From Pseudolysobacter antarcticus (GTDB taxonomy: Bacteria > Pseudomonadota > Gammaproteobacteria > Xanthomonadales > Rhodanobacteraceae), in contig NZ_CP035704.1 in NCBI RefSeq assembly GCF_004168365.1, positions 1 to 64,000 on the forward strand: a stretch of DNA of 64,000 nucleotides. The letters are read 5' to 3'. Made by a program: the position numbers and the translations under genes. Positions 1 to 64,000 of the stretch are shown here, piece after piece. The notes below the pieces were generated by a model, which was not told the DNA's origin, searched no databases, and saw only the letters and a list, made by a program, of their open reading frames with translations. Numbering within the stretch: the stretch's first letter is position 1; the number at the start of each line of letters is the position of its first letter.

Positions 1-94
1 CGCTGGCCGCACATGCGCGGTAGACTGCAGAATCCGCCTGCTTTAAACATCGCGCGCCTTCAGGCTTGCGTGACGCATACGAAATGGAACGAGC

Positions 95-1426
95 ATGATC
101 GAGTTGTGGCGGCGCTGTCTGGAGCGCCTGGAAGGCGAGCTTAGCGTCGAGGATTTGCACACGTATCTGCGGCCGCTGCAGGTCAGCGAAGACGGTGACG
201 GATTGCATCTGCTGGCGCCAAACGCATACACGCTGGAAACGGTACGTGCCGATTTTCTGCCCCGCATTCAAACCGTATTGGCGCATTTGAAAGGTGCGCC
301 GGTGCCGTTGCGTCTGGATGTGGGCGCTGTTTCGAGCCGGAAGGCAACGGTCAGGCCGATTTCCTTGTCGGCGGAAGCTCCGCTCAGGCATACGGCGAGC
401 GCGCCGGAACCCAGCCTCGATCGACATTACACCTTTGATAATTTCATCGAAGGCAAGACCAACCAGCTCGGCAAGGCTGCCGCGATGCAGGTGGCGCTGA
501 ATCCAGGCCGTGCTTACAACCCGCTGTTGTTGTACGGCGGCACGGGTCTGGGTAAAACCCACCTGATGCATGCGGCGGGCAATCTGATGCGCGCCAATAA
601 TCCGGCGATGCGTGTCACGTATCTGCGATCCGAACAGTTTGTCGGCGCGATGATCGATGCGCTGCGCACCAAGAACATGGATGATTTCAAGCGCCGCTGC
701 CGTTCGGTGGATGCGCTGCTGATCGACGATATTCAGTTTTTCGCCGGGAAAAACACCACCCAGGAGGAATTTTTCCACACCTTCAACGCGCTGTTCGAAG
801 GCAAGCAGCAAATTATCCTGACCTGCGATCGTTATCCGAAAGAGGTTGAAAATCTCGAACCGCGCCTGAAATCACGTCTCGGATGGGGTTTGAGCGTCGC
901 GATCGAACCACCGGATTTCGAGACCCGCGCTGCAATTTTGCTAAGCAAGGCGGCGGAAAAACATATCGATTTGCCGGAAGAGGTGGCCTTCCTTGTGGCG
1001 CGGCGCATGCGTTCGAATGTGCGCGATCTCGAAGGCGCGCTGAACACTCTGGCCGCGCGCGCGAATTTTCTCGGCAAACCGGTAACCGAAGAGTTTGCGC
1101 AGGAAACATTGCGCGACTTGCTTACAGTCCATGCGCAAGCGATTACTATCCCGAACATCCAGAAGATCGTCGGGGATTATTATCAGTTGCGGCTGAGTGA
1201 TTTGTTGTCGAAGAATCGCAGCCGTTCTCTGGCGCGGCCACGACAGATGGCAATGACCTTGGCGAAAGAGTTGACCGAGCACAGTCTGCCTGAAATCGGC
1301 GATGCGTTTGGCGGGCGCGACCACACCACGGTGTTGCATGCCTGCCGCACCATACGCGAGCTGTGCAAGACGGATGGGAAGTTGCGTCAGGACTGGGATA
1401 AATTACTGCGAACCCTGACCGGCTAA
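95..1426 (+). CDS. dnaA: chromosomal replication initiator protein DnaA
   Basis: DnaA binds 9-bp boxes at oriC as an ATP-driven oligomer, opens the duplex and loads the DnaB helicase. The 443-residue protein has an N-terminal helicase-interaction domain (about 1-75), a linker, an AAA+ domain with Walker A GGTGLGKT at 148-155 and Walker [10 protein letters not shown] near 208, and a C-terminal box-binding helix-turn-helix carrying GGRDHTTV from residue 406. Length is normal for the family. The ATG at 95 follows a purine-rich GGAACGAG. The gene is followed by a gap with DnaA boxes and then dnaN, the classic origin arrangement, so it is probably autoregulated through those boxes. Confidence 0.98.
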
Positions 1427-1431
1427 GTGGC

Positions 1432-1440
1432 TGTGGATAA
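1432..1440 (-). promoter_or_regulatory. DnaA box 1
   Basis: TGTGGATAA on the plus strand is the reverse complement of the perfect consensus TTATCCACA. It starts 6 bases after the dnaA stop codon. Confidence 0.85.
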
Positions 1441-1466
1441 GGTGGGGATAGCTGGTTGGTGAAAAG

Positions 1467-1475
1467 TTATCCACA
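1467..1475 (+). promoter_or_regulatory. DnaA box 2
   Basis: TTATCCACA is a perfect consensus box, opposite in orientation to box 1 and 26 bases from it. Confidence 0.87.
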
Positions 1476-1563
1476 ATCCACCCACAGCCGGGGCAGATAG
1501 ATGTACAGCGCGAAAATCTTTCTCAAGATACTGAAAAATATAGCGAAATAGTTTATTTTTTTG

Positions 1564-1572
1564 TTATGCACA
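1564..1572 (+). promoter_or_regulatory. DnaA box 3
   Basis: TTATGCACA fits TTATNCACA. It lies directly after the T-rich end of the AT-rich tract, a usual position for a box that guides DnaA onto the unwound strand. Confidence 0.75.
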
Positions 1573-1641
1573 GGCACTACAGCTACTACTTATACCTATT
1601 ATCAAGATCTTTATTAGTCACTAACCGGGAAATACTGCGCC

Positions 1642-2742
1642 ATGCGATTCAGCATTCAACGCGAGGTTTTACTCAAGCCCCTGCAACAGGTTGTTGGCGT
1701 GGTCGAACGTCGACAAACGCTGCCTGTGCTGGCCAATCTGCTTGTCAACGTGAGTGCTGACCGCGTGTCGTTCACCGGAACCGATCTTGAGGTCGAGATG
1801 GTAGCGAGCACCGAGGCGCAGGATCTTGAATCGGGAGAAATCACGATACCAGCGCGCAAGCTGTTCGATATTTGCCGCGCGCTGCCTGACGGCTGCAAGG
1901 TCGATATCAAACAGTCTGGCGATCGTGTGACGGTCAGCGCCGGTCGAAGCAAGTTCACTTTGGCTACTCTTCCGGCCAGCGAATTTCCGGTCATCGAAAA
2001 CATCGAATTGGTCGAACGCGTCACGTTGCCCGAAGCAACGCTCAAAGAGCTGATGGATCGAACCAGCTTTGCAATGGCGCAGCAGGATGTTCGTTATTAC
2101 CTAAACGGTTTGCTGCTGGATTTGCGCGATAAGGTGCTGCGTTGTGTTGCCACGGACGGGCACCGTTTGGCGCTGGCGGAGACGACGCTGGATGAGAGCG
2201 TCACCACTCGCCGCCAAATCATCATCCCGCGCAAAGGTGTCCTAGAGCTGCAAGGATTGTTCGAGACGGGCGACGGCACGGTCGAGCTCGAGTTCGGACG
2301 CAATCACTTGCGCGTGCATCGCGGTGGCGTGACCTTCACTTCAAAGCTGATTGACGGCCGTTTCCCGGACTACGAGGCAGTAATCCCGATCGGTGCCGAC
2401 AAGGAAGTTCGCGTCGGGCGTGAAGAGTTGCGCTCGGCGCTGCAACGCGCGGCGATCTTGTCGAATGAAAAATATCGTGGCGTGAAACTTGAAGTGAATC
2501 CGAATCGTTTGCGCATCGTCGCGCATAACCCGGAGCAGGAGGAAGCGGTCGAAGACCTTGAAGCGCGCACGGGAGTTTCTGATCTTAGCGTCGGCTTCAA
2601 TGTGAATTACCTGCAGGACGCGCTTAGTGCGCTGCGCGGCGATGAGGTCCTGATTTGTTTGCGTGATGGAAATTCGAGCTGCCTGATGCGTGCGACTGAC
2701 TCCGATCAGTCGCGTCATGTAGTCATGCCCCTGCGTCTCTAG
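1642..2742 (+). CDS. dnaN: DNA polymerase III beta subunit (sliding clamp)
   Basis: The ring-shaped clamp tethers DNA polymerase III and other enzymes to DNA. At 366 residues it has the exact length expected of the family, with three similar clamp domains and no insertions. It begins MRFSIQREVLLKPLQQV, typical of gammaproteobacterial clamps, and ends VVMPLRL, which matches the conserved C-terminal VMPMRL that lines the partner-binding pocket. It lies between oriC and recF on the same strand and is probably co-transcribed with its neighbours. Confidence 0.98.
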   Translation: MRFSIQREVLLKPLQQVVGVVERRQTLPVLANLLVNVSADRVSFTGTDLEVEMVASTEAQDLESGEITIPARKLFDICRALPDGCKVDIKQSGDRVTVSAGRSKFTLATLPASEFPVIENIELVERVTLPEATLKELMDRTSFAMAQQDVRYYLNGLLLDLRDKVLRCVATDGHRLALAETTLDESVTTRRQIIIPRKGVLELQGLFETGDGTVELEFGRNHLRVHRGGVTFTSKLIDGRFPDYEAVIPIGADKEVRVGREELRSALQRAAILSNEKYRGVKLEVNPNRLRIVAHNPEQEEAVEDLEARTGVSDLSVGFNVNYLQDALSALRGDEVLICLRDGNSSCLMRATDSDQSRHVVMPLRL

Positions 2743-2768
2743 TTCTCCGCTGTTTTGTTCGTTTCAAC

Positions 2769-2809
2769 CGAAGCCCGCGTGCGCTTGTTATTTTGTGCCG
2801 CGGGCTTCG
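2769..2809 (+). terminator. hairpin between dnaN and recF
   Basis: CGAAGCCCGCG at 2769-2779 pairs perfectly with CGCGGGCTTCG at 2799-2809, an 11-bp stem with a 19-base loop. No T tract follows directly, so it could be an attenuator or a folded leader that limits recF expression rather than a strong terminator. Confidence 0.5.
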
Positions 2810-2827
2810 CTGTTTGCGGAGTTTGTT

Positions 2828-6456
<3,629 letters not shown>

Positions 6457-6588
6457 CAGATTGTCGGCAATGTTGACGGCTAGCCACCAGAAAATTTGGT
6501 AAAGCATTGTTTTAACGCACTTTATCCGTGATATGGCGGGCGCGAACATTTTTTGACGCGGTCTGATTAACGCGCCCATTCCGCTTGC

Positions 6589-6621
6589 AACAAATATACT
6601 TTGATTAAAAGTATATTTGTT
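6589..6621. repeat. perfect AT-rich inverted repeat between gyrB and the TPR gene
   Basis: AACAAATATACTTT at 6589-6602 and AAAGTATATTTGTT at 6608-6621 form a perfect 14-bp stem with loop GATTA. It lies 133 bases after gyrB and 122 before the next ATG. The AT-rich stem lacks the GC core of an intrinsic terminator, so an operator or transcript-processing hairpin is as likely. Confidence 0.55.
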
Positions 6622-6742
6622 AGCATCGCTGAAATTGCGGCGCATGCCCTTGGAATTATCTCGCCAGGGCGCTACTCTCGGCACATCAAGTAATGCCGCG
6701 TCATGGCAACCAGAATTGTTACGTTTGGGAGAATTACTCATC

Positions 6743-8071
6743 ATGCAAACGCAAAAATTGTCGCTCAAAAAATGGTGTACCGCAGTGGCCTTCGGACTCG
6801 CCATCACCAGCATCGGATTTATCCCGGTCTATGCGGCGAGCTATGCCAGCCCTGACGGATCGTCGTCAAAGAAAAAAGACGAGAAAAACGAATACCCGAA
6901 CGCGACCCGCCGCGATCCGAAAAACGATCTGTCCGAGAAAGGCAGCAAGGATCTGAACAAGGCGTTTGATCTGCTCGACAAGAACCAGTTCGACGCAGCG
7001 CAGGAACTGCTTGCCAAGGTGGCGTCCGACTCGCACTCCGGCAAATACGGGCAGGCCAAGGCCTTGCAGGGCGAAGCGCAGATCAAGCAGGAAAAAGACG
7101 ACTACGACGGCGCGATCCAGCTGATTCAGCAGGCGATCGCGATCGATGCGCTACCCAACCGCGAACAATTTGCGGCGATGTACCAGATCGCGCAGTTGCA
7201 AATGCAGCAGGAAAAATACCAGGACGCACTGACGTCGCTGGATGCCTGGCAAAAAGCCACGTTGACCGAAAAAGCCGAAGTGTATGCACTGCGTGGCAAC
7301 TCCTACTATCGTCTCGAAAAATATCCGGAAGCGATCGAAGCACTGAACAAGGCGATTTCGCTCGCACCGGACAAGCCGAACGATTCGTGGACCGAAATTC
7401 TCATGGCGAGTTATTTCGAGACCAAGCAATTCGACGAGGCCGGCAAGATTGCGCAAGCGCAACTGGCGAAAGATCCAAACAACCTGAAACTGATCCAGCG
7501 CCTCGCCGCCGTTTACATCAATGCGAAGCAGGATCAAAAAGCGCTGGATCTGCTCGCTGCTGCCAAGACCAAGGGCCTGATCACCACCGAGGACGACTAC
7601 AAGCATCTGGCGCAGCTCTACGCCAATGCCGACAAACCCAAGGACGGTGCTCCGGTGCTGGAAGAGGGGCTCAGCAAAGGCATCGTCAAGCCGACCTACG
7701 ACAATTACAAGCTGCTCGGCGACATGTACGCCCAGAGTGAGGATGATACCCACGCTCTGGCTGCGTATGCCAAAGCCTCGCCGCTCGCCAAAGACGGCAA
7801 CGTCGATTACCAGCGCGGTTATATCCTGTTCTACTCGGATCACAGCAAGGAAGCCAAGGAGGCGTTCTCGCAGGCCATCAGCAAGGGTGGTTTGCGCCAG
7901 CAAGGCGAGGCCTATCTGCTGCGCGGTGATGCCGAGAATGACCTGGGTGAGAGTGCTGCGGCGATTGCCGACTACGAAAAAGCGACGGGATTTCCGAGCT
8001 CCAAGCCGATGGCTGACCAACGCCTGAAAGCATTGCGTGGCGGCGTCAAGATTCAGAAAAAGAAAAAGTGA
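6743..8071 (+). CDS. secreted tetratricopeptide-repeat protein
   Basis: The 442-residue protein starts with a lysine-containing n-region, a hydrophobic stretch and the cleavage-type sequence VYAASYA near residue 30, so it is probably exported. A charged low-complexity segment (about 35-65) leads into successive TPR-like helical pairs to the end, for example FDLLDKNQFDAAQELL and YPEAIEALNKAISLAPDK, finishing in a KKKK tail. TPRs mediate protein-protein contacts. The ATG at 6743 follows GGGAGAA. Its place ahead of the TonB operon suggests an envelope role, perhaps with TonB-dependent transport, but the partner is unknown. Confidence 0.85.
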   Translation: MQTQKLSLKKWCTAVAFGLAITSIGFIPVYAASYASPDGSSSKKKDEKNEYPNATRRDPKNDLSEKGSKDLNKAFDLLDKNQFDAAQELLAKVASDSHSGKYGQAKALQGEAQIKQEKDDYDGAIQLIQQAIAIDALPNREQFAAMYQIAQLQMQQEKYQDALTSLDAWQKATLTEKAEVYALRGNSYYRLEKYPEAIEALNKAISLAPDKPNDSWTEILMASYFETKQFDEAGKIAQAQLAKDPNNLKLIQRLAAVYINAKQDQKALDLLAAAKTKGLITTEDDYKHLAQLYANADKPKDGAPVLEEGLSKGIVKPTYDNYKLLGDMYAQSEDDTHALAAYAKASPLAKDGNVDYQRGYILFYSDHSKEAKEAFSQAISKGGLRQQGEAYLLRGDAENDLGESAAAIADYEKATGFPSSKPMADQRLKALRGGVKIQKKKK

Positions 8072-8129
8072 TCTGAAACGTTCTGCAGTTTTGCGTGCTA
8101 CCTGAGTAACAAAAACCGGGCTTTTACAC

Positions 8130-8158
8130 GGTGTTCGAGATTATTTTCCGCGAACACC
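8130..8158 (+). terminator. weak hairpin after the TPR gene
   Basis: GGTGTTCG at 8130-8137 pairs with CGAACACC at 8151-8158 (8 bp, 13-base loop), followed by TTGT only. It is a possible terminator separating the TPR gene from tonB; strength is doubtful. Confidence 0.35.
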
Positions 8159-8292
8159 TTGTCTAGCGCGTTAAAGGTAGTGTACCGTCCACGGCTCCGC
8201 CGAAAGGCCATGACGTATTTGGATGTCTAAACATCCACAACGTTATGCATGCGTCGCGGGCTTCTTAAACAATCTAGCGTTGGTTCAAGTTG

Positions 8293-8952
<660 letters not shown>

Positions 8953-8960
8953 GTACGTAT

Positions 8961-9761
8961 ATGCAACAAGATGCAGCTTCGAATCCCGCCGTTCAGCCCG
9001 GCACCGTTCCACATGCAGCTGGCGCCTTGGGTGGCAATGATGCCCAGGCCCTGTCGCAGATGGGTTTTGACCACCTGATCCACAACTTCGATCCGCTTGG
9101 ACTCGTGGTATTCGTGGTACTGGTGATCATGTCGGTACTGTCGATCTATTTCATCGTTGCCAACTTCCTGCGCAACCTGATGATCCGTGCCCGCGCCGAC
9201 AAGGTTCGCAGTACGTTCTGGGAGACCGGTTCCACCCAGGACGCAGTGAACTTCCTAGAACAGCAGCCGAAGGCCGAGCCGTTCTCGAAGATCGCTCTGG
9301 ATTGCGCACTCGCCGCTGCTCATCACCAGCGCAACGAAGGCAGCCGTCTGGTCGAGGCCCTGAATCGCAGTGAGTTCATTGATCGTGCGCTGCGCCAGGC
9401 AGTCGCTCGTGAGAGTGCTCGCCTCGAAGGCGGTCTGTCGGTACTGGCGACCGTGGGTTCGACCGCACCGTTCGTTGGTCTGCTCGGCACGGTCTGGGGC
9501 ATTTACCACGCACTGCTGAAAATCGGCGCTTCCGGTCAGGCATCGATCGACGCAGTCGCCGGTCCGGTTGGTGAAGCATTGATCATGACCGCGGTCGGTC
9601 TGGGCGTCGCGATTCCCGCCGTGCTTGGTTACAACTTCTTTGTTCGTGCGAATCGCGTCACGCTGTCGCAGTTCGACGAGTTCGCGCATGACCTGCACGA
9701 TTTCTACGCTACCGGTTCACGCGTAGACACCGCTGCAGTGGTTGTTCCGACGAGGAAATAA
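8961..9761 (+). CDS. exbB: MotA/TolQ/ExbB proton channel family protein
   Basis: ExbB forms the pentameric inner-membrane scaffold of the TonB motor. The 266-residue protein has a soluble N-terminus, a first membrane span near 48-72, a long cytoplasmic loop, and two further spans (about 160-185 and 205-228) in the conserved MotA/TolQ/ExbB block with APFVGLLGTVWGIYHAL and GPVGEALIMTAVGLGVAIPAV. It lies 8 bases after tonB and 3 bases before exbD. Confidence 0.95.
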   Translation: MQQDAASNPAVQPGTVPHAAGALGGNDAQALSQMGFDHLIHNFDPLGLVVFVVLVIMSVLSIYFIVANFLRNLMIRARADKVRSTFWETGSTQDAVNFLEQQPKAEPFSKIALDCALAAAHHQRNEGSRLVEALNRSEFIDRALRQAVARESARLEGGLSVLATVGSTAPFVGLLGTVWGIYHALLKIGASGQASIDAVAGPVGEALIMTAVGLGVAIPAVLGYNFFVRANRVTLSQFDEFAHDLHDFYATGSRVDTAAVVVPTRK

Positions 9762-9764
9762 GTC

Positions 9765-10172
9765 ATGGCATTCAGTTCTGGCGGTGGCAGCGGCCCAATG
9801 GCCGATATGAACGTCACGCCCTTGGTGGACGTGATGTTGGTGCTGTTGATCATTTTCATGATCACGGCACCGGTCATGACGCACAAGATCAGTATTGATC
9901 TGCCGCAGCCTTCGCCAAATGTTATTGAACCGCCGAAGCCGATCGACCCGATCAATCTGATGATCCGCGAGACCGGTGGTATGGAATGGAATAACAATCC
10001 GATCACGTTGCCGGAGTTGCAGGCGCAGCTCGCTGTGCTCGGCGTCAAGGCAGAAGCCGATCAGCCGGAACTGCGTATCAAGGCTGCCGACACTACCGAA
10101 TACGACAAGATCGCCTCCGTGATGGGTGAAGCCAAGCGTGTCGGTGTGAAGAAAATCGGCTTCGAGAAGTAA
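9765..10172 (+). CDS. exbD: biopolymer transporter ExbD (first copy)
   Basis: ExbD couples proton flow to TonB movement. The 135-residue protein has a short cytoplasmic start, one membrane span in VTPLVDVMLVLLIIFMITAP (about 21-40) that contains the essential aspartate, and a periplasmic domain. It is followed 11 bases later by a second ExbD paralogue. Paired exbD genes after exbB are familiar in xanthomonads, where the second copy has been linked to specialised functions; whether the two subunits mix here cannot be told from sequence. Confidence 0.93.
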   Translation: MAFSSGGGSGPMADMNVTPLVDVMLVLLIIFMITAPVMTHKISIDLPQPSPNVIEPPKPIDPINLMIRETGGMEWNNNPITLPELQAQLAVLGVKAEADQPELRIKAADTTEYDKIASVMGEAKRVGVKKIGFEK

Positions 10173-10183
10173 GGAACAAAACA

Positions 10184-10600
10184 ATGGCTTTCAGTAGTGG
10201 TGGTAGCGGCGGTGTCATGGCGGAAATCAACGTCACGCCGCTCGTGGACGTGATGCTGGTGTTGTTGATCATTTTCATGATTACGGCGCCGCTGGCCGCG
10301 CACAAGATTCGTGTCGATCTGCCGAAAGCGGATCCGGGCATCGAGTCGGGCGTGAAAATCCCGCCGATCGATCTCGCCGTCAACAAGAACGGTGAGTTGT
10401 TTCTGGATGATGGTCCGGTTACCGATGCGCAGTTCAAGGCGCGCATGGCCGTATTTGCGCAGCAGTTGCCGCAGCCGGAGCTGGAGATTCGCGCGGAAAA
10501 AACCACGCAATACTCGACCATCTGGTCGATCATGTCGACGGCAAAAGCTGCCGGCATGGTGCATGTGGGATTTGTCACTACCGGCAAGGCTGCCGAGTAG
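10184..10600 (+). CDS. exbD2: biopolymer transporter ExbD (second copy)
   Basis: This is a paralogue of the preceding ExbD: 138 residues, the same glycine-rich start FSSGGSGG, and the membrane span VTPLVDVMLVLLIIFMITAP with its conserved aspartate. The periplasmic half differs substantially (KADPGIESGVKIPPID), so it is an old duplication rather than a recent copy. It closes the tonB-exbB-exbD-exbD operon and faces pdxJ, with a hairpin between them. Confidence 0.92.
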   Translation: MAFSSGGSGGVMAEINVTPLVDVMLVLLIIFMITAPLAAHKIRVDLPKADPGIESGVKIPPIDLAVNKNGELFLDDGPVTDAQFKARMAVFAQQLPQPELEIRAEKTTQYSTIWSIMSTAKAAGMVHVGFVTTGKAAE

Positions 10601-10626
10601 GGATTCCGGCGTATTCGTAAAATCTG

Positions 10627-10649
10627 CGGTCAGCATCAGTTGCTGACCG
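10627..10649. terminator. hairpin between convergent exbD2 and pdxJ
   Basis: CGGTCAGC (10627-10634) and GCTGACCG (10642-10649) form an 8-bp perfect stem with a 7-base loop in the gap between convergent genes. A T run is lacking, so termination may be partial. Confidence 0.5.
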
Positions 10650-10715
10650 TTAGTCTGGGAATATTCCGGCGGATTCAGGCAACGCCCTGCGATCCGCAAT
10701 ATTCAGACTGCTCTG

Positions 10716-11459
10716 TCAATCGCGCAAAATCTGCAGATAAGCCTGCACGGTTGCCGCCAGCCCCGCATACAGCGCCTCGCCAATCAGCGCGTGGCCGATT
10801 GATACTTCATCGAGAAACGGGATCGCCTGCTTTAGTGTGAGTAGATTGTTCTGGTTCAAATCGTGGCCGGCGTTGATACCCAATCCAGCGTCATGTGCAT
10901 CGTTCGCCGTCACGACACAAGCCGCCAATGCCGCCGCATGATCGCCCAGCGCAAACGCCTGCGCATAAGGCCCGGTATAAATCTCGATTCGTTCGGCGCC
11001 GAGGTCGGCGACACGCGCAATATCCGGCGATCCCGCATCCATGAACAGACTGACCCGACAGCCATAACTCTGCAGCTCCGCAATCAGCGGTCGCAAACGC
11101 TCTCCATCACGACGCAGATCAAAACCGTGATCGGAAGTCAGCTGAGCATCGCCATCTGGCACCAGCGTACATTGCGTCGGCCGTGTGGCACGAACCAACG
11201 CCAGCAGGCCCGGATAGGTGCCTTGCGCTGGCGCGAACGGATTGCCTTCGATATTGAGCTCGGTGCCGGCCAACAATGGCAATAAGGCAAAAACATCCTC
11301 GGCACGAATGTGTCGCTGATCGGGACGCGGATGCACGGTAATGCCGGCGCAGCCTGCAGCGATACACGCGCGCGCGGCTGTGGCTACATCCGGTTCGTTG
11401 CCGCCGCGGGAATTGCGCAGCACGGCAATCTTGTTGATATTGACGCTTAACGAGGTCAT
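10716..11459 (-). CDS. pdxJ: pyridoxine 5'-phosphate synthase
   Basis: PdxJ condenses 3-amino-2-oxopropyl phosphate with 1-deoxy-D-xylulose 5-phosphate to make pyridoxine 5'-phosphate, the last ring-forming step of de novo vitamin B6 synthesis. The 247-residue TIM barrel starts [17 protein letters not shown], and has [13 protein letters not shown] and the phosphate-binding end [20 protein letters not shown], all typical. Length matches E. coli PdxJ (243). It is convergent with the exb operon and has no obvious partner here. Confidence 0.96.
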
Positions 11460-11587
11460 GCGCGGTCCGACGAAAGAATGAATCGCTGGCTCGGAAAAAA
11501 GAGCCGTACGATCCTGCGATTATAACGTCGCTATGGCTGTTGGCAGCTAATTCTCGGCACGCGATTCACACTTTGAAAGTTGCCTTT

Positions 11588-12565
11588 CTAATTACAAGTC
11601 TCAGCATTTTGCTTCCACATCACCGGCTCCCAATAGGCCTTCGGATCGGTACGTTTGTCCGGGATCAGGCGCGCCGCGATCAGATAAGTAGTATTGGCCG
11701 CGACATCGACGCTCAGCTTTTGATAACGGCGATTCGAGGTGCGTGCGATATCGTTGAACGGTAAGTAGCGACTCTCGATCGCCTCGGCAACTTCCACGGA
11801 ATGCTGGCCAGCCGGAACCTGAAACGCATCCTGACCTTGCGGCCCCGGCAGTTTGCCGTCAATGCTGATGATCACGGCGCGGTGCAGGTTCTGCTGGCGC
11901 GGGGCGACATCGAATTGGCTGATGCGGCCGCAGCCGCCAGTTGCTTCGGTCGCGCCACCGGCGCTCGCCGTCAACAGCGCCGCGGCACCAAGTTGCAGGC
12001 GCATCGCCGGCAGATACAAGGCATGCACGGGCGCATTCAGCGCGAGCGATTTGCCATCGCGCCGCACGGCCAGTTGCAACGGCTCGCCGTCCTTGAGTTG
12101 ATCCACAGAATTTTTGAGCACACCGGGCGCAAGTGGCCGTTGTTCAGCATCGACACCCAGATTCTGCAGTGAACGCGAATTGACCGCAGTAACCAGGTCG
12201 CCGGTGCGCACACCCATGCGTTCGGCACTGCCGCCCGGCGTGATACCAAGCACATGCACGCCGTCGGCCGTGGCTTTGCTCGAATCGATTAGCAGGCCAA
12301 GATTATTGCTGCGTTGGGCGGGTTCGCTTACATCCAGCGCAAGCCGTTCGGGCGAGTTGCCCAAGGCGCCCGCTTCAGCCAGCCGCAGCAAAGTGCGGTG
12401 CATCTCTTCGTGCAAGGCGCGTTCGGCATTCGGCGGCGCTTGCGCCGAAATCGCGTTCAATGCTGGCGCATCTGTCGCAGCGGTATCCGTTGTGGCGAAA
12501 GCCACACCGCTCTGGCATATCGCCAAAACAAGTGTGGTACGCAATAACAGTCGATTTGTCTTCAT
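11588..12565 (-). CDS. secreted PDZ-domain protein
   Basis: The 325-residue protein has a signal peptide (about 1-25, ending GVAFA) and a PDZ-like domain (about 85-190) with LGLLIDSS, GITPGGSAERMGVRTGDLV and a carboxylate-binding-type loop. The C-terminal half contains a PEGA-like segment (AVIISIDGKLPGPQG followed by VPAGQHSVEVAE). No protease triad is visible. The ATG at 12565 has GGAG 8 bases upstream; a GTG one codon earlier is less well placed. It lies just downstream of the sigma/anti-sigma pair and may belong to the same stress-response transcript; that role is inferred. Confidence 0.8.
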   Translation of the reverse strand: MKTNRLLLRTTLVLAICQSGVAFATTDTAATDAPALNAISAQAPPNAERALHEEMHRTLLRLAEAGALGNSPERLALDVSEPAQRSNNLGLLIDSSKATADGVHVLGITPGGSAERMGVRTGDLVTAVNSRSLQNLGVDAEQRPLAPGVLKNSVDQLKDGEPLQLAVRRDGKSLALNAPVHALYLPAMRLQLGAAALLTASAGGATEATGGCGRISQFDVAPRQQNLHRAVIISIDGKLPGPQGQDAFQVPAGQHSVEVAEAIESRYLPFNDIARTSNRRYQKLSVDVAANTTYLIAARLIPDKRTDPKAYWEPVMWKQNAETCN

Positions 12566-12592
12566 CACCGTATCTCCATCAATTCGGATCGA

Positions 12593-13081
12593 TCAGATCC
12601 GGGTCACCACTTGCTGCTGACTACGAACAGTCAGCAGCGTATTCAGCAGCGCGTAACGGCGCTGCCACAACGACATGAGTTCTGCATTGCCGGCCGCATG
12701 GTCGTAAGCAGCCTGCAAACAGTGATCGAGCGCCTCCAGATCGGCCTGCTCAGGCAGCAGCGACGCGGCCTGACCCATCTGTGCGTTATCCAGATCCTGC
12801 AAGCGCAATTCGAGTTGTTGCGCCATCGACTTCCAGTCGACCGACTGTGCAGCGTTCGGCGTGCGATCAATGAAGCGCGGCAGCAGTACCATCGCGATCA
12901 GTAAACACGCCGCCGCGGCCAGACTTGCGAACCAGCGTCGGCGCCGGCGTTGTTGCAATTGCAGTGCGTGCGCGGCGACGATGCGCGGCCACAGCGCCGC
13001 AGGCGGATCGACGTCCGCACCACTGAGCAACTTGCGCAGTCGCGGGCTCGAAGTAACGAGTTGAGTAGTCGAATCAGACAT
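12593..13081 (-). CDS. probable anti-sigma factor (single-span membrane protein)
   Basis: The protein is 162 residues from the ATG at 13081. A cytoplasmic N-terminal half of about 50 residues contains SSPRLRKLLSGADVDPPAALW, an arginine-rich stretch (QQRRRRRW) precedes one membrane span (SLAAAACLLIAMVLL), and a periplasmic domain of about 85 residues follows. No zinc-binding HxxxCxxC was seen. The start overlaps the end of the ECF sigma gene in ATGTCTGA, an 8-base overlap typical of translationally coupled sigma/anti-sigma pairs. The function is inferred from topology and neighbourhood. Confidence 0.65.
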   Translation of the reverse strand: MSDSTTQLVTSSPRLRKLLSGADVDPPAALWPRIVAAHALQLQQRRRRRWFASLAAAACLLIAMVLLPRFIDRTPNAAQSVDWKSMAQQLELRLQDLDNAQMGQAASLLPEQADLEALDHCLQAAYDHAAGNAELMSLWQRRYALLNTLLTVRSQQQVVTRI

Positions 13082-13643
13082 GGTCGGCGCTCGAGGTTGG
13101 TGCGGCGGCATCCACCAGCGCGTTCAAGCGTTGCAGGCTGCGTGCAAGCAGGGATTTGGAATAGCTTTCCGTCTGGCCGAACAAACTCGCCATTTCCTTG
13201 TGGGTATAACCTTCGAGTTCGTGCAAAACCAGCACGGCGCGCGCGCGTGGGCTGAGTTGTCGCAGCAAAACCTGGACATCGATCGCCTGTTCCGCGCCCG
13301 GCTCGATGGCGGCTTGTTGCGCCAGAATAGCTTCGGCATCGACACCATCAAGGCGCCGTTCACGGCGCAGAAAATCGATGCTCGCGTTCACCGTCAAACG
13401 TTTCAGCCACGCGCCAAAAGGGGCCTCGCCACGAAAGCTGCGCAGCATGCTCATGAGTTTGAGAAACACTTCTTGCACGATATCCTCCGCGGTTGCCGCG
13501 TTGCCGAGCAAGCGCAGCGCCAAGTTGTAACAAGCACGTCCATACAAACGATAAATGTCGGCAAACGCCGCCATGTCGCCGCGCAAGGCACGCGCCAGAA
13601 TTTCCAGGTCGAGAATCTGGGCGAAGCCAGTGTTTGAACTCAT
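13074..13643 (-). CDS. RNA polymerase sigma factor, ECF subfamily
   Basis: The 189-residue protein has the two-domain ECF layout. Region 2 (about 20-90) contains YRLYGRACYNLALRLLG and AEDIVQEVFLKL, and region 4 (about 128-178) has LSPRARAVLVLHELEGYTHKEMASL, a helix-turn-helix for the -35 element. It resembles RpoE-like factors that respond to envelope stress. It lies 26 bases downstream of the phosphopantetheinyl transferase gene and overlaps the next gene, its likely anti-sigma factor, by 8 bases. Target promoters were not identified. Confidence 0.9.
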   Translation of the reverse strand: MSSNTGFAQILDLEILARALRGDMAAFADIYRLYGRACYNLALRLLGNAATAEDIVQEVFLKLMSMLRSFRGEAPFGAWLKRLTVNASIDFLRRERRLDGVDAEAILAQQAAIEPGAEQAIDVQVLLRQLSPRARAVLVLHELEGYTHKEMASLFGQTESYSKSLLARSLQRLNALVDAAAPTSSADHV

Positions 13644-13669
13644 TGCATCGCTCTGATCGGTCTTGCCAC

Positions 13670-14395
13670 TCAGACGCAGCGCAGCGGCTCAGCGTCGCAA
13701 ACTGGTGCGTGATTGCCGCCGCTGGCGCTGGTGCGAAAACCGAGAACCTGGCGATCGGCACCGTGCCACGCGAGTGCACCGACATAACCCGGCGCAGGTT
13801 GCAACGCCACGACATGCCAATCGGTGACGTCGCCGCCGTCGTCAGTAATCGCGTGCAAATGGGTCGGCGTGCCGAGCGGATCGAGGGCGAATTCCAAGCG
13901 ATGCAAACCAAACGCGATGCCACGGCCCAAGGCCTTGAGCACGGCTTCCTTGCAGGTCCACAACCGTAGAAACGCCCATTGCTGCTGGGCTTCGGGCAAT
14001 GCCGCAAGTGCCGCGAATTCACTCGCGCAAAAAAACCGTTGCGCCAGCGCGAGCACCGAACGACGGCGTCCGCTGTGTTCGAGATCGACACCGATCGATT
14101 GGCCCTGCGCGAGTGCAACCAGCGCGTGATCGCCGCTGTGGGAAAGATTGAAATCCATGTCGTGTGCAGGATCGAAGAATGGTTTGCCATGTGCGGTGCG
14201 ATCGAGCGCAACATCCGCCAGGTGCGGATAGTGGATCAGCACCGGCGCCAGCAAAACACGCGCCGTCGCATTCGGATCGTCTGATCGTGGCGATGCCTTG
14301 GGCACATGATCGCCAACCCAGACATGGATGGTCTGACCGTCGATAGCTGGCGCGCGCTCAACAATACGAAACGCGGTGGAGTCGAGTACTAACAT
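13670..14395 (-). CDS. 4'-phosphopantetheinyl transferase superfamily protein
   Basis: This enzyme moves the phosphopantetheine arm of CoA onto a serine of carrier proteins. From the ATG at 14395 it has 241 residues, the Sfp-type double-domain size. Motifs are FNLSHSGDHALVAL (about 82-95), magnesium-binding Asp104 and Glu106 in IGVDLE, and WTCKEAVLKALG (146-157) with Lys149 and Glu150. No carrier protein, polyketide or peptide synthetase gene is visible in the window, so it may serve fatty-acid ACP or distant clusters. Its placement ahead of the sigma gene is unusual. Confidence 0.9.
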   Translation of the reverse strand: MLVLDSTAFRIVERAPAIDGQTIHVWVGDHVPKASPRSDDPNATARVLLAPVLIHYPHLADVALDRTAHGKPFFDPAHDMDFNLSHSGDHALVALAQGQSIGVDLEHSGRRRSVLALAQRFFCASEFAALAALPEAQQQWAFLRLWTCKEAVLKALGRGIAFGLHRLEFALDPLGTPTHLHAITDDGGDVTDWHVVALQPAPGYVGALAWHGADRQVLGFRTSASGGNHAPVCDAEPLRCV

Positions 14396-14534
14396 GCCGT
14401 CATGCTTGCGGCTGGCGCGGCGATGGTCAAGTCGAATCCGCAATTGGTGGTCGACCACGCACCAAAGTCGTGGCGGCACCAAGCGCGTGGAGCGATACAA
14501 TGTTTCGCATGAGCGCTCTGGAAGGAAAATACCG

Positions 14535-17500
14535 TTGATCGCTGGCTGGGCCTTGCTGCTGGTTTCCGTCTGTTACGTCGGGCTGCTGTTCGGGCTGGCG
14601 TATTACGGCGACAAATATCCGCTATATCCGTCGCGACGCTGGTTGCGGCCGATCGTCTACAGCCTTGCGCTGGCGGTGTATTGCTCGTCGTGGACGTTCT
14701 ACGGCGCAGTCGGCAGCGCGATCAATGGTGGGCTGGCGTATCTGCCGATCTACCTGGGGCCGCTACTGCTGTTCGTCTTCGGTATCGGCCTGATGCGCAA
14801 ACTCGTGCTGGTCGGCAAGCAGCAGAACATTACCTCGATTGCGGACTTCATCGCCTCACGCTACGGCAAGTCGCACGGCCTTGCGGCACTGGTCACCTTG
14901 ATCGCGATCACCGCCGCGGTGCCGTATCTGGCGCTGCAATTCAAGGCCGTGGCGATGAGCATTAGCGTACTAAGCGAAGGCTCGTTGCAGATGGCGCGCG
15001 TGCCGATATTCCGCGACAGCGCGTTCTACATCGCATTGTTGCTGGCGGCTTTTGCGATCCTGTTCGGCACACGCCGGATCGATGCGACCGAACATCACCA
15101 TGGCATGATGCTGGCGATCGCGGCCGAATCCGTGGTCAAGCTCGTCGCGTTCGTCGCGGTTGGCATTTACGCGCTCAGCAGCAGCGGTATCAGCGCGGCG
15201 ATCGCGTTGCCCTTGGCCGAACTGCAAACACGCGGCCTGCCGTCGGGATTTTTTGCGCAGACCTTGCTCGCGTTCGCCGCCACATTTTGCCTGACGCGGC
15301 AATTCCAGGTCGGCGTGGTCGAATGCGAAAATCCGGAGGATCTGCGTCACGCGCGCTGGATCTTTCCTGCCTATCTGTTGCTGGTGAGTCTGTTTGTTTT
15401 GCCGATCGTCGCCGCCGGCACCCAAGCCGCGCGCGGTGCTGCGATGCCGGCCGATGTGTCGGTGCTCTGGCTGCCGCTGGCGCAAGGCAAATTGTGGCTG
15501 GCGGTACTCGCTTACGTCGGCGGATTTTCCGCCGCTACCGGCATGGTGATTGTCGCCAGCGTGGCGCTGTCGACGATGGTCAGCAACGATCTGATCATGC
15601 CCGCGCTGCTGCGTGTGCGCGCATTCCGCCTGGAGCATCGCGCCGATCTGAGCGGCGTCGTGCTCGCAGTACGGCGCATCACTATCTTCATGCTCGCGCT
15701 GCTCGCGTATGCGTATTACCGCGCCAGTACGCGCGATCAGAATCTCGCCTCGATCGGCTTGTTGTCGTTCGCGGCGGTCGCGCAATTCGCGCCGGCGATC
15801 ATCGGCGGACTGTACTGGCGTGGCGCGAGTCGTATCGGCGCGTTGTCCGGTCTGCTCGCCGGTTTTGCGGTCTGGATCTATACCTTGTTGTTGCCGAATC
15901 TTTCCGGTGCGGGCTGGTTGCCGCTTGACTGGATCAGCGCCGGGCCGTTTGGTATCAACTGGCTGCGGCCGCATGCGCTGTTTCAATTGCAGGGCTGGGA
16001 TCCGCTTACGCACGGCACATTCTGGTCGCTGCTGGCGAATATCGGGGCTTACATTTTTGTCTCGTTGCGGTTTCGCCCGACCGTGCAGGAACGTCTGCAT
16101 GCGGCGCCATTCCTCGAACCCGAGCAGCATCGTCCGCTAGCCAGCGTCAGCGAATGGCCGGGCCGCGTGCGGGTCGAAGATTTGCGTGCGATCGCGAGCC
16201 GCATCGTCGGTGAACGCAGCGTTGCGCGTGCGTTCGACGAGTACCGCGAACTCAGCGGACAGAGCATCAATCTGCACGCGACCGCCGATCGAAATCTGTT
16301 GCAGTTCACCGAACGTCTGCTCGCGGGCGCGATCGGCGCGGCGTCGGCGCGACGCATGCTGACCAGTGCGCTGCGCGGCAGCGGCATGGATCTGTCCGAA
16401 GCCGTCGCGTTGCTCGACGAAGCTTCGCAGGAGCTGCGCTTCAATCGTGCGTTGCTGTCATCGACTCTGGAAAACATCGCGCAAGGCATCAGCGTGGTCG
16501 ACGCTGAAATGCGCCTGGTCGCGTGGAACCGGCGCTATCTCGAAATGTTCGGTTATCCCGATGGCATGGTGCATATCGGTCGCTCGGTGGCGGATCTGAT
16601 CCGCTACAACGCCGAGCGCGGCGAGTGCGGACCGGGCGATATCGAGCGTCACGTGATCAAGCGCATCGATTACATGCGCCAGGGATCGCCGTATGTTTTC
16701 GAGCGCGTACGCACCGACGGCAGCATCATCGAGATGCGCGGCCGACCGTTGCCGGCGGGCGGATTTGTCACCACCTACACTGACATCACCGCGTACAAAC
16801 ATGCCGAAACAGGATTGCGCGAAGCCAACGAAAATCTTGAGCAGCGCGTCGACCAGCGCACCCAGGAACTCTCCGCCGCACTCGGCGCGCAACACGAGGC
16901 GATGCAGCAGGCGCAAGCTGCAAACCAATCGAAGACGCGCTTTCTAGCCGCCGCGAGCCACGATCTTTTGCAACCGCTGAACGCGGCGCGCTTGTTCACT
17001 TCGGCGCTGCGCCATCAGCCCGGGCTGGATGCAGAATCGAGCACCCTGGCGCAACGTATCGACACCGCGTTCAAAGCCGCCGAGGATTTGATCGAGTCGT
17101 TGCTCGAAGCTTCGCGCCTCGATGCCGGCGGTTACCAGCCCGAGATCAGCGTGGTCGCGCTCGGTGAATTGTTCGGCTCGATCAAGGATCAATTCGCGGT
17201 AGTGGCGAATGCACGCGGCCTGCATCTGCGTGTGGTGCCGACGCGCTTGCATGTGCGCAGCGATGCGCAGTTGCTGCGTCGGATTGTGCAGAATTTCGTC
17301 TCGAACGCGTTGCGCTACACGCGCGAAGGCACGGTGTTGCTCGGCGCGCGACGCGACGGCGACAACGTACGCATCGAAGTGTGGGATACCGGCCCCGGCG
17401 TCGCGCCGGAACAGCGCGCTGCGATCTTCGATGAATTCCAGCGTGGCAAACAAGCATCACCGTGGGGCGAAAAAGGTCTCGGCCTTGGTCTCGCCATTTG

Positions 17501-18044
17501 CGAACGCATGGCGCGCCTGCTCGGCCACACGCTGGATCTGCGTTCGTGGCCCGAGCGTGGCAGTGTTTTCAGCCTGCGTTTGCCGCTGGCGCCGTTCAAC
17601 GCGGCCAGCGTGAGCCACGTGCGCAAACGCCCGGAAACCACCGGCTTCGGCCTCACCGCGCACGTCTTGTGCATCGACAACGATCACACCATTCTTGAAG
17701 GCATGGCGGCATTGCTCACACGCTGGGGCATCAGTTGCGACCTCGCCACGAATGTCGACGAGGCGCTTGCCGCTGCGACCTTGCGCCGCCCCGACATGAT
17801 CCTCGCCGATTACCATCTCGATGAAAACGGCACCGGTCTCGATGCACTCGCGGTAATCCGCACGCATCTGGCCGCACCGCCGCCCGGCGCATTGATCACC
17901 GCCGACAACAGCACCGAACTGAAATCCCGTGCGCGCGAATTGGGATACGCGTTGTTGCGCAAACCGGTGAAACCCGCGGCGTTGCGCGCGTTGATCGCGC
18001 AGCTTGGACGACATGCGCGGACGCAACAGGTCGCGGTCGGCTAG
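14535..18044 (+). CDS. crbS: hybrid sensor histidine kinase with sodium/solute symporter-like domain (CrbS/MxtR type)
   Basis: In Vibrio and Pseudomonas such kinases (CrbS/MxtR) act with CrbR/ErdR to switch on acetyl-CoA synthetase. The protein of about 1169 residues has an N-terminal SLC5-like membrane domain (about 1-510, a dozen spans), a linker, a PAS domain (about 641-755), a coiled coil (EANENLEQRVDQRTQEL), HisKA with His809 in AASHDLLQPLN, an ATPase domain with DTGPGV at 951 and GLGLAICERMARLLGH, and a C-terminal receiver with Asp1092 in LADYHLDE. I chose the TTG at 14535 because GGAAGG lies 9 bases upstream and no ATG or GTG fits; the reading frame continues open upstream to 14376. 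It converges with its probable regulator. Confidence 0.9.
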   Translation: MIAGWALLLVSVCYVGLLFGLAYYGDKYPLYPSRRWLRPIVYSLALAVYCSSWTFYGAVGSAINGGLAYLPIYLGPLLLFVFGIGLMRKLVLVGKQQNITSIADFIASRYGKSHGLAALVTLIAITAAVPYLALQFKAVAMSISVLSEGSLQMARVPIFRDSAFYIALLLAAFAILFGTRRIDATEHHHGMMLAIAAESVVKLVAFVAVGIYALSSSGISAAIALPLAELQTRGLPSGFFAQTLLAFAATFCLTRQFQVGVVECENPEDLRHARWIFPAYLLLVSLFVLPIVAAGTQAARGAAMPADVSVLWLPLAQGKLWLAVLAYVGGFSAATGMVIVASVALSTMVSNDLIMPALLRVRAFRLEHRADLSGVVLAVRRITIFMLALLAYAYYRASTRDQNLASIGLLSFAAVAQFAPAIIGGLYWRGASRIGALSGLLAGFAVWIYTLLLPNLSGAGWLPLDWISAGPFGINWLRPHALFQLQGWDPLTHGTFWSLLANIGAYIFVSLRFRPTVQERLHAAPFLEPEQHRPLASVSEWPGRVRVEDLRAIASRIVGERSVARAFDEYRELSGQSINLHATADRNLLQFTERLLAGAIGAASARRMLTSALRGSGMDLSEAVALLDEASQELRFNRALLSSTLENIAQGISVVDAEMRLVAWNRRYLEMFGYPDGMVHIGRSVADLIRYNAERGECGPGDIERHVIKRIDYMRQGSPYVFERVRTDGSIIEMRGRPLPAGGFVTTYTDITAYKHAETGLREANENLEQRVDQRTQELSAALGAQHEAMQQAQAANQSKTRFLAAASHDLLQPLNAARLFTSALRHQPGLDAESSTLAQRIDTAFKAAEDLIESLLEASRLDAGGYQPEISVVALGELFGSIKDQFAVVANARGLHLRVVPTRLHVRSDAQLLRRIVQNFVSNALRYTREGTVLLGARRDGDNVRIEVWDTGPGVAPEQRAAIFDEFQRGKQASPWGEKGLGLGLAICERMARLLGHTLDLRSWPERGSVFSLRLPLAPFNAASVSHVRKRPETTGFGLTAHVLCIDNDHTILEGMAALLTRWGISCDLATNVDEALAAATLRRPDMILADYHLDENGTGLDALAVIRTHLAAPPPGALITADNSTELKSRARELGYALLRKPVKPAALRALIAQLGRHARTQQVAVG

Positions 18045-18078
18045 CGCAACAATCGTAGCCGTGTCGGAGTCTGCCGAC

Positions 18079-18762
18079 TCAATCCGCGAGCAGCATGTCT
18101 TCGCCTTCGGGGATCGGTGCGGCACGACCGTCGAAGGTCAGCTTGCCGATCAGCAACACTACCTGGGTGCGATTGCTGACACCGAGTTTGCGCATGATCG
18201 CGGTCATATGCGCTTTGACCGTGGCCTCGGAAACTTGCAGCTCGAACGCGATCTGCTTGTTCAACAGACCTTCGCTGAGCATGCCGAGCACGCGAAATTG
18301 TTGCGGCGTGAGTTCGGCGACCCGCGCGGCAATCGCCGCTTCGTCGGGTTTCAATGCCGCGTCGCTCGGCGTGAGGTTTTGCGGCAACCAGACATCACCG
18401 TCGAGGATCGCGCGCACCGCGCTGACGATGCCTTCGACCGGCGCCGATTTCGGAATGTAACCCGAGGCGCCGTGTGCCACCGCGCGCTGGATCACCGCGC
18501 TTTCCTCATGCGCCGAAACAACGACGATCGGCAGCCCGGGATGTTGTCCGCGGATATGCGCGAGTGCGGAAAACCCACGCGCACCCGGCATGTGCAGATC
18601 GAGCAGCAGCAGATCCGCATCGGCGTGCGCTTCGATCAGTGTGAGCAAACTCGGTACCGTATCCGCTTCGAGCAATACCGCATCGGGCAGCGCCTGCTTG
18701 ACCGCGCGCTTAAGGGCGTCGCGGAACAGCGGATGATCATCGGCGATCAGGATCTCACGCAT
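18079..18762 (-). CDS. crbR: LuxR/NarL-family response regulator (CrbR/ErdR type)
   Basis: The 227-residue protein joins a receiver domain (1-120) with the phosphorylation site Asp55 in LLLLDLHMPG, a conserved lysine in YIPKSA near 104, and a C-terminal NarL-type helix-turn-helix (LTPQQFRVLGMLSEGLLNKQ, then VSEATVKAHM). It lies 72 bases upstream of acs on the opposite side from the acs start, that is, downstream of acs on the same strand, and tail-to-tail with the hybrid kinase. In Vibrio and Pseudomonas this trio is the CrbS/CrbR-Acs or MxtR/ErdR system. I infer the same here. Confidence 0.88.
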   Translation of the reverse strand: MREILIADDHPLFRDALKRAVKQALPDAVLLEADTVPSLLTLIEAHADADLLLLDLHMPGARGFSALAHIRGQHPGLPIVVVSAHEESAVIQRAVAHGASGYIPKSAPVEGIVSAVRAILDGDVWLPQNLTPSDAALKPDEAAIAARVAELTPQQFRVLGMLSEGLLNKQIAFELQVSEATVKAHMTAIMRKLGVSNRTQVVLLIGKLTFDGRAAPIPEGEDMLLAD

Positions 18763-18834
18763 GACTTGAACGGCTGTGCCAGGTGAATTGCATTGCTTGC
18801 CTGCGAAACGCGTAGTGAAAATTTTCTGGATTTA

Positions 18835-20775
<1,941 letters not shown>

Positions 20776-21057
20776 GATCTTGCTCCTGAAATATTACTGT
20801 CACGCAGTGTCGCATGGTCTACCTGCACACTAGCGCGAGTTGGCGGCATACCAATACGACTTTAGTCGAAAAAGCAGCGGGTTTCGACCAATGGCCAATA
20901 GTGCCAACGCGATACGCAGCGCAGTCTCTGAACCTCGTTTCATAAACTGCCGCGCTCGTCGGCTTGCACGCCAGAAGCTGCAGGAAAGGCGACACAAAAA
21001 ACACAGCAAGTCGATAGCAGAGCTGCGTCAGACACACATCAATCGGGGAGAACAGGC
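20776..21057. promoter_or_regulatory. divergent acs / MFS control region
   Basis: These 282 bases between the acs GTG and the MFS ATG hold no gene. They contain the ribosome sites of both genes (AGGAG for acs; GGGGAGAACAGG for the MFS gene) and a 12-bp palindrome at 20857-20868. A shared regulatory region would co-ordinate acetate activation with substrate uptake. Confidence 0.6.
20857..20868. promoter_or_regulatory. candidate CrbR operator upstream of acs
   Basis: CGACTTTAGTCG is an inverted repeat (CGACT-TT-AGTCG) centred about 87 bases before the acs start, a fitting place for activation by a NarL-type regulator. No second copy was noticed elsewhere in the window. Binding by CrbR is a guess from position and symmetry. 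Confidence 0.4.
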
Positions 21058-22713
21058 ATGGCAAACTCAAGTACGCAGAGCGGCGGCGCACTTACCACTG
21101 GACACAAGCGCGTCATTTTCGCGTCCAGTCTCGGCACCGTTTTCGAGTGGTACGACTTCTATCTTTATGGATCGCTCGCCGCAATTATCGCGAAGCAGTT
21201 TTTCTCCGGTCTGAATCCGACCAGCGCATATATTTTTGCGCTGCTCGCGTTCGCTGCGGGTTTTGCAGTGCGCCCGTTTGGTGCGTTGTTGTTCGGTCGC
21301 TTCGGCGACATGATCGGGCGCAAATACACCTTCCTCGTCACGATCGTGATCATGGGTTCATCGACTTTCCTCGTCGGTTGTTTGCCGAATTACGCCAGCA
21401 TCGGTGTCGCCGCGCCGATCATCCTGATCGCGCTGCGGCTGTTGCAAGGTCTGGCGCTCGGCGGTGAATACGGTGGTGCGGCAACCTATGTCGCGGAGCA
21501 TGCGCCGCCCGGCAAACGTGGCCTCTACACCAGCTGGATTCAAACCACGGCAACACTGGGATTGTTCCTGTCGCTGGTGGTGATTCTGATTTTTCGCCTG
21601 AGCATGGGTGCGGCATTTGACGATTGGGGCTGGCGCATTCCGTTCCTGCTTTCCTCGCTGTTGCTGATGGTGTCGGTGTATATCCGCATGCAATTGCAGG
21701 AGTCGCCGCTGTTCCAGCAGATGAAGGCCGAAGGCAAATCCTCGAAGGCACCGTTGACCGAATCATTCGCGCGCTGGGGCAATGGCAAGATCGTGCTACT
21801 GGCATTGTTCGGTGCGACCGCTGGCCAAGCTGTCGTCTGGTACGCCGGCCAGTTCTATGCGTTGTTCTTCCTCACCCAGACGTTGAAGATTGATAGCACC
21901 ACGGCCTATTTGCTGATCGCCGGCTCGCTCGCGATTGCCACGCCGTTCTTTGTGTTCTTCGGCTGGTGGTCGGACAAGATTGGTCGCAAGCCAATCGTGA
22001 TGGCTGGCTGTCTGATTGCGGCACTGACCTTTTTCCCGATCTTCAAAGCGCTCACCCATTACGGCAATCCGGCCATCGAACAGGCCCAGGCAGCCAATCC
22101 GGTCAGTGTCGTGGCCGACCCGGCGACCTGCAGCTTCCAGTTTGATCCGATCGGTAAAACGGTGTTTTTGAGCTCGTGCGATATCGCCAAAGCTAAACTT
22201 GCCAAAGCCGGTGTGCCGTATGACAACACGGTCGCTCCTGCGGGCAGTGTCGCCACGGTCAAGATAGGCCCGAATACGGTGAGTGCATTCGAAGGTGCGA
22301 CACTCGACCCGATCGCGCTCAAGGCCGCGCAAGACGGGTTTGCCAAGCAAATGGATGACGGCCTGAAAGCCGCAGGTTATCCGGCGAAAGCCGATCCGAC
22401 CCAGATCAACATCGGCATGGTGTTGCTGTTGCTGACGATCCTCGTGATCTACGTGACGATGGTCTACGGACCGATCGCGGCATGGCTGGTCGAGTTGTTC
22501 CCGACGCGAATCCGCTATACCTCGATGAGTCTGCCGTACCACATCGGCAACGGCTGGTTCGGCGGATTCCTGCCGACGACCGCGTTCGCCCTCGTCGCGC
22601 TGACCGGCAATATCTACTCCGGTTTGTGGTATCCGGTGATCGTGGCGAGTGCCACCTTCGTCATCGGCTGCCTGTTTCTGCGCGAAACCAAGGACGTGGA
22701 TATCTCGAAGTAA
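21058..22713 (+). CDS. MFS transporter, metabolite:H+ symporter (MHS) family
   Basis: The 551-residue carrier has the MHS pattern: TVFEWYDFYLYGSLA in the first span, RPFGALLFGRFGDMIGRKY in loop 2-3, RLLQGLALGGEYGGA in span 4 and ELFPTRIRYTSMSLPYHIGNG near span 11. Family members move carboxylates such as citrate, alpha-ketoglutarate or shikimate with protons. A soluble insert of about 120 residues (about 330-450) separates two C-terminal-half spans and carries two cysteines (ATCSF, SSCDI). It starts with GGGGAGAACAGGC before the ATG and is divergent from acs, so acetate or a related acid is a reasonable substrate guess. Confidence 0.88.
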   Translation: MANSSTQSGGALTTGHKRVIFASSLGTVFEWYDFYLYGSLAAIIAKQFFSGLNPTSAYIFALLAFAAGFAVRPFGALLFGRFGDMIGRKYTFLVTIVIMGSSTFLVGCLPNYASIGVAAPIILIALRLLQGLALGGEYGGAATYVAEHAPPGKRGLYTSWIQTTATLGLFLSLVVILIFRLSMGAAFDDWGWRIPFLLSSLLLMVSVYIRMQLQESPLFQQMKAEGKSSKAPLTESFARWGNGKIVLLALFGATAGQAVVWYAGQFYALFFLTQTLKIDSTTAYLLIAGSLAIATPFFVFFGWWSDKIGRKPIVMAGCLIAALTFFPIFKALTHYGNPAIEQAQAANPVSVVADPATCSFQFDPIGKTVFLSSCDIAKAKLAKAGVPYDNTVAPAGSVATVKIGPNTVSAFEGATLDPIALKAAQDGFAKQMDDGLKAAGYPAKADPTQINIGMVLLLLTILVIYVTMVYGPIAAWLVELFPTRIRYTSMSLPYHIGNGWFGGFLPTTAFALVALTGNIYSGLWYPVIVASATFVIGCLFLRETKDVDISK

Positions 22714-22754
22714 CGGTTGGTATTTCCCGCGCCGCTGCTCCCCGGCGGCGCCAC

Positions 22755-22781
22755 GATCGGTGCCGATGTCTGGCACCGATC
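22755..22781 (+). terminator. hairpin after the MFS gene
   Basis: GATCGGTGCC (22755-22764) and GGCACCGATC (22772-22781) form a perfect 10-bp stem with a 7-base loop, followed by ACTTTT. It is the first of two tandem hairpins in this gap. Confidence 0.65.
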
Positions 22782-22795
22782 ACTTTTCGGGGAAT

Positions 22796-22826
22796 AAAAA
22801 ACGCCGCATTACGCGGCGTTTTTTTT
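22796..22826. terminator. strong bidirectional intrinsic terminator
   Basis: Six A residues and CGCCGC (22796-22807), loop ATTAC, then GCGGCG and a run of T (22813-22826). The A tract on one side and T tract on the other let it work on both strands, serving the convergent MFS and GlsB-like genes. Confidence 0.92.
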
Positions 22827-22857
22827 GACCTGAAACTTTGCGATGGAGCAATTGAAA

Positions 22858-23115
22858 TCAGGCGCGCTTGATCAGACCGATCAGGAACAACAAGATGATC
22901 GCACCGACCGCGGCAAAAATGATTTCGCCGAGAATGCCCGACAGGCCTAGGTTCAAACCGAGGCGCGGCAATAGCCATCCGGCGAGAAACGCACCGACGA
23001 TGCCGACCACGATATTGCCGACCAGGCCAAAACCGTGACCTTTCACGACCTGACCAGCCAGCCAGCCGGCAATCGCACCGATTAACAAGAAAATGATGAG
23101 AGCTTCAACAGTCAT
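22858..23115 (-). CDS. GlsB/YeaQ/YmgE family stress-response membrane protein
   Basis: The 85-residue protein is almost all membrane: three hydrophobic spans (about 4-22, 28-48, 56-82) with the family's glycine-rich helices IGAIAGWLAGQVVKG and GNIVVGIVGAFLAGWLLP. The family is named after stress-induced, transglycosylase-associated membrane proteins; the molecular function is unclear. It faces the MFS gene across a bidirectional terminator. Confidence 0.9.
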   Translation of the reverse strand: MTVEALIIFLLIGAIAGWLAGQVVKGHGFGLVGNIVVGIVGAFLAGWLLPRLGLNLGLSGILGEIIFAAVGAIILLFLIGLIKRA

Positions 23116-23220
23116 GCGGATATCCCCAAAAGACTCGATCGGATGATCGCGCTGGCATTCTGCACCGAGTGGGTGATCCTCGCCTAGCGAAAGTTTTTGA
23201 TCCGCGTGCGGCGGACGCGC

Positions 23221-23520
23221 CTACGGTTGCGCATGCGAGTCGGGAGTTTTTTCCGCGCTGGCGGTCGCCGCTTGCGCCGCCTTGATCTGCGCGGCGCGCG
23301 CCTGCAGGGTGGCCGCGCGGATCGATGCGACTTCCCGATCCGCGAGCAGCGTGGCATCGGTGCGTGAATTGGCGCCCATGCGACTATCCAGCACCTGCAG
23401 GATCGTGCCGATCACGCCGATTGTCGCGAGCACGAGTCCGATCGCCAGCAGACCCGGCGAGCGCGTGGAAAACGCAATCGCAAATCCGGCAATTAAGGCA
23501 GCAATAAAAAACCAGCGCAT
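23221..23520 (-). CDS. hypothetical membrane protein
   Basis: The 99-residue protein has two hydrophobic spans (about 3-19 and 23-43) and a polar, alanine-rich C-terminal helix (IRAATLQARAAQIKAAQAATAS) that could form a coiled coil. I do not recognise the family. It lies 35 bases before the fbp stop on the same strand and may be expressed from the fbp promoter. Confidence 0.65.
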   Translation of the reverse strand: MRWFFIAALIAGFAIAFSTRSPGLLAIGLVLATIGVIGTILQVLDSRMGANSRTDATLLADREVASIRAATLQARAAQIKAAQAATASAEKTPDSHAQP

Positions 23521-23555
23521 GATGACCGATCCAGGTTGGGCGATACGACAATAGT

Positions 23556-24560
23556 CTAAACGGTTTTGTGATACTCGCTGACGCGTTCCACTTCGTTCTT
23601 CGAGCCGAGAATCACGGCAATGCGTTCATGCAGCGCGGCCGGCTGCACATCGAGAATGCGCTGATGCCCGGTGCTCGCCGCGCCGCCGGCTTGTTCGACG
23701 ATAAAACTCATCGGATTGGCTTCGTATAGCAGCCGCAATTTGCCGGGTTTGGAGCTATCGCGGGTATCGCGCGGATACAGGAAGATGCCACCGCGCGTGA
23801 GAACGCGATGCACATCCGCAACCATCGAGGCGACCCAACGCATATTGAAATCGCGTGCGCGCGGCCCAGTTGTGCCGGCCACGAGCTCGCCGATATAGCG
23901 CTGCACCGGCGCTTCCCAATGGCGCTGGTTCGACATGTTGATGGCGAACTCGCTGGTCTCTTCCGGGATGCGCAGATTCTGTTGCGACAGAATAAAACTG
24001 CCCATCTCGCGATCCAGCGTAAACACGTGCACGCCATCGCCGAGCGTCAGCACCAGCAGCGTGTTCGGCCCATACACCGCATAACCGGCGGCGACCTGTT
24101 TCGCGCCGGGCTGCAAAAACGCCTGCGCATCGGGCTCGCTCACACCATCCGGGCAGCGCAGCACCGAGAAGATCGTGCCGACCGAAATGTTCACGTCGAT
24201 GTTCGACGAACCATCCAGCGGATCGAATACGAGCAGATATTCGCCCTTCGGATAACGATGCGGAATCGGGTGTGGATCGTCCATTTCTTCGGACGCGAGT
24301 GCCGCCAGATGACCGCCCCATTCATTGGCTTCGAGCAGGATTTCGTTCGATAACACGTCGAGTTTTTTCTGTACCTCGCCCTGCACGTTCTCGCTGCCCG
24401 CGCTGCCGAGTGCGCCACCGAGCGAACCCTTGCCGATCGCGATACTGATCGACTTGCATGCGCGCGAGACGACTTCGATCAGCAGGCGCAGATCGGCATT
24501 GATCAGGCCCTTGGCGCGTTGTTCCTCAAGCAGAAAACGAGTGAGCGAAACGGGTTGCAT
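23556..24560 (-). CDS. fbp: class 1 fructose-1,6-bisphosphatase
   Basis: The enzyme hydrolyses fructose 1,6-bisphosphate to fructose 6-phosphate, the committed step of gluconeogenesis. From the ATG at 24560 it has 334 residues, the normal class 1 length. It shows the metal-binding [36 protein letters not shown] and the N-terminal TRFLLEEQR. The reading frame runs open 67 codons upstream without family character, so the internal start is preferred. A gluconeogenic enzyme next to the acetate module fits growth on acetate, though the two need not be co-regulated. Confidence 0.96.
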
Positions 24561-24655
24561 GGATGACTCCGCAGGATGGAATGCGAACATTGTCGCGGCT
24601 GTCGTCACGAAAGCAAGTCCGCCGTTGCGATCGATGATTACGCGGCGAAGGCACG

Positions 24656-25918
24656 ATGCGACAATGGCGCATGCAAACCGCGCGGCAATCTCATCCTGGA
24701 AATTTCTCGTGCTTGCGCGCTGGCGTTTGGATGCTCGCGTGTCTGATTGCCGGTTGCGCACGCGTGATTGTGCCGCTCGAACAACAAGCCTACGTCTGGC
24801 AACGAGTCTGGACGCCGGCGGTTATCGATGCGGCGCGCGCTGCGCCCGCCGATTTTTCTGCACTGCGTGTGCTGGTCGCGGAGATGCGTAGCGATGGTGA
24901 ATTGCAGCCGATAAATCCAACGCTAACCGTGCTCGCGCAAACCGGTTTGCCGGTCACCGCCGTGGTGCGTATCGATGGTCAGCTCGCACCCGGGAGCAGC
25001 GTCGTTTTGCTGCCGATCCTGACGGCGCTGCAACAACAATTCCACGATGCCGGCATCGTTTTGCGCGGCATCGAGATCGATTACGATTGCGCCAGCGCGC
25101 GTCTGCCACAGTACGCAGTCTTGCTGGCCGAGCTGCGCCAGAAATTGCCGCCCGAGCTGCGCCTGTCGATCACCGCGTTGCCGACCTGGCTGCAAACCAG
25201 CGAACTCGAAACCTTGCTCGCGTCGGTCGATGAAGTCGTGTTGCAAGTGCATGCGGTACAAGATCCGAATCGCGGTTTGTTCTCACGCATACACGCCGCA
25301 ACGTGGATCGCGGCGTTCGCCGCGCGTAGCAACAAGCCGTTTAGAGTCGCGTTGCCGGCGTATGGTTCGCGCGTGGATTGGGACGAAAACGGTCGAGTCA
25401 TCGCGGTCATCAGCGAAACCTCGGCATCAAGCACCGGCATCGAACAGCGCGAATTGCGTGCCGATCCGCGCGAGGTCGCCGTTTTGCTGCAAGCGCTGCA
25501 GCGCGATCCGCCGCCGCATTTGGCGGGCATCGTCTGGTTTCGTTTGCCGACCGCCGACGATCAACGCGCTTGGCGTACAAGCACCTTGCATGCAGTGATC
25601 GCAGGCCAGCCGTTGCGTGCCGATCTGCGCGCGCAGTTGGCGTTGCGCGAGGCGCCGGGCCTGTACGACGTGCTGCTGCAGAACCGCGGCAATCTCGATG
25701 CCGATCTGCCCGCGTCGGTTCGCGTGACTGCATCCGGCTGCCATGCCGATGCACTCAACGGTTATGTTTTGCCGGACGATGAAAACTCGCCCGCAGAAAA
25801 TGAGCTGCACTGGAAATTGCAAAAACCGGCGCGCCTTGCGGCCGGCCAGCAGCGTATTATTGGCTGGCTGCGTTGCGCGGATTCTTTGTCGGGGAGTGTC
25901 ATTCATGTCGAGCCGTAA
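24656..25918 (+). CDS. DUF3142 domain-containing probable lipoprotein
   Basis: The 420-residue protein has an N-terminal signal with lipobox LIAGC (Cys34), so it is probably lipid-anchored. The rest looks like the DUF3142 family: [12 protein letters not shown] at the start of the mature region, and a TIM-barrel-like pattern with RGIEIDYDC and [10 protein letters not shown], as in glycoside-hydrolase-like folds. No function is established. It ends 14 bases inside the next gene, which implies translational coupling. Start choice among the ATGs at 24656 and 24671 is uncertain. Confidence 0.75.
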
Positions 25919-28085
25919 ACACCTTTTTTGTGCACTGGCCTTGTTGCTGGGCACGGCCATGCCTGCGCTCGCCTGCGGCCCGGATTTCCCGCAACAATTA
26001 CTCGCCGATCGACGCGATACCTTGCTGGTTTTGCCGGAAGGCACGTTCGACTTTGAAGTCTCGCGTTTGTCGCCTGCGCTAACCGACAAATTCAAGGCGA
26101 TCGAAGCTGGGCCGTGGGAGGAACCGACCGCGCTGCGCGACAAGGTCGATCACGACAACCTGCGCGCCGAAGAACTGGAAAAAGTGACGCGTGTGCGCAG
26201 CCAGGCCGATGCAGAAAAAGCCTATGCCGAAGGCGTTGGATTGTCCGAGGAGTTGCGCACCTACACCGCGGGCGCGGTTGCTTTCAGCACCGGCCAATAT
26301 CCCGCCGCTTTGAGTCGCTTCAACGCGGTGCTGGCCTTGCCCGCAACGGAGCGCGCGCGGCGCGGAACTTGGGCGGCGTACATGGCGGGTCGCAGTCTGG
26401 CCAAACTCAATCGCAACGACGATGCCGCCGCCGCATTTGTGCGCACACGCGAACTCGCGCAGCAAGGTGCGGCCGATCCGTTGGGACTAGCCGTGGCGAG
26501 TTTCGGCGAACAAGCGCGACTGCTGCTCGATCGTGGCGAAACCGCCAAAGCCATCGCGCTGTATGCCGAACAAGCGGCGCACAATTCCACCTCGGGGCGC
26601 GCGTCGCTGTTGCAGATCGCGCGCAAGTTGATCGCACAACCGCAGCAATTCGATACCGAATTGAGCGATCCGTTGACGCAACGTTTGCTGATCGCCTACG
26701 CATTCACGCGCAGCGGCGAGCTCGAAGAAAATCGCGCCGACAGCGAACTGGCAAAGTCATCGGCGACGCCGATCAAGGCCGCCACAACTCTGCCGCCGGC
26801 GATCGAAAAATTGCTGAAAGCGATCGAAGCGCGCGGGCTAGACAAGGTATCGGGCGTGGATCGACTCGCGGCTTTCGCCTATCGCGCCGGACGTTACGAT
26901 CTCGCCGAAAAATATGCGATGCATGACGACAGCGCGTTGAACTGGTGGATCCGCGCCAAACTCGCGTTGCGCAAAGGCGATACCGCCGCTGCGGCACAGG
27001 CGTATGCGAAAGCCGCCAGTAGCTTTCCGCAAACCGAGAATTGGGGCGCTTATTTTTCTGCCGAAATTGGCAGCGTTGTCGATCTGAAGCCCGCGTGTCG
27101 AGTCAATGGCGAAGCCGCCACGCTCGCGCTGTCGCGCCGCGATTATCGCGAGGCGATGGATCTGTTGTATCGCGCCGGTTCGCAATACTGGACTGACGCG
27201 GCTTACGTCGCCGAACGGGTGCTCAGCATCGATGAGCTCAAGGCGTATGTTGATGCGAAGGTGCCGGCGAGCACGGCCAAGCCCGGCGCGACCAATCCCG
27301 ATGGCGAAGATCTGATTGCCAGCGATCCGGCCACGCAATTACGTGCGTTGCTCGCGCGTCGGCTGTTGCGCAGCGCACGTTACGACGAAGCATCGGTGTA
27401 TTTCGACAATGCCGAGCTGCAAGGCAAATCGCGCGAACTCGCCAGTGCCAGACACGCCAGCGAACAAGGCGCGCAGATCGCCCGCGCGCGTGGATTTTTT
27501 GCGGCGGCAAAAATCGAGCGCAGCAAAGGCATGGAACTGCTAGGTTTCGAAGGCGATCCGGACTTCGCTCTGTATGCCGGCGACTTCGACCTCAATTCGC
27601 CGTTCACCTACGACGCCGGCTACAACGCCGTGCCGCATCCGCGCACCGATCTGAAAATCATCGGCGACTACACCAGCGATGACGAGCGCAGCCGTGTCGC
27701 CAGCAGCAAGGCTGCCCCGCTGGCGCGTTATCACTATCGCTTGAATGCGGTCGACGATGCGGGCAGGGCGGCGGATTTATTGCCGCCGCGCACGCAGGCA
27801 TTTGCCGCGGTGTTGTGTCAGGCGACGTCGTGGATCATCGACCGCGAACCCGCGATCGCGCAGAACGTTTACGCGCGTTATCTCAAGCAAGGCGCGCTGG
27901 TGCCGTGGGGTGCGAGTTTCGGCCGCACCTGTCCCGAGCCTGATTTCGCCGCTGCGGAAAAGCGTCTATGGGATCAGCGTATGGCGTTCTACAAACATCA
28001 GGCGCGGCATTGGGCGCCGTGGATTGGTGGGGCGCTGATCGTGTTGATCGGTTTTATATTCTGGCGCCGTCGCCGCGTTCGATAA
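25905..28085 (+). CDS. large exported TPR-like protein with C-terminal membrane anchor
   Basis: The 726-residue protein has a signal sequence ending ALACGPDFP (Cys24; the lipobox is suboptimal), then long helical repeat regions resembling TPRs (YPAALSRFNAVLALPA; YDLAEKYAMHDDSALNWW; DYREAMDLLYRAG), and one C-terminal span followed by RRRRVR. This predicts a periplasmic repeat domain tethered to the inner membrane. It overlaps the DUF3142 gene by 14 bases, so the two products probably act together. I do not know a characterised homologue. The ATG at 25905 is chosen for the signal peptide. Confidence 0.75.
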   Translation: MSSRKHLFCALALLLGTAMPALACGPDFPQQLLADRRDTLLVLPEGTFDFEVSRLSPALTDKFKAIEAGPWEEPTALRDKVDHDNLRAEELEKVTRVRSQADAEKAYAEGVGLSEELRTYTAGAVAFSTGQYPAALSRFNAVLALPATERARRGTWAAYMAGRSLAKLNRNDDAAAAFVRTRELAQQGAADPLGLAVASFGEQARLLLDRGETAKAIALYAEQAAHNSTSGRASLLQIARKLIAQPQQFDTELSDPLTQRLLIAYAFTRSGELEENRADSELAKSSATPIKAATTLPPAIEKLLKAIEARGLDKVSGVDRLAAFAYRAGRYDLAEKYAMHDDSALNWWIRAKLALRKGDTAAAAQAYAKAASSFPQTENWGAYFSAEIGSVVDLKPACRVNGEAATLALSRRDYREAMDLLYRAGSQYWTDAAYVAERVLSIDELKAYVDAKVPASTAKPGATNPDGEDLIASDPATQLRALLARRLLRSARYDEASVYFDNAELQGKSRELASARHASEQGAQIARARGFFAAAKIERSKGMELLGFEGDPDFALYAGDFDLNSPFTYDAGYNAVPHPRTDLKIIGDYTSDDERSRVASSKAAPLARYHYRLNAVDDAGRAADLLPPRTQAFAAVLCQATSWIIDREPAIAQNVYARYLKQGALVPWGASFGRTCPEPDFAAAEKRLWDQRMAFYKHQARHWAPWIGGALIVLIGFIFWRRRRVR

Positions 28086-28122
28086 AGCTCGCGTGAGGCC
28101 ACACGAACTCGTCCGCGTTATG

Positions 28123-28262
28123 CGTAGGTCGGAAAAGCGCAGCGCCTTCCGACAATTGACGGTCGGGCAGTTCGACATGCGACGGTCGCGACTCCCGGAA
28201 TCCGGATTTATCCTGCAACTATCGGATAACGCGGCTGCGCCGCTCATCCAACCTACGAGCTC
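28123..28262. repeat. REP/BIME-like repeat, copy 1
   Basis: About 140 bases, starting CGTAGGTCGG and ending CCAACCTACGAGCTC. Each end folds into its own hairpin (GTCGGAA...TTCCGAC at the left; ATCGGAT...ATCCAAC at the right), and the outer ends are inverted repeats of each other (GTAGGTCGG / CCAACCTAC). It resembles paired REP units around a spacer. A second copy lies 643 bases on in the same orientation. Confidence 0.8.
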
Positions 28263-28366
28263 GAATGGGATTTTGGCTCGCGGAGTCATGTGCCCATGCA
28301 GGCAATCGAGCCGGAAGTAATTTTAGTCCGGGCATATCAAATATTTTCGCCGCGACAGGTGATGCA

Positions 28367-28726
28367 ATGACCCAGACGTTTGGAGATTTTCTCGATACAC
28401 AGGGCGACTTGCATGACTGCGAAGTCAGAAATATGTGGTGGGACATTGGTTCAAGTGCGATGGAAATATCGCTTGTTGATGCCAATGCCAATTTTTTAGG
28501 GCTTCCAGAATACATTGGCCCAATGCCGGGGCGCATTTGTTTCAATGGCGTGCAATCTATTGATTTCCAGATGTCCCACGCAGAACCCAAACTATCCATT
28601 TACGAGGCTAACTTTTATCTTGATGGCGAATATTCGGTAACTGAGTTTCGGTTCTCACCAAGTGGGAAAATTGTAATCAGGTGTCGCTCGATACATTTCC
28701 ATAAAGTGAACGTAGATGGCGTTTAA
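28367..28726 (+). CDS. hypothetical small protein bracketed by repeats
   Basis: The 119-residue protein begins MTQTFGDFLDTQGDLHDCEV after AGGTGATGCA. It has no signal peptide or membrane span and is rich in acidic and aromatic residues (NMWWDIGSSAMEISLVD; YSVTEFRFSPSGKI), suggesting a compact beta-rich cytoplasmic domain. Its base composition is visibly more AT-rich than its neighbours. It sits alone between two direct copies of a REP-like repeat, so it may have been carried in as a cassette. The size and style resemble immunity-type proteins, but no toxin is adjacent and I make no functional claim. Confidence 0.6.
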   Translation: MTQTFGDFLDTQGDLHDCEVRNMWWDIGSSAMEISLVDANANFLGLPEYIGPMPGRICFNGVQSIDFQMSHAEPKLSIYEANFYLDGEYSVTEFRFSPSGKIVIRCRSIHFHKVNVDGV

Positions 28727-28765
28727 GTTGGAATAATTTTTTTCACAAACGTTATCGCTGCAGTA

Positions 28766-28906
28766 CGTAGGTCGGAAAAGCGTAGCGCCTTCCGACAATT
28801 GACGACCGGGGGAGTTCGGCATGCGACGGTCGCGACTCCCGGAATCCGGATTTATCCTGCAATTGTCGGATAATGCGGCTGCGCCGCTCATCCAACCTAC
28901 GAGCTC
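28766..28906. repeat. REP/BIME-like repeat, copy 2
   Basis: Same orientation as copy 1 and roughly 90% identical by eye; most changes are single bases plus one altered patch near 28801-28810. The paired-hairpin structure and the CGTAGGTCGG/CCAACCTACG ends are kept. A short partial repeat of the end (CATCCAATCTACGGG) follows at about 28906-28920. Confidence 0.8.
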
Positions 28907-28951
28907 ATCCAATCTACGGGATACGAAGCCATTACCCCGTCGCCGCGTAGG

Positions 28952-30250
28952 TCAACGCAATTCGAGGCCGTCTGCAAAAATGTTATCCGGATTGATTACC
29001 TCGACGGCGCCGATGTCGCAACGCGGACCTTGTGGGCGCAACACACCACGCTGGTCGATGCCAGTGCAGCTGGCGTTGTTGCCGTTGTCGATGGCCGAGC
29101 TGCCTGCGCCGGGCAACAGGCTTGGCGTGGCGCCGCCGTTGCTGGCCAGGGTGCCCAACATCGGATCGGCATCGCGATTGCCGCCGCCGTCAATGCCTGT
29201 GCTGGATTTCCAGCCGCCGCCGCTGCCGCCCGAGCCCTGGATGACGCTGTAGCTGATGGTAGTGAATGCGCTGATGCTAGCGATCTCCAACCCACTAGCA
29301 GCGCTGTCCCCCCACGCAATCACATTGCTGAGGGTGGGGGTTCCGCCGACGGTGTACATCGCACCGCCGGAGACAGATGCGCTGTTGCCGCTGAAAGTAA
29401 CGTTGACGAGGGTTGGGCTGCTGCTGCCATTGTCCGACCCCGCGTTATAGATCGCGCCGCCACGGTTGGAGCCATTGTTGACGAAGGTAACGTTGTGCAG
29501 GGTTGGGTTGCTGTTGCCGTTGTACCCATAGTTGAGTATCGCACCGCCGCCGTTGGCGGCATCACTGTGGTTGTTGCTAAAGGTGACGTTGATTAGGGTC
29601 GGGCTGCCGTCGCCGGAGTTGCTGCCGTTATTGCTCATCGCGCCGCCGCCATCCGCATAGTTGCCGCTGAATATGACGTTGCTGATGGTCGGCCTGCAGG
29701 CATTGTCGCGGCCATGGCCATCGCAGACCAAACCGCCGCCGCTACGGTTGAAGGTAGCAGGGTCAATGCCGTTGCCGCCGCTGATGGTGAACCCGTCCAG
29801 CACGGTACTGGCAGTGATGTTGCCAAGGCTACTTATGCCGATCATGGACACGACGGTGTAACTGTTGTCGGCATTGCCGGCGGCACCGATTTCGCCCGAA
29901 AGGGTGGTGAGGTTGGTGGCAGGATTGCGCGCGCTGCGTACACTCTCGGTGCCGGCAAATCCTCCGAACAGACTGACCCCTGACCGGATGTTGAACGTGG
30001 CGCCGCGATCAGTACCGCTGGTAGGCGTGTAAGTGCCGGATTTGACCCACAGTTCAGTGCAGTTGCTGTTGGTCAGAGCCCCTTGCAGGGTGCTGGTGAC
30101 GCCCCAGGCGCTACCGTCGCCGCCGCCGAGTGTGTCGACCCGGCATATAGCCGCGCCAGCCGTAGTGGCGGCGGCGACGCCAGTCAGGGACGCAAGCAGC
30201 AGCCAACCACGCAGGGCGATACGGCAGCGGTGGGAAGAACGACGCAACAT
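28952..30250 (-). CDS. secreted right-handed beta-helix protein (choice-of-anchor Q type)
   Basis: The 432-residue protein has a signal peptide (about 1-33), a family-typical opening CRVDTLGGGDGSAW with LWVKSGTYTPT, then parallel beta-helix coils in which motifs such as PTLINVTFSNNHS, PTLHNVTFVNNGS and PTLVNVTFSGNSA recur about every 30-35 residues. The end, GVLRPQGPRCDIGAVEV, is the closing motif of the choice-of-anchor Q family. A short tail ending IFADGLELR resembles C-terminal tails I recall on secreted proteins of this bacterial group. The ATG at 30250 follows AAGGAT. It is divergent from a LuxR-type regulator. Confidence 0.85.
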   Translation of the reverse strand: MLRRSSHRCRIALRGWLLLASLTGVAAATTAGAAICRVDTLGGGDGSAWGVTSTLQGALTNSNCTELWVKSGTYTPTSGTDRGATFNIRSGVSLFGGFAGTESVRSARNPATNLTTLSGEIGAAGNADNSYTVVSMIGISSLGNITASTVLDGFTISGGNGIDPATFNRSGGGLVCDGHGRDNACRPTISNVIFSGNYADGGGAMSNNGSNSGDGSPTLINVTFSNNHSDAANGGGAILNYGYNGNSNPTLHNVTFVNNGSNRGGAIYNAGSDNGSSSPTLVNVTFSGNSASVSGGAMYTVGGTPTLSNVIAWGDSAASGLEIASISAFTTISYSVIQGSGGSGGGWKSSTGIDGGGNRDADPMLGTLASNGGATPSLLPGAGSSAIDNGNNASCTGIDQRGVLRPQGPRCDIGAVEVINPDNIFADGLELR

Positions 30251-30376
30251 GATCTTTATCCTTGCACTTGGATGTTCGACCCACGCGCGATTGCGTACGG
30301 ACTCTATCCACAAAGCAGAATACGAAGATTGTGTGCCTCGGGAAATAACCTGATCAGGTTAGATCGCACCAAACCC

Positions 30377-31234
30377 ATGGTTGAAATAGGCGACAATGCG
30401 CACCCCCTTCAGCAAGCAATGCCGATGCGCGATAGCACCACGGATGACATATATGCCTTATGGGATGAACTGGCTGGTTTCCCCATCAGCCAAGCCGACG
30501 ATGCCCTCAATCACATGCTGTCGCGCCTGTGTTCCCTGTTCGACGCAAAAAATGCGCTCTGGTCTGTCGTGGTGCGGCTGCCGACGCCTGCCGAAGGTGA
30601 TTTGCTCAATGGCTGGCGACCACGCTTGGTGCGGCTTTTACATCCTCTCCCGTCGCTAGCGACATCGATCCAGGCCCAGGTCGACAAACTCTGGCTGCCG
30701 GAGGTCGACATCTCGGCGATCATCGGGGCTGCCGGAGATGAGCCTTTTTTGACGAGGCTTCTTTCGGAAGCACTGCCCCGTGACTGGTTCGAGGGCGAAC
30801 ATTACCGACGTCACTATCTGGACGTAGGTCATGCCGATCACCTATCGGCTCGATGCGCCATCAACGAAGATGTCAGGATTCATCTCTTTCTGTACCGTGG
30901 CTTGACCGACCCACGTTTTACAGCGGACACCAAGGCTCCGTTTACCCTCGCCATACGTGGTCTGCGATGGCTCCAGCATCAAATCGTGCTTAGCCACGGA
31001 ATTCACGCAGCGAGCGCCCCGCTTACACCCACGGAGCGCAGCGTCTTGCTCGCCCTGCTTGGCGGCGAGACGGAAACGCAAATTGCCCGGTCATCAAGTA
31101 AAAGTTTCAACACCATTCATGCCCACATCAAATCCATTTACAGCAAGTTTGGTGTTCACAACCGTCCCGCACTGACCGCGCTTTGGCTGAGTCAGGGCGC
31201 TTCCGTCATCAAGCCAAAACCTCCTGCAGCTTGA
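30377..31234 (+). CDS. LuxR-family transcriptional regulator
   Basis: The 285-residue protein has a C-terminal LuxR/FixJ helix-turn-helix (about 218-275) with LTPTERSVLLALLGGETETQIA and FNTIHAHIKSIYSKFGVHNR. The N-terminal 200 residues have no receiver aspartate pattern and may be a ligand or PAS-like sensing domain that I cannot name. The ATG at 30377 is the first plausible start; internal ATGs at 30419 and 30425 are alternatives. The 126-base gap to the divergent beta-helix gene would suit direct control of it. Confidence 0.8.
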   Translation: MVEIGDNAHPLQQAMPMRDSTTDDIYALWDELAGFPISQADDALNHMLSRLCSLFDAKNALWSVVVRLPTPAEGDLLNGWRPRLVRLLHPLPSLATSIQAQVDKLWLPEVDISAIIGAAGDEPFLTRLLSEALPRDWFEGEHYRRHYLDVGHADHLSARCAINEDVRIHLFLYRGLTDPRFTADTKAPFTLAIRGLRWLQHQIVLSHGIHAASAPLTPTERSVLLALLGGETETQIARSSSKSFNTIHAHIKSIYSKFGVHNRPALTALWLSQGASVIKPKPPAA

Positions 31235-31255
31235 GCATGAACATTCAAGCGATAA

Positions 31256-32149
31256 TCAAAAATCGCCTTCGCTAGTCCAGCCTTCACCGCTGCCGCGTTG
31301 GATCACATTGTCGCCATCCTGCACGTCGCCCGCTGGAAATTCCGGTTGATCCTTTATCCCGGCATAGATCGGGCGGAAATCCGGCACGGTGGATTCGAAC
31401 AGCTGCTCGAAGCTGTCGATCACGAAATAGGATTTCTGGAAGGTATCGATGCGATAGCGCGTGCGCATGATGCGTTCGAGATCGAAACCGAAACGGTTTG
31501 GCGCGGCACTGTCGAGGCTGTAGATCGATTCGCCCTTGCTCGACAGAATGCCCGAGCCGTAAATGCGCAAGCCGGCTTTGCTGCGGATCAGTCCGAACTC
31601 GACCGTGTACCAGTAAAGGCGCGATAGCTGGATCAGCGCCTGGTCGCCGACACCGGAGGCTTTGACGCCGCCGAGGCCGTAGTGCTGCATGTAGTCGGCG
31701 AAGACTGGATTCATCAGCAGCGGCACGTGGCCGAGCAGGTCGTGGAACAGATCCGGTTCGGCGATGTAGTCGAGCTGGTCGGGGCGGCGGATCCACCACG
31801 TGACCGGGAAACGGCGCTTGGCGAGATGATCAAAAAACACCAGCTCGGGCAGCAGACCTTCGACCGCGACGAGTTTCCAGTCGGTTGCCTCGCGCAGTTG
31901 CTTGTTGAGATCGGCGAAGCGCGGAATCTTGTCCGGCGTCATGCCAAGCGTCTGCACGCCTTCGAGAAATTCCGGGCAGGCGCGATCTTGCAGCAACTCC
32001 CACTGGCGCTTGAACAACGTCGCCCACGTGCTGTGTTCGGTCGCGGTGTAATTGTCCCACTGCTGCTCGACGATGCCGGTGGTGTAGACCGGCACATAAC
32101 CCTTGTCGGTTTGCTGGTGTTCAACGCGGCGTGGGGTGTTGTCGTTCAT
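31256..32149 (-). CDS. phhA: phenylalanine 4-monooxygenase
   Basis: PhhA hydroxylates phenylalanine to tyrosine using tetrahydrobiopterin, oxygen and non-haem iron. The 297-residue single-domain bacterial form has the iron ligands His136 and His141 in DLFHDLLGHVPLL and Glu184 in WYTVEFGL, spaced as in the Chromobacterium enzyme. It lacks the N-terminal regulatory domain of animal enzymes. No pterin-recycling phhB gene lies beside it. It converges with the LuxR gene, 21 bases apart. Confidence 0.97.
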   Translation of the reverse strand: MNDNTPRRVEHQQTDKGYVPVYTTGIVEQQWDNYTATEHSTWATLFKRQWELLQDRACPEFLEGVQTLGMTPDKIPRFADLNKQLREATDWKLVAVEGLLPELVFFDHLAKRRFPVTWWIRRPDQLDYIAEPDLFHDLLGHVPLLMNPVFADYMQHYGLGGVKASGVGDQALIQLSRLYWYTVEFGLIRSKAGLRIYGSGILSSKGESIYSLDSAAPNRFGFDLERIMRTRYRIDTFQKSYFVIDSFEQLFESTVPDFRPIYAGIKDQPEFPAGDVQDGDNVIQRGSGEGWTSEGDF

Positions 32150-32347
32150 GGCTGTGGCCCTGGATCGATGGCGAGAATGCAGCGGCTAGTTTAATCGCAA
32201 CCGGGTTCGCTGCGGTTATCGCCGAATATCCGTCATTCCCGTCTGCACGAGTGACGAACGAGCAAGCGCCAAAACACGACTTCCAGCACGCTAGGCGCAA
32301 CTCGCCACGCAGGCTAAGCTCTGTGGCTCGAAGACGGAGAATCTGCG

Positions 32348-34093
32348 ATGCGCAACTGGCTGGCGATAGTGTTGATGGGTGCGACGATGATCGCGCAGGC
32401 GCAGAGCGCCGACGACAAATTCCGCGCGTTGTACGAGCGCGAATGGAACTGGCGCTTGCAGGAATCGCCGCAACTCGCCACCAATGTCGGCGTGCACGAC
32501 TACGACACGCGGCTCGAATCGGTGACCGAAAAAACCCAGCTCGAACACAAGCGTTATCTGCAGGATGTGCTCAAGCAACTCGCGACGATCGACCGCGCCC
32601 AGCTCACGCCGGCGCAGCAGGTCAACTACGCGATTTACAAGGATCAGATCACCAACGCGGTCGGCTCGATCGAGGTGCAGGATTACCTGCTGCCGTTGAA
32701 CAGCGATTCGAGTTTTTACGGCGATCTCGCGCAGTTGCCGCAGAGTTTGAACTTTGCCACGATCAGCGATTATCGCAATTACATCGCGCGCCTCAACGAT
32801 GTGCCGCGTTATTTCGACGAGAACATCGAGCTGATGCGCCTTGGCATCAAACGCGGCATCACCGTGCCGCAGGTGGTGTTGACCGGCCGCGATGCGGCGT
32901 TACGTGGCCAGGTCGAAATCAAACAAACCAGCGACAGCGGTTTCTACGCGCCGTTCAAGAAATTGCCGGATTCGATTTCGGCCAGTGACGCCGAACAACT
33001 GCGTGCCGAGGCGAGCAAGGCGATCCACGATCACGTGATTCCGGCTTACGCCAAAGTGCTCAAGTTCATGCAGAACGAATACGTGTCGAAGGCGCGCAAG
33101 AGCATCGCCGCGTATGCCTTGCCGAACGGCAAGAATTTTTATCAGCAGCAGATTCGCACCTACACCACGCTGAATCTTTCGCCGGAAGAAATTCACGCGA
33201 TCGGCCTGAAAGAAGTCGCGCGCATTCATACCGAAATGGAAACGATCATCAAGGATGTGAAATTCTCGGGCGACTTCGCCGCGTTCCTGAAATTCCTGCG
33301 CACCGATCCGCAGTTCTACGCCAAGACGCCGGAAGAGTTGCTGATGCGCGCGAGCTGGATCGCCAAGCGCATCGATGCGCAATTGCCGCACTTCTTCGGC
33401 AAGCTGCCGCGCCAGCCGTTCGGCATCGCGCCGGTGGCGCCGGAAATCGCGCCGTTCTATACCAGCGGCCGTTATGCGGGCGCGGCGGAAGGCAGCCACG
33501 CCGCCGGATTTTATTGGGTCAATACCTACGATTTGCCAAGCCGCACTTTGTATACTTTGCCGTCGCTGACCTTGCACGAATCCGCACCCGGCCATCACAC
33601 CCAAGGCGCACTCGCGAATGAGCAGGGTGAGCAACCGCCGTTCCGTCGTTACAGTTATATCTCGGCGTTCGGCGAAGGCTGGGCGCTGTACGCGGAGCAT
33701 CTCGGGGTCGAGATGGGCATCTATCAAACGCCGTATGAAAACTTCGGTCGGCTGACTTACGAAATGTGGCGCGCGTGCCGGCTCGTGGTCGATACCGGCA
33801 TGCATGCGAAAGGCTGGACGCGCGAGCAGGCGCTGGCCTTCATGCACGACAACACGGCGTTATCCGAACACGAAATCGAAACCGAAACCGATCGCTACAT
33901 CAGCTGGCCGGGGCAGGCGCTGAGCTACAAACTCGGTGAGTTGAAAATCCGCGAGCTGCGCGCGAGCGCGGAAAAACAGCTTGGTGCAAAATTCGATATT
34001 CGCGCATTCCACGATGCGGTATTGAGCCTCGGTTCGGTGCCGCTGCCGCTGCTCGAAGAACGCATCAACGCGTTCATCGCCGAGTCGCATTAA
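32348..34093 (+). CDS. DUF885 family probable metallopeptidase, exported
   Basis: The 581-residue protein has a signal peptide (about 1-19, MIAQAQS) and a long helical fold typical of the DUF885 family. The family's zinc motif is present as HESAPGHH with His410 and Glu411, and the downstream helix AFGEGWALYAEHLG supplies the likely third ligand. Such proteins are thought to be periplasmic zinc peptidases; substrates are unknown. It is monocistronic and faces the rhomboid gene across a long hairpin. Confidence 0.88.
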   Translation: MRNWLAIVLMGATMIAQAQSADDKFRALYEREWNWRLQESPQLATNVGVHDYDTRLESVTEKTQLEHKRYLQDVLKQLATIDRAQLTPAQQVNYAIYKDQITNAVGSIEVQDYLLPLNSDSSFYGDLAQLPQSLNFATISDYRNYIARLNDVPRYFDENIELMRLGIKRGITVPQVVLTGRDAALRGQVEIKQTSDSGFYAPFKKLPDSISASDAEQLRAEASKAIHDHVIPAYAKVLKFMQNEYVSKARKSIAAYALPNGKNFYQQQIRTYTTLNLSPEEIHAIGLKEVARIHTEMETIIKDVKFSGDFAAFLKFLRTDPQFYAKTPEELLMRASWIAKRIDAQLPHFFGKLPRQPFGIAPVAPEIAPFYTSGRYAGAAEGSHAAGFYWVNTYDLPSRTLYTLPSLTLHESAPGHHTQGALANEQGEQPPFRRYSYISAFGEGWALYAEHLGVEMGIYQTPYENFGRLTYEMWRACRLVVDTGMHAKGWTREQALAFMHDNTALSEHEIETETDRYISWPGQALSYKLGELKIRELRASAEKQLGAKFDIRAFHDAVLSLGSVPLPLLEERINAFIAESH

Positions 34094-34099
34094 GACACT

Positions 34100-34141
34100 G
34101 CGGTGTTCACGCGTATCGGGGATGATGCGCGTGAACACTGC
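34100..34141. terminator. long hairpin between convergent genes
   Basis: GCGGTGTTCACGCG (34100-34113) pairs with CGCGTGAACACTGC (34128-34141), 13 of 14 positions, with a 14-base loop. It fills the gap between the DUF885 and rhomboid genes and may stop transcription from both sides, although T tracts are absent. Confidence 0.55.
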
Positions 34142-34155
34142 GAAATGAATCGACG

Positions 34156-35007
34156 CTAGCGTTCGTCGCGCTGTGTTTCGGCGTCGACCACGGCGATGCG
34201 TCGCGGCTCGTGCGGATCGGGAAACTGGAGCACATTGCCGGCGTTGCGCTGGCGTTGTGTCATCGCTTCCGGGCGATGCCAAAGTACCGGCACGTGATGC
34301 GGGCGCGTTGGTTCGAATTCGTCATCATGCGCGTGTTCCTCGGCATAACGACGCTGTTCTTCTTCGAGATCCCAGCTGTATTTCTTGCGCGCCGGCAATG
34401 GATCGAGTCGATCCCACAAGATCGCTGCGATGGCGCCGCCGAACGCGCCGAACAAATGGTATTCCCACGAGATATCCGATTCGTGCGGCAACACCGTCAT
34501 GACCATGCCGCCGTAGAAAAAGAACACCGCGAGTGCAATCGTGATCGCGAGCCGATCGCGGCGCAGCAGGCCGATCACGAACAGGAAAAACATCAGGCCG
34601 TGGATGATTCCGCTGATGCCGAGGTGATGCGACGGTCGGCCCCACAACCACACGCCGAGGCCGCTCACGATCCAGATCAGCGGTAGCGCACGGCGCACCG
34701 CGAGCGGATACGCATACAGCGTCAGCGTGCCGAGCAACAGCAGTGGTGCTGTGTTGGAAACCAGATGCGCGAGCGACGCATGCGCCAGCGGCGCGGTGAG
34801 GATGCCGAGCAGGCCGCGCCAGGTACGTGGCAGCAACGCAAGATCATCGTTCGACCAACCGAGCGAGATCGTCGCGATCCACAACAGCCACAGGCCGCCG
34901 ACTAGCGCCAGCGCACTGAGAAATGCCAGCCGCAGCCGCGCGCGGTCGTTGCGCACCAGCACGGTGCTCGGATTGACGGGATCGAGATCGAACACGGGAG
35001 TATTCAT
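34156..35007 (-). CDS. rhomboid-family intramembrane serine protease
   Basis: The 283-residue protein has about six membrane spans (25-200) and a charged C-terminal tail of about 70 residues. The catalytic serine lies in LGISGIIHGLMFF (the GxSG motif) and the partner histidine in WEYHLFGAFGGAIAA, where the fold's last helix is expected. HASLAHLVSNTAPLLLLG corresponds to the histidine-asparagine helix of the oxyanion site. Rhomboids cut single-span proteins within the membrane; the substrate is unknown. The ATG at 35007 is preferred over an upstream extension of 21 residues. Confidence 0.87.
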   Translation of the reverse strand: MNTPVFDLDPVNPSTVLVRNDRARLRLAFLSALALVGGLWLLWIATISLGWSNDDLALLPRTWRGLLGILTAPLAHASLAHLVSNTAPLLLLGTLTLYAYPLAVRRALPLIWIVSGLGVWLWGRPSHHLGISGIIHGLMFFLFVIGLLRRDRLAITIALAVFFFYGGMVMTVLPHESDISWEYHLFGAFGGAIAAILWDRLDPLPARKKYSWDLEEEQRRYAEEHAHDDEFEPTRPHHVPVLWHRPEAMTQRQRNAGNVLQFPDPHEPRRIAVVDAETQRDER

Positions 35008-35131
35008 CGCGATGACTTGGTGGCGGTGTGTATGTATCGCAAGTGGCGAGCCGCTGGCGCGATCAAGCAACGCCAGCGATGCCGTGCACGCCTATGGCAG
35101 AATGCCTGATCTGTAGTCGGGAATCGCCGTA

Positions 35132-35698
35132 ATGATCCATCAATATCGCAACGTTTTATTTCTCCTCGCGATGCTCGGTTTTTTATCGGTCGGCAACGCC
35201 ATCGCGGCGGGAGCAACCCAGGAAATTACGCTGCCCGGAAAAGGCAGGTTGGTGTTCAACGTGCCTGCGGGATGGCAGATGAAAGTGTTGGACAATCCGG
35301 CGAATCAACCGCCGATGATCGAGTTCGATCCGAGCAAAGGCGATGCGATGCGCATGCGTGTGGTCGTGCTCTGGACCAAGCCGCCCGATGCCACGTTCAA
35401 CACGCCCGAGGCGCTGCGTAAACTCATGCAGAAAGCCGGCGAGGGCCAGTTGTTCACCGCGACCGAGCAACAGGTCGACCTCAAGGAATTGCACGGCAAC
35501 GTCGGCGCGGGATATTGGTATGCGTTGACGGATCGCGCGCCGCAGGCCGGCGATTTCCAATACATGCTGCACGGTGCGTATCCGGTCGGCCCGTTGCTGC
35601 TCGACTTCACCGCTTTGTCGCGAAACACGCTGCGCGATGGCGACAAGGATTTGCTCGGGGCGATCGGCAGCGCGACGCTGGTGCCGGAAAAACCGTAA
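35132..35698 (+). CDS. hypothetical exported protein
   Basis: The 188-residue protein has a clear signal peptide (about 1-25, ending NAIAAG) and a mature domain with GRLVFNVPAGWQMKVLD and LLLDFTALSR. These look like the beta-sandwich of proteins that carry a 'VPAGW' motif, but I cannot assign a function. It is divergent from the rhomboid gene and 22 bases upstream of another small envelope gene. Confidence 0.7.
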   Translation: MIHQYRNVLFLLAMLGFLSVGNAIAAGATQEITLPGKGRLVFNVPAGWQMKVLDNPANQPPMIEFDPSKGDAMRMRVVVLWTKPPDATFNTPEALRKLMQKAGEGQLFTATEQQVDLKELHGNVGAGYWYALTDRAPQAGDFQYMLHGAYPVGPLLLDFTALSRNTLRDGDKDLLGAIGSATLVPEKP

Positions 35699-35720
35699 GG
35701 CGGCGATAGGCCGTTTTCAT

Positions 35721-36164
35721 ATGGAACGAGTATTTTTATTTGTGTTTTTTACAGCACTGTTAGGGTGTAGTGCCGTTGCTACATGCGCTAGCACTTATCA
35801 GTTGTTCTATTTTTTTGGCTTTTCGGCTGATTTTGTTGTTGTATCAAAGTACGCTGTGTGCGAACAGCCGCTGAACAATAGATGTGAGGCTCATTACGTC
35901 ACTCGCAGCGCCAACGGGACATCGGGAGAGCTTGCCCCTTTTGGCTACGAATTCGAATCCGAGGCATTGGAACCCGGAAGTCGTGTCGTCAAACGCGACA
36001 TTGGGTTCTCAAATGAGATTAATGGCAAACGAGAACTTTGGCCCTATTTGTGGCCGCACATAATTGTCTCTTTGCTAGGGGAGGCTGGACTATTGATTTG
36101 GTATTTTGGTGGCGGGTTAAAGGTTTTTAACCACTGGTTGCGCGGGTTCCACACTGAAGACTAA
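35721..36164 (+). CDS. hypothetical small membrane protein, AT-rich
   Basis: The 147-residue protein starts with a hydrophobic segment (about 5-24) including LLGCSA, which could be a signal or lipobox, and has a second span (about 112-130, HIIVSLLGEAGLLIWYFGG). The middle has three cysteines and a polar domain. Codon choice is markedly more AT-rich than its neighbours, with many TTT and TTA codons, which suggests transfer. No homologue recognised. Confidence 0.55.
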   Translation: MERVFLFVFFTALLGCSAVATCASTYQLFYFFGFSADFVVVSKYAVCEQPLNNRCEAHYVTRSANGTSGELAPFGYEFESEALEPGSRVVKRDIGFSNEINGKRELWPYLWPHIIVSLLGEAGLLIWYFGGGLKVFNHWLRGFHTED

Positions 36165-36210
36165 CAGGCTCAACATTCGCGGGTCCGCTTCTTAATTCCA
36201 GGATAGAAAT

Positions 36211-36231
36211 GAGCGCAACAGATGTGCGCTC
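36211..36231. terminator. small hairpin between convergent genes
   Basis: GAGCGCA and TGCGCTC form a 7-bp stem around a 7-base loop, between the small membrane protein gene and the DUF1348 gene. It is a weak terminator candidate. Confidence 0.4.
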
Positions 36232-36252
36232 ACGCCGCTTTGCAAGCGTGCG

Positions 36253-36735
36253 CTACAAACCAAGATCGCTGAGGCTTGGATGATCGAGCGGTCGCGGGCC
36301 GGTTCGATCCCAAAAGAATTTGCGTTCGGATCCATCGATCGCCACATCGTTGATCGAGGCATGGCGAATACGCATCAATCCGCGTTCGTCGAACTCCCAA
36401 TTCTCGTTGCCGTACGCGCGTTTCCAGTGGCCGTTTTGGTCGTGGCATTCGTAGGCAAAACGTACCGCGATACGGTTGTCGCCGAACGTCCAGAGTTCCT
36501 TGATCAAGCGATAATCGTGCTCGTTCGCCCACTTGCGCGTGAGGAATTCGACGATCGCCGCGCGGCCTTGGAAAAACTCCGAACGATTGCGCCACTGGCT
36601 GTCTTCGCTATACGCCAGCGCAACCTTTTCCGGACTGCGACCGTTCCAGCCATCTTCCGCGGCGCGAACTTTTTTCAGCGCCGTTTCGAGCGTGAACGGC
36701 GGTAGTGGTGGGCGAGTTTCCGCAGCGCTGGTCAT
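36253..36735 (-). CDS. DUF1348 / NTF2-like (SnoaL-fold) protein
   Basis: The 160-residue protein fits the DUF1348 branch of the NTF2-like superfamily: [20 protein letters not shown], a helical start, then [20 protein letters not shown] and the strand-rich half with [11 protein letters not shown] and [16 protein letters not shown]2-like folds make a cone-shaped pocket used by enzymes or carriers; the ligand is unknown. The ATG at 36735 is chosen because family members start near here. The first 19 bases of this gene recur after the intact glyS at about 44575, evidence that glyS and this gene were once direct neighbours. Confidence 0.85.
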
Positions 36736-37033
36736 GGTAATTCCTGTGCTGTTGGCAAATGGATCAGGCAACGTTGTGCAGTAATGAAATATCCGCGACT
36801 TCGAGAAACATACGGCGCAATTGCGCAAGCAGGCTCAGGCGATTGCGGCGTTTCGCCGTATCATCGACCATCACCATCACGCCTTCGAAAAACGCATCGA
36901 CCGGCGCGCGTAAATCAGCGAGATGCTTGAGCACATCGACGTATGAGCGTGTCGCGAGCAGCGGCGTTATCGTACTCGATGCTGCTGCTATCGCCGCATG
37001 CAAATTTGCTTCGGCGCCGGTTTCGATCTGGGC
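36717..37033. repeat. direct repeat A (left flank of the island)
   Basis: About 317 bases matching 44573-44889 without gaps, offset 7,856 bases, with about 43 mismatches by my count (about 86% identity). It spans the start of the DUF1348 gene, the short gap and the 3' end of glyS. Confidence 0.88.
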
Positions 37034-37045
37034 GCAAATCAACAA
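36764..37045 (-). pseudogene. glyS: severed 3' tail of glyS (glycyl-tRNA synthetase beta subunit)
   Basis: This minus-strand stretch encodes about 88 residues that match the C-terminus of the intact GlyS, including [18 protein letters not shown] and the ending [12 protein letters not shown], but the remaining 600-plus residues are missing. Over the last 67 residues only two amino acids differ from the intact copy, while about 20 bases differ, so most changes are silent. Hence the tail evolved in a working gene before it was cut off. Similarity stops at about 37035, where island DNA begins. Confidence 0.9.
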
Positions 37046-37113
37046 CTAGACTTATCGATAAGCGTTAGCTATCCGCCATCGTTGCCCATCGTGCTCGTAA
37101 ATCACGATCTGCA

Positions 37114-38118
37114 TCAGCGCACACTACGCTTTCCCCGCGATGATGGTGAACCACTGGCTGTCACGCCTTGCATGTGCCAACCTGGAAGTGCCGTGGGTAC
37201 CTGCACTCCCGGCGCCTCCGGCAATTTTTCGAGGAGCGTGTCGATGGCGAGGCGCACACGTAGCGGCATGTATTCAGTCACCGGCCAGACCGCATGACTA
37301 TCCATCGACGCTGAGGGCCGGTTCTCCCATAACGGAACAAGCGTACCGGCCTGAATGCGCTCACGGATAAGCCAGTGCGGCAACCACGCAAGACCCATGC
37401 CTGCCACGGCCGCATCGGCGGTCACTTCCAAATCATCAAGCCGCAGGCGCGAAGCGAGCGTGACTTCGATCAAGCGACCATTCGCGTCAGCTAACAGCCA
37501 AGGATACGGATTGCCCATGCGACAGTGAATCAATACATCGTGCGTGGCCAGAGCTTCGATAGTGTCAGGCTGGCCACGGGCTTTCAGGTAGTCAGGAGCC
37601 GCACATAACGCCTTCGGCTGAGTCGCCAAACGTCGGGCACACAGTCCAGTCGCCTCGCCCAATGCGCCGTTTCGGATACCGAGGTCGAATCCTTCGGCAA
37701 TCAGGTCGACCGGACGGTCGCTGAAACTCAGCTCGAGCTCCAATTTGGGGTGCAGCCTTGCAAAGTCCAGCAGGATTGGGGCGATGCAGTAGCGGCCGAA
37801 CAACACCGGCATGGTGATCCGCAAACGTCCGGCGACTTCCTGTTTGCCGGATTCCAGTTGCGATTCGGCAGCGCGCAGTTCTTCGATCGCCCGCAAGCAT
37901 CGCTCGTAGTAGACATGACCGTCTTCGGTCAGGTTCTGGGTTCGCGTCGTGCGATGAAAGAGGCGCACGCCAAGGCGTGTTTCCAGGCGCGCGATCGCTT
38001 TGCCCACAGCTGATCGTGATAGCGCCAGGCGTTTGGCCGCGCGGGCAAACCCGCCCGCCCCCACCGCCTCTACGAAGACCGCCACGCCATCCAACCGACC
38101 TCGCATGTCCGTTTTCAT
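37114..38118 (-). CDS. LysR-family transcriptional regulator
   Basis: The 334-residue protein has the LysR winged helix-turn-helix at 7-65 (FVEAVGAGGFARAAKRLALS then KAIARLETRLGVRLF) and a substrate-binding-like co-inducer domain (about 95-305). The ATG at 38118 gives the normal start; upstream codons are extra. It is the only minus-strand gene of the island and is divergent from the quinone reductase gene, the usual layout for a LysR protein that controls its neighbour. The inducer could be an electrophile or aromatic acid handled by the island's enzymes. Confidence 0.92.
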   Translation of the reverse strand: MKTDMRGRLDGVAVFVEAVGAGGFARAAKRLALSRSAVGKAIARLETRLGVRLFHRTTRTQNLTEDGHVYYERCLRAIEELRAAESQLESGKQEVAGRLRITMPVLFGRYCIAPILLDFARLHPKLELELSFSDRPVDLIAEGFDLGIRNGALGEATGLCARRLATQPKALCAAPDYLKARGQPDTIEALATHDVLIHCRMGNPYPWLLADANGRLIEVTLASRLRLDDLEVTADAAVAGMGLAWLPHWLIRERIQAGTLVPLWENRPSASMDSHAVWPVTEYMPLRVRLAIDTLLEKLPEAPGVQVPTALPGWHMQGVTASGSPSSRGKRSVR

Positions 38119-38408
38119 CAATGCCTCCGCCAGCGGAAAAAAGGTTCGCGCGTCCTTCGCAACAGAAGGCTGTTTCCTTGTCAGGCTGCCTGCATGACGC
38201 ATTCCGCTCACACAGAACATAGCTTAGCTGTTTAATCGTAGCGTTTGATTCTACAAAGATGGGAAAAACTATCGCCACTAACGCACCCATTTCTACAGTA
38301 GCATTTTCTCCATTCAATGCGGCTGCAATGTTCGCGTCGGTGCCAATCGAATTGTTGTCACCTACAGCGCCGCATCCGTGACCATCTTTTTACCTTTGAG
38401 AACTCCCG
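38119..38408. promoter_or_regulatory. divergent LysR / quinone reductase control region
   Basis: These 290 bases hold no gene. At 38238-38254, GTAG-N9-CTAC with flanking AT-rich DNA resembles a LysR-type dyad (T-N11-A class). The region presumably contains both promoters. Confidence 0.5.
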
Positions 38409-38978
38409 ATGCAGATTTCGATTATCTATGACAGCGGCTATGGCCACACGGCCAAGCAAGCCCAAAGCGTGGCCGAGGGCGTGCGCCGGGTGGAGGGTAC
38501 AGAGGTGCGTCTGATCCCTGTGTCCGAAGGGCACATACCTTGGGAAGTGCTTGAGGCAAGCGATGCCATTGTCTTCGGCTCACCCACTTACAGTGGCTCA
38601 CCCAGCGCGCGCTTCAAGCAATTCTGCGAAGACTCCACCAAGGCTGCCTGGAACCAGATGAAATGGCGCAACAAAGTTGCCGCGGGGTTCACAAACTCAG
38701 GTGCGCAAAATGGCGATAAGCTGAACTCGCTGATCTCGATGGCGCTGTTTGCCGCTCAGCACGGCATGCTGTGGGTAGGTCTCGATCTGAAGCCCGGTAA
38801 CGACACCAGTCGTGGCAGCGTGCATGACCTCAACCGCTTGGGTAGCTGGCTAGGTGCGATGGCCCAATCCAACGGGGACCAAGGGCCTGATGACACCCCC
38901 ATCAAGAGCGATTTGGAAACCGCTGCTTACCTCGGACAGCGGGTGGCCGAGACCGTCCGCCGGCTCCAACCGACCTGA
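38409..38978 (+). CDS. flavodoxin-fold NAD(P)H:quinone oxidoreductase (WrbA-like)
   Basis: The 189-residue protein begins MQISIIYDSGYGHTAKQA, the FMN phosphate loop of flavodoxin-like proteins, and has FGSPTYSGSPSARFKQF and GFTNSGAQNGDK, matching the FMN-contact loops of WrbA and related reductases. These enzymes reduce quinones by two electrons and so avoid radical formation. It is shorter and less conserved than true WrbA, so I give no symbol. It is the first gene after the LysR regulator and probably its target. Confidence 0.87.
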   Translation: MQISIIYDSGYGHTAKQAQSVAEGVRRVEGTEVRLIPVSEGHIPWEVLEASDAIVFGSPTYSGSPSARFKQFCEDSTKAAWNQMKWRNKVAAGFTNSGAQNGDKLNSLISMALFAAQHGMLWVGLDLKPGNDTSRGSVHDLNRLGSWLGAMAQSNGDQGPDDTPIKSDLETAAYLGQRVAETVRRLQPT

Positions 38979-39008
38979 TCTTATTTCCCCCGACCACGGA
39001 GTCTCATC

Positions 39009-39307
39009 ATGAAACTGCTCTGCCTCGACATCCCTCAGCCTGGTGCCAGCCTGGAAAAGTATCAACCGCATTTGCTGGACGAAGCCCGCCACGCATGGCA
39101 GCTCTACAAGAGCGGCATCGTGCGAGATTTATATTTCCGCCAGGATCGCCCGGGGTTGCCCTCATCGCTGAATGCGATTCGGTGGAAGCCGCCAAACAAG
39201 CCTTGCGCGAATTCCCGCTGGCCAAGGCCGGGATCATTGATTGGGAAGTCATTCCGCTCGGTCCTTTCCTGAACTGGGAATTGCTCTTCGCACCAGGTAA
39301 CGCCTGA
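39009..39307 (+). pseudogene. frameshifted small YCII/muconolactone-isomerase-like protein
   Basis: The first frame encodes MKLLCLDIPQPGASLEKYQP and continues sensibly to about residue 49 (FRQDRPG). The sense then passes to a second frame (VALIAECDSVEAAKQAL to the end LLFAPGNA at 39307). One base appears to be missing in the GGGG run at 39152-39155. Joined, the product would be about 99 residues with the ferredoxin-like pattern of YCII or muconolactone-isomerase proteins. It is a broken gene, a programmed shift or a sequencing error; I cannot separate these. It lies 30 bases after the quinone reductase gene. Confidence 0.7.
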
Positions 39308-39393
39308 TATTTCCGGTCCTTCACTGTGTGTTTCGTGGCAGGCGTCGTTGCGCACTTCAACGGCACCAGTTTCGATAGAAAGGAATTCAGATC

Positions 39394-40443
39394 ATGAACG
39401 TTTTAAGCTACGCCGCTCAATCGGCCAGCGGGGATCTCGCGCCTCTTGCATTGGAGCGACGCGAGCCCCGGACGGACGACGTCGTCATCGACATACTGTT
39501 TTGCGGGGTCTGCCACACGGACCTCCACTTGGCTCGCAACCACGGCGGCTTCACCAGCTATCCCATCGTCCCGGGGCATGAAATTATCGGCCGGGTCCGG
39601 CAGGTTGGCGCCGCGGTGCAACGTTTCAAGGCGGGCGACCTAGTTGGCGTCGGCTGCATGGTCGATTCCTGCCAGCATTGTCAGCCTTGCCTGAAGGGAT
39701 GGGAGCAGGATTGCGCCGAAGGCGCGACTTACACCTACAACAGCATCGACAGGCATGACGGGATGCCGACTTTCGGCGGTTATTCCAATGCGATTGTGGT
39801 GACGGAGAAATTCGTTCTCACTTTGCCAGAAGGAATGGACCCCGCAGGCGCCGCCCCGCTACTCTGCGCCGGCATTACCACTTGGTCGCCGCTGCGCCGC
39901 TGGAATGTCGGCGAAGGCAGCAAGGTCGCCGTGATCGGCCTTGGTGGTCTCGGCCACACGGCGCTGAAGCTGGCGAAGGCACTTGGTGCCGACGTCACCC
40001 TGTTTACGCGTTCGTCCGGCAAGGAGAAGGACGCCTTCCGTCTCGGTGCCGATCATGTGGTGTTGTCGGGCGATCCGGCACAGATGGCAGCCGTCGCCGG
40101 CCGTTTCGACTTGATCATCGACACGGTGCCCTATGACCATGACGTCAACCCATATATGCCGACGCTGGTTCTTGAAGGCGTGCTAGTCCTGGTCGGCTAC
40201 ATGGGACCTCTGGGAACGCCGGTAAATGCCGGCGCGGTCGTGCGTGGTCGCAGGGCGATCACGGGCTCCTTCATCGGCGGTATCGCCGAGACGCAGGAAA
40301 TGCTCGATTTCTGCGGAAAACACGGCGTCGTCTCGGATGTCGAAATCATTTCCATCCAGCAGATCAACCAAGCCTATGAGCGCATTTTGAAGAGTGACGT
40401 GAAATATCGCTTCGTCATCGACATGGCTTCCCTCAAATCCTAA
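39394..40443 (+). CDS. zinc-dependent NAD(P) alcohol dehydrogenase (cinnamyl-alcohol dehydrogenase type)
   Basis: The 349-residue medium-chain dehydrogenase has the catalytic zinc site in FCGVCHTDLH and PGHEIIG, four structural-zinc cysteines in SCQHCQPCLKGWEQDC (C-x2-C-x2-C-x7-C), and the nucleotide motif IGLGGLGH. A serine/threonine-rich stretch after the second strand (FTRSSGKEKD) suggests NADPH preference. Relatives such as YahK reduce many aldehydes. In this cluster it probably detoxifies aldehydes. A gap of 11 bases leads to the DJ-1 gene. Confidence 0.93.
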   Translation: MNVLSYAAQSASGDLAPLALERREPRTDDVVIDILFCGVCHTDLHLARNHGGFTSYPIVPGHEIIGRVRQVGAAVQRFKAGDLVGVGCMVDSCQHCQPCLKGWEQDCAEGATYTYNSIDRHDGMPTFGGYSNAIVVTEKFVLTLPEGMDPAGAAPLLCAGITTWSPLRRWNVGEGSKVAVIGLGGLGHTALKLAKALGADVTLFTRSSGKEKDAFRLGADHVVLSGDPAQMAAVAGRFDLIIDTVPYDHDVNPYMPTLVLEGVLVLVGYMGPLGTPVNAGAVVRGRRAITGSFIGGIAETQEMLDFCGKHGVVSDVEIISIQQINQAYERILKSDVKYRFVIDMASLKS

Positions 40444-40454
40444 GGAACAAATTT

Positions 40455-41141
40455 ATGGCAGACATCAAGCCCGTCCTGTGCGTTGTTACCAGCCATCCGA
40501 TCCGTGGTGACAGCGGCGAGCCGACCGGTTTCGCGTTGGTCGAACTGACGCATCCGCTCGAAGTTTTCGAGGCGGCTGGCATCCCGGTGGAAATCGCCTC
40601 GATCCGCGGCGGTCATCCGCCGATCGACTTCTTCGACCTGTCTGATCCCGTCAACGCCCACTACTGGAAAGACAAGGGCTTCCGCGATGCGTTGGCTCAT
40701 TCGCTGATCCTCGGCGATCTCGATCCGTCACGCTATTCGGCGGTCTTCTTTGCCGGCGGCCATGGCACGATGTGGGACTTCGCCGATAGTCCGGCAGTGC
40801 AGCGCGTGATCCGCGAGATTTACGAGAGCGGCGGCATTGTGTCCGCGGTCTGCCATGGCCCGGCTGCACTGGTGAATGCAACGCTCTCGGACGGCAGCTA
40901 TCTTGTTGCTGGCAAGAAAGTGGCTGCCTTTACTGACGAGGAGGAAGCCGAGGTCAAGTACACGCATGTCGTGCCGTATCTGTTAGCGACCACTCTCAAG
41001 GAGCGTGGCGCGCTGCATCAGCCGGCGCCCAATTGGACGGAGAAGGTGGTGGTCGATGGCCGCCTCATTACTGGCCAGAACCCGGCTTCGGCTCATGGGG
41101 TTGGTCAAGCTATCGTCGATCACCTTGCCGCGAAGTCTTGA
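40455..41141 (+). CDS. DJ-1/PfpI family class I glutamine amidotransferase-like protein
   Basis: The 228-residue protein has the nucleophile elbow VSAVCHGPAALV typical of the DJ-1/PfpI and Hsp31-like branch, with an upstream glutamate in LTHPLEVFEAAGIPVE and GGHGTMWDF, an oxyanion loop. Relatives act on glyoxal-type aldehydes or as chaperones. It follows the alcohol dehydrogenase gene by 11 bases and very likely shares its transcript. Aldehyde or dicarbonyl protection is a reasoned guess. Confidence 0.9.
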   Translation: MADIKPVLCVVTSHPIRGDSGEPTGFALVELTHPLEVFEAAGIPVEIASIRGGHPPIDFFDLSDPVNAHYWKDKGFRDALAHSLILGDLDPSRYSAVFFAGGHGTMWDFADSPAVQRVIREIYESGGIVSAVCHGPAALVNATLSDGSYLVAGKKVAAFTDEEEAEVKYTHVVPYLLATTLKERGALHQPAPNWTEKVVVDGRLITGQNPASAHGVGQAIVDHLAAKS

Positions 41142-41230
41142 GCTGCGAAGAGTCGCGAACAATCGATGACGCGTCCGATCCAGAACCCCATTCTGCCAAT
41201 GTCACGTTCAAGATCACGGGAGCATCTCAC

Positions 41231-42208
41231 ATGAAGATCATCGCCATCGAAGAGCATGTTCTTCCTGATGAGGTGAGGCATGCGTGGAAGTCAATTCATG
41301 GTGCCGATGACGGGACGCTCGCGCTGAATGCGGGCGTTCTCGGCGAACGTCTGGCAGACCTCGCCGAGCAGCGATTGGCGCTGATGGACGAAACCGGCGT
41401 CGATGTGCAGGTTCTCTCGCTGACGACACCGGGCCTCAACAACCTGGGGCATCGCGGCATTGATCTGGCACGTCGTGCCAACGATCTCCTGGCCGAGGCC
41501 GTGGCTGCCAACCCTTCCCGCTTTCAGGCGCTCGCGGCGCTGCCATTCGCGGATGCCGACTCCGCTGCACGAGAGCTTCGACGCTGTGTCGAGGAGCTTG
41601 GTTGCAAGGGGGCCATTCTTTATGGCCGCGTTGGTGACAAAAACCTTGATCATGCGATGTTCGAGCCGACTTTCGCCTGTGCGGCTGAACTGGGCATCCC
41701 GCTGTTGATCCATCCGCAGATTCCGCAAGCGAGCGTTCGTGACGCCTACTATGCAGGGTTCAGCGCACCGATCGATCTCGCTCTGTCGACCTTCGGCCTT
41801 GGATGGCATTACGAAGCCGGCATCCAGTTTGTGCGTATCGTGCTGGCCGGTGTATTTGACCGGCATCCGAACCTCCAAGTGATCCTCGGCCACTGGGGTG
41901 AATTGGTGATCTTCTATCTTGAGCGCCTTGCCATGCTTGACCGAGTATCGGAACTGGTGCACCCCTTCGTCGACTACGTGCGCAACAATCTCTATCTGAC
42001 CGCCAGTGGCATGTTCAGCCCGGCCTATCTAGGTCGGGCGATCGAAGCGGTCGGCCTCGAGCGAATATTGTTTTCGACAGATTTTCCCTACCAGTACCGA
42101 CGGGGCGGGGATGCCCGTCGCTTTCTTGAAACGCTGCAACTGAACGAAGATGACAAGCGGAAATTCGCGCACGCCAATTGGGAAAAGTTGACCGGAATTG
42201 GGTCGTGA
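41231..42208 (+). CDS. amidohydrolase-family metal-dependent decarboxylase-like protein
   Basis: The 325-residue TIM barrel belongs to the amidohydrolase-2 group that holds gamma-resorcylate, 2,3-dihydroxybenzoate and ACMS decarboxylases. Candidate metal ligands are Glu7 and His9 in AIEEHV, a histidine in LLIHPQIP, one in LGHWGE and an aspartate in FSTDFPYQY. The Glu-x-His start, rather than His-x-His, points to the decarboxylase branch. The ATG at 41231 is chosen over an upstream extension that would overlap the DJ-1 gene. The stop overlaps the next GTG in GTGA. An aromatic hydroxy-acid is the likely substrate class. Confidence 0.88.
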   Translation: MKIIAIEEHVLPDEVRHAWKSIHGADDGTLALNAGVLGERLADLAEQRLALMDETGVDVQVLSLTTPGLNNLGHRGIDLARRANDLLAEAVAANPSRFQALAALPFADADSAARELRRCVEELGCKGAILYGRVGDKNLDHAMFEPTFACAAELGIPLLIHPQIPQASVRDAYYAGFSAPIDLALSTFGLGWHYEAGIQFVRIVLAGVFDRHPNLQVILGHWGELVIFYLERLAMLDRVSELVHPFVDYVRNNLYLTASGMFSPAYLGRAIEAVGLERILFSTDFPYQYRRGGDARRFLETLQLNEDDKRKFAHANWEKLTGIGS

Positions 42209-42684
42209 ACGTTCGCACGCTGCGTCTCGTATTCGCGCTGACGAGCTGCTTGTTCGCACACGTCGTCGTTGCTCAAACAAACCGGCCGCAGGCGGGAAAT
42301 GCAACCATGCAAACATTAGGATTGTGGACTTCAACCGCCGGTGGACGACCGGCCGCAGCGCCCTACGTGCGCATCGCGCAATTGGACGTCGATCCGCGGC
42401 ATCTCGAGGAATTCACGGCGGCACTTCAGGAGATCGCCTCCACGTCCATGCGCGAAGAGCCCGGCGTGTTCACGTTATATGCGGTCTCCCTCAAGGAAAA
42501 TCCGCACCGATTCCAGGTCTTCGAGATGTACAAGGATGAAGCTGCGTACAACGCTCACCGCGAGACCGCGCATTTTCAAAAGTTTTTCGAAACTACGCGA
42601 AAAATGGTGACGTCGCGGACATTTCTCGATGTCGATCCCGTTGTGCTGGGAGCCAAGGCGTATTGGGAGCATTCGGATCACTGA
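42205..42684 (+). CDS. exported antibiotic-biosynthesis-monooxygenase (ABM) domain protein
   Basis: The 159-residue protein starts with a GTG in a 4-base GTGA overlap with the amidohydrolase gene. A signal peptide (about 1-24, FAHVVVAQ) precedes an ABM fold (about 55-140) with YVRIAQLDVDPRHLEEF, EEPGVFTLYAVSLKENP and FEMYKDEAAYNAHRETAHF. ABM-domain proteins bind small quinones or act as cofactor-free oxygenases. An exported form suggests work on a periplasmic compound. Confidence 0.85.
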   Translation: MNVRTLRLVFALTSCLFAHVVVAQTNRPQAGNATMQTLGLWTSTAGGRPAAAPYVRIAQLDVDPRHLEEFTAALQEIASTSMREEPGVFTLYAVSLKENPHRFQVFEMYKDEAAYNAHRETAHFQKFFETTRKMVTSRTFLDVDPVVLGAKAYWEHSDH

Positions 42685-42900
42685 TGTCGATGCCGCTTAC
42701 GGTCGCTGCCACGATCATCACGAAACGTGCATGACAATAGCTTAGACCCGAGGGAATGGAGAAACGATGTGCAGCCTCTGAGAAAGTAGCGCTCAATTTC
42801 CGAATCTTTAGTCGGTGCTATGGCGTTTCTCACGGGTCTCGTCGCCATGCCGCGCCACGCGATCAACTCCACGTCTTCCATTAGCGAGCAACTCATCACT

Positions 42901-43551
42901 ATGACCACCGAAACTACGCTTTCCGCGAAACAGCAGGCGATCGTACCGATTGCGGCGCACGTTGCGATCGGAGATTTGGCGCGACTGAACATTGCGCTCG
43001 GACGGGGTTTGGATGTCGGCCTGTCGATCAGCGATTGCAAGGAAATCCTCGTGCAGATGTATGCGTATGCGGGATTCCCCCGTAGCATCAATGCCTTGAC
43101 CGAGTTGATGAAACTGCTTCAGACGCGTAAGCAGGATGGCATCGTGGACGCCCCAGGTCTAGATTCTTGCCCTGTTCCGCAGGGCGCCGCATTGCTGGAC
43201 GCAGGCACGGCGAATCAGACCAAGCTCTCGGGTGCGCCGGTCAAAGGCCCGCTGTTTGAATTTGCGCCAGCCATCGATCTGTATTTGAAAACACACCTGT
43301 TCGGCGACATTTTTGCGCGTGACAACCTCGACTGGCAGAGCCGTGAGTTGGCCACGGTCGCGGCTCTGGCTGCCATGCCGGGCGTGGAGCCCCAGCTGCA
43401 GGCCCACATGCGCATCAGTATGAACGTGGGCGTAAGCGCTGCCCAATTGCGGCAGCTCATTCAGGTGCTTGCCGAACGCGTAAGCGCGGATGCGGGCCAG
43501 CGCGCGCAAGCCGCACTGGACGCCCAATTGTCGAGTGGCCTGCAGCATTGA
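42901..43551 (+). CDS. carboxymuconolactone decarboxylase family protein (AhpD-like fold)
   Basis: The protein has two copies of the CMD/AhpD-like helical domain: KEILVQMYAYAGFPRSINAL (first) and DWQSRELATVAALAAMPGVEPQLQAHMRISMNVG (second). The CxxC of AhpD peroxidase partners is absent. I use the ATG at 42901 because recognisable family sequence begins there (TLSAKQQAIVPIAAH), giving 216 residues; an in-frame ATG at 42820 would add 27 residues without a clear signal peptide. Neither has a strong ribosome site. Confidence 0.85.
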   Translation: MTTETTLSAKQQAIVPIAAHVAIGDLARLNIALGRGLDVGLSISDCKEILVQMYAYAGFPRSINALTELMKLLQTRKQDGIVDAPGLDSCPVPQGAALLDAGTANQTKLSGAPVKGPLFEFAPAIDLYLKTHLFGDIFARDNLDWQSRELATVAALAAMPGVEPQLQAHMRISMNVGVSAAQLRQLIQVLAERVSADAGQRAQAALDAQLSSGLQH

Positions 43552-43643
43552 TCCATTGCGGTATCGGCACACCCTGCGCTATGCACCGCGGCTATCTTGA
43601 ATAGCCGACATTAGGTACGCACCCACAGAAAGGAGATTCAATA

Positions 43644-44381
43644 ATGAACCTGACAGCAAACACCATTCTCATTACTGGCGGCGCGACCGGCATCGGGTTT
43701 GCGCTTGCGCGGCAACTATCGGAACGCGGCAACCGCGTCATCATTTGCGGACGGAACGCGGAAGCGCTTCAAAATGCGCAGGCAGAAGTACCGGCACTCG
43801 TCACGCGTGTTTGCGATGTCGCTGATACCGAAAGCCGCCGTGCGATGGTGGAATGGTTGAATACGGCACACCCCACGCTCAACATGCTGATCAACAATGC
43901 CGGCGTTCAATATCGTCGCATATTTGAAGAAGCCGTCGCGCTCGACGAGCTCGAGAAAGAGGTGGTCATCAACTTCACCGCGCCGATCCGCCTGATCGGT
44001 GAAATGCTGCCTTTGCTGAAACGGCAACCGCAATCAACCGTGATCAATGTCAGTTCCGGCCTTGCGTTCGTACCCATGGCGGATATCCCGGTCTACTGCG
44101 CCACCAAGGCGGCCATGCACTCCTTCACACTCAGTTTGCGGCACCAGCTAAAAAGAACGGGTGTCAGGGTCGTGGAGATGGTCCCGCCCATCGTGGATAC
44201 TGGCCTGGGTAGCGGAACCCGCAGCAAGGGCACAGCCAGTCGTCCCGCGATGTCCCCGGAAACGTTCGCTGCAGAAGCGCTCGTCCAGTTGGAAAACGAC
44301 CATGACGAAATTTTAGTTGGTATGTCTGTCAATACACGTACCCAGGGCGAGGCGTTGTTCGAACGCATGAACAGCGCCTAA
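43644..44381 (+). CDS. short-chain dehydrogenase/reductase (SDR)
   Basis: The 245-residue Rossmann protein has the cofactor loop TGGATGIG, the NNAG motif, a catalytic serine in INVSSGLAF and the YCATK active-site tyrosine/lysine pair. The CGRN after the second strand is compatible with NADP(H). It resembles DltE-type oxidoreductases by style; the substrate is unknown. AAGGAG precedes the ATG. It is the last island gene before the glyS repeat. Confidence 0.92.
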   Translation: MNLTANTILITGGATGIGFALARQLSERGNRVIICGRNAEALQNAQAEVPALVTRVCDVADTESRRAMVEWLNTAHPTLNMLINNAGVQYRRIFEEAVALDELEKEVVINFTAPIRLIGEMLPLLKRQPQSTVINVSSGLAFVPMADIPVYCATKAAMHSFTLSLRHQLKRTGVRVVEMVPPIVDTGLGSGTRSKGTASRPAMSPETFAAEALVQLENDHDEILVGMSVNTRTQGEALFERMNSA

Positions 44382-44545
44382 CGGACGCCGTAAGAGACCT
44401 ACTGTCAACGCCGTGCGAGTGACGCTTTTGCCCTGAGTCTTCGCACCACCGCTGGTCGTCCTGTGGTTCTCTGTGTTGCTTCGTACTTGTCAATGCTGCG
44501 CGGGTTCAACGAGCGTCAGACTGCATATCCGTAGTCGGTCTGGTT

Positions 44546-44564
44546 GAGTCGGTGCCGCCGACTC
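44546..44564 (+). terminator. hairpin after the SDR gene
   Basis: GAGTCGG (44546-44552) and CCGACTC (44558-44564) form a 7-bp stem with a 5-base loop. It lies just before repeat B and may end island transcription. Confidence 0.45.
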
Positions 44565-44572
44565 GGGTCAGA

Positions 44573-44889
44573 TTTCCGCAGCGCTGGTCATGGTCATTTC
44601 TCTGATGTTTGCAGACGGATCACGCAACGTTGTGCAGCAGTGAAATATCCGCAACTTCGAGAAACATGCGGCGCAATTGCGCGAGCAGGCTCAGGCGATT
44701 GCGGCGTTTCGCCGCGTCGTGGACCATCACCATCACTCCCTCAAAAAACGCATCTACCGGCGCGCGCAAATCCGCCAGATGTTTGAGCACATCGACGTAT
44801 GAACGTGTCGCGAGCAGCGGTTTTATCGCACTCGATGCCGCGGTGACGGCTGTATGCAAATCCGCTTCGGCACCGGCTTCAAGCTGCGC
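44573..44889. repeat. direct repeat B (right flank of the island)
   Basis: This 317-base region matches repeat A gap-free at about 86%. It holds the 3' end of the intact glyS and, at 44575-44593, the first bases of a DUF1348-like gene that is otherwise missing here. It marks the right boundary of the imported segment. Confidence 0.88.
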
Positions 44890-46770
44890 GGAATCGATAA
44901 CGCCGATTTCGCTCGCATCGGCCTGGCGCAGGATATTGCCGATACGTTTGTTGGCGGCGGCGAGTGCTTGTGCTTCCGGCAGTTTGGCGAATTCGACGAC
45001 GGCATGCATGCGCTGATCGAAGTCCGATAACGTGGCCGGTTCCACCGCGCGTACCGCTTCGAATACATCGCCGCTTATGCCCTGGTCGGCGTAATAACCA
45101 CGCAAACGATCGAGGATGAAATCGAGAATTTCTGCGGCGAGTTCGGTGCGTCGTGCGCCCGCATCAAGTATCGCGGTTTTGCCATCCTTGCCACGCGGCA
45201 AACCAGCTTGCAATGCTGCTTCCGGCAGCAACGCAAATGCTTCGCTGAGCAGTCCGCGCAGATCCAGATCGAGCTTTGCTTCAATCAAGGTGCGCGCCAA
45301 TCCGAGTGCGGCGCGACGCAGCGCAAACGGATCCTTGTTGCCGCTCGGCTTTTGCCCGACTGCGAAAATTCCAGCGAGAGTATCAACACGTTCGGCGACG
45401 GCAATCACCTGCGCAAGTTTGCCTTGCGCGATGTTGTCGCCAGCAAAACGCGGCGCATAAAATTCATCAAGCGCCTGCGCGACATCGGCATGTTCGGGCT
45501 TGGCGCCTTGGCTCGCGTAATAACGCCCCATCACGCCTTGCAGCTCGGGAAATTCGCCGACCATGCGTGTCATCAGATCGCATTTCGACAATGCTGCCGC
45601 GCGTGTTGCGAGCGCCGCGTCTACACCGACACGATTCGCGATCACGCGCGCGAGTTCGGCCACACGCATGCTCTTGTCCCAGACCGAACCCAGCGACTGC
45701 TGATACGTCACCGACTTCAAGGCTTCGAGCTGCGCTTCGAGCGGTTGTTTGCGGTCTTCGTCGTAGAAGAATTTCGCATCGGCAAAGCGCGGACGAATTA
45801 CGCGTTCATAACCTTTGCGAATTTCCGCCGGATCTTTTGATTCGATATTTGCGACGCCGATGAAATGTTCGGTCAGTTTATTGTTTGCATCGAACACCGG
45901 AAAAAATTTCTGGTTGTTCTGCATCGTCGCGATCAATGCCTCGCTCGGCACGTCGAGAAATGCTTGATCGAACGTGCCATGAATCGCGACTGGCCATTCA
46001 ACCAGATTCGAGACTTCAGCAGTCAATGCGACCGGTTCGACAAATGCCAGGCCCAACGCATTGATCGTTTGCTCGACCACCGATGCGACCTTATTGCGGC
46101 GATCAATCGGATTAGCGATGACCTTTTTTTCCAGCAATTTGGTTTGGTACAAATCGGCGGAAACCACATCGAATTTTTCCGGCGCCATGAAACGATGCCC
46201 GCGCGAAAAACGATCCGATTTGATGCCGAAGATTTCTGCATCGATCACCTGCTCGCCGTGCAGAATCACGAGCCAATGTACCGGCCGCACAAAGCTGAAA
46301 TCGTGATCGCCCCAGCGCATCGCTTTCGGAATCGGCAGTGCTTTCAGGGCTTCGATCACGATCTCCTGCATCAATGCCGCGGTCGGCTGGCCAGGCTTCA
46401 CCGCACGATGTACAAACCACGCACCCTTGTCGGTTTCGAGTTTCTGCAATTGCTCGACCGTGACACTACAACTTTGCGCAAAACCGATCAGCGCCTTGCT
46501 CGGCTGGCCACTCGCATCGAGGGCGGCGTTCATGGCTGGGCCGCGGCGTTCCGAAGTTTGTTCGGGCTGTTCCGTCGCCACATGCGGCACCAGCACGGCA
46601 AGTCGGCGCGGCGTCGCAAAAAGCTTTGCATTGCTCGTATCGGCAGAGATGCCGCGCTTGGTCAGGCCATCGACAATGCCAGCGACAAAGGCTGCGGCAA
46701 GATCATCCAAAGCTTTCGGCGGCAGTTCTTCGGTGCCGATTTCGATCAATAAAGATTTGAGTTCAGACAT
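44620..46770 (-). CDS. glyS: glycyl-tRNA synthetase beta subunit
   Basis: GlyS partners GlyQ in the alpha2-beta2 glycyl-tRNA synthetase and supplies tRNA binding. At 716 residues it is slightly longer than the E. coli subunit (689). It begins [18 protein letters not shown] and has [29 protein letters not shown] and the C-terminal anticodon-binding domain ending [23 protein letters not shown]. The start overlaps the end of glyQ by 8 bases (ATGTCTGA). The last 90 or so codons recur in degraded context at 36764-37045. Confidence 0.97.
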
Positions 46771-47686
46771 GCGCCTGCTCCTTGCCGTTCGCAGCAGGTT
46801 TCTTCAATCCCGGAAAGCCGAGTTTTTCGCGTTGCGCGTAATACGCTTCGGCCACGGCGCGTGACAACGTGCGCACACGCAGAATGTAGCGCTGGCGTTC
46901 GGTCACGGAAATCGCGCGGCGCGCATCGAGCAGATTAAAGGCGTGGCTGGCTTTGCAAACCTGCTCGTAAGCGGGCAATGGCAAACCGGCCTCGACAAGT
47001 TTTTTTGCCTCGCTTTCACAGGTATCGAACCAGCCGAACAATGCCGCCACATTCGCGTGTTCGAAATTGTAGGTGCTCTGTTCCACTTCGTTCTGATGGA
47101 ATACATCGCCGTAAGTTACCGGCCCATGTGGTGCGGTTGTCCAGACGATGTCGTAGATGCTGTCGACGTTCTGCAGATACATCACGAGGCGTTCGAGGCC
47201 GTAGGTGATTTCGCCGAGCACCGGTTTGCATTCGAGGCCACCGGCCTGCTGGAAATACGTGAACTGCGTGACTTCCATGCCGTTGAGCCAGACTTCCCAG
47301 CCGAGTCCCCACGCGCCCAAGGTCGGTGATTCCCAGTTGTCCTCGACGAAACGCAAATCGTGCACGAGCGGATCGATGCCGAGCGCTTTCAGCGAATCGA
47401 TATACAACTCCAGAATATTGTCCGGGTTCGGTTTCAGCGCCACCTGGTACTGGTAATAATGCTGCAGGCGATTTGGATTTTCGCCATAACGACCATCGGT
47501 CGGTCGGCGGCACGGCTGCACGTACGCGGCGCGCCACGGCTCCGGCCCGAGCGCGCGCAAGAACGTGGCGGGATGAAACGTACCCGCGCCGACTTCGGTA
47601 TCGAACGGCTGGATCAGCACACAGCCTTGCTCGCCCCAGTAGCGGTTGAGAGTCTGGATTACATCTTGAAAAGTCAGGCCGGACAT
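46763..47686 (-). CDS. glyQ: glycyl-tRNA synthetase alpha subunit
   Basis: The alpha subunit carries the class II catalytic core that makes glycyl-adenylate. The 307-residue protein shows [54 protein letters not shown] and [10 protein letters not shown], all near-invariant in GlyQ. Length equals the E. coli subunit (303) within a few residues. The ATG at 47686 gives the usual [10 protein letters not shown] start. It is transcribed first in the glyQ-glyS operon. Confidence 0.97.
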
Positions 47687-47761
47687 AAGCTCATTAATGA
47701 TCGTGGCGTAAAGCGCGTTAGTATAACGGGGCCGGGCAATACACGCCTTCACGGAGCCAGC

Positions 47762-49594
47762 ATGGCCACATTACCGCAAGCTACCGTTCTGTCCGCCGCC
47801 GATACGCTGGCGCCCGGCATCGGTTTGCATCGACGCCTGGAACTGGAACCGGTGCTGGCCACGCTGATCGTCGATGGCCTGATCGTGGCCGAAGATGCCA
47901 AGCGCGTGCGCGCCGATGTGCGTACTCAGCGCGGTCGGCTCGAACTGCATCCGCTGGTGTTGATCGCCAATCTCAAACTCGCGAATGCGCGTCAGCCGGG
48001 CAAGCCGCTGAGTCTGGAGACGCTTACGCAATGGCTGGCCGAGAAGGCCGGTTTGCCGTATCTGAAAATCGATCCGATGAAGATCGATGCTGCCGTGGTC
48101 ACGCAAGTGGTGTCGCAGGCGTACGCCAATCGTTATCGCATCCTGCCGGTGGCGGTGACCGAGTTGCAGGTGGTGTTTGCCACCGCCGAACCGTTCGACA
48201 TGCGCTGGCTCAGCGATCTCGGCCACATCCTGCGCCGCGATGTGCAGCGCGTGGTCGCGAGCCCGATCGACATCAATCGTTACCTCACCGAATTCTACGG
48301 TGTGCAGCGCTCGATCCAGCGCGCGCGCGATGCCAAGAGCAATAGCGATGTGCCCGATGGTCGTGGCATCCTGAATTTCGAGCAGCTGGTTGAGCTCGGC
48401 AAATCCGGCGAAGTCGGTGCCGACGATCGTCATGTCGTGCACATCGTCGACTGGCTGCTGCAATACGCGTTCGAACAGCGCGCGTCGGATATCCATTTGG
48501 AGCCACGCCGCGATACCAGCCAGATTCGTTTCCGCATCGATGGCGTGATGCACAAGGTGTTCGAGTTGCCGACGCCGGTGATGGTGGCGGTGACCTCGCG
48601 CATCAAGATTCTCGGGCGCATGGACGTCGCCGAAAAACGCCGGCCGCAGGATGGTCGTATCAAGACGCGCTCCGTTGGCGGGCGCGAAGTCGAGTTGCGT
48701 CTGTCGAGCATGCCGACCGCGTTCGGCGAAAAAATCGTGATGCGTATTTTCGATCCCGATGTCGTCGTCAAGGAATTTTCGCAGCTCGGTTTCAGTCCGA
48801 CCGAAGCCGAAGCTTGGCGCGTGATGGTCGAGCGTCCGCACGGTATCGTGCTCGTGACCGGCCCGACCGGTTCGGGCAAAACCACGACGTTGTATTCAAC
48901 GCTGAAATATCTCGCCACGCCGGACATCAACGTCTGCACGGTCGAGGATCCGATCGAAATGGTCGCGCCCGAATTCAACCAGATGCAGGTGCAGATGGCG
49001 ATCGATCTGGACTTCGCCGCCGGCGTGCGCACGCTGCTGCGACAAGATCCCGACATCATCATGGTCGGCGAAATCCGCGATCTCGAAACCGCACAAATGG
49101 CGGTGCAGGCATCGCTGACCGGTCACCTGGTTTTATCCACGCTGCATACCAACGATGCGCCGTCGGCGATCACGCGTTTGCTCGATCTCGGCGTGCCGTA
49201 TTACCTGCTGCAATCCACGCTCACCGGCATTGTCGCGCAGCGTTTGGTGCGTACCTTGTGCCCGCATTGCAAAGTCGAAACCAAGCTTGATGCGCAGGAC
49301 TGGCAAGGCCTGGTCGGACGTTGGAATCTGCCGTTGCCAGCGCGCGGATTCATGCACAAAGGTTGCCTGGAATGTCGTCGCACCGGTTTTCTCGGGCGTA
49401 CCGGAATCTATGAAATGTTGTCGATCACACCACCGTTGCGGCAGCAGATTCAGGCCGCGACCGATCTCAGCAAGCTCGGCGAAATCGCGCTCGCGCAAGG
49501 CATGCGACCGCTGCGTGTGAGTGCCGCAGCGCAAGTCGCGCGTGGTGTAACCACGATCGCGGAAGTGGCTGGCGTACTGCCGCCGATCGATTGA
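47762..49594 (+). CDS. GspE/PilB-family secretion or pilus ATPase
   Basis: The 610-residue ATPase has an N-terminal MshEN-like domain (about 65-190), then the conserved core: ASDIHLEP, Walker [10 protein letters not shown], the Asp box EDPIE, Walker [16 protein letters not shown], the His box [10 protein letters not shown], and a four-cysteine zinc site (CPHC, then CLECRRTG). The zinc site marks PilB/GspE extension or secretion ATPases rather than PilT. It lacks pil or gsp neighbours, so whether it powers a pilus or a type II system cannot be told. GGAG lies before the ATG. Confidence 0.9.
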
Positions 49595-49651
49595 GAAAAA
49601 CCGAAAAAGACAGGATTCATCGATGCTGTGTTTCTTATCATCGGGGCTTAA

Positions 49652-50500
49652 GAGCCTGTTCAAAGTCTCAATCTATGAGACCGGCGTGCTGATACTGGCG
49701 GAATGAGATCAACCTATCCGAGTGACATCAGTCGCGCCCAGTTTGAGCAAATTCATCCTTTGCTGGAAAGCGCACGCAAGAAGACCAGCCCGCGTCGGGT
49801 GGATCTGTACGAGGTATTTTGCGCGGTCCGCTACCTCCTCAAAAGCGGCTGCCAGTGGCGCATGCTGCCCACGGAGTTTCCGAAATGGCGAACGGTGCAT
49901 TCGTACTTTTCGATCTGGAGCGAGCCTGACGAGAACGGCATCAGCCTGCTGGAGCGGGCGTTAAAAAAATCAGGTGGGCGCGGTGCGTATCAAGCAGGGG
50001 CGCAACGCCATGACGAGCTTCTTGATCGTTGATGCACAAAGCGTAAAGAACACCGACACGGCGACGCATAAGGGCTACGATGCCGGCAAGAAGGTCTCGG
50101 GGATCAAGCGGCATATTGCCGTGGATACGCAGGGACTGCCTCACGCTATTGCGGTGACTACAGCGGAAGTCACCGATCGCAAGGGCGCCTTGCAGGCGAT
50201 AGATCGATGTCAGGCAAACCTACATCGGGTACAAAGTGTCCTAGCGGATGGCGGCTACGTCGGCCAGCCCTTTGCCGAAGCGGTCCAAGGCGCCATCGGT
50301 GCCACCGTGCAGATCGCCCAACGCAATGAATTGCATACCTTCGCCGTTATCCCGAAGCGGTGGGTGGTCGAGCGCTCCTTCGCCTGGTTGGAGAAATGCC
50401 GACGACTCTGGAAGAACTGCGAGCGCAAGCTCAATACCAGCCTCCAGTTCATTCACCTTGCCTTCCTCACGCTACTGCTCAAAAGACTTTGAACAGGTTC
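49652..50500. mobile_element. IS5-family insertion sequence, IS1031/IS427-like, complete
   Basis: An 849-bp element bounded by 17-bp imperfect inverted repeats, GAGCCTGTTCAAAGTCT at 49652-49668 and AGACTTTGAACAGGTTC at 50484-50500 (one mismatch). The three-base flanks 49649-49651 and 50501-50503 are both TAA, a target duplication fitting the TNA preference of the IS1031 subgroup. One transposase gene in two frames fills the inside. It inserted between the PilB-like gene and the amidotransferase gene. No second copy was noticed. Confidence 0.9.
49703..50492 (+). CDS. IS5-family transposase in two overlapping frames
   Basis: The first frame (49703-50032) carries the N-terminal IS5 domain: FEQIHPLLESARKK and YLLKSGCQWRMLPTEFPKW. 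The second (usable from about 49965 to 50492) carries the DDE catalytic part: IVDAQSVKNTDTA, VDTQGLPHAIAVTTAEVTDR, LADGGYVGQPF and WVVERSFAWLEKCRRL. The frames meet at TTAAAAAAATC (seven A, 49963-49969). Passing from the first to the second needs a +1 shift or loss of one A by polymerase slippage. The joined protein would be about 262 residues. It may be active by slippage, or dead from one extra A. Confidence 0.85.
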
Positions 50501-50589
50501 TAAGCAAATACGCAATCGTCATAAGTCGGTGACGAGTGATGCGGCAGGATGTGGGATGTGATTCAGAAAACGTTTGCTAGGATTTGCGA

Positions 50590-51393
50590 ATGAACCTTGA
50601 TGACAACCTGACCTCCGTGCCGAACAGCGTTTTTGATCGCATCGAGCATTCTCGACTGCCGGTTTCGCTAGTGCGCGATTCATTGCCGGTGCTGATCATT
50701 CAAACCGGCACGGCGTTGCCGCATTTGCGCGCACGCCATCGCGATTTCCCGCACTGGTTTCGTACTGGCCTTAAACTGCATGCACGGCACGTTACCGTGA
50801 CGCATGTCGAGCGCGGTGAAAAGTTGCCGGATGCGCGCCGTTTTGGTGCGGCGATCATCACCGGCTCCGGCGCGATGGTGACCGATCGTCACGACTGGAG
50901 CGAGCGCACCGCCGAATGGTTGCGCGGCGCGATGCAGCAGCAGCTGCCATTGTTCGGTGTGTGCTACGGTCATCAGCTTATGGCGCACGCGCTGGGCGGC
51001 GAGGTGGGATATAACCCGCGTGGCCGCGAGATGGGAACAATCGATATCGACGCACATGATGCCGCGCGCAGCGACGATCTATTCAGCCCGCTCGGATCGC
51101 GCTTCCGCGCTCACGCGACACATCTGCAAAGCGTATTGAAACCGCCGCGCGATGCCGTCGTGCTGGCACGCTCGGCACTCGAAGATTGCCATGCATTGCG
51201 CTATTCGCGACGCGCTTGGAGTGTGCAATTCCATCCCGAATTCAGCACACATGCGATGCGCGGTTACATCCACAAACGCACGCCCGAACTGAAACAGGAA
51301 GGCTTCGATGCCGACGCGTTATTGGGTTCGGTAAAACCTTGCCCCGATGCACGCCGTTTGCTGCGGCGTTTCCTGCGCCTGGCGCGCAATTGA
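50590..51393 (+). CDS. class I glutamine amidotransferase (GMP synthase-like)
   Basis: The 267-residue protein has the class I triad: Cys in FGVCYGHQL, and His/Glu in VQFHPEFS, with the oxyanion loop ITGSGAMVTDRHDW. Proteins of this standalone kind remove amino groups from glutamine-like or gamma-glutamyl compounds; the acceptor is unknown. An ATG at 50590 follows an in-frame TTG two codons earlier. The gene begins 87 bases after the IS5 element, which may have separated it from its original promoter region. Confidence 0.85.
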   Translation: MNLDDNLTSVPNSVFDRIEHSRLPVSLVRDSLPVLIIQTGTALPHLRARHRDFPHWFRTGLKLHARHVTVTHVERGEKLPDARRFGAAIITGSGAMVTDRHDWSERTAEWLRGAMQQQLPLFGVCYGHQLMAHALGGEVGYNPRGREMGTIDIDAHDAARSDDLFSPLGSRFRAHATHLQSVLKPPRDAVVLARSALEDCHALRYSRRAWSVQFHPEFSTHAMRGYIHKRTPELKQEGFDADALLGSVKPCPDARRLLRRFLRLARN

Positions 51394-51511
51394 GCACAAC
51401 ACGCAGATCGCGCGTTATTCGGAGATTGTCGGTTTTCGATGCGAATGGTGTCGCAGCCGATGGCTGCGATAACCGTGTTTCTGAGATTTGTGCCGCGCAA
51501 AAAGATCGCGT

Positions 51512-51727
51512 TTATTTGCGCGCCTTGATGCCCATGCTCTTGCGCGCCGCCGCGAGCGGATCGCCCACTTTCGCCGACGCCAGATAATTGCTGATTGCCT
51601 CGTTGGTAACGTCGTACAACGGACGCCCCATCACCGCCGCAGCGGCCTTGAGACTGTCACGCACACGCTTTGATACCCGCAGACTGGCATCCCGGGTATC
51701 GTCGACTTCTGCTGCTGTTTTTTTCAT
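51512..51727 (-). CDS. small antitoxin-like (ribbon-helix-helix type) protein
   Basis: The 71-residue protein begins MKKTAAEVDDTRDASLRVSK with a perfect AGGAGG 7 bases upstream of the ATG. The stretch ASLRVSKRVRDSLKAAAAVM followed by GRPLYDVTNEAISNYL reads like one beta strand and two helices, the ribbon-helix-helix plan of many antitoxins and plasmid-type repressors. A charged tail ends MGIKARK. No toxin gene is adjacent on either strand, so the antitoxin label is tentative; it may be a free-standing DNA-binding protein. Confidence 0.6.
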   Translation of the reverse strand: MKKTAAEVDDTRDASLRVSKRVRDSLKAAAAVMGRPLYDVTNEAISNYLASAKVGDPLAAARKSMGIKARK

Positions 51728-51919
51728 GCGATCGCCTCCTATGGCTGATTTTCTTCCCCCTGAGTACACATTTATACATCGGAACCGGCTTGTGCGAAAC
51801 CCCGCGATTGGTCGTGCCGGTTCAATCTTGCCGGAGTGCTGGCGCGCGTGAGCCATGCAATTTATGCTTGCCGATGAAACTATCCTGCGGACAATCCGCG
51901 CTGTGAAAGGACGATCGAA

Positions 51920-52699
51920 ATGAGTTTTCGCCAAGTCGATGTGAACAATAGTGTGGGGTGGCTGAGTAAAGGCTGGGAGATTTTCAGCAAGAATCCGGGC
52001 GTGTGGATTCTCATGGCGCTGGTCAGCTTCGTGATCTTTGTACTGCTGTTTTTCATTCCGTTGCTCGGCCAGCTTGCCGCAGCGATTCTCGGCACCTTGC
52101 TGTATGCCGGAATGATCCATGCCGCGAGCGAACAGGACGCGGGGCGCAGCATCGACCTGAATCATCTGTTCCGTGCTTTTCAGGATTCGAGCAAGTTGTC
52201 GCCGCTCGTCATCCTGAGTTTGATCGCGGTGGCCGGCGCGGTGTTGAGCCTGGTGCTCGGCTTTTTGTTTCTCGGCGGCGCGCTCGGCGCAGCGGCGATA
52301 GGCGGTGCGACAAACTCGGGCGGCCTAGCCGTGGGTGCGCTGCTTGGCGGCGGTTTGTTGTGGGTTCTACTCAGCATGGTGATCAAGCTGGCGGTGTCCG
52401 CGCTGATGTTTTTTGCGGTGCCGCGCATCATGCTCGAAGGCGGTGATCCGATCGTAGCTGCGAAAGACAGCCTGAATGCGGTGCTCGCGAATATCGGCCC
52501 GATGTTGATATTCGGCCTGATCGTGATCGTGCTGAGCATCGTTGCGGCGATACCGTTGTTTCTCGGCTGGCTGGTGTTGATGCCAGTGTTGGCTTGCGCA
52601 AATTATGCGGCTTATCAGAACGTCTACGGCAGTGTCATGAGCTTGCCGCCGACGGAACCGACGCCGCCAACACCGCCTAGCGAACCGCCAGCCGTCTGA
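51920..52699 (+). CDS. BPSS1780-family multi-span membrane protein
   Basis: The 259-residue protein has about six membrane spans (about 27-60, 85-130, 145-175, 180-220) and a proline-rich tail (TEPTPPTPPSEPP). The start VDVNNSVGWLSKGWEIFSKNPGVWILM is characteristic of the BPSS1780 family. Function is unknown. It is convergent with tatC, and the two stop codons abut within one TGATCA palindrome with no intervening base. Confidence 0.85.
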   Translation: MSFRQVDVNNSVGWLSKGWEIFSKNPGVWILMALVSFVIFVLLFFIPLLGQLAAAILGTLLYAGMIHAASEQDAGRSIDLNHLFRAFQDSSKLSPLVILSLIAVAGAVLSLVLGFLFLGGALGAAAIGGATNSGGLAVGALLGGGLLWVLLSMVIKLAVSALMFFAVPRIMLEGGDPIVAAKDSLNAVLANIGPMLIFGLIVIVLSIVAAIPLFLGWLVLMPVLACANYAAYQNVYGSVMSLPPTEPTPPTPPSEPPAV

Positions 52700-53461
52700 T
52701 CAATCGGCAACCCGGCTGGAATTTTCTGCGCGGCGCGCGAGCAGGCGCGCCGCGATGATGCCGACCTCGTACAGCAGGCACATCGGCACGGCCAGCATCA
52801 GCATCGACAAGGCATCCGGTGGCGTGAGCAACGCGGCGACCACGACACAACCGACGATCACATACGGCCGGCTGGTACTCAATTGCTCGGTGGTGACCCA
52901 GCCGAGCAGGACGATGATCAAGGTCGCCACCGGCACTTCGAAACACATGCCGAACGCGAGGAACATCACTAGCACGAAGTCGAGATAATGGCCGATGTCG
53001 GTCATCATCGCGACGCCTTCGGGCGTGACGCTGGCGAGAAAACCAAACACCATCGGCAACACCAGAAAGTACGCGAACGCGCAGCCGCCGTAGAACAGCG
53101 CGACGCTCGAAACCAGAATCGGCATCGCCAGGCGCTTTTCGTGTTTGTACAAACCCGGCGAAACAAACGCCCAGGCCTGATACAAAAGCACTGGCATCGC
53201 AGCGAACACGGCGACAAAAAAGGCGAGTTTGACCGGCGTGAAAAACGGCGAGGCGACATCGATCGCGATCATCTGCCCGCCCGCCGGCAAACGCGACAAA
53301 AGTGGCTTCGCCAGCCAGGAATAAATCTTGTTGGCGAATGGCATCAGCGCCGCAAATATCAGCAAGATCGTCGCCACTGCCTTGAGCAGACGTTCGCGCA
53401 GTTCGATCAGGTGCGATAAGAACGTGGGCTCGCTCTCGCCCTCAGGTTCAGGCGTGCTCAT
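52700..53461 (-). CDS. tatC: Sec-independent protein translocase TatC
   Basis: TatC binds twin-arginine signal peptides and, with TatB, starts translocation of folded proteins. The 253-residue protein has six spans and family landmarks: FLSHLIELRERLLKA near the N-terminus, PLLSRLPAGGQMIA, AFVSPGLYKHEKR, and FGMCFEVPVATLIIVLLG. It is the last gene of tatABC; its start overlaps the end of tatB by 14 bases. Confidence 0.97.
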   Translation of the reverse strand: MSTPEPEGESEPTFLSHLIELRERLLKAVATILLIFAALMPFANKIYSWLAKPLLSRLPAGGQMIAIDVASPFFTPVKLAFFVAVFAAMPVLLYQAWAFVSPGLYKHEKRLAMPILVSSVALFYGGCAFAYFLVLPMVFGFLASVTPEGVAMMTDIGHYLDFVLVMFLAFGMCFEVPVATLIIVLLGWVTTEQLSTSRPYVIVGCVVVAALLTPPDALSMLMLAVPMCLLYEVGIIAARLLARRAENSSRVAD

Positions 53462-53831
53462 CGTGACGTGGCGGACTTGTGGTCGAGTTCGGCAACACCT
53501 CGTTCGCGCCGTGATCCGGTATTGCGGTTTCGCTTACCGCTGGCGCCGGATTGGGGTGGATCGAACCATGAATATCCTGCATCGTGCCATTGATCGCATC
53601 GTTCATGGCGGGGCGTGGATCAATCGACTGCACGGTTTCTTTCAGGTTGCGTTTGAGTTCTTCGGCGGCAAATTCACGCTCGATATCGTTGCGCACGTTC
53701 TGCCAGCTCTGCCGCGCCTTGCGCAACAACGCACCGGTCGTGCGCGCGACTTTCGGCATGCGTTCGGGGCCGAGCACGAGTAGCGACACCACCGCGATGA
53801 TGCCGATTTCGCCCATGCTGAAATCAAACAT
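53448..53831 (-). CDS. tatB: Sec-independent protein translocase TatB
   Basis: The 127-residue protein has the TatB plan: one N-terminal span in MFDFSMGEIGIIAVVSLLVL, the hinge GPERMPKVARTTG, an amphipathic helix, and a longer cytoplasmic tail than TatA. The conserved glutamate lies in the first span. It forms the TatBC receptor complex. It lies 10 bases after tatA and overlaps tatC. Confidence 0.95.
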   Translation of the reverse strand: MFDFSMGEIGIIAVVSLLVLGPERMPKVARTTGALLRKARQSWQNVRNDIEREFAAEELKRNLKETVQSIDPRPAMNDAINGTMQDIHGSIHPNPAPAVSETAIPDHGANEVLPNSTTSPPRHDEHA

Positions 53832-53841
53832 GCGACTGACC

Positions 53842-54069
53842 TTACGGCACGTTGTCGCGTTTGACGTCGCTGGTCGCGGGCTTTGCGACCGGCTCCGGAT
53901 CGGCCTTCAGCTGCGACGGCGGATGGCTGTCGTCGTCCTGCAAACCCTTACGGAAACTCTTGATCGCCGATGCTACGTCGCCGCCAATATTGCCGAGCTT
54001 CTTGGTGCCGAACACCAGCACCACGACCAGCGCCACGATAATCCAATGCCAACCACTAAAACCGCCCAT
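53842..54069 (-). CDS. tatA: Sec-independent protein translocase TatA
   Basis: TatA oligomers form the protein-conducting path for folded Tat substrates. The 75-residue protein has one N-terminal span (GWHWIIVALVVVLVFG), the FGTKKLGNIG hinge and an amphipathic helix (DVASAIKSFRKGLQDDD), then a proline-rich tail. It is first in the tatABC operon; the promoter should lie in the 87-base gap before the SYLF gene stop. Confidence 0.95.
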   Translation of the reverse strand: MGGFSGWHWIIVALVVVLVFGTKKLGNIGGDVASAIKSFRKGLQDDDSHPPSQLKADPEPVAKPATSDVKRDNVP

Positions 54070-54156
54070 AAATCCTCACTTTTCTGCGTCGACCGTGTGG
54101 CGGCAACTGCCGCCGTTCGATACTTTCAACGCACACATCAGCGTCGGGATGACGCA

Positions 54157-54846
54157 TCAGCGTGCAGTGTACTCCTCCAGGCGATCGCGGAAGTCAACGA
54201 CCGCACCGGGAACATTGGTGACACCGCCTTCGAAGATGCGGCGCGGTGTGACGCCCTGGCCATACACATCCTGATTCGAGTCGTTGTCGATCGCGATCAC
54301 CGACCCATCCAGCGCGACGCCGGCGAATAGGCCGCGACTGCGCGAGTAGGAAAAAATCTCCGCTTTGAGTTCACCATCGGTGGATGCCTGCGCATCGCGA
54401 CCGACTGGACCCGCCGCGACCGACGCATCGGCGCCGAGGGTGAACTTGCCATGCACGATATTATCCACGCCGCGCTGGGTGCGGAAGATCAACACCACGT
54501 CGGTCGATGAGACGCCGACCTGAAATCCGAAACTGCCGCCGGTCATGCTGACAAAACTCGGATTGCTCCACGTGCCATCGGCCGACTTTACCGCGATCAA
54601 ACCTTCGCCGTGGCGCCCGCCAATCACAAAACCGGCCTTGATCACATCGGGAATCACCGCAATCGCGTACGCGCGCTTGAGCAGGTTCGACGGGATGCCT
54701 TTGTCCGGTGCCATCATCACTTCCTTGAGCACCCGCACCGCATCTTTTGCGCGCTTGTTTTCATCTTCGCCAGCACGTGCCGGTGCGCTGAATAGCGTGG
54801 TCAGAAACAGCATGAGCAGAGCGAGGCGCGACAACAATTTCATCAT
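54157..54846 (-). CDS. SYLF (YSC84-type) lipid-binding domain protein, exported
   Basis: The 229-residue protein has a signal peptide (about 1-25, APARAG) and the SYLF domain, recognisable by LLKRAYAIAVIPDVIKAGFVIGGRHGEG, SFVSMTGGSFGFQVGVSSTDVVLIF and the ending YSRSRGLFAGVALDGSVIAIDN. SYLF proteins bind phosphoinositides in yeast; the bacterial periplasmic forms have no settled role. It is upstream of tatABC on the same strand with an 87-base gap, so likely separate. Confidence 0.9.
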   Translation of the reverse strand: MMKLLSRLALLMLFLTTLFSAPARAGEDENKRAKDAVRVLKEVMMAPDKGIPSNLLKRAYAIAVIPDVIKAGFVIGGRHGEGLIAVKSADGTWSNPSFVSMTGGSFGFQVGVSSTDVVLIFRTQRGVDNIVHGKFTLGADASVAAGPVGRDAQASTDGELKAEIFSYSRSRGLFAGVALDGSVIAIDNDSNQDVYGQGVTPRRIFEGGVTNVPGAVVDFRDRLEEYTAR

Positions 54847-55044
54847 GAGTCTCCGATGGCAAGAATGGGCGGTTTAGATTACGAATATGCAGATGAACCT
54901 AGTGTTGCTATCACGCGTGGCCAATCGAAATTATCCAGCCGCGGCGTTCCGAGATAGTTGCTTCACATCGATTGCGGCAGACTGCGCGGTCACGATTTGG
55001 CCGAAGCACTACACTATGCGTCTGAGTATGGATTATGCCTTCTT

Positions 55045-56166
55045 ATGCTGACAACACGACGTTATCTCGGGAATGCGAAATATCAGCACGGTTCGCTCGC
55101 AAGCGCTGCGGTATTGCTGGTCAATCTCGGCACACCGCAGGCGCCGACGCCGGGCGCGGTGCGCCGTTATCTCGCGGAATTTCTCGCCGATCCACGCGTG
55201 ATCGAATTGCCGCGCTGGTTGTGGCGGCTGATTCTGCACGGCGTGATTTTGCGGTTTCGTCCACGCCGATCCGCGCATGCCTACGCGAAGATCTGGACGG
55301 CTGAAGGTTCGCCGTTATTGCTCAACAGTCAGGCGCTCGCCGACGCGCTGGACGCCCGACTGAAAACGCTGCGCAGCGGTCCGATCCAGGTCCGGCTGGC
55401 GATGCGTTACGGCCAGCCCGCGGTGGCCGATGTGCTGATCGAATTGATGCGCGCGAATGTGCGCCGTGTGTTGATATTGCCGTTGTATCCGCAATATTCC
55501 GCGACCTCGACCGGTAGCGTGATCGATGCGGTTGCCGCAACCCTGACCGACCTGCGCTGGCCGCCGGAAATCCGTTTCATCAATCAATATTTCGACGAAC
55601 CAGCGCATATTGAAGCGCTCGCAAAATCGATTGAAGCGTATTGGCACGAGCATGGCCGTGGCGAACGTCTGCTGATGTCGTTCCACGGTATTCCCGAGCG
55701 TTATCTGCGTGCGGGCGATCCGTATTTTTGTCAGTGCCAAGCCACCGCGCAGGCGCTGGCCGCGCGCCTGCAGCTGGATCGTTCGCAATACCTTGTGAGT
55801 TTCCAGTCGCGGGTTGGGCGCGAGCGCTGGCTGCATCCGTATACCGATGTCGTGCTCAAGGACTTGGCCGGGCAAGGCGTGCGTCATCTGCAGGTGGTAT
55901 GTCCGGGTTTTGCGGTCGATTGCCTGGAAACGCTCGAGGAAATCGCGATGCAGGATCGCGAGCTTTTTCTCGGTGCCGGTGGCGAGCGTTACGACTATAT
56001 TCCGGCGCTGAATGCGACCGCGCCGCATATCGACGCAATGGCTGAACTGGTCTTGCGCCACACCCAGGGTTGGCCCGAATTCGATGTTGACTGGTCGGCC
56101 CAGGACGATGCCAAAAAACGCGCGCAAGCCGCGGCGCGTTTTCACGATGTGGAAAAAAGCGCATGA
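55045..56166 (+). CDS. hemH: ferrochelatase
   Basis: Ferrochelatase inserts iron(II) into protoporphyrin IX, the last step of protohaem synthesis. From the ATG at 55045 it has 373 residues. It starts AAVLLVNLGTPQAPTPGAVRRYL and shows LLMSFHGIPERYLRAGDPY with the catalytic histidine, SFQSRVGRERWLHPYTD and VVCPGFAVDCLETLEE. No membrane tail is present. The open frame continues upstream to 54958 without family character. Its stop overlaps the next gene's start in ATGA. Confidence 0.96.
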   Translation: MLTTRRYLGNAKYQHGSLASAAVLLVNLGTPQAPTPGAVRRYLAEFLADPRVIELPRWLWRLILHGVILRFRPRRSAHAYAKIWTAEGSPLLLNSQALADALDARLKTLRSGPIQVRLAMRYGQPAVADVLIELMRANVRRVLILPLYPQYSATSTGSVIDAVAATLTDLRWPPEIRFINQYFDEPAHIEALAKSIEAYWHEHGRGERLLMSFHGIPERYLRAGDPYFCQCQATAQALAARLQLDRSQYLVSFQSRVGRERWLHPYTDVVLKDLAGQGVRHLQVVCPGFAVDCLETLEEIAMQDRELFLGAGGERYDYIPALNATAPHIDAMAELVLRHTQGWPEFDVDWSAQDDAKKRAQAAARFHDVEKSA

Positions 56167-56990
56167 CCGAGCTCGTCATCGATATCGCGTTCGGTCGGCT
56201 CGCAGCCAAGGCCTGGGGCGATCCGGCGAATCCGCCGATGCTGGCCTTGCATGGCTGGCTCGATAACGCCGCGAGCTTTGCCGGCCTCGCGCCGTTGCTG
56301 GCCGAGAATTACATCGTCGCGCTGGATTTCGCCGGCCACGGCCGCTCGGATCATCGGGCGCCGGGCAACTGGTATCACCATGTCGATCATGTCAGCGACG
56401 TGCTTGAGGTCGTCAACCAACTGGGCTGGTTGAAATTCAGCCTGCTTGGACATTCGATGGGCGCGAGTATCGCGAGCATTTTTGCCGCCGCAGTACCCGA
56501 GCGCGTCGAGCGCCTGTTGTTGATCGAGGGTTTGGGGCCGCCCACCGCCGAGCAGGATCAGACCGTGGCGCAATTGCAACGCGCGTTGCTGCAACGCGAA
56601 AGCGCGGCGGCCAAAACCCTGCGTGTATTTCCGGATATCGAAACCGCGATCGAGGCGCGCATCAAGGCCAACGGACTATCGCGCCAAGCGGCGGAGTTGC
56701 TGGTGGAGCGTGGCATCAAATCGGTCGAAGGCGGGTTCAGCTGGTCGTCCGATTCGCGCCTGATGCTGGCATCGCCGCTGCGTTATTCCGAGTCGCAAAT
56801 TCTCGCGATCCTGCGCGGCATTCGCGCGCCGATTGTGCTGGTCATGGCGGATCCGCCGATGCCGTATTTCAAAGCCGAGATCATGCAGGCACGCATCGCT
56901 GCGGTCGAAAACATAAGAGTGATTCATGTGCCAGGCTCGCACCATTTGCATCTGGAACAGCCGGCGCAAGTAGCACCTTTGTTGCGTTGA
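56163..56990 (+). CDS. alpha/beta hydrolase
   Basis: The 275-residue protein has the alpha/beta-hydrolase fold: LALHGWLDNAASF (oxyanion region), DFAGHGRSDH, the nucleophile serine in LLGHSMGASIA, and a C-terminal histidine in VPGSHHLHLEQP. It resembles serine hydrolases of the MhpC type; the substrate is unknown. Its ATG overlaps the hemH stop by 4 bases, indicating co-translation with ferrochelatase. Confidence 0.92.
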   Translation: MTELVIDIAFGRLAAKAWGDPANPPMLALHGWLDNAASFAGLAPLLAENYIVALDFAGHGRSDHRAPGNWYHHVDHVSDVLEVVNQLGWLKFSLLGHSMGASIASIFAAAVPERVERLLLIEGLGPPTAEQDQTVAQLQRALLQRESAAAKTLRVFPDIETAIEARIKANGLSRQAAELLVERGIKSVEGGFSWSSDSRLMLASPLRYSESQILAILRGIRAPIVLVMADPPMPYFKAEIMQARIAAVENIRVIHVPGSHHLHLEQPAQVAPLLR

Positions 56991-57023
56991 AATCCCGAAT
57001 CGCGATTGCGATTGCAGTCACAG

Positions 57024-57785
57024 TCAAGTGATAAGCCGACCGAGCTCCGCCTTCAACGCATGGCCGCGCGTCTTGAGCCAGTCGCGCTGGGTTTTCCAGT
57101 CGGGATACAGCGATGCGACCAACGCCCAGAAACGCGGTGAATGATCGCGGATACGCAAGTGACACAGCTCGTGCACGACGACGTATTTCAGCGCTTCAGG
57201 CGGCGCCAGTGCGAGCGCGAGATCAAGGGTCACGCAATCACGACTGTCCAGACTGCCCCACAGGCTTTTCAGCGGCTTGATGCGCAGGCCGGTCGGCGCG
57301 AGATTCAGCTCGGGCGTGTAACGCGCAAACCAGCGCGATACGTCGCGACGAATCTGCGCTTGCAGGAACGAATGCAATAACGAACGTGCGGCACCGAGAC
57401 TTTGCTCGTTATGCGGTTTCGGCAAGGTCAGCACGAGTTTGTCATCGACGAGTTCGATGCGCGGATACACACCTTGGCGCCAGATCAGTTGCGTGGTTTC
57501 GCCGCGCAACGGAATCAGTGTCGGCGCGCCCGGCAGCAGTGGCGGCGGGCCGTCGTGGTCCAGATGCAGCTCGTCAAGTTTGCTTTCCAGCCATTCGCCG
57601 TGCTGACGCAGGAACGCAAACACCTGCGCCGGATGTGTACCTTCCGGGTAAGTCAGATGGGCGCCGCTGGAGGTTACGGTGAGGCGCAGTCGCCGCGCGC
57701 GCGGGTGCGACGAGCGCCGCACTTTGATCGCGCCGCCGCTGGGCGTGGATAACTCCAGATAATCGTCTTGGCCGGTCATGCTCAT
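57024..57785 (-). CDS. YgjP-like M48-type metallopeptidase (DUF45)
   Basis: The 253-residue protein has the YgjP/SprT-like zinc motif VVVHELCHLRIRDHSPRFW (HExxH plus a third histidine) and an N-terminal part with IKVRRSSHPRARRLRLTV typical of DUF45. The family is annotated as metal-dependent hydrolase; activity is unproven. It is convergent with the alpha/beta hydrolase gene. The start may be the ATG at 57785 or 57779. Confidence 0.88.
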   Translation of the reverse strand: MSMTGQDDYLELSTPSGGAIKVRRSSHPRARRLRLTVTSSGAHLTYPEGTHPAQVFAFLRQHGEWLESKLDELHLDHDGPPPLLPGAPTLIPLRGETTQLIWRQGVYPRIELVDDKLVLTLPKPHNEQSLGAARSLLHSFLQAQIRRDVSRWFARYTPELNLAPTGLRIKPLKSLWGSLDSRDCVTLDLALALAPPEALKYVVVHELCHLRIRDHSPRFWALVASLYPDWKTQRDWLKTRGHALKAELGRLIT

Positions 57786-57820
57786 TGTTTCGTTTCAACC
57801 CTGTACCCGGCGGTTCGATC

Positions 57821-58738
57821 TCATGCGGGATCGATCGGCCGGGGCAATCCAAACCATTCCTGCAAACGCGCCAGCAGGCGCTCCAGCTCCAAAGTCATCA
57901 ATGCAAAACGTGCGTCCAGTTCAGCGGCGGCAGATTCGCGCGAATCCTCGCCGAGCTCATCCAGTACCTGATCGAGGAAGCGCAACTTGCGCAGCACGAC
58001 ATCCTCGCCCAGCACAAAACTTATACGATCTTCAAACGTCAAACCGAGCTGAAATACCTGTTTTCCGGTCTTGATGTGCTCCCGTACCTCGTCGGTTTCA
58101 AGGTCCTGGCGCCGGCAGCGGACGATCGCGCCGGATTCCGCCGGATCGCGCAGTTCGCATTCGTCGCCTAAAGTCAGGCCTGGCGGTAGCTTGCCACTAA
58201 TCAGCCAGTCCGTCATCAGCACGCGAGGCGCCTCTTCCGGGCTGGCGGGAATCGCCGGAAAACTGCCCAAAGCCTCACGAACCTGGGTTACCGCGTCCTC
58301 GGCCTGCTTGCGGCTGGCGCTATCGACGACAAACCAGCCGTTCTTGCTGTCCAGATAAGCATGCAATCGTGACGGTCGTATGAACGCGCGTGGCAACAGA
58401 TCGGTAAAAACCTCTTCTTTCAACCGCTTACGTTCCCGGGCACCAATCCGGCGGCCTTCTTTTTCGATGATCGCCTCGATTTTCACCGCCAGCGCTTCGT
58501 TGACTACGGTGCTAGGCAGGAGTTTGTCCTCGCTGCCTACCGTGATTAGAGCGAATTCGCCCACACGATAGACGAGTTTTTCCTCATTTCGGCCCAATGG
58601 CGAAACAAAGCCGCGCGTGGAAAGCTCGATCGGCCCGCACGGACGCAGACGCGCCTGATCCAGGCTTTCGTCGAGATTCTTGAGCGAGGCGGAGACTTTT
58701 TCGGAGAAACGAAACACGGTCAGATTGCGAAACCACAT
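57821..58738 (-). CDS. rdgC: recombination-associated protein RdgC
   Basis: RdgC forms a ring around DNA and restrains RecA at replication forks. The 305-residue length matches E. coli RdgC (303). It starts MWFRNLTVFRF and has ELSTRGFVSPLGR, GRRIGARERKRLKEEV and RAFIRPSRLHAYLD, all characteristic. It is 35 bases upstream of the YgjP-like gene on the same strand and may be co-transcribed. Confidence 0.97.
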   Translation of the reverse strand: MWFRNLTVFRFSEKVSASLKNLDESLDQARLRPCGPIELSTRGFVSPLGRNEEKLVYRVGEFALITVGSEDKLLPSTVVNEALAVKIEAIIEKEGRRIGARERKRLKEEVFTDLLPRAFIRPSRLHAYLDSKNGWFVVDSASRKQAEDAVTQVREALGSFPAIPASPEEAPRVLMTDWLISGKLPPGLTLGDECELRDPAESGAIVRCRRQDLETDEVREHIKTGKQVFQLGLTFEDRISFVLGEDVVLRKLRFLDQVLDELGEDSRESAAAELDARFALMTLELERLLARLQEWFGLPRPIDPA

Positions 58739-58851
58739 AAGACTCAGACTCTTGGGAAAACAGAAGGGTTACCGAACCCGGATTATCGGGGCGGCAGAAT
58801 GGCGGTAGCGCAGCAACGCAGATTACGCCGTTACGAGATCAAAACATGAGA

Positions 58852-59751
58852 TCAGCATATCGCTTGGATTTTTTGGCCGGCATCGATTTCGGCATCGGCC
58901 GATTCCGCGCCGTCGCCGAGCAACCAGTCCGACGCCGAAAGCGAGGTGCCCGGATCGCGCGCACCGAGCGTGGCAAAATCGAACAGCTTGCGATCCGCCA
59001 GTTGCGACGGCGCAACATCGCCCAGCGCGCGTGAAATATTCTCGATACGACCGGGTTGCTTGCGCTCCCAGTCGGCCAGCATTTCCTTGATCGCCTGGCG
59101 CTGCAGGGTTTCCTGCGAGCCGCACAAATTGCACGGAATGATTGGAAACTGGCGCAACTCGGCGAACGCGGCCAGATCGTCTTCCTTGCAATACGCGAGT
59201 GGCCGGATCACCACATGCCGGCCATTGTCGGATTGCAGTTTCGGCGGCATCGCCTTGAGTTTGGATTGATAAAACATGTTCAGGAACAAGGTTTCGACGA
59301 TGTCGTCGCGATGATGGCCGAGCGCGATCTTGGTCATGCCTTCGCGCTCGGCAAATTCGTACAACGCACCGCGCCGCAGCCGCGAGCACAGCCCGCACAT
59401 GGTCTTGCCCTCCGGGATCACACGCTTGACCACGCTGTAGGTATCCTGTCGCAGAATATGAAACGGCACGTTCAGCGCGCGCAGATAATCCGGCAGGACA
59501 TGCGCCGGAAACCCCGGGTGTTTCTGATCGAGATTGACTGCGATCAACTCGAAATTCACCGGTGCCTTGGTCTTGAGCGCGAGCAGGATATCGAGCATCG
59601 CATACGAATCCTTGCCGCCGGACAAACACACCATCACGCGATCGCCTTGCTCGATCATGCGGAAATCGGCAATCGCCTGCCCGACTTGGCGGCGCAAGCG
59701 CTTGGCCAGTTTGTGGGCATTGGTTTCCTGTTGGTGCAACACGGCGGACAT
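58852..59751 (-). CDS. ttcA: tRNA 2-thiocytidine(32) synthetase TtcA
   Basis: TtcA thiolates cytidine 32 in some tRNAs using an iron-sulphur cluster. From the ATG at 59751 the protein has 299 residues, with the PP-loop SGGKDS at 44-49, a CxxC at Cys119 and Cys122 in [11 protein letters not shown] and a second cysteine pair Cys207/Cys210 in PCNLCGSQ. The open frame extends 41 codons upstream without similarity, so the internal ATG is preferred. Confidence 0.96.
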
Positions 59752-59882
59752 GGCGGATCGGTAAGGGGTATGAGCCGGATATTGTACGACCGAATGCCGC
59801 TGTTTCGGCACCTGCAAACGGCATGCTGTTCGCGCGCCCGATGCGGCGCTAAACTCGCTGCACGTCATCGCCACGAGCTTGC

Positions 59883-60089
59883 ATGAGCAACATTGATCGC
59901 GCCCAACTTGTGCAGCAGCTCACCGAATTGCGGGTCGAACATCGCGATCTGGACGAGGTCATCATCCATTTGGCGGCGCATCCGGCCAGCGATGAGTTGC
60001 GCCTGAAACGGCTGAAAAAACGCAAGCTGCGGATCAAGGACATCATCGGCTACATCGAGAGCAAGCTGATTCCCGACCTCGACGCGTGA
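59883..60089 (+). CDS. DUF465 (YdcH) family small protein
   Basis: The 68-residue protein is nearly all helix, with the heptad-rich [19 protein letters not shown] and [21 protein letters not shown] typical of DUF465/YdcH. These are predicted coiled-coil dimers with no assigned function. It stands alone between ttcA and plsB. Confidence 0.88.
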
Positions 60090-60123
60090 AGCTCTGCTTC
60101 GCGGTGATGCTGAACGTTAGAGA

Positions 60124-62676
60124 TTATTCGGCGGCTGGCGGATTTGTCGTCGGCTCGATCGCCAAGCTGCTGCGACCTTCATCGGTGAGCTTGAGAATGC
60201 CGTGGCGAATTTCCCGGCTCAGGATCAGCTTCGCATCGCGCCCGACCACTTCGAGTGATGCATCGAAATCCAGCTTGCCGGATTCGTCGTTCCACACCAC
60301 ACGGCGCTGCTTGAGTTGCTGGATGAAACTGCGGAACAGGCTCTTGTCGAAGAATTCCGGCGCGTTCATTTCGTGCAATAGCGACAAGCGCTGTGCGGTC
60401 AGGTGGCAAAGATTTTCCAGCTCGCCAGCACTCAAGGTGCGCGGCCCGTTTTTCACCAGCAAGGCGATGGTGATGTAATAACGCTCGAACGCCTGCAGCA
60501 GACTATGGGCGATCGTGCGCAGCTGGAATGCGGTATCGCTCTGGCCGGCGGCGCGACTCAGCGTGCGGCCTTCCGACTCGCTTTGCAGCAAACCGCGGCC
60601 GACGAAAAATTCGATCGTGGCGGTGATCCGGCTGACAAATTCGTCCTCGTTCCACGGCAGGAAAAGTTCGGCCTGCAGGAACGGATAAATCAGCTTGCCG
60701 AGGCGCAGAATCGAGGCGCGCGTGATGCGGCGGGTATTGATAAAACAGCACGCAATCCATGCCGATGTCGTGAACAGATGCAGTACGTTGTTGCGGAAGT
60801 ACGAGAGCAATACCGCGTTCTTGCCTTCGCACAGCAGCACGTCGCCGAGCGGATGCGACACGCGCTGGATCATCTGCATGCGTTCGCCGTAAGCGATGAT
60901 TTCGGCCGGTGTGAGTGCAGTCACCGTGACGCGATCCGAATACGGCAACGTGTTCAGCAACGCCTTGCTGAGCTCCAGCTGCACCAGCAAATCCGATTCT
61001 GCCAGCGCGTGTTTGCGTGTCGCCAACAACGCGATCGCGAGCAGATTGATCGGATTGACGTCGGCGGCGCGGTTGATATTGGTCTGGATCTTGTCGGCGA
61101 GCTTTGCCACCGTTGCGTTGAACCACTCCGGTTTGTCGTCGGGATTCTGCGCGACCGCAGCGCGCCAATCGGGCGCGCTTTTATCGAGCAGGTCAGCGAG
61201 AAAAATCGGTTCGGCAAAATTCACCACGACTTTGCCGTAGCGTTGCCGCAGCACGCCGAACGAGCGCAGCAGGCCGAGCCAGGATTCTTTTTCCTTGGGC
61301 TTGCCGGAAAGTTCGCCCATGTACGAATTGCCTTCCATGAGCTTTTCGTAGCCGACGTAGACCGGCTGGAACATCACCGGGCGGCGCGGCGCGCGCAGGA
61401 ACGCGCGCACCGTCATCGTCAACATGCCGACGCGCGGCGTGAGCAATCGCCCGGTACGCGAACGGCCACCTTCGATGAAATATTCGATCGGCACACCACG
61501 CTCGACGAGCTGGCTAACGTATTCGTTGAATACCACCGAATACAGCGCGTTGCCCTTGAAGCTGCGACGCATGAAAAACGCACCGCCTCGACGCAGGATT
61601 GAACCCAAGCCCGGCAGGTTCAAATTGATGCCGGCAGCGATATGCGGCACCACCAGTTTGTTCTGGTACAGCAGATACGACAGCAGCAGATAATCGATAT
61701 GACTGCGATGACACGGCACGTAAATGATTTCGTGCCCAGGCGCGGTGGTGCGCAGGGATTCGAAATGATTCATGCGCACGCCGTCGTAGATCCGGTTCCA
61801 GAAACTGGTCAGCAGGAATGACAAGGAGCGCACCACCGGATGCGAATAATCCGCCGCGATTTCCCAGACGTAGCTGCGTGCGCGCGCTTGCGCCTGTTCG
61901 AGCGTGAGGTTTTCCTTGCTCGCCACGCTCGCGATTACCGCGCGTACCGGATCGGCATTGACCACGGTATCCACCAGCGTGCGCCGATGCGACAGATCCG
62001 GGCCGATCACCGCCGCGCGAATGCGCCGGAAATGCGCACGCAAAACGCGCGAGAATTTGCGCAGGGTATTCGGTGCGTCCTGCTCGTCGCTCAACACCTG
62101 GCGCAACGACACCGGCGTGGAGAACTGCACGATCGTATCGTGGCCGTTCAACAGCAGCGCCAGCAAACGCCGAAAACGACCGACCACGACCCAGTTTTCC
62201 GAGAACAACACGCCGAACCAGCCGGACTGACGATCTGGCGCGCGGCCGACGAAAATCGAAACCGGCACGAGTTGCACATCCAGTTCGGGATGCGTACGCA
62301 AGGCTTCGAACAATTGCGCCAGCGTTTCGGAATGCGTGCGCGGGGAGCTGCGCCCGATCAGCCAGCCTTTGCGGCGCGACAGCGCAAACATTGCGCGTGG
62401 CTTGCGCAAATCGCCGAGCACAAAGGGCAATAACGGCGAAGGCAGGTCGGCTTCGCGGCACGCCTGTTCCAGGATGATTCGGTCAGACAGGCGATAACGT
62501 TCGGTGACGTAACACACCGGCAGCGCCTGCAGCAATGTGGCAGCCGGATTGACGGGTTCGCGACGGATGCGAATGCGCGACTTGAATAACGCGCCCAGCA
62601 GGCGCATCCACCAGGGCGCGCGCGCGACAGTGGACGAAGAGGATTCGGTGATCAAAGGCTGATCCATGACCGACAT
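60124..62676 (-). CDS. plsB: glycerol-3-phosphate 1-O-acyltransferase PlsB
   Basis: PlsB makes lysophosphatidic acid from glycerol 3-phosphate and acyl-CoA or acyl-ACP at the inner membrane. The 850-residue length matches E. coli PlsB (807) with small additions. It has the acyltransferase motifs in order: the HX4D box HRSHID near residues 318-325, GAFFMRRSF, FIEGGRSRTGRLL, and a later PVMFQPVYVGYEKLMEG. The start could also be the ATG three codons in. Confidence 0.97.
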   Translation of the reverse strand: MSVMDQPLITESSSSTVARAPWWMRLLGALFKSRIRIRREPVNPAATLLQALPVCYVTERYRLSDRIILEQACREADLPSPLLPFVLGDLRKPRAMFALSRRKGWLIGRSSPRTHSETLAQLFEALRTHPELDVQLVPVSIFVGRAPDRQSGWFGVLFSENWVVVGRFRRLLALLLNGHDTIVQFSTPVSLRQVLSDEQDAPNTLRKFSRVLRAHFRRIRAAVIGPDLSHRRTLVDTVVNADPVRAVIASVASKENLTLEQAQARARSYVWEIAADYSHPVVRSLSFLLTSFWNRIYDGVRMNHFESLRTTAPGHEIIYVPCHRSHIDYLLLSYLLYQNKLVVPHIAAGINLNLPGLGSILRRGGAFFMRRSFKGNALYSVVFNEYVSQLVERGVPIEYFIEGGRSRTGRLLTPRVGMLTMTVRAFLRAPRRPVMFQPVYVGYEKLMEGNSYMGELSGKPKEKESWLGLLRSFGVLRQRYGKVVVNFAEPIFLADLLDKSAPDWRAAVAQNPDDKPEWFNATVAKLADKIQTNINRAADVNPINLLAIALLATRKHALAESDLLVQLELSKALLNTLPYSDRVTVTALTPAEIIAYGERMQMIQRVSHPLGDVLLCEGKNAVLLSYFRNNVLHLFTTSAWIACCFINTRRITRASILRLGKLIYPFLQAELFLPWNEDEFVSRITATIEFFVGRGLLQSESEGRTLSRAAGQSDTAFQLRTIAHSLLQAFERYYITIALLVKNGPRTLSAGELENLCHLTAQRLSLLHEMNAPEFFDKSLFRSFIQQLKQRRVVWNDESGKLDFDASLEVVGRDAKLILSREIRHGILKLTDEGRSSLAIEPTTNPPAAE

Positions 62677-62775
62677 AGGGCGAACGCGGCTGACAGATGC
62701 GGATAATACGTCAGTGAGGCTGCATCAACGGCAACACAAGCACTGAGCAGTGGCGGCGTCCGAGCGGATCACGAC

Positions 62776-62808
62776 ACAGCCCGAGGCCGGATAGTGGCCT
62801 CGGGCTGT
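62776..62808. terminator. strong hairpin between plsB and the terminal lipoprotein gene
   Basis: ACAGCCCGAGGCC (62776-62788) and GGCCTCGGGCTGT (62796-62808) form a perfect 13-bp stem with a 7-base loop. It lies 18 bases beyond the stop of the minus-strand lipoprotein gene and before plsB, so it probably insulates the two genes. On the minus strand no T tract follows. Confidence 0.65.
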
Positions 62809-62826
62809 TGTTTGCAATCGCCGTGC

Positions 62827-63822
62827 TTAGTTTTTCTCAGCCGGCTTGAGGCCGGAATCATCGGCCGGCTGGAAAGTTTTGCCAGGTTCGGCAGCGGGTG
62901 TTGCCGCTGCAGGGGCGGTTTTCGCGGCTTCGGCAGCAGCAGCTTCCTGCTTGATCTTGTTGAACTGTTCCAGCGCCTGCTTGCCATACCAGCGGCCATC
63001 GACCTTGACCATGTCGCTATCGGATGACAGCGGCGTATCGAACAAGGTGTAGCTGAGCTTGACCTTGGCGGCATCGCCCTGGTTAGCCACGGTTTCGACC
63101 TTGGCCGAATCCAAAGTCTTGTCGATCGAGAAACCGTAAACCTCGAAAACCTGCTTCACGCCACCGAGCACAATGCCGGCTTTCTGCATTCCCTGATCGT
63201 AGGTGAGGGCGCGTGCTTCATCAAGGGTTTTGACATTGACGTCGCGTGCGGTTTTGCAACCCACGGCGATCGCCTGCTTGACCAGCGCGGGATCGGTGAA
63301 CTTGACCTTCTGCGCCCACGCTGCCGTGGCGGCAATCGCTGCGGTGGCTTGTTCTTTCTGCTTGTCGTCGAGATCCTTGCTCTGCTGTACCGAGCTCTGC
63401 AGCATGCCCTGGCCCATCGCGATCATCATCGGCATTTGCTGCGCCATCTGCGCATCGGCTTCTTTCAGCTTCGGCTCGATTTCGGCATACAGCTTGGCTT
63501 CGGCATCCGGCGCGGTGAGCTTGGCGACACCTTCGGCGAATTTCTTGCGATCTTCGTCGGTTACTGGATCCTTGTTGAGATCCTTGTTCCAATCCGCCTT
63601 GATTTTGGCCAACTGTGCGGTTGGCAACGTGGTATCGAGCAGGGCGCCGATGTTGTTGCTACGCAGGGCTTGCAGGGCGGCTTTGACGGCCGCATCCGGC
63701 GTTGCTGCGGCAGGCGCAACCACGGGAGCTGCCGGTGCGGCGGCTTGCTGTTGCTGGTTGCAACCGATAGCGGCGCAGGCAAATGCCAGTGCCAGCGAAA
63801 GTCGAGTAAGTTTGATTGACAT
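62827..63822 (-). CDS. hypothetical lipoprotein
   Basis: The 331-residue protein has a signal peptide with a lipobox AIGC (Cys21), a low-complexity AAAPAAP linker, a helical charged middle (DEDRKKFAEGVAKLTA; a methionine-rich MAQQMPMMIAMGQGML) and a C-terminal domain ending in an alanine/proline tail. The function is unknown; xanthomonads carry similar alanine-rich lipoproteins of uncertain role. The start at 63822 is chosen for the signal sequence. Confidence 0.7.
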   Translation of the reverse strand: MSIKLTRLSLALAFACAAIGCNQQQQAAAPAAPVVAPAAATPDAAVKAALQALRSNNIGALLDTTLPTAQLAKIKADWNKDLNKDPVTDEDRKKFAEGVAKLTAPDAEAKLYAEIEPKLKEADAQMAQQMPMMIAMGQGMLQSSVQQSKDLDDKQKEQATAAIAATAAWAQKVKFTDPALVKQAIAVGCKTARDVNVKTLDEARALTYDQGMQKAGIVLGGVKQVFEVYGFSIDKTLDSAKVETVANQGDAAKVKLSYTLFDTPLSSDSDMVKVDGRWYGKQALEQFNKIKQEAAAAEAAKTAPAAATPAAEPGKTFQPADDSGLKPAEKN

Positions 63823-63913
63823 GACGAGCCGTCCCCACGTTATGGATTGAGAATGGCGCACTCTAGGCAGTGAGCGTGCAATTGGCAAGCGCGGGATGCG
63901 ACCGGGGAAAATC

Positions 63914-63940
63914 CTCAGATGGCCGTTGCGGCCATCTGAG
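63914..63940. other. perfect hairpin near the window's end
   Basis: CTCAGATGGCC (63914-63924) and GGCCATCTGAG (63930-63940) form an 11-bp stem with a 5-base loop; a second small stem, CCGGT-GATTA-ACCGG, follows at 63947-63961. There is no T run. It could be an attenuator, a small RNA or a terminator of a gene beyond the window. Confidence 0.45.
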
Positions 63941-64000
63941 TAACGTCCGGTGATTAACCGGAGGGGGAACTTGTGTCGACAGCGCCATAATACTTAGCGC

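What the first reader, a model, noticed from the sequence alone, without database searches (positions are those of the whole stretch)
37114..44381. An imported set of redox and decarboxylase-like enzymes under one LysR regulator
The segment holds a quinone reductase, a YCII-like protein, an aldehyde-type dehydrogenase, a DJ-1 protein, an amidohydrolase of the aromatic decarboxylase branch, an exported ABM-domain protein, a CMD protein and an SDR. Together they suggest handling of a quinone- or aldehyde-forming aromatic compound. I do not recognise this exact combination as a described pathway.
Basis: inference. Interest (0 to 1): 0.65.

Follow-up and report, generated by a model that had tools for sequence, protein, structure and literature searches.

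The report
Mobile LysR-controlled electrophile-detoxification-type gene cluster
A block of eight enzyme-type genes with its own LysR regulator gene was inserted next to a housekeeping gene in this bacterium; the same block, with the same control region, recurs in rhizobia and many other bacteria, has apparently not been described, and most likely neutralises toxic quinones or aldehydes from plant or soil aromatics.

Summary
The genes are real and in the stated places. Its stated refutation test, scattering elsewhere, came out in its favour. LysR, YCII-like, DJ-1 and amidohydrolase genes recur together in all 20 independent loci holding a close amidohydrolase (Rhizobium, Mesorhizobium, Bradyrhizobium, Caulobacter, Sphingomonas, Xanthomonas, Dyella). 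A WrbA-like flavodoxin, Zn-ADH, SDR and exported ABM protein join in many of them. A conserved 70-bp block between lysR and the operon marks a probable operator. A related cluster lies in Enterobacter, in Klebsiella (without DJ-1 and amidohydrolase) and in about 8% of complete E. coli genomes. The amidohydrolase has the fold and metal-site residues of hydroxybenzoate decarboxylases. No ring-cleavage enzyme recurs; the accessory genes are mostly NAD(P)H reductases (SDR, AKR, OYE). I therefore favour detoxification of a reactive quinone/aldehyde-forming aromatic over a growth pathway (0.6 against 0.25). The substrate is unknown. In this genome the YCII-like gene carries a 1-bp frameshift. I found no paper describing the set.

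The parts
36717..37037 (-). Distal copy of the flanking repeat: last about 270 nt of glyS (pseudo-remnant), intergenic spacer and start of the DUF1348 gene
   Evidence: 86% identical to 44573-44893; alignment and codon-position counts
37114..38220 (-). LysR regulator (probable start near 38113), divergent from the operon
   Evidence: Pfam HTH_1 + LysR_substrate; kept in all 20 related loci at 55-84% identity
38235..38303 (.). Conserved intergenic block, probable LysR operator/promoter region
   Evidence: Footprint over related loci; found in the window with a model trained without window and Dyella, E=6e-7, 24.9 bits against at most 9.1 bits in 20 shuffled windows
38409..38978 (+). WrbA-like flavodoxin / NAD(P)H:quinone reductase-like
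   Evidence: present in 14 of 20 related loci
39009..39307 (+). YCII/muconolactone-isomerase-like 99-aa protein, broken by a 1-bp frameshift near 39150
   Evidence: split into two frame pieces in a whole-genome search
39394..40443 (+). Zn-dependent alcohol dehydrogenase / aldehyde reductase (YahK/Ahr/cinnamyl-ADH type)
   Evidence: present in 12 of 20 related loci
40455..41141 (+). DJ-1/PfpI protein (Hsp31/1u9c type, AVCHGP nucleophile motif)
   Evidence: present in 20 of 20 related loci
41231..42208 (+). Amidohydrolase-2 of the hydroxybenzoate-decarboxylase branch (ExH...HP...GHWGE...D motif)
42205..42684 (+). Exported ABM-domain protein; its GTG start overlaps the amidohydrolase stop
   Evidence: signal-peptide-like N-terminus shared by most homologous neighbours
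42820..43551 (+). Two-domain CMD (carboxymuconolactone decarboxylase-like) protein
   Evidence: 60% identical copy in the related Paraburkholderia sprentiae plasmid cluster
43644..44381 (+). SDR oxidoreductase
   Evidence: 67-71% identical SDR within 10 kb in 8 of 20 related loci and 71% in the gammaproteobacterial locus L173
44573..44893 (-). Proximal copy of the flanking repeat (3' end of the intact glyS, 44620-46770, plus the first codons of a DUF1348 gene)

Best explanation
It is a horizontally transferred, LysR-controlled cluster that most likely detoxifies a reactive (quinone- or aldehyde-forming) aromatic compound. LysR binds the conserved block between its gene and the flavodoxin gene and, with an inducer, turns on the operon flavodoxin/WrbA-YCII-ADH-DJ-1-amidohydrolase-ABM. 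The WrbA-like enzyme reduces quinones by two electrons, the ADH and SDR reduce aldehydes and ketones, the DJ-1 protein removes glyoxal-type carbonyls, the amidohydrolase removes a carboxyl group from a phenolic acid, and YCII-like, CMD and exported ABM proteins process labile quinone or lactone intermediates. Shown by computation: gene families, co-inheritance, conserved control block, insertion between glyS and DUF1348, and the fold and metal-site residues of the amidohydrolase. Inferred: LysR binding, co-expression, reactions, substrate and benefit.
For: Co-inheritance: 20 of 20 loci with a close amidohydrolase also hold LysR, YCII-like and DJ-1. Accessory genes that recur are SDR, AKR, OYE, Zn-ADH, exported CMD/ABM/DUF1330 and a molybdopterin oxidoreductase/PaoABC; no ring-cleavage dioxygenase or CoA ligase family recurs. 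One control block per locus, and two in L046, where the operon is split, each upstream of one part. The same classes recur in Enterobacter and about 8% of E. coli, and without DJ-1/amidohydrolase in Klebsiella. The amidohydrolase fits hydroxybenzoate decarboxylases. Known electrophile-response sets use the same classes: nemRA-gloA (PMC12735817), arqI-gloA2 with an ABM protein induced by glyoxal (PMC12274486), and the Pantoea alt cluster with alkene reductase, SDR and CMD (PMC8417944).
Against: No expression or activity data. A hydroxybenzoate decarboxylase is not a typical electrophile-stress enzyme and is the most conserved member by selection of the loci. The YCII-like gene is broken here. 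SDR and CMD have no operator of their own in this model, and the rhizobial CMD is only about 25% identical to the window's.
Confidence: 0.6

Rival explanations
1. It is an upper catabolic (funnelling) pathway for one plant or fungal phenolic acid of the resorcylate/carboxyvanillate type: the amidohydrolase decarboxylates it and the reductases, YCII-like and CMD proteins process the products towards central metabolism.
For: Amidohydrolase closest to gamma-resorcylate, 5-carboxyvanillate and 2,3-dihydroxybenzoate decarboxylases; YCII-like model closest to ClcF and TftG, enzymes of aromatic degradation; soil, root-nodule and lichen hosts of relatives.
Against: No ring-cleavage dioxygenase, CoA ligase or consistently linked transporter recurs over 20 loci. 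A related E. coli cluster has lost an intact amidohydrolase while keeping the reductases, and Klebsiella has none in its cluster.
Confidence: 0.25
2. It is a loose collection of stress-type oxidoreductases with no common substrate, kept together only by shared transfer.
For: Accessory genes vary between loci; SDR and CMD positions are not fixed.
Against: Fixed order and orientation of LysR, (flavodoxin), YCII-like, (ADH), DJ-1, amidohydrolase across several families, and a conserved block at the operon head.
Confidence: 0.1
3. In this genome the island is decaying and without function.
For: Frameshift in the YCII-like gene.
Against: All other reading frames and the control block are intact; a one-base difference in a G run can also be a sequencing error.
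Confidence: 0.05

Closest known systems
Gamma-resorcylate / 5-carboxyvanillate / 2,3-dihydroxybenzoate decarboxylases (amidohydrolase-2 branch)
   Same: Fold (TM 0.82-0.90), ExH metal motif as in gamma-resorcylate decarboxylase, IHP, GH-x-GE and active-site Asp kept
   Different: Only about 30-33% identity; the best solved match is the uncharacterised S. aureus 3nur; neighbours differ from a resorcinol pathway
Pantoea ananatis alt (thiosulfinate tolerance) cluster, PMC8417944
   Same: Multi-gene, transferable set with an alkene reductase (OYE), an SDR and a CMD protein; OYE recurs in some relatives of the window cluster
   Different: TetR regulator, DsbA protein, transporter and aminotransferase; no amidohydrolase, DJ-1 or YCII-like gene among the genes named there
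P. aeruginosa arqI-gloA2 and E. coli nemRA-gloA electrophile operons (PMC12274486, PMC12735817)
   Same: Carbonyl/quinone detoxification with reductases, an ABM protein (arqI) and glyoxalase activity
   Different: NemR is a TetR-family repressor (PMC7464077), glyoxalase I instead of DJ-1, no decarboxylase; much smaller
E. coli/Enterobacter cluster LysR-YCII-DJ-1-AKR-amidohydrolase-NAD(P)H oxidoreductase-AKR, with quinol monooxygenase-CMD in E. coli (L161, L163)
   Same: YCII-like 65% and DJ-1 68-69% identical to the window; same gene classes and divergent LysR
   Different: LysR only 30% identical, operator block not found, AKR in place of Zn-ADH, amidohydrolase 37% identical in Enterobacter and in pieces in the E. 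coli strain; also undescribed as far as found

Membership tests
Amidohydrolase-2 hydroxybenzoate decarboxylases | TIM-barrel fold and ExH / H / D metal ligands with GH-x-GE | tested here: met
   E8-x-H10, H162, H222, E225 and D285 invariant or at least 90% conserved and aligned with gamma-resorcylate decarboxylase; model pLDDT 88.8, PDB matches
Amidohydrolase-2 hydroxybenzoate decarboxylases | Decarboxylase activity on a phenolic acid | not testable with these tools
   Needs an assay
WrbA NAD(P)H:quinone oxidoreductase (NCBIfam equivalogs) | Score above the curated cut-off | tested here: not met
   90 bits against 141 (PRK03767) and 83 against 132.5 (WrbA); filed as WrbA-like only
YCII-related domain (PF03795) | Score above the gathering cut-off | tested here: not met
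   19.2 against 24 bits on an intact homologue; fold match to YCII/MIase proteins on a model of pLDDT 68.6
Bacterial aromatic catabolic operon | Ring-cleavage dioxygenase or CoA-dependent ring-opening genes linked | tested here: not met
   None among the recurrent neighbour families of 20 loci that were scanned
LysR-controlled divergent operon | Divergent lysR with a conserved site in the shared intergenic region | tested here: met
   binding itself not tested
Integrase-borne genomic island | Integrase gene within the direct repeats | tested here: not met
   No integrase among the genes at 37114-44381; the genome's integrase matches lie elsewhere

The most novel reading that the evidence does not exclude
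An undescribed, widely transferred LysR-governed pathway against one specific plant or fungal phenolic or quinone, in which a phenolic-acid decarboxylase and a new YCII-like enzyme family act with reductases and exported ABM/CMD proteins, and of which rhizobia, Dyella and a share of E. coli carry versions.
Probability: 0.3. Interest if true: 0.65.

Novelty: new variant of a known kind. Interest (0 to 1): 0.5.

Why it matters
A fixed gene set with a conserved control block that moved among alpha-, beta- and gammaproteobacteria, including Ri and other rhizobial plasmids and about 8% of complete E. coli genomes, is a real system without a known substrate. Its regulator and operator give a direct handle to find the inducer, and the 99-aa YCII-like protein (annotated 'superoxide dismutase' in RefSeq records) is a small, strongly conserved protein with no assigned reaction.

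Tried and rejected
Composition as evidence of import: GC does not differ. Transfer by an integrase within the block: none found. Neutral decay of the glyS remnant after an in-genome duplication: codon-position differences 10/2/26 and equal similarity of both copies to 29 relatives (40.6 against 41.1 of 90 residues) favour two functional alleles brought together, though the counts are small. The same-genus genome G001 could have shown the empty site, but its contigs end on both sides of the region. Reading the amidohydrolase as ACMSD-like: ACMSD chains score far lower than the decarboxylases. Operator in the Enterobacteriaceae clusters: not found. Literature searches for the gene set, for glyS as an insertion site, for orsellinate decarboxylase in lichen bacteria and for the hipA-linked E. 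coli cluster gave no description.

Full report
What is there. Pfam confirms every family named at 37114-44381, with two corrections: the 'aldehyde dehydrogenase' is a Zn-dependent alcohol dehydrogenase/aldehyde reductase of the YahK/cinnamyl-ADH type, and the YCII-like gene is broken by a one-base frameshift near 39150 (two frame pieces). Its homologues elsewhere are intact.

Insertion. A 321-bp segment (3' end of glyS, spacer, first codons of the DUF1348 gene) occurs twice, at 36717-37037 and 44573-44893, 86% identical, on either side of the block. Differences fall 10/2/26 on codon positions 1/2/3, and both copies are equally similar to 29 relatives, as expected of two functional alleles rather than one decayed duplicate. 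Housekeeping DNA of the one same-genus genome is 87-96% identical, so the second allele may come from a congener. I infer that the block arrived by homologous recombination through glyS. No integrase lies between the repeats.

Occurrence in the family. Only the window and G498 among 233 family genomes carry the close amidohydrolase; two others carry a 60% type. G498 matches Dyella acidisoli L030 by coordinates, so the family is taken to be Rhodanobacteraceae (inference). A tree of four concatenated proteins puts window and Dyella together at 100/100, among mostly alphaproteobacterial copies, with the Xanthomonas copy elsewhere.

The unit. A scan of genome contigs and plasmids with the amidohydrolase, followed by tblastn, gives 20 loci with a close copy (66-84% identical) and enough flanking DNA. 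All 20 hold LysR, YCII-like and DJ-1; 14 hold the flavodoxin and 12 the ADH at full length. SDR at 67-71% lies within 10 kb in 8. None of the more than 30 loci with 47-63% identical amidohydrolases shows the YCII-like/DJ-1 set. Other recurrent neighbours are exported CMD, ABM and DUF1330 proteins, DUF2255, AKR, OYE, an alpha/beta hydrolase, a second LysR and a molybdopterin oxidoreductase. A gammaproteobacterial locus, L173, has nearly the whole set, including SDR at 71%. Paraburkholderia sprentiae has flavodoxin, YCII-like, AKR, ABM, DUF1330 and a CMD 60% identical to the window's.

Control region. The lysR-flavodoxin intergenic region holds a conserved block of about 70 bp. A model trained without window and Dyella finds it in the window at 38254-38302 with 24.9 bits; 20 shuffled windows reach at most 9.1. 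In the rearranged Bradyrhizobium locus L046 it occurs twice, upstream of each half of the set. This supports LysR control of the flavodoxin-to-ABM operon. For SDR and CMD, membership rests on position and co-occurrence.

Enzymes. The amidohydrolase model (pLDDT 88.8) matches 3nur and then gamma-resorcylate, 2,3-dihydroxybenzoate and 5-carboxyvanillate decarboxylases, with the metal-site residues kept. The DJ-1 protein is of the 1u9c/Hsp31 type with the AVCHGP motif. The YCII-like model resembles ClcF, HI0828 and TftG at moderate confidence. The ABM protein is exported in most copies.

Wider relatives. Enterobacter mori plasmids, Klebsiella, and 432 of 5,426 complete E. coli genomes hold related clusters: LysR with YCII-like, NAD(P)H oxidoreductase, AKR and CMD, plus DJ-1, further AKR and amidohydrolase in Enterobacter and E. 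coli, but not in Klebsiella. The E. coli count is of genomes with at least 80% of a 4-kb query that begins in hipA; in the strain examined the amidohydrolase is annotated in pieces.

Mechanism and verdict. Recurrent reductases, a DJ-1 protein and the lack of linked ring-cleavage genes favour detoxification of a reactive aromatic (0.6) over a catabolic funnel (0.25). Known electrophile operons use the same enzyme classes (PMC12274486, PMC12735817, PMC8417944). Substrate, inducer and activities are untested. I found no description of this gene set in the held library, which lacks most subscription papers.

Noticed in passing
window 36717-37037 and 44573-44893: Diverged direct repeat of the glyS 3' end flanking the whole block; looks like integration through glyS without an integrase
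   Followed up: yes
window 39009-39307: YCII-like gene with a 1-bp frameshift in a G run, intact in all other copies: mutation or sequencing error
   Followed up: partly
L163 (E. coli) 9463-16713: Related cluster next to hipBA in about 8% of complete E. coli genomes, amidohydrolase annotated in pieces
   Followed up: partly
L023 5760-6059 and homologues: The YCII-like protein is annotated 'superoxide dismutase' in RefSeq records without visible basis
   Followed up: partly
(L025-L027): More distant amidohydrolases (about 60% identical) sit beside a lone LysR or HTH regulator, in two of three with an SDR, on plasmids; several deeper hits come from lichen-associated bacteria, whose hosts make orsellinate-type acids
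   Followed up: no
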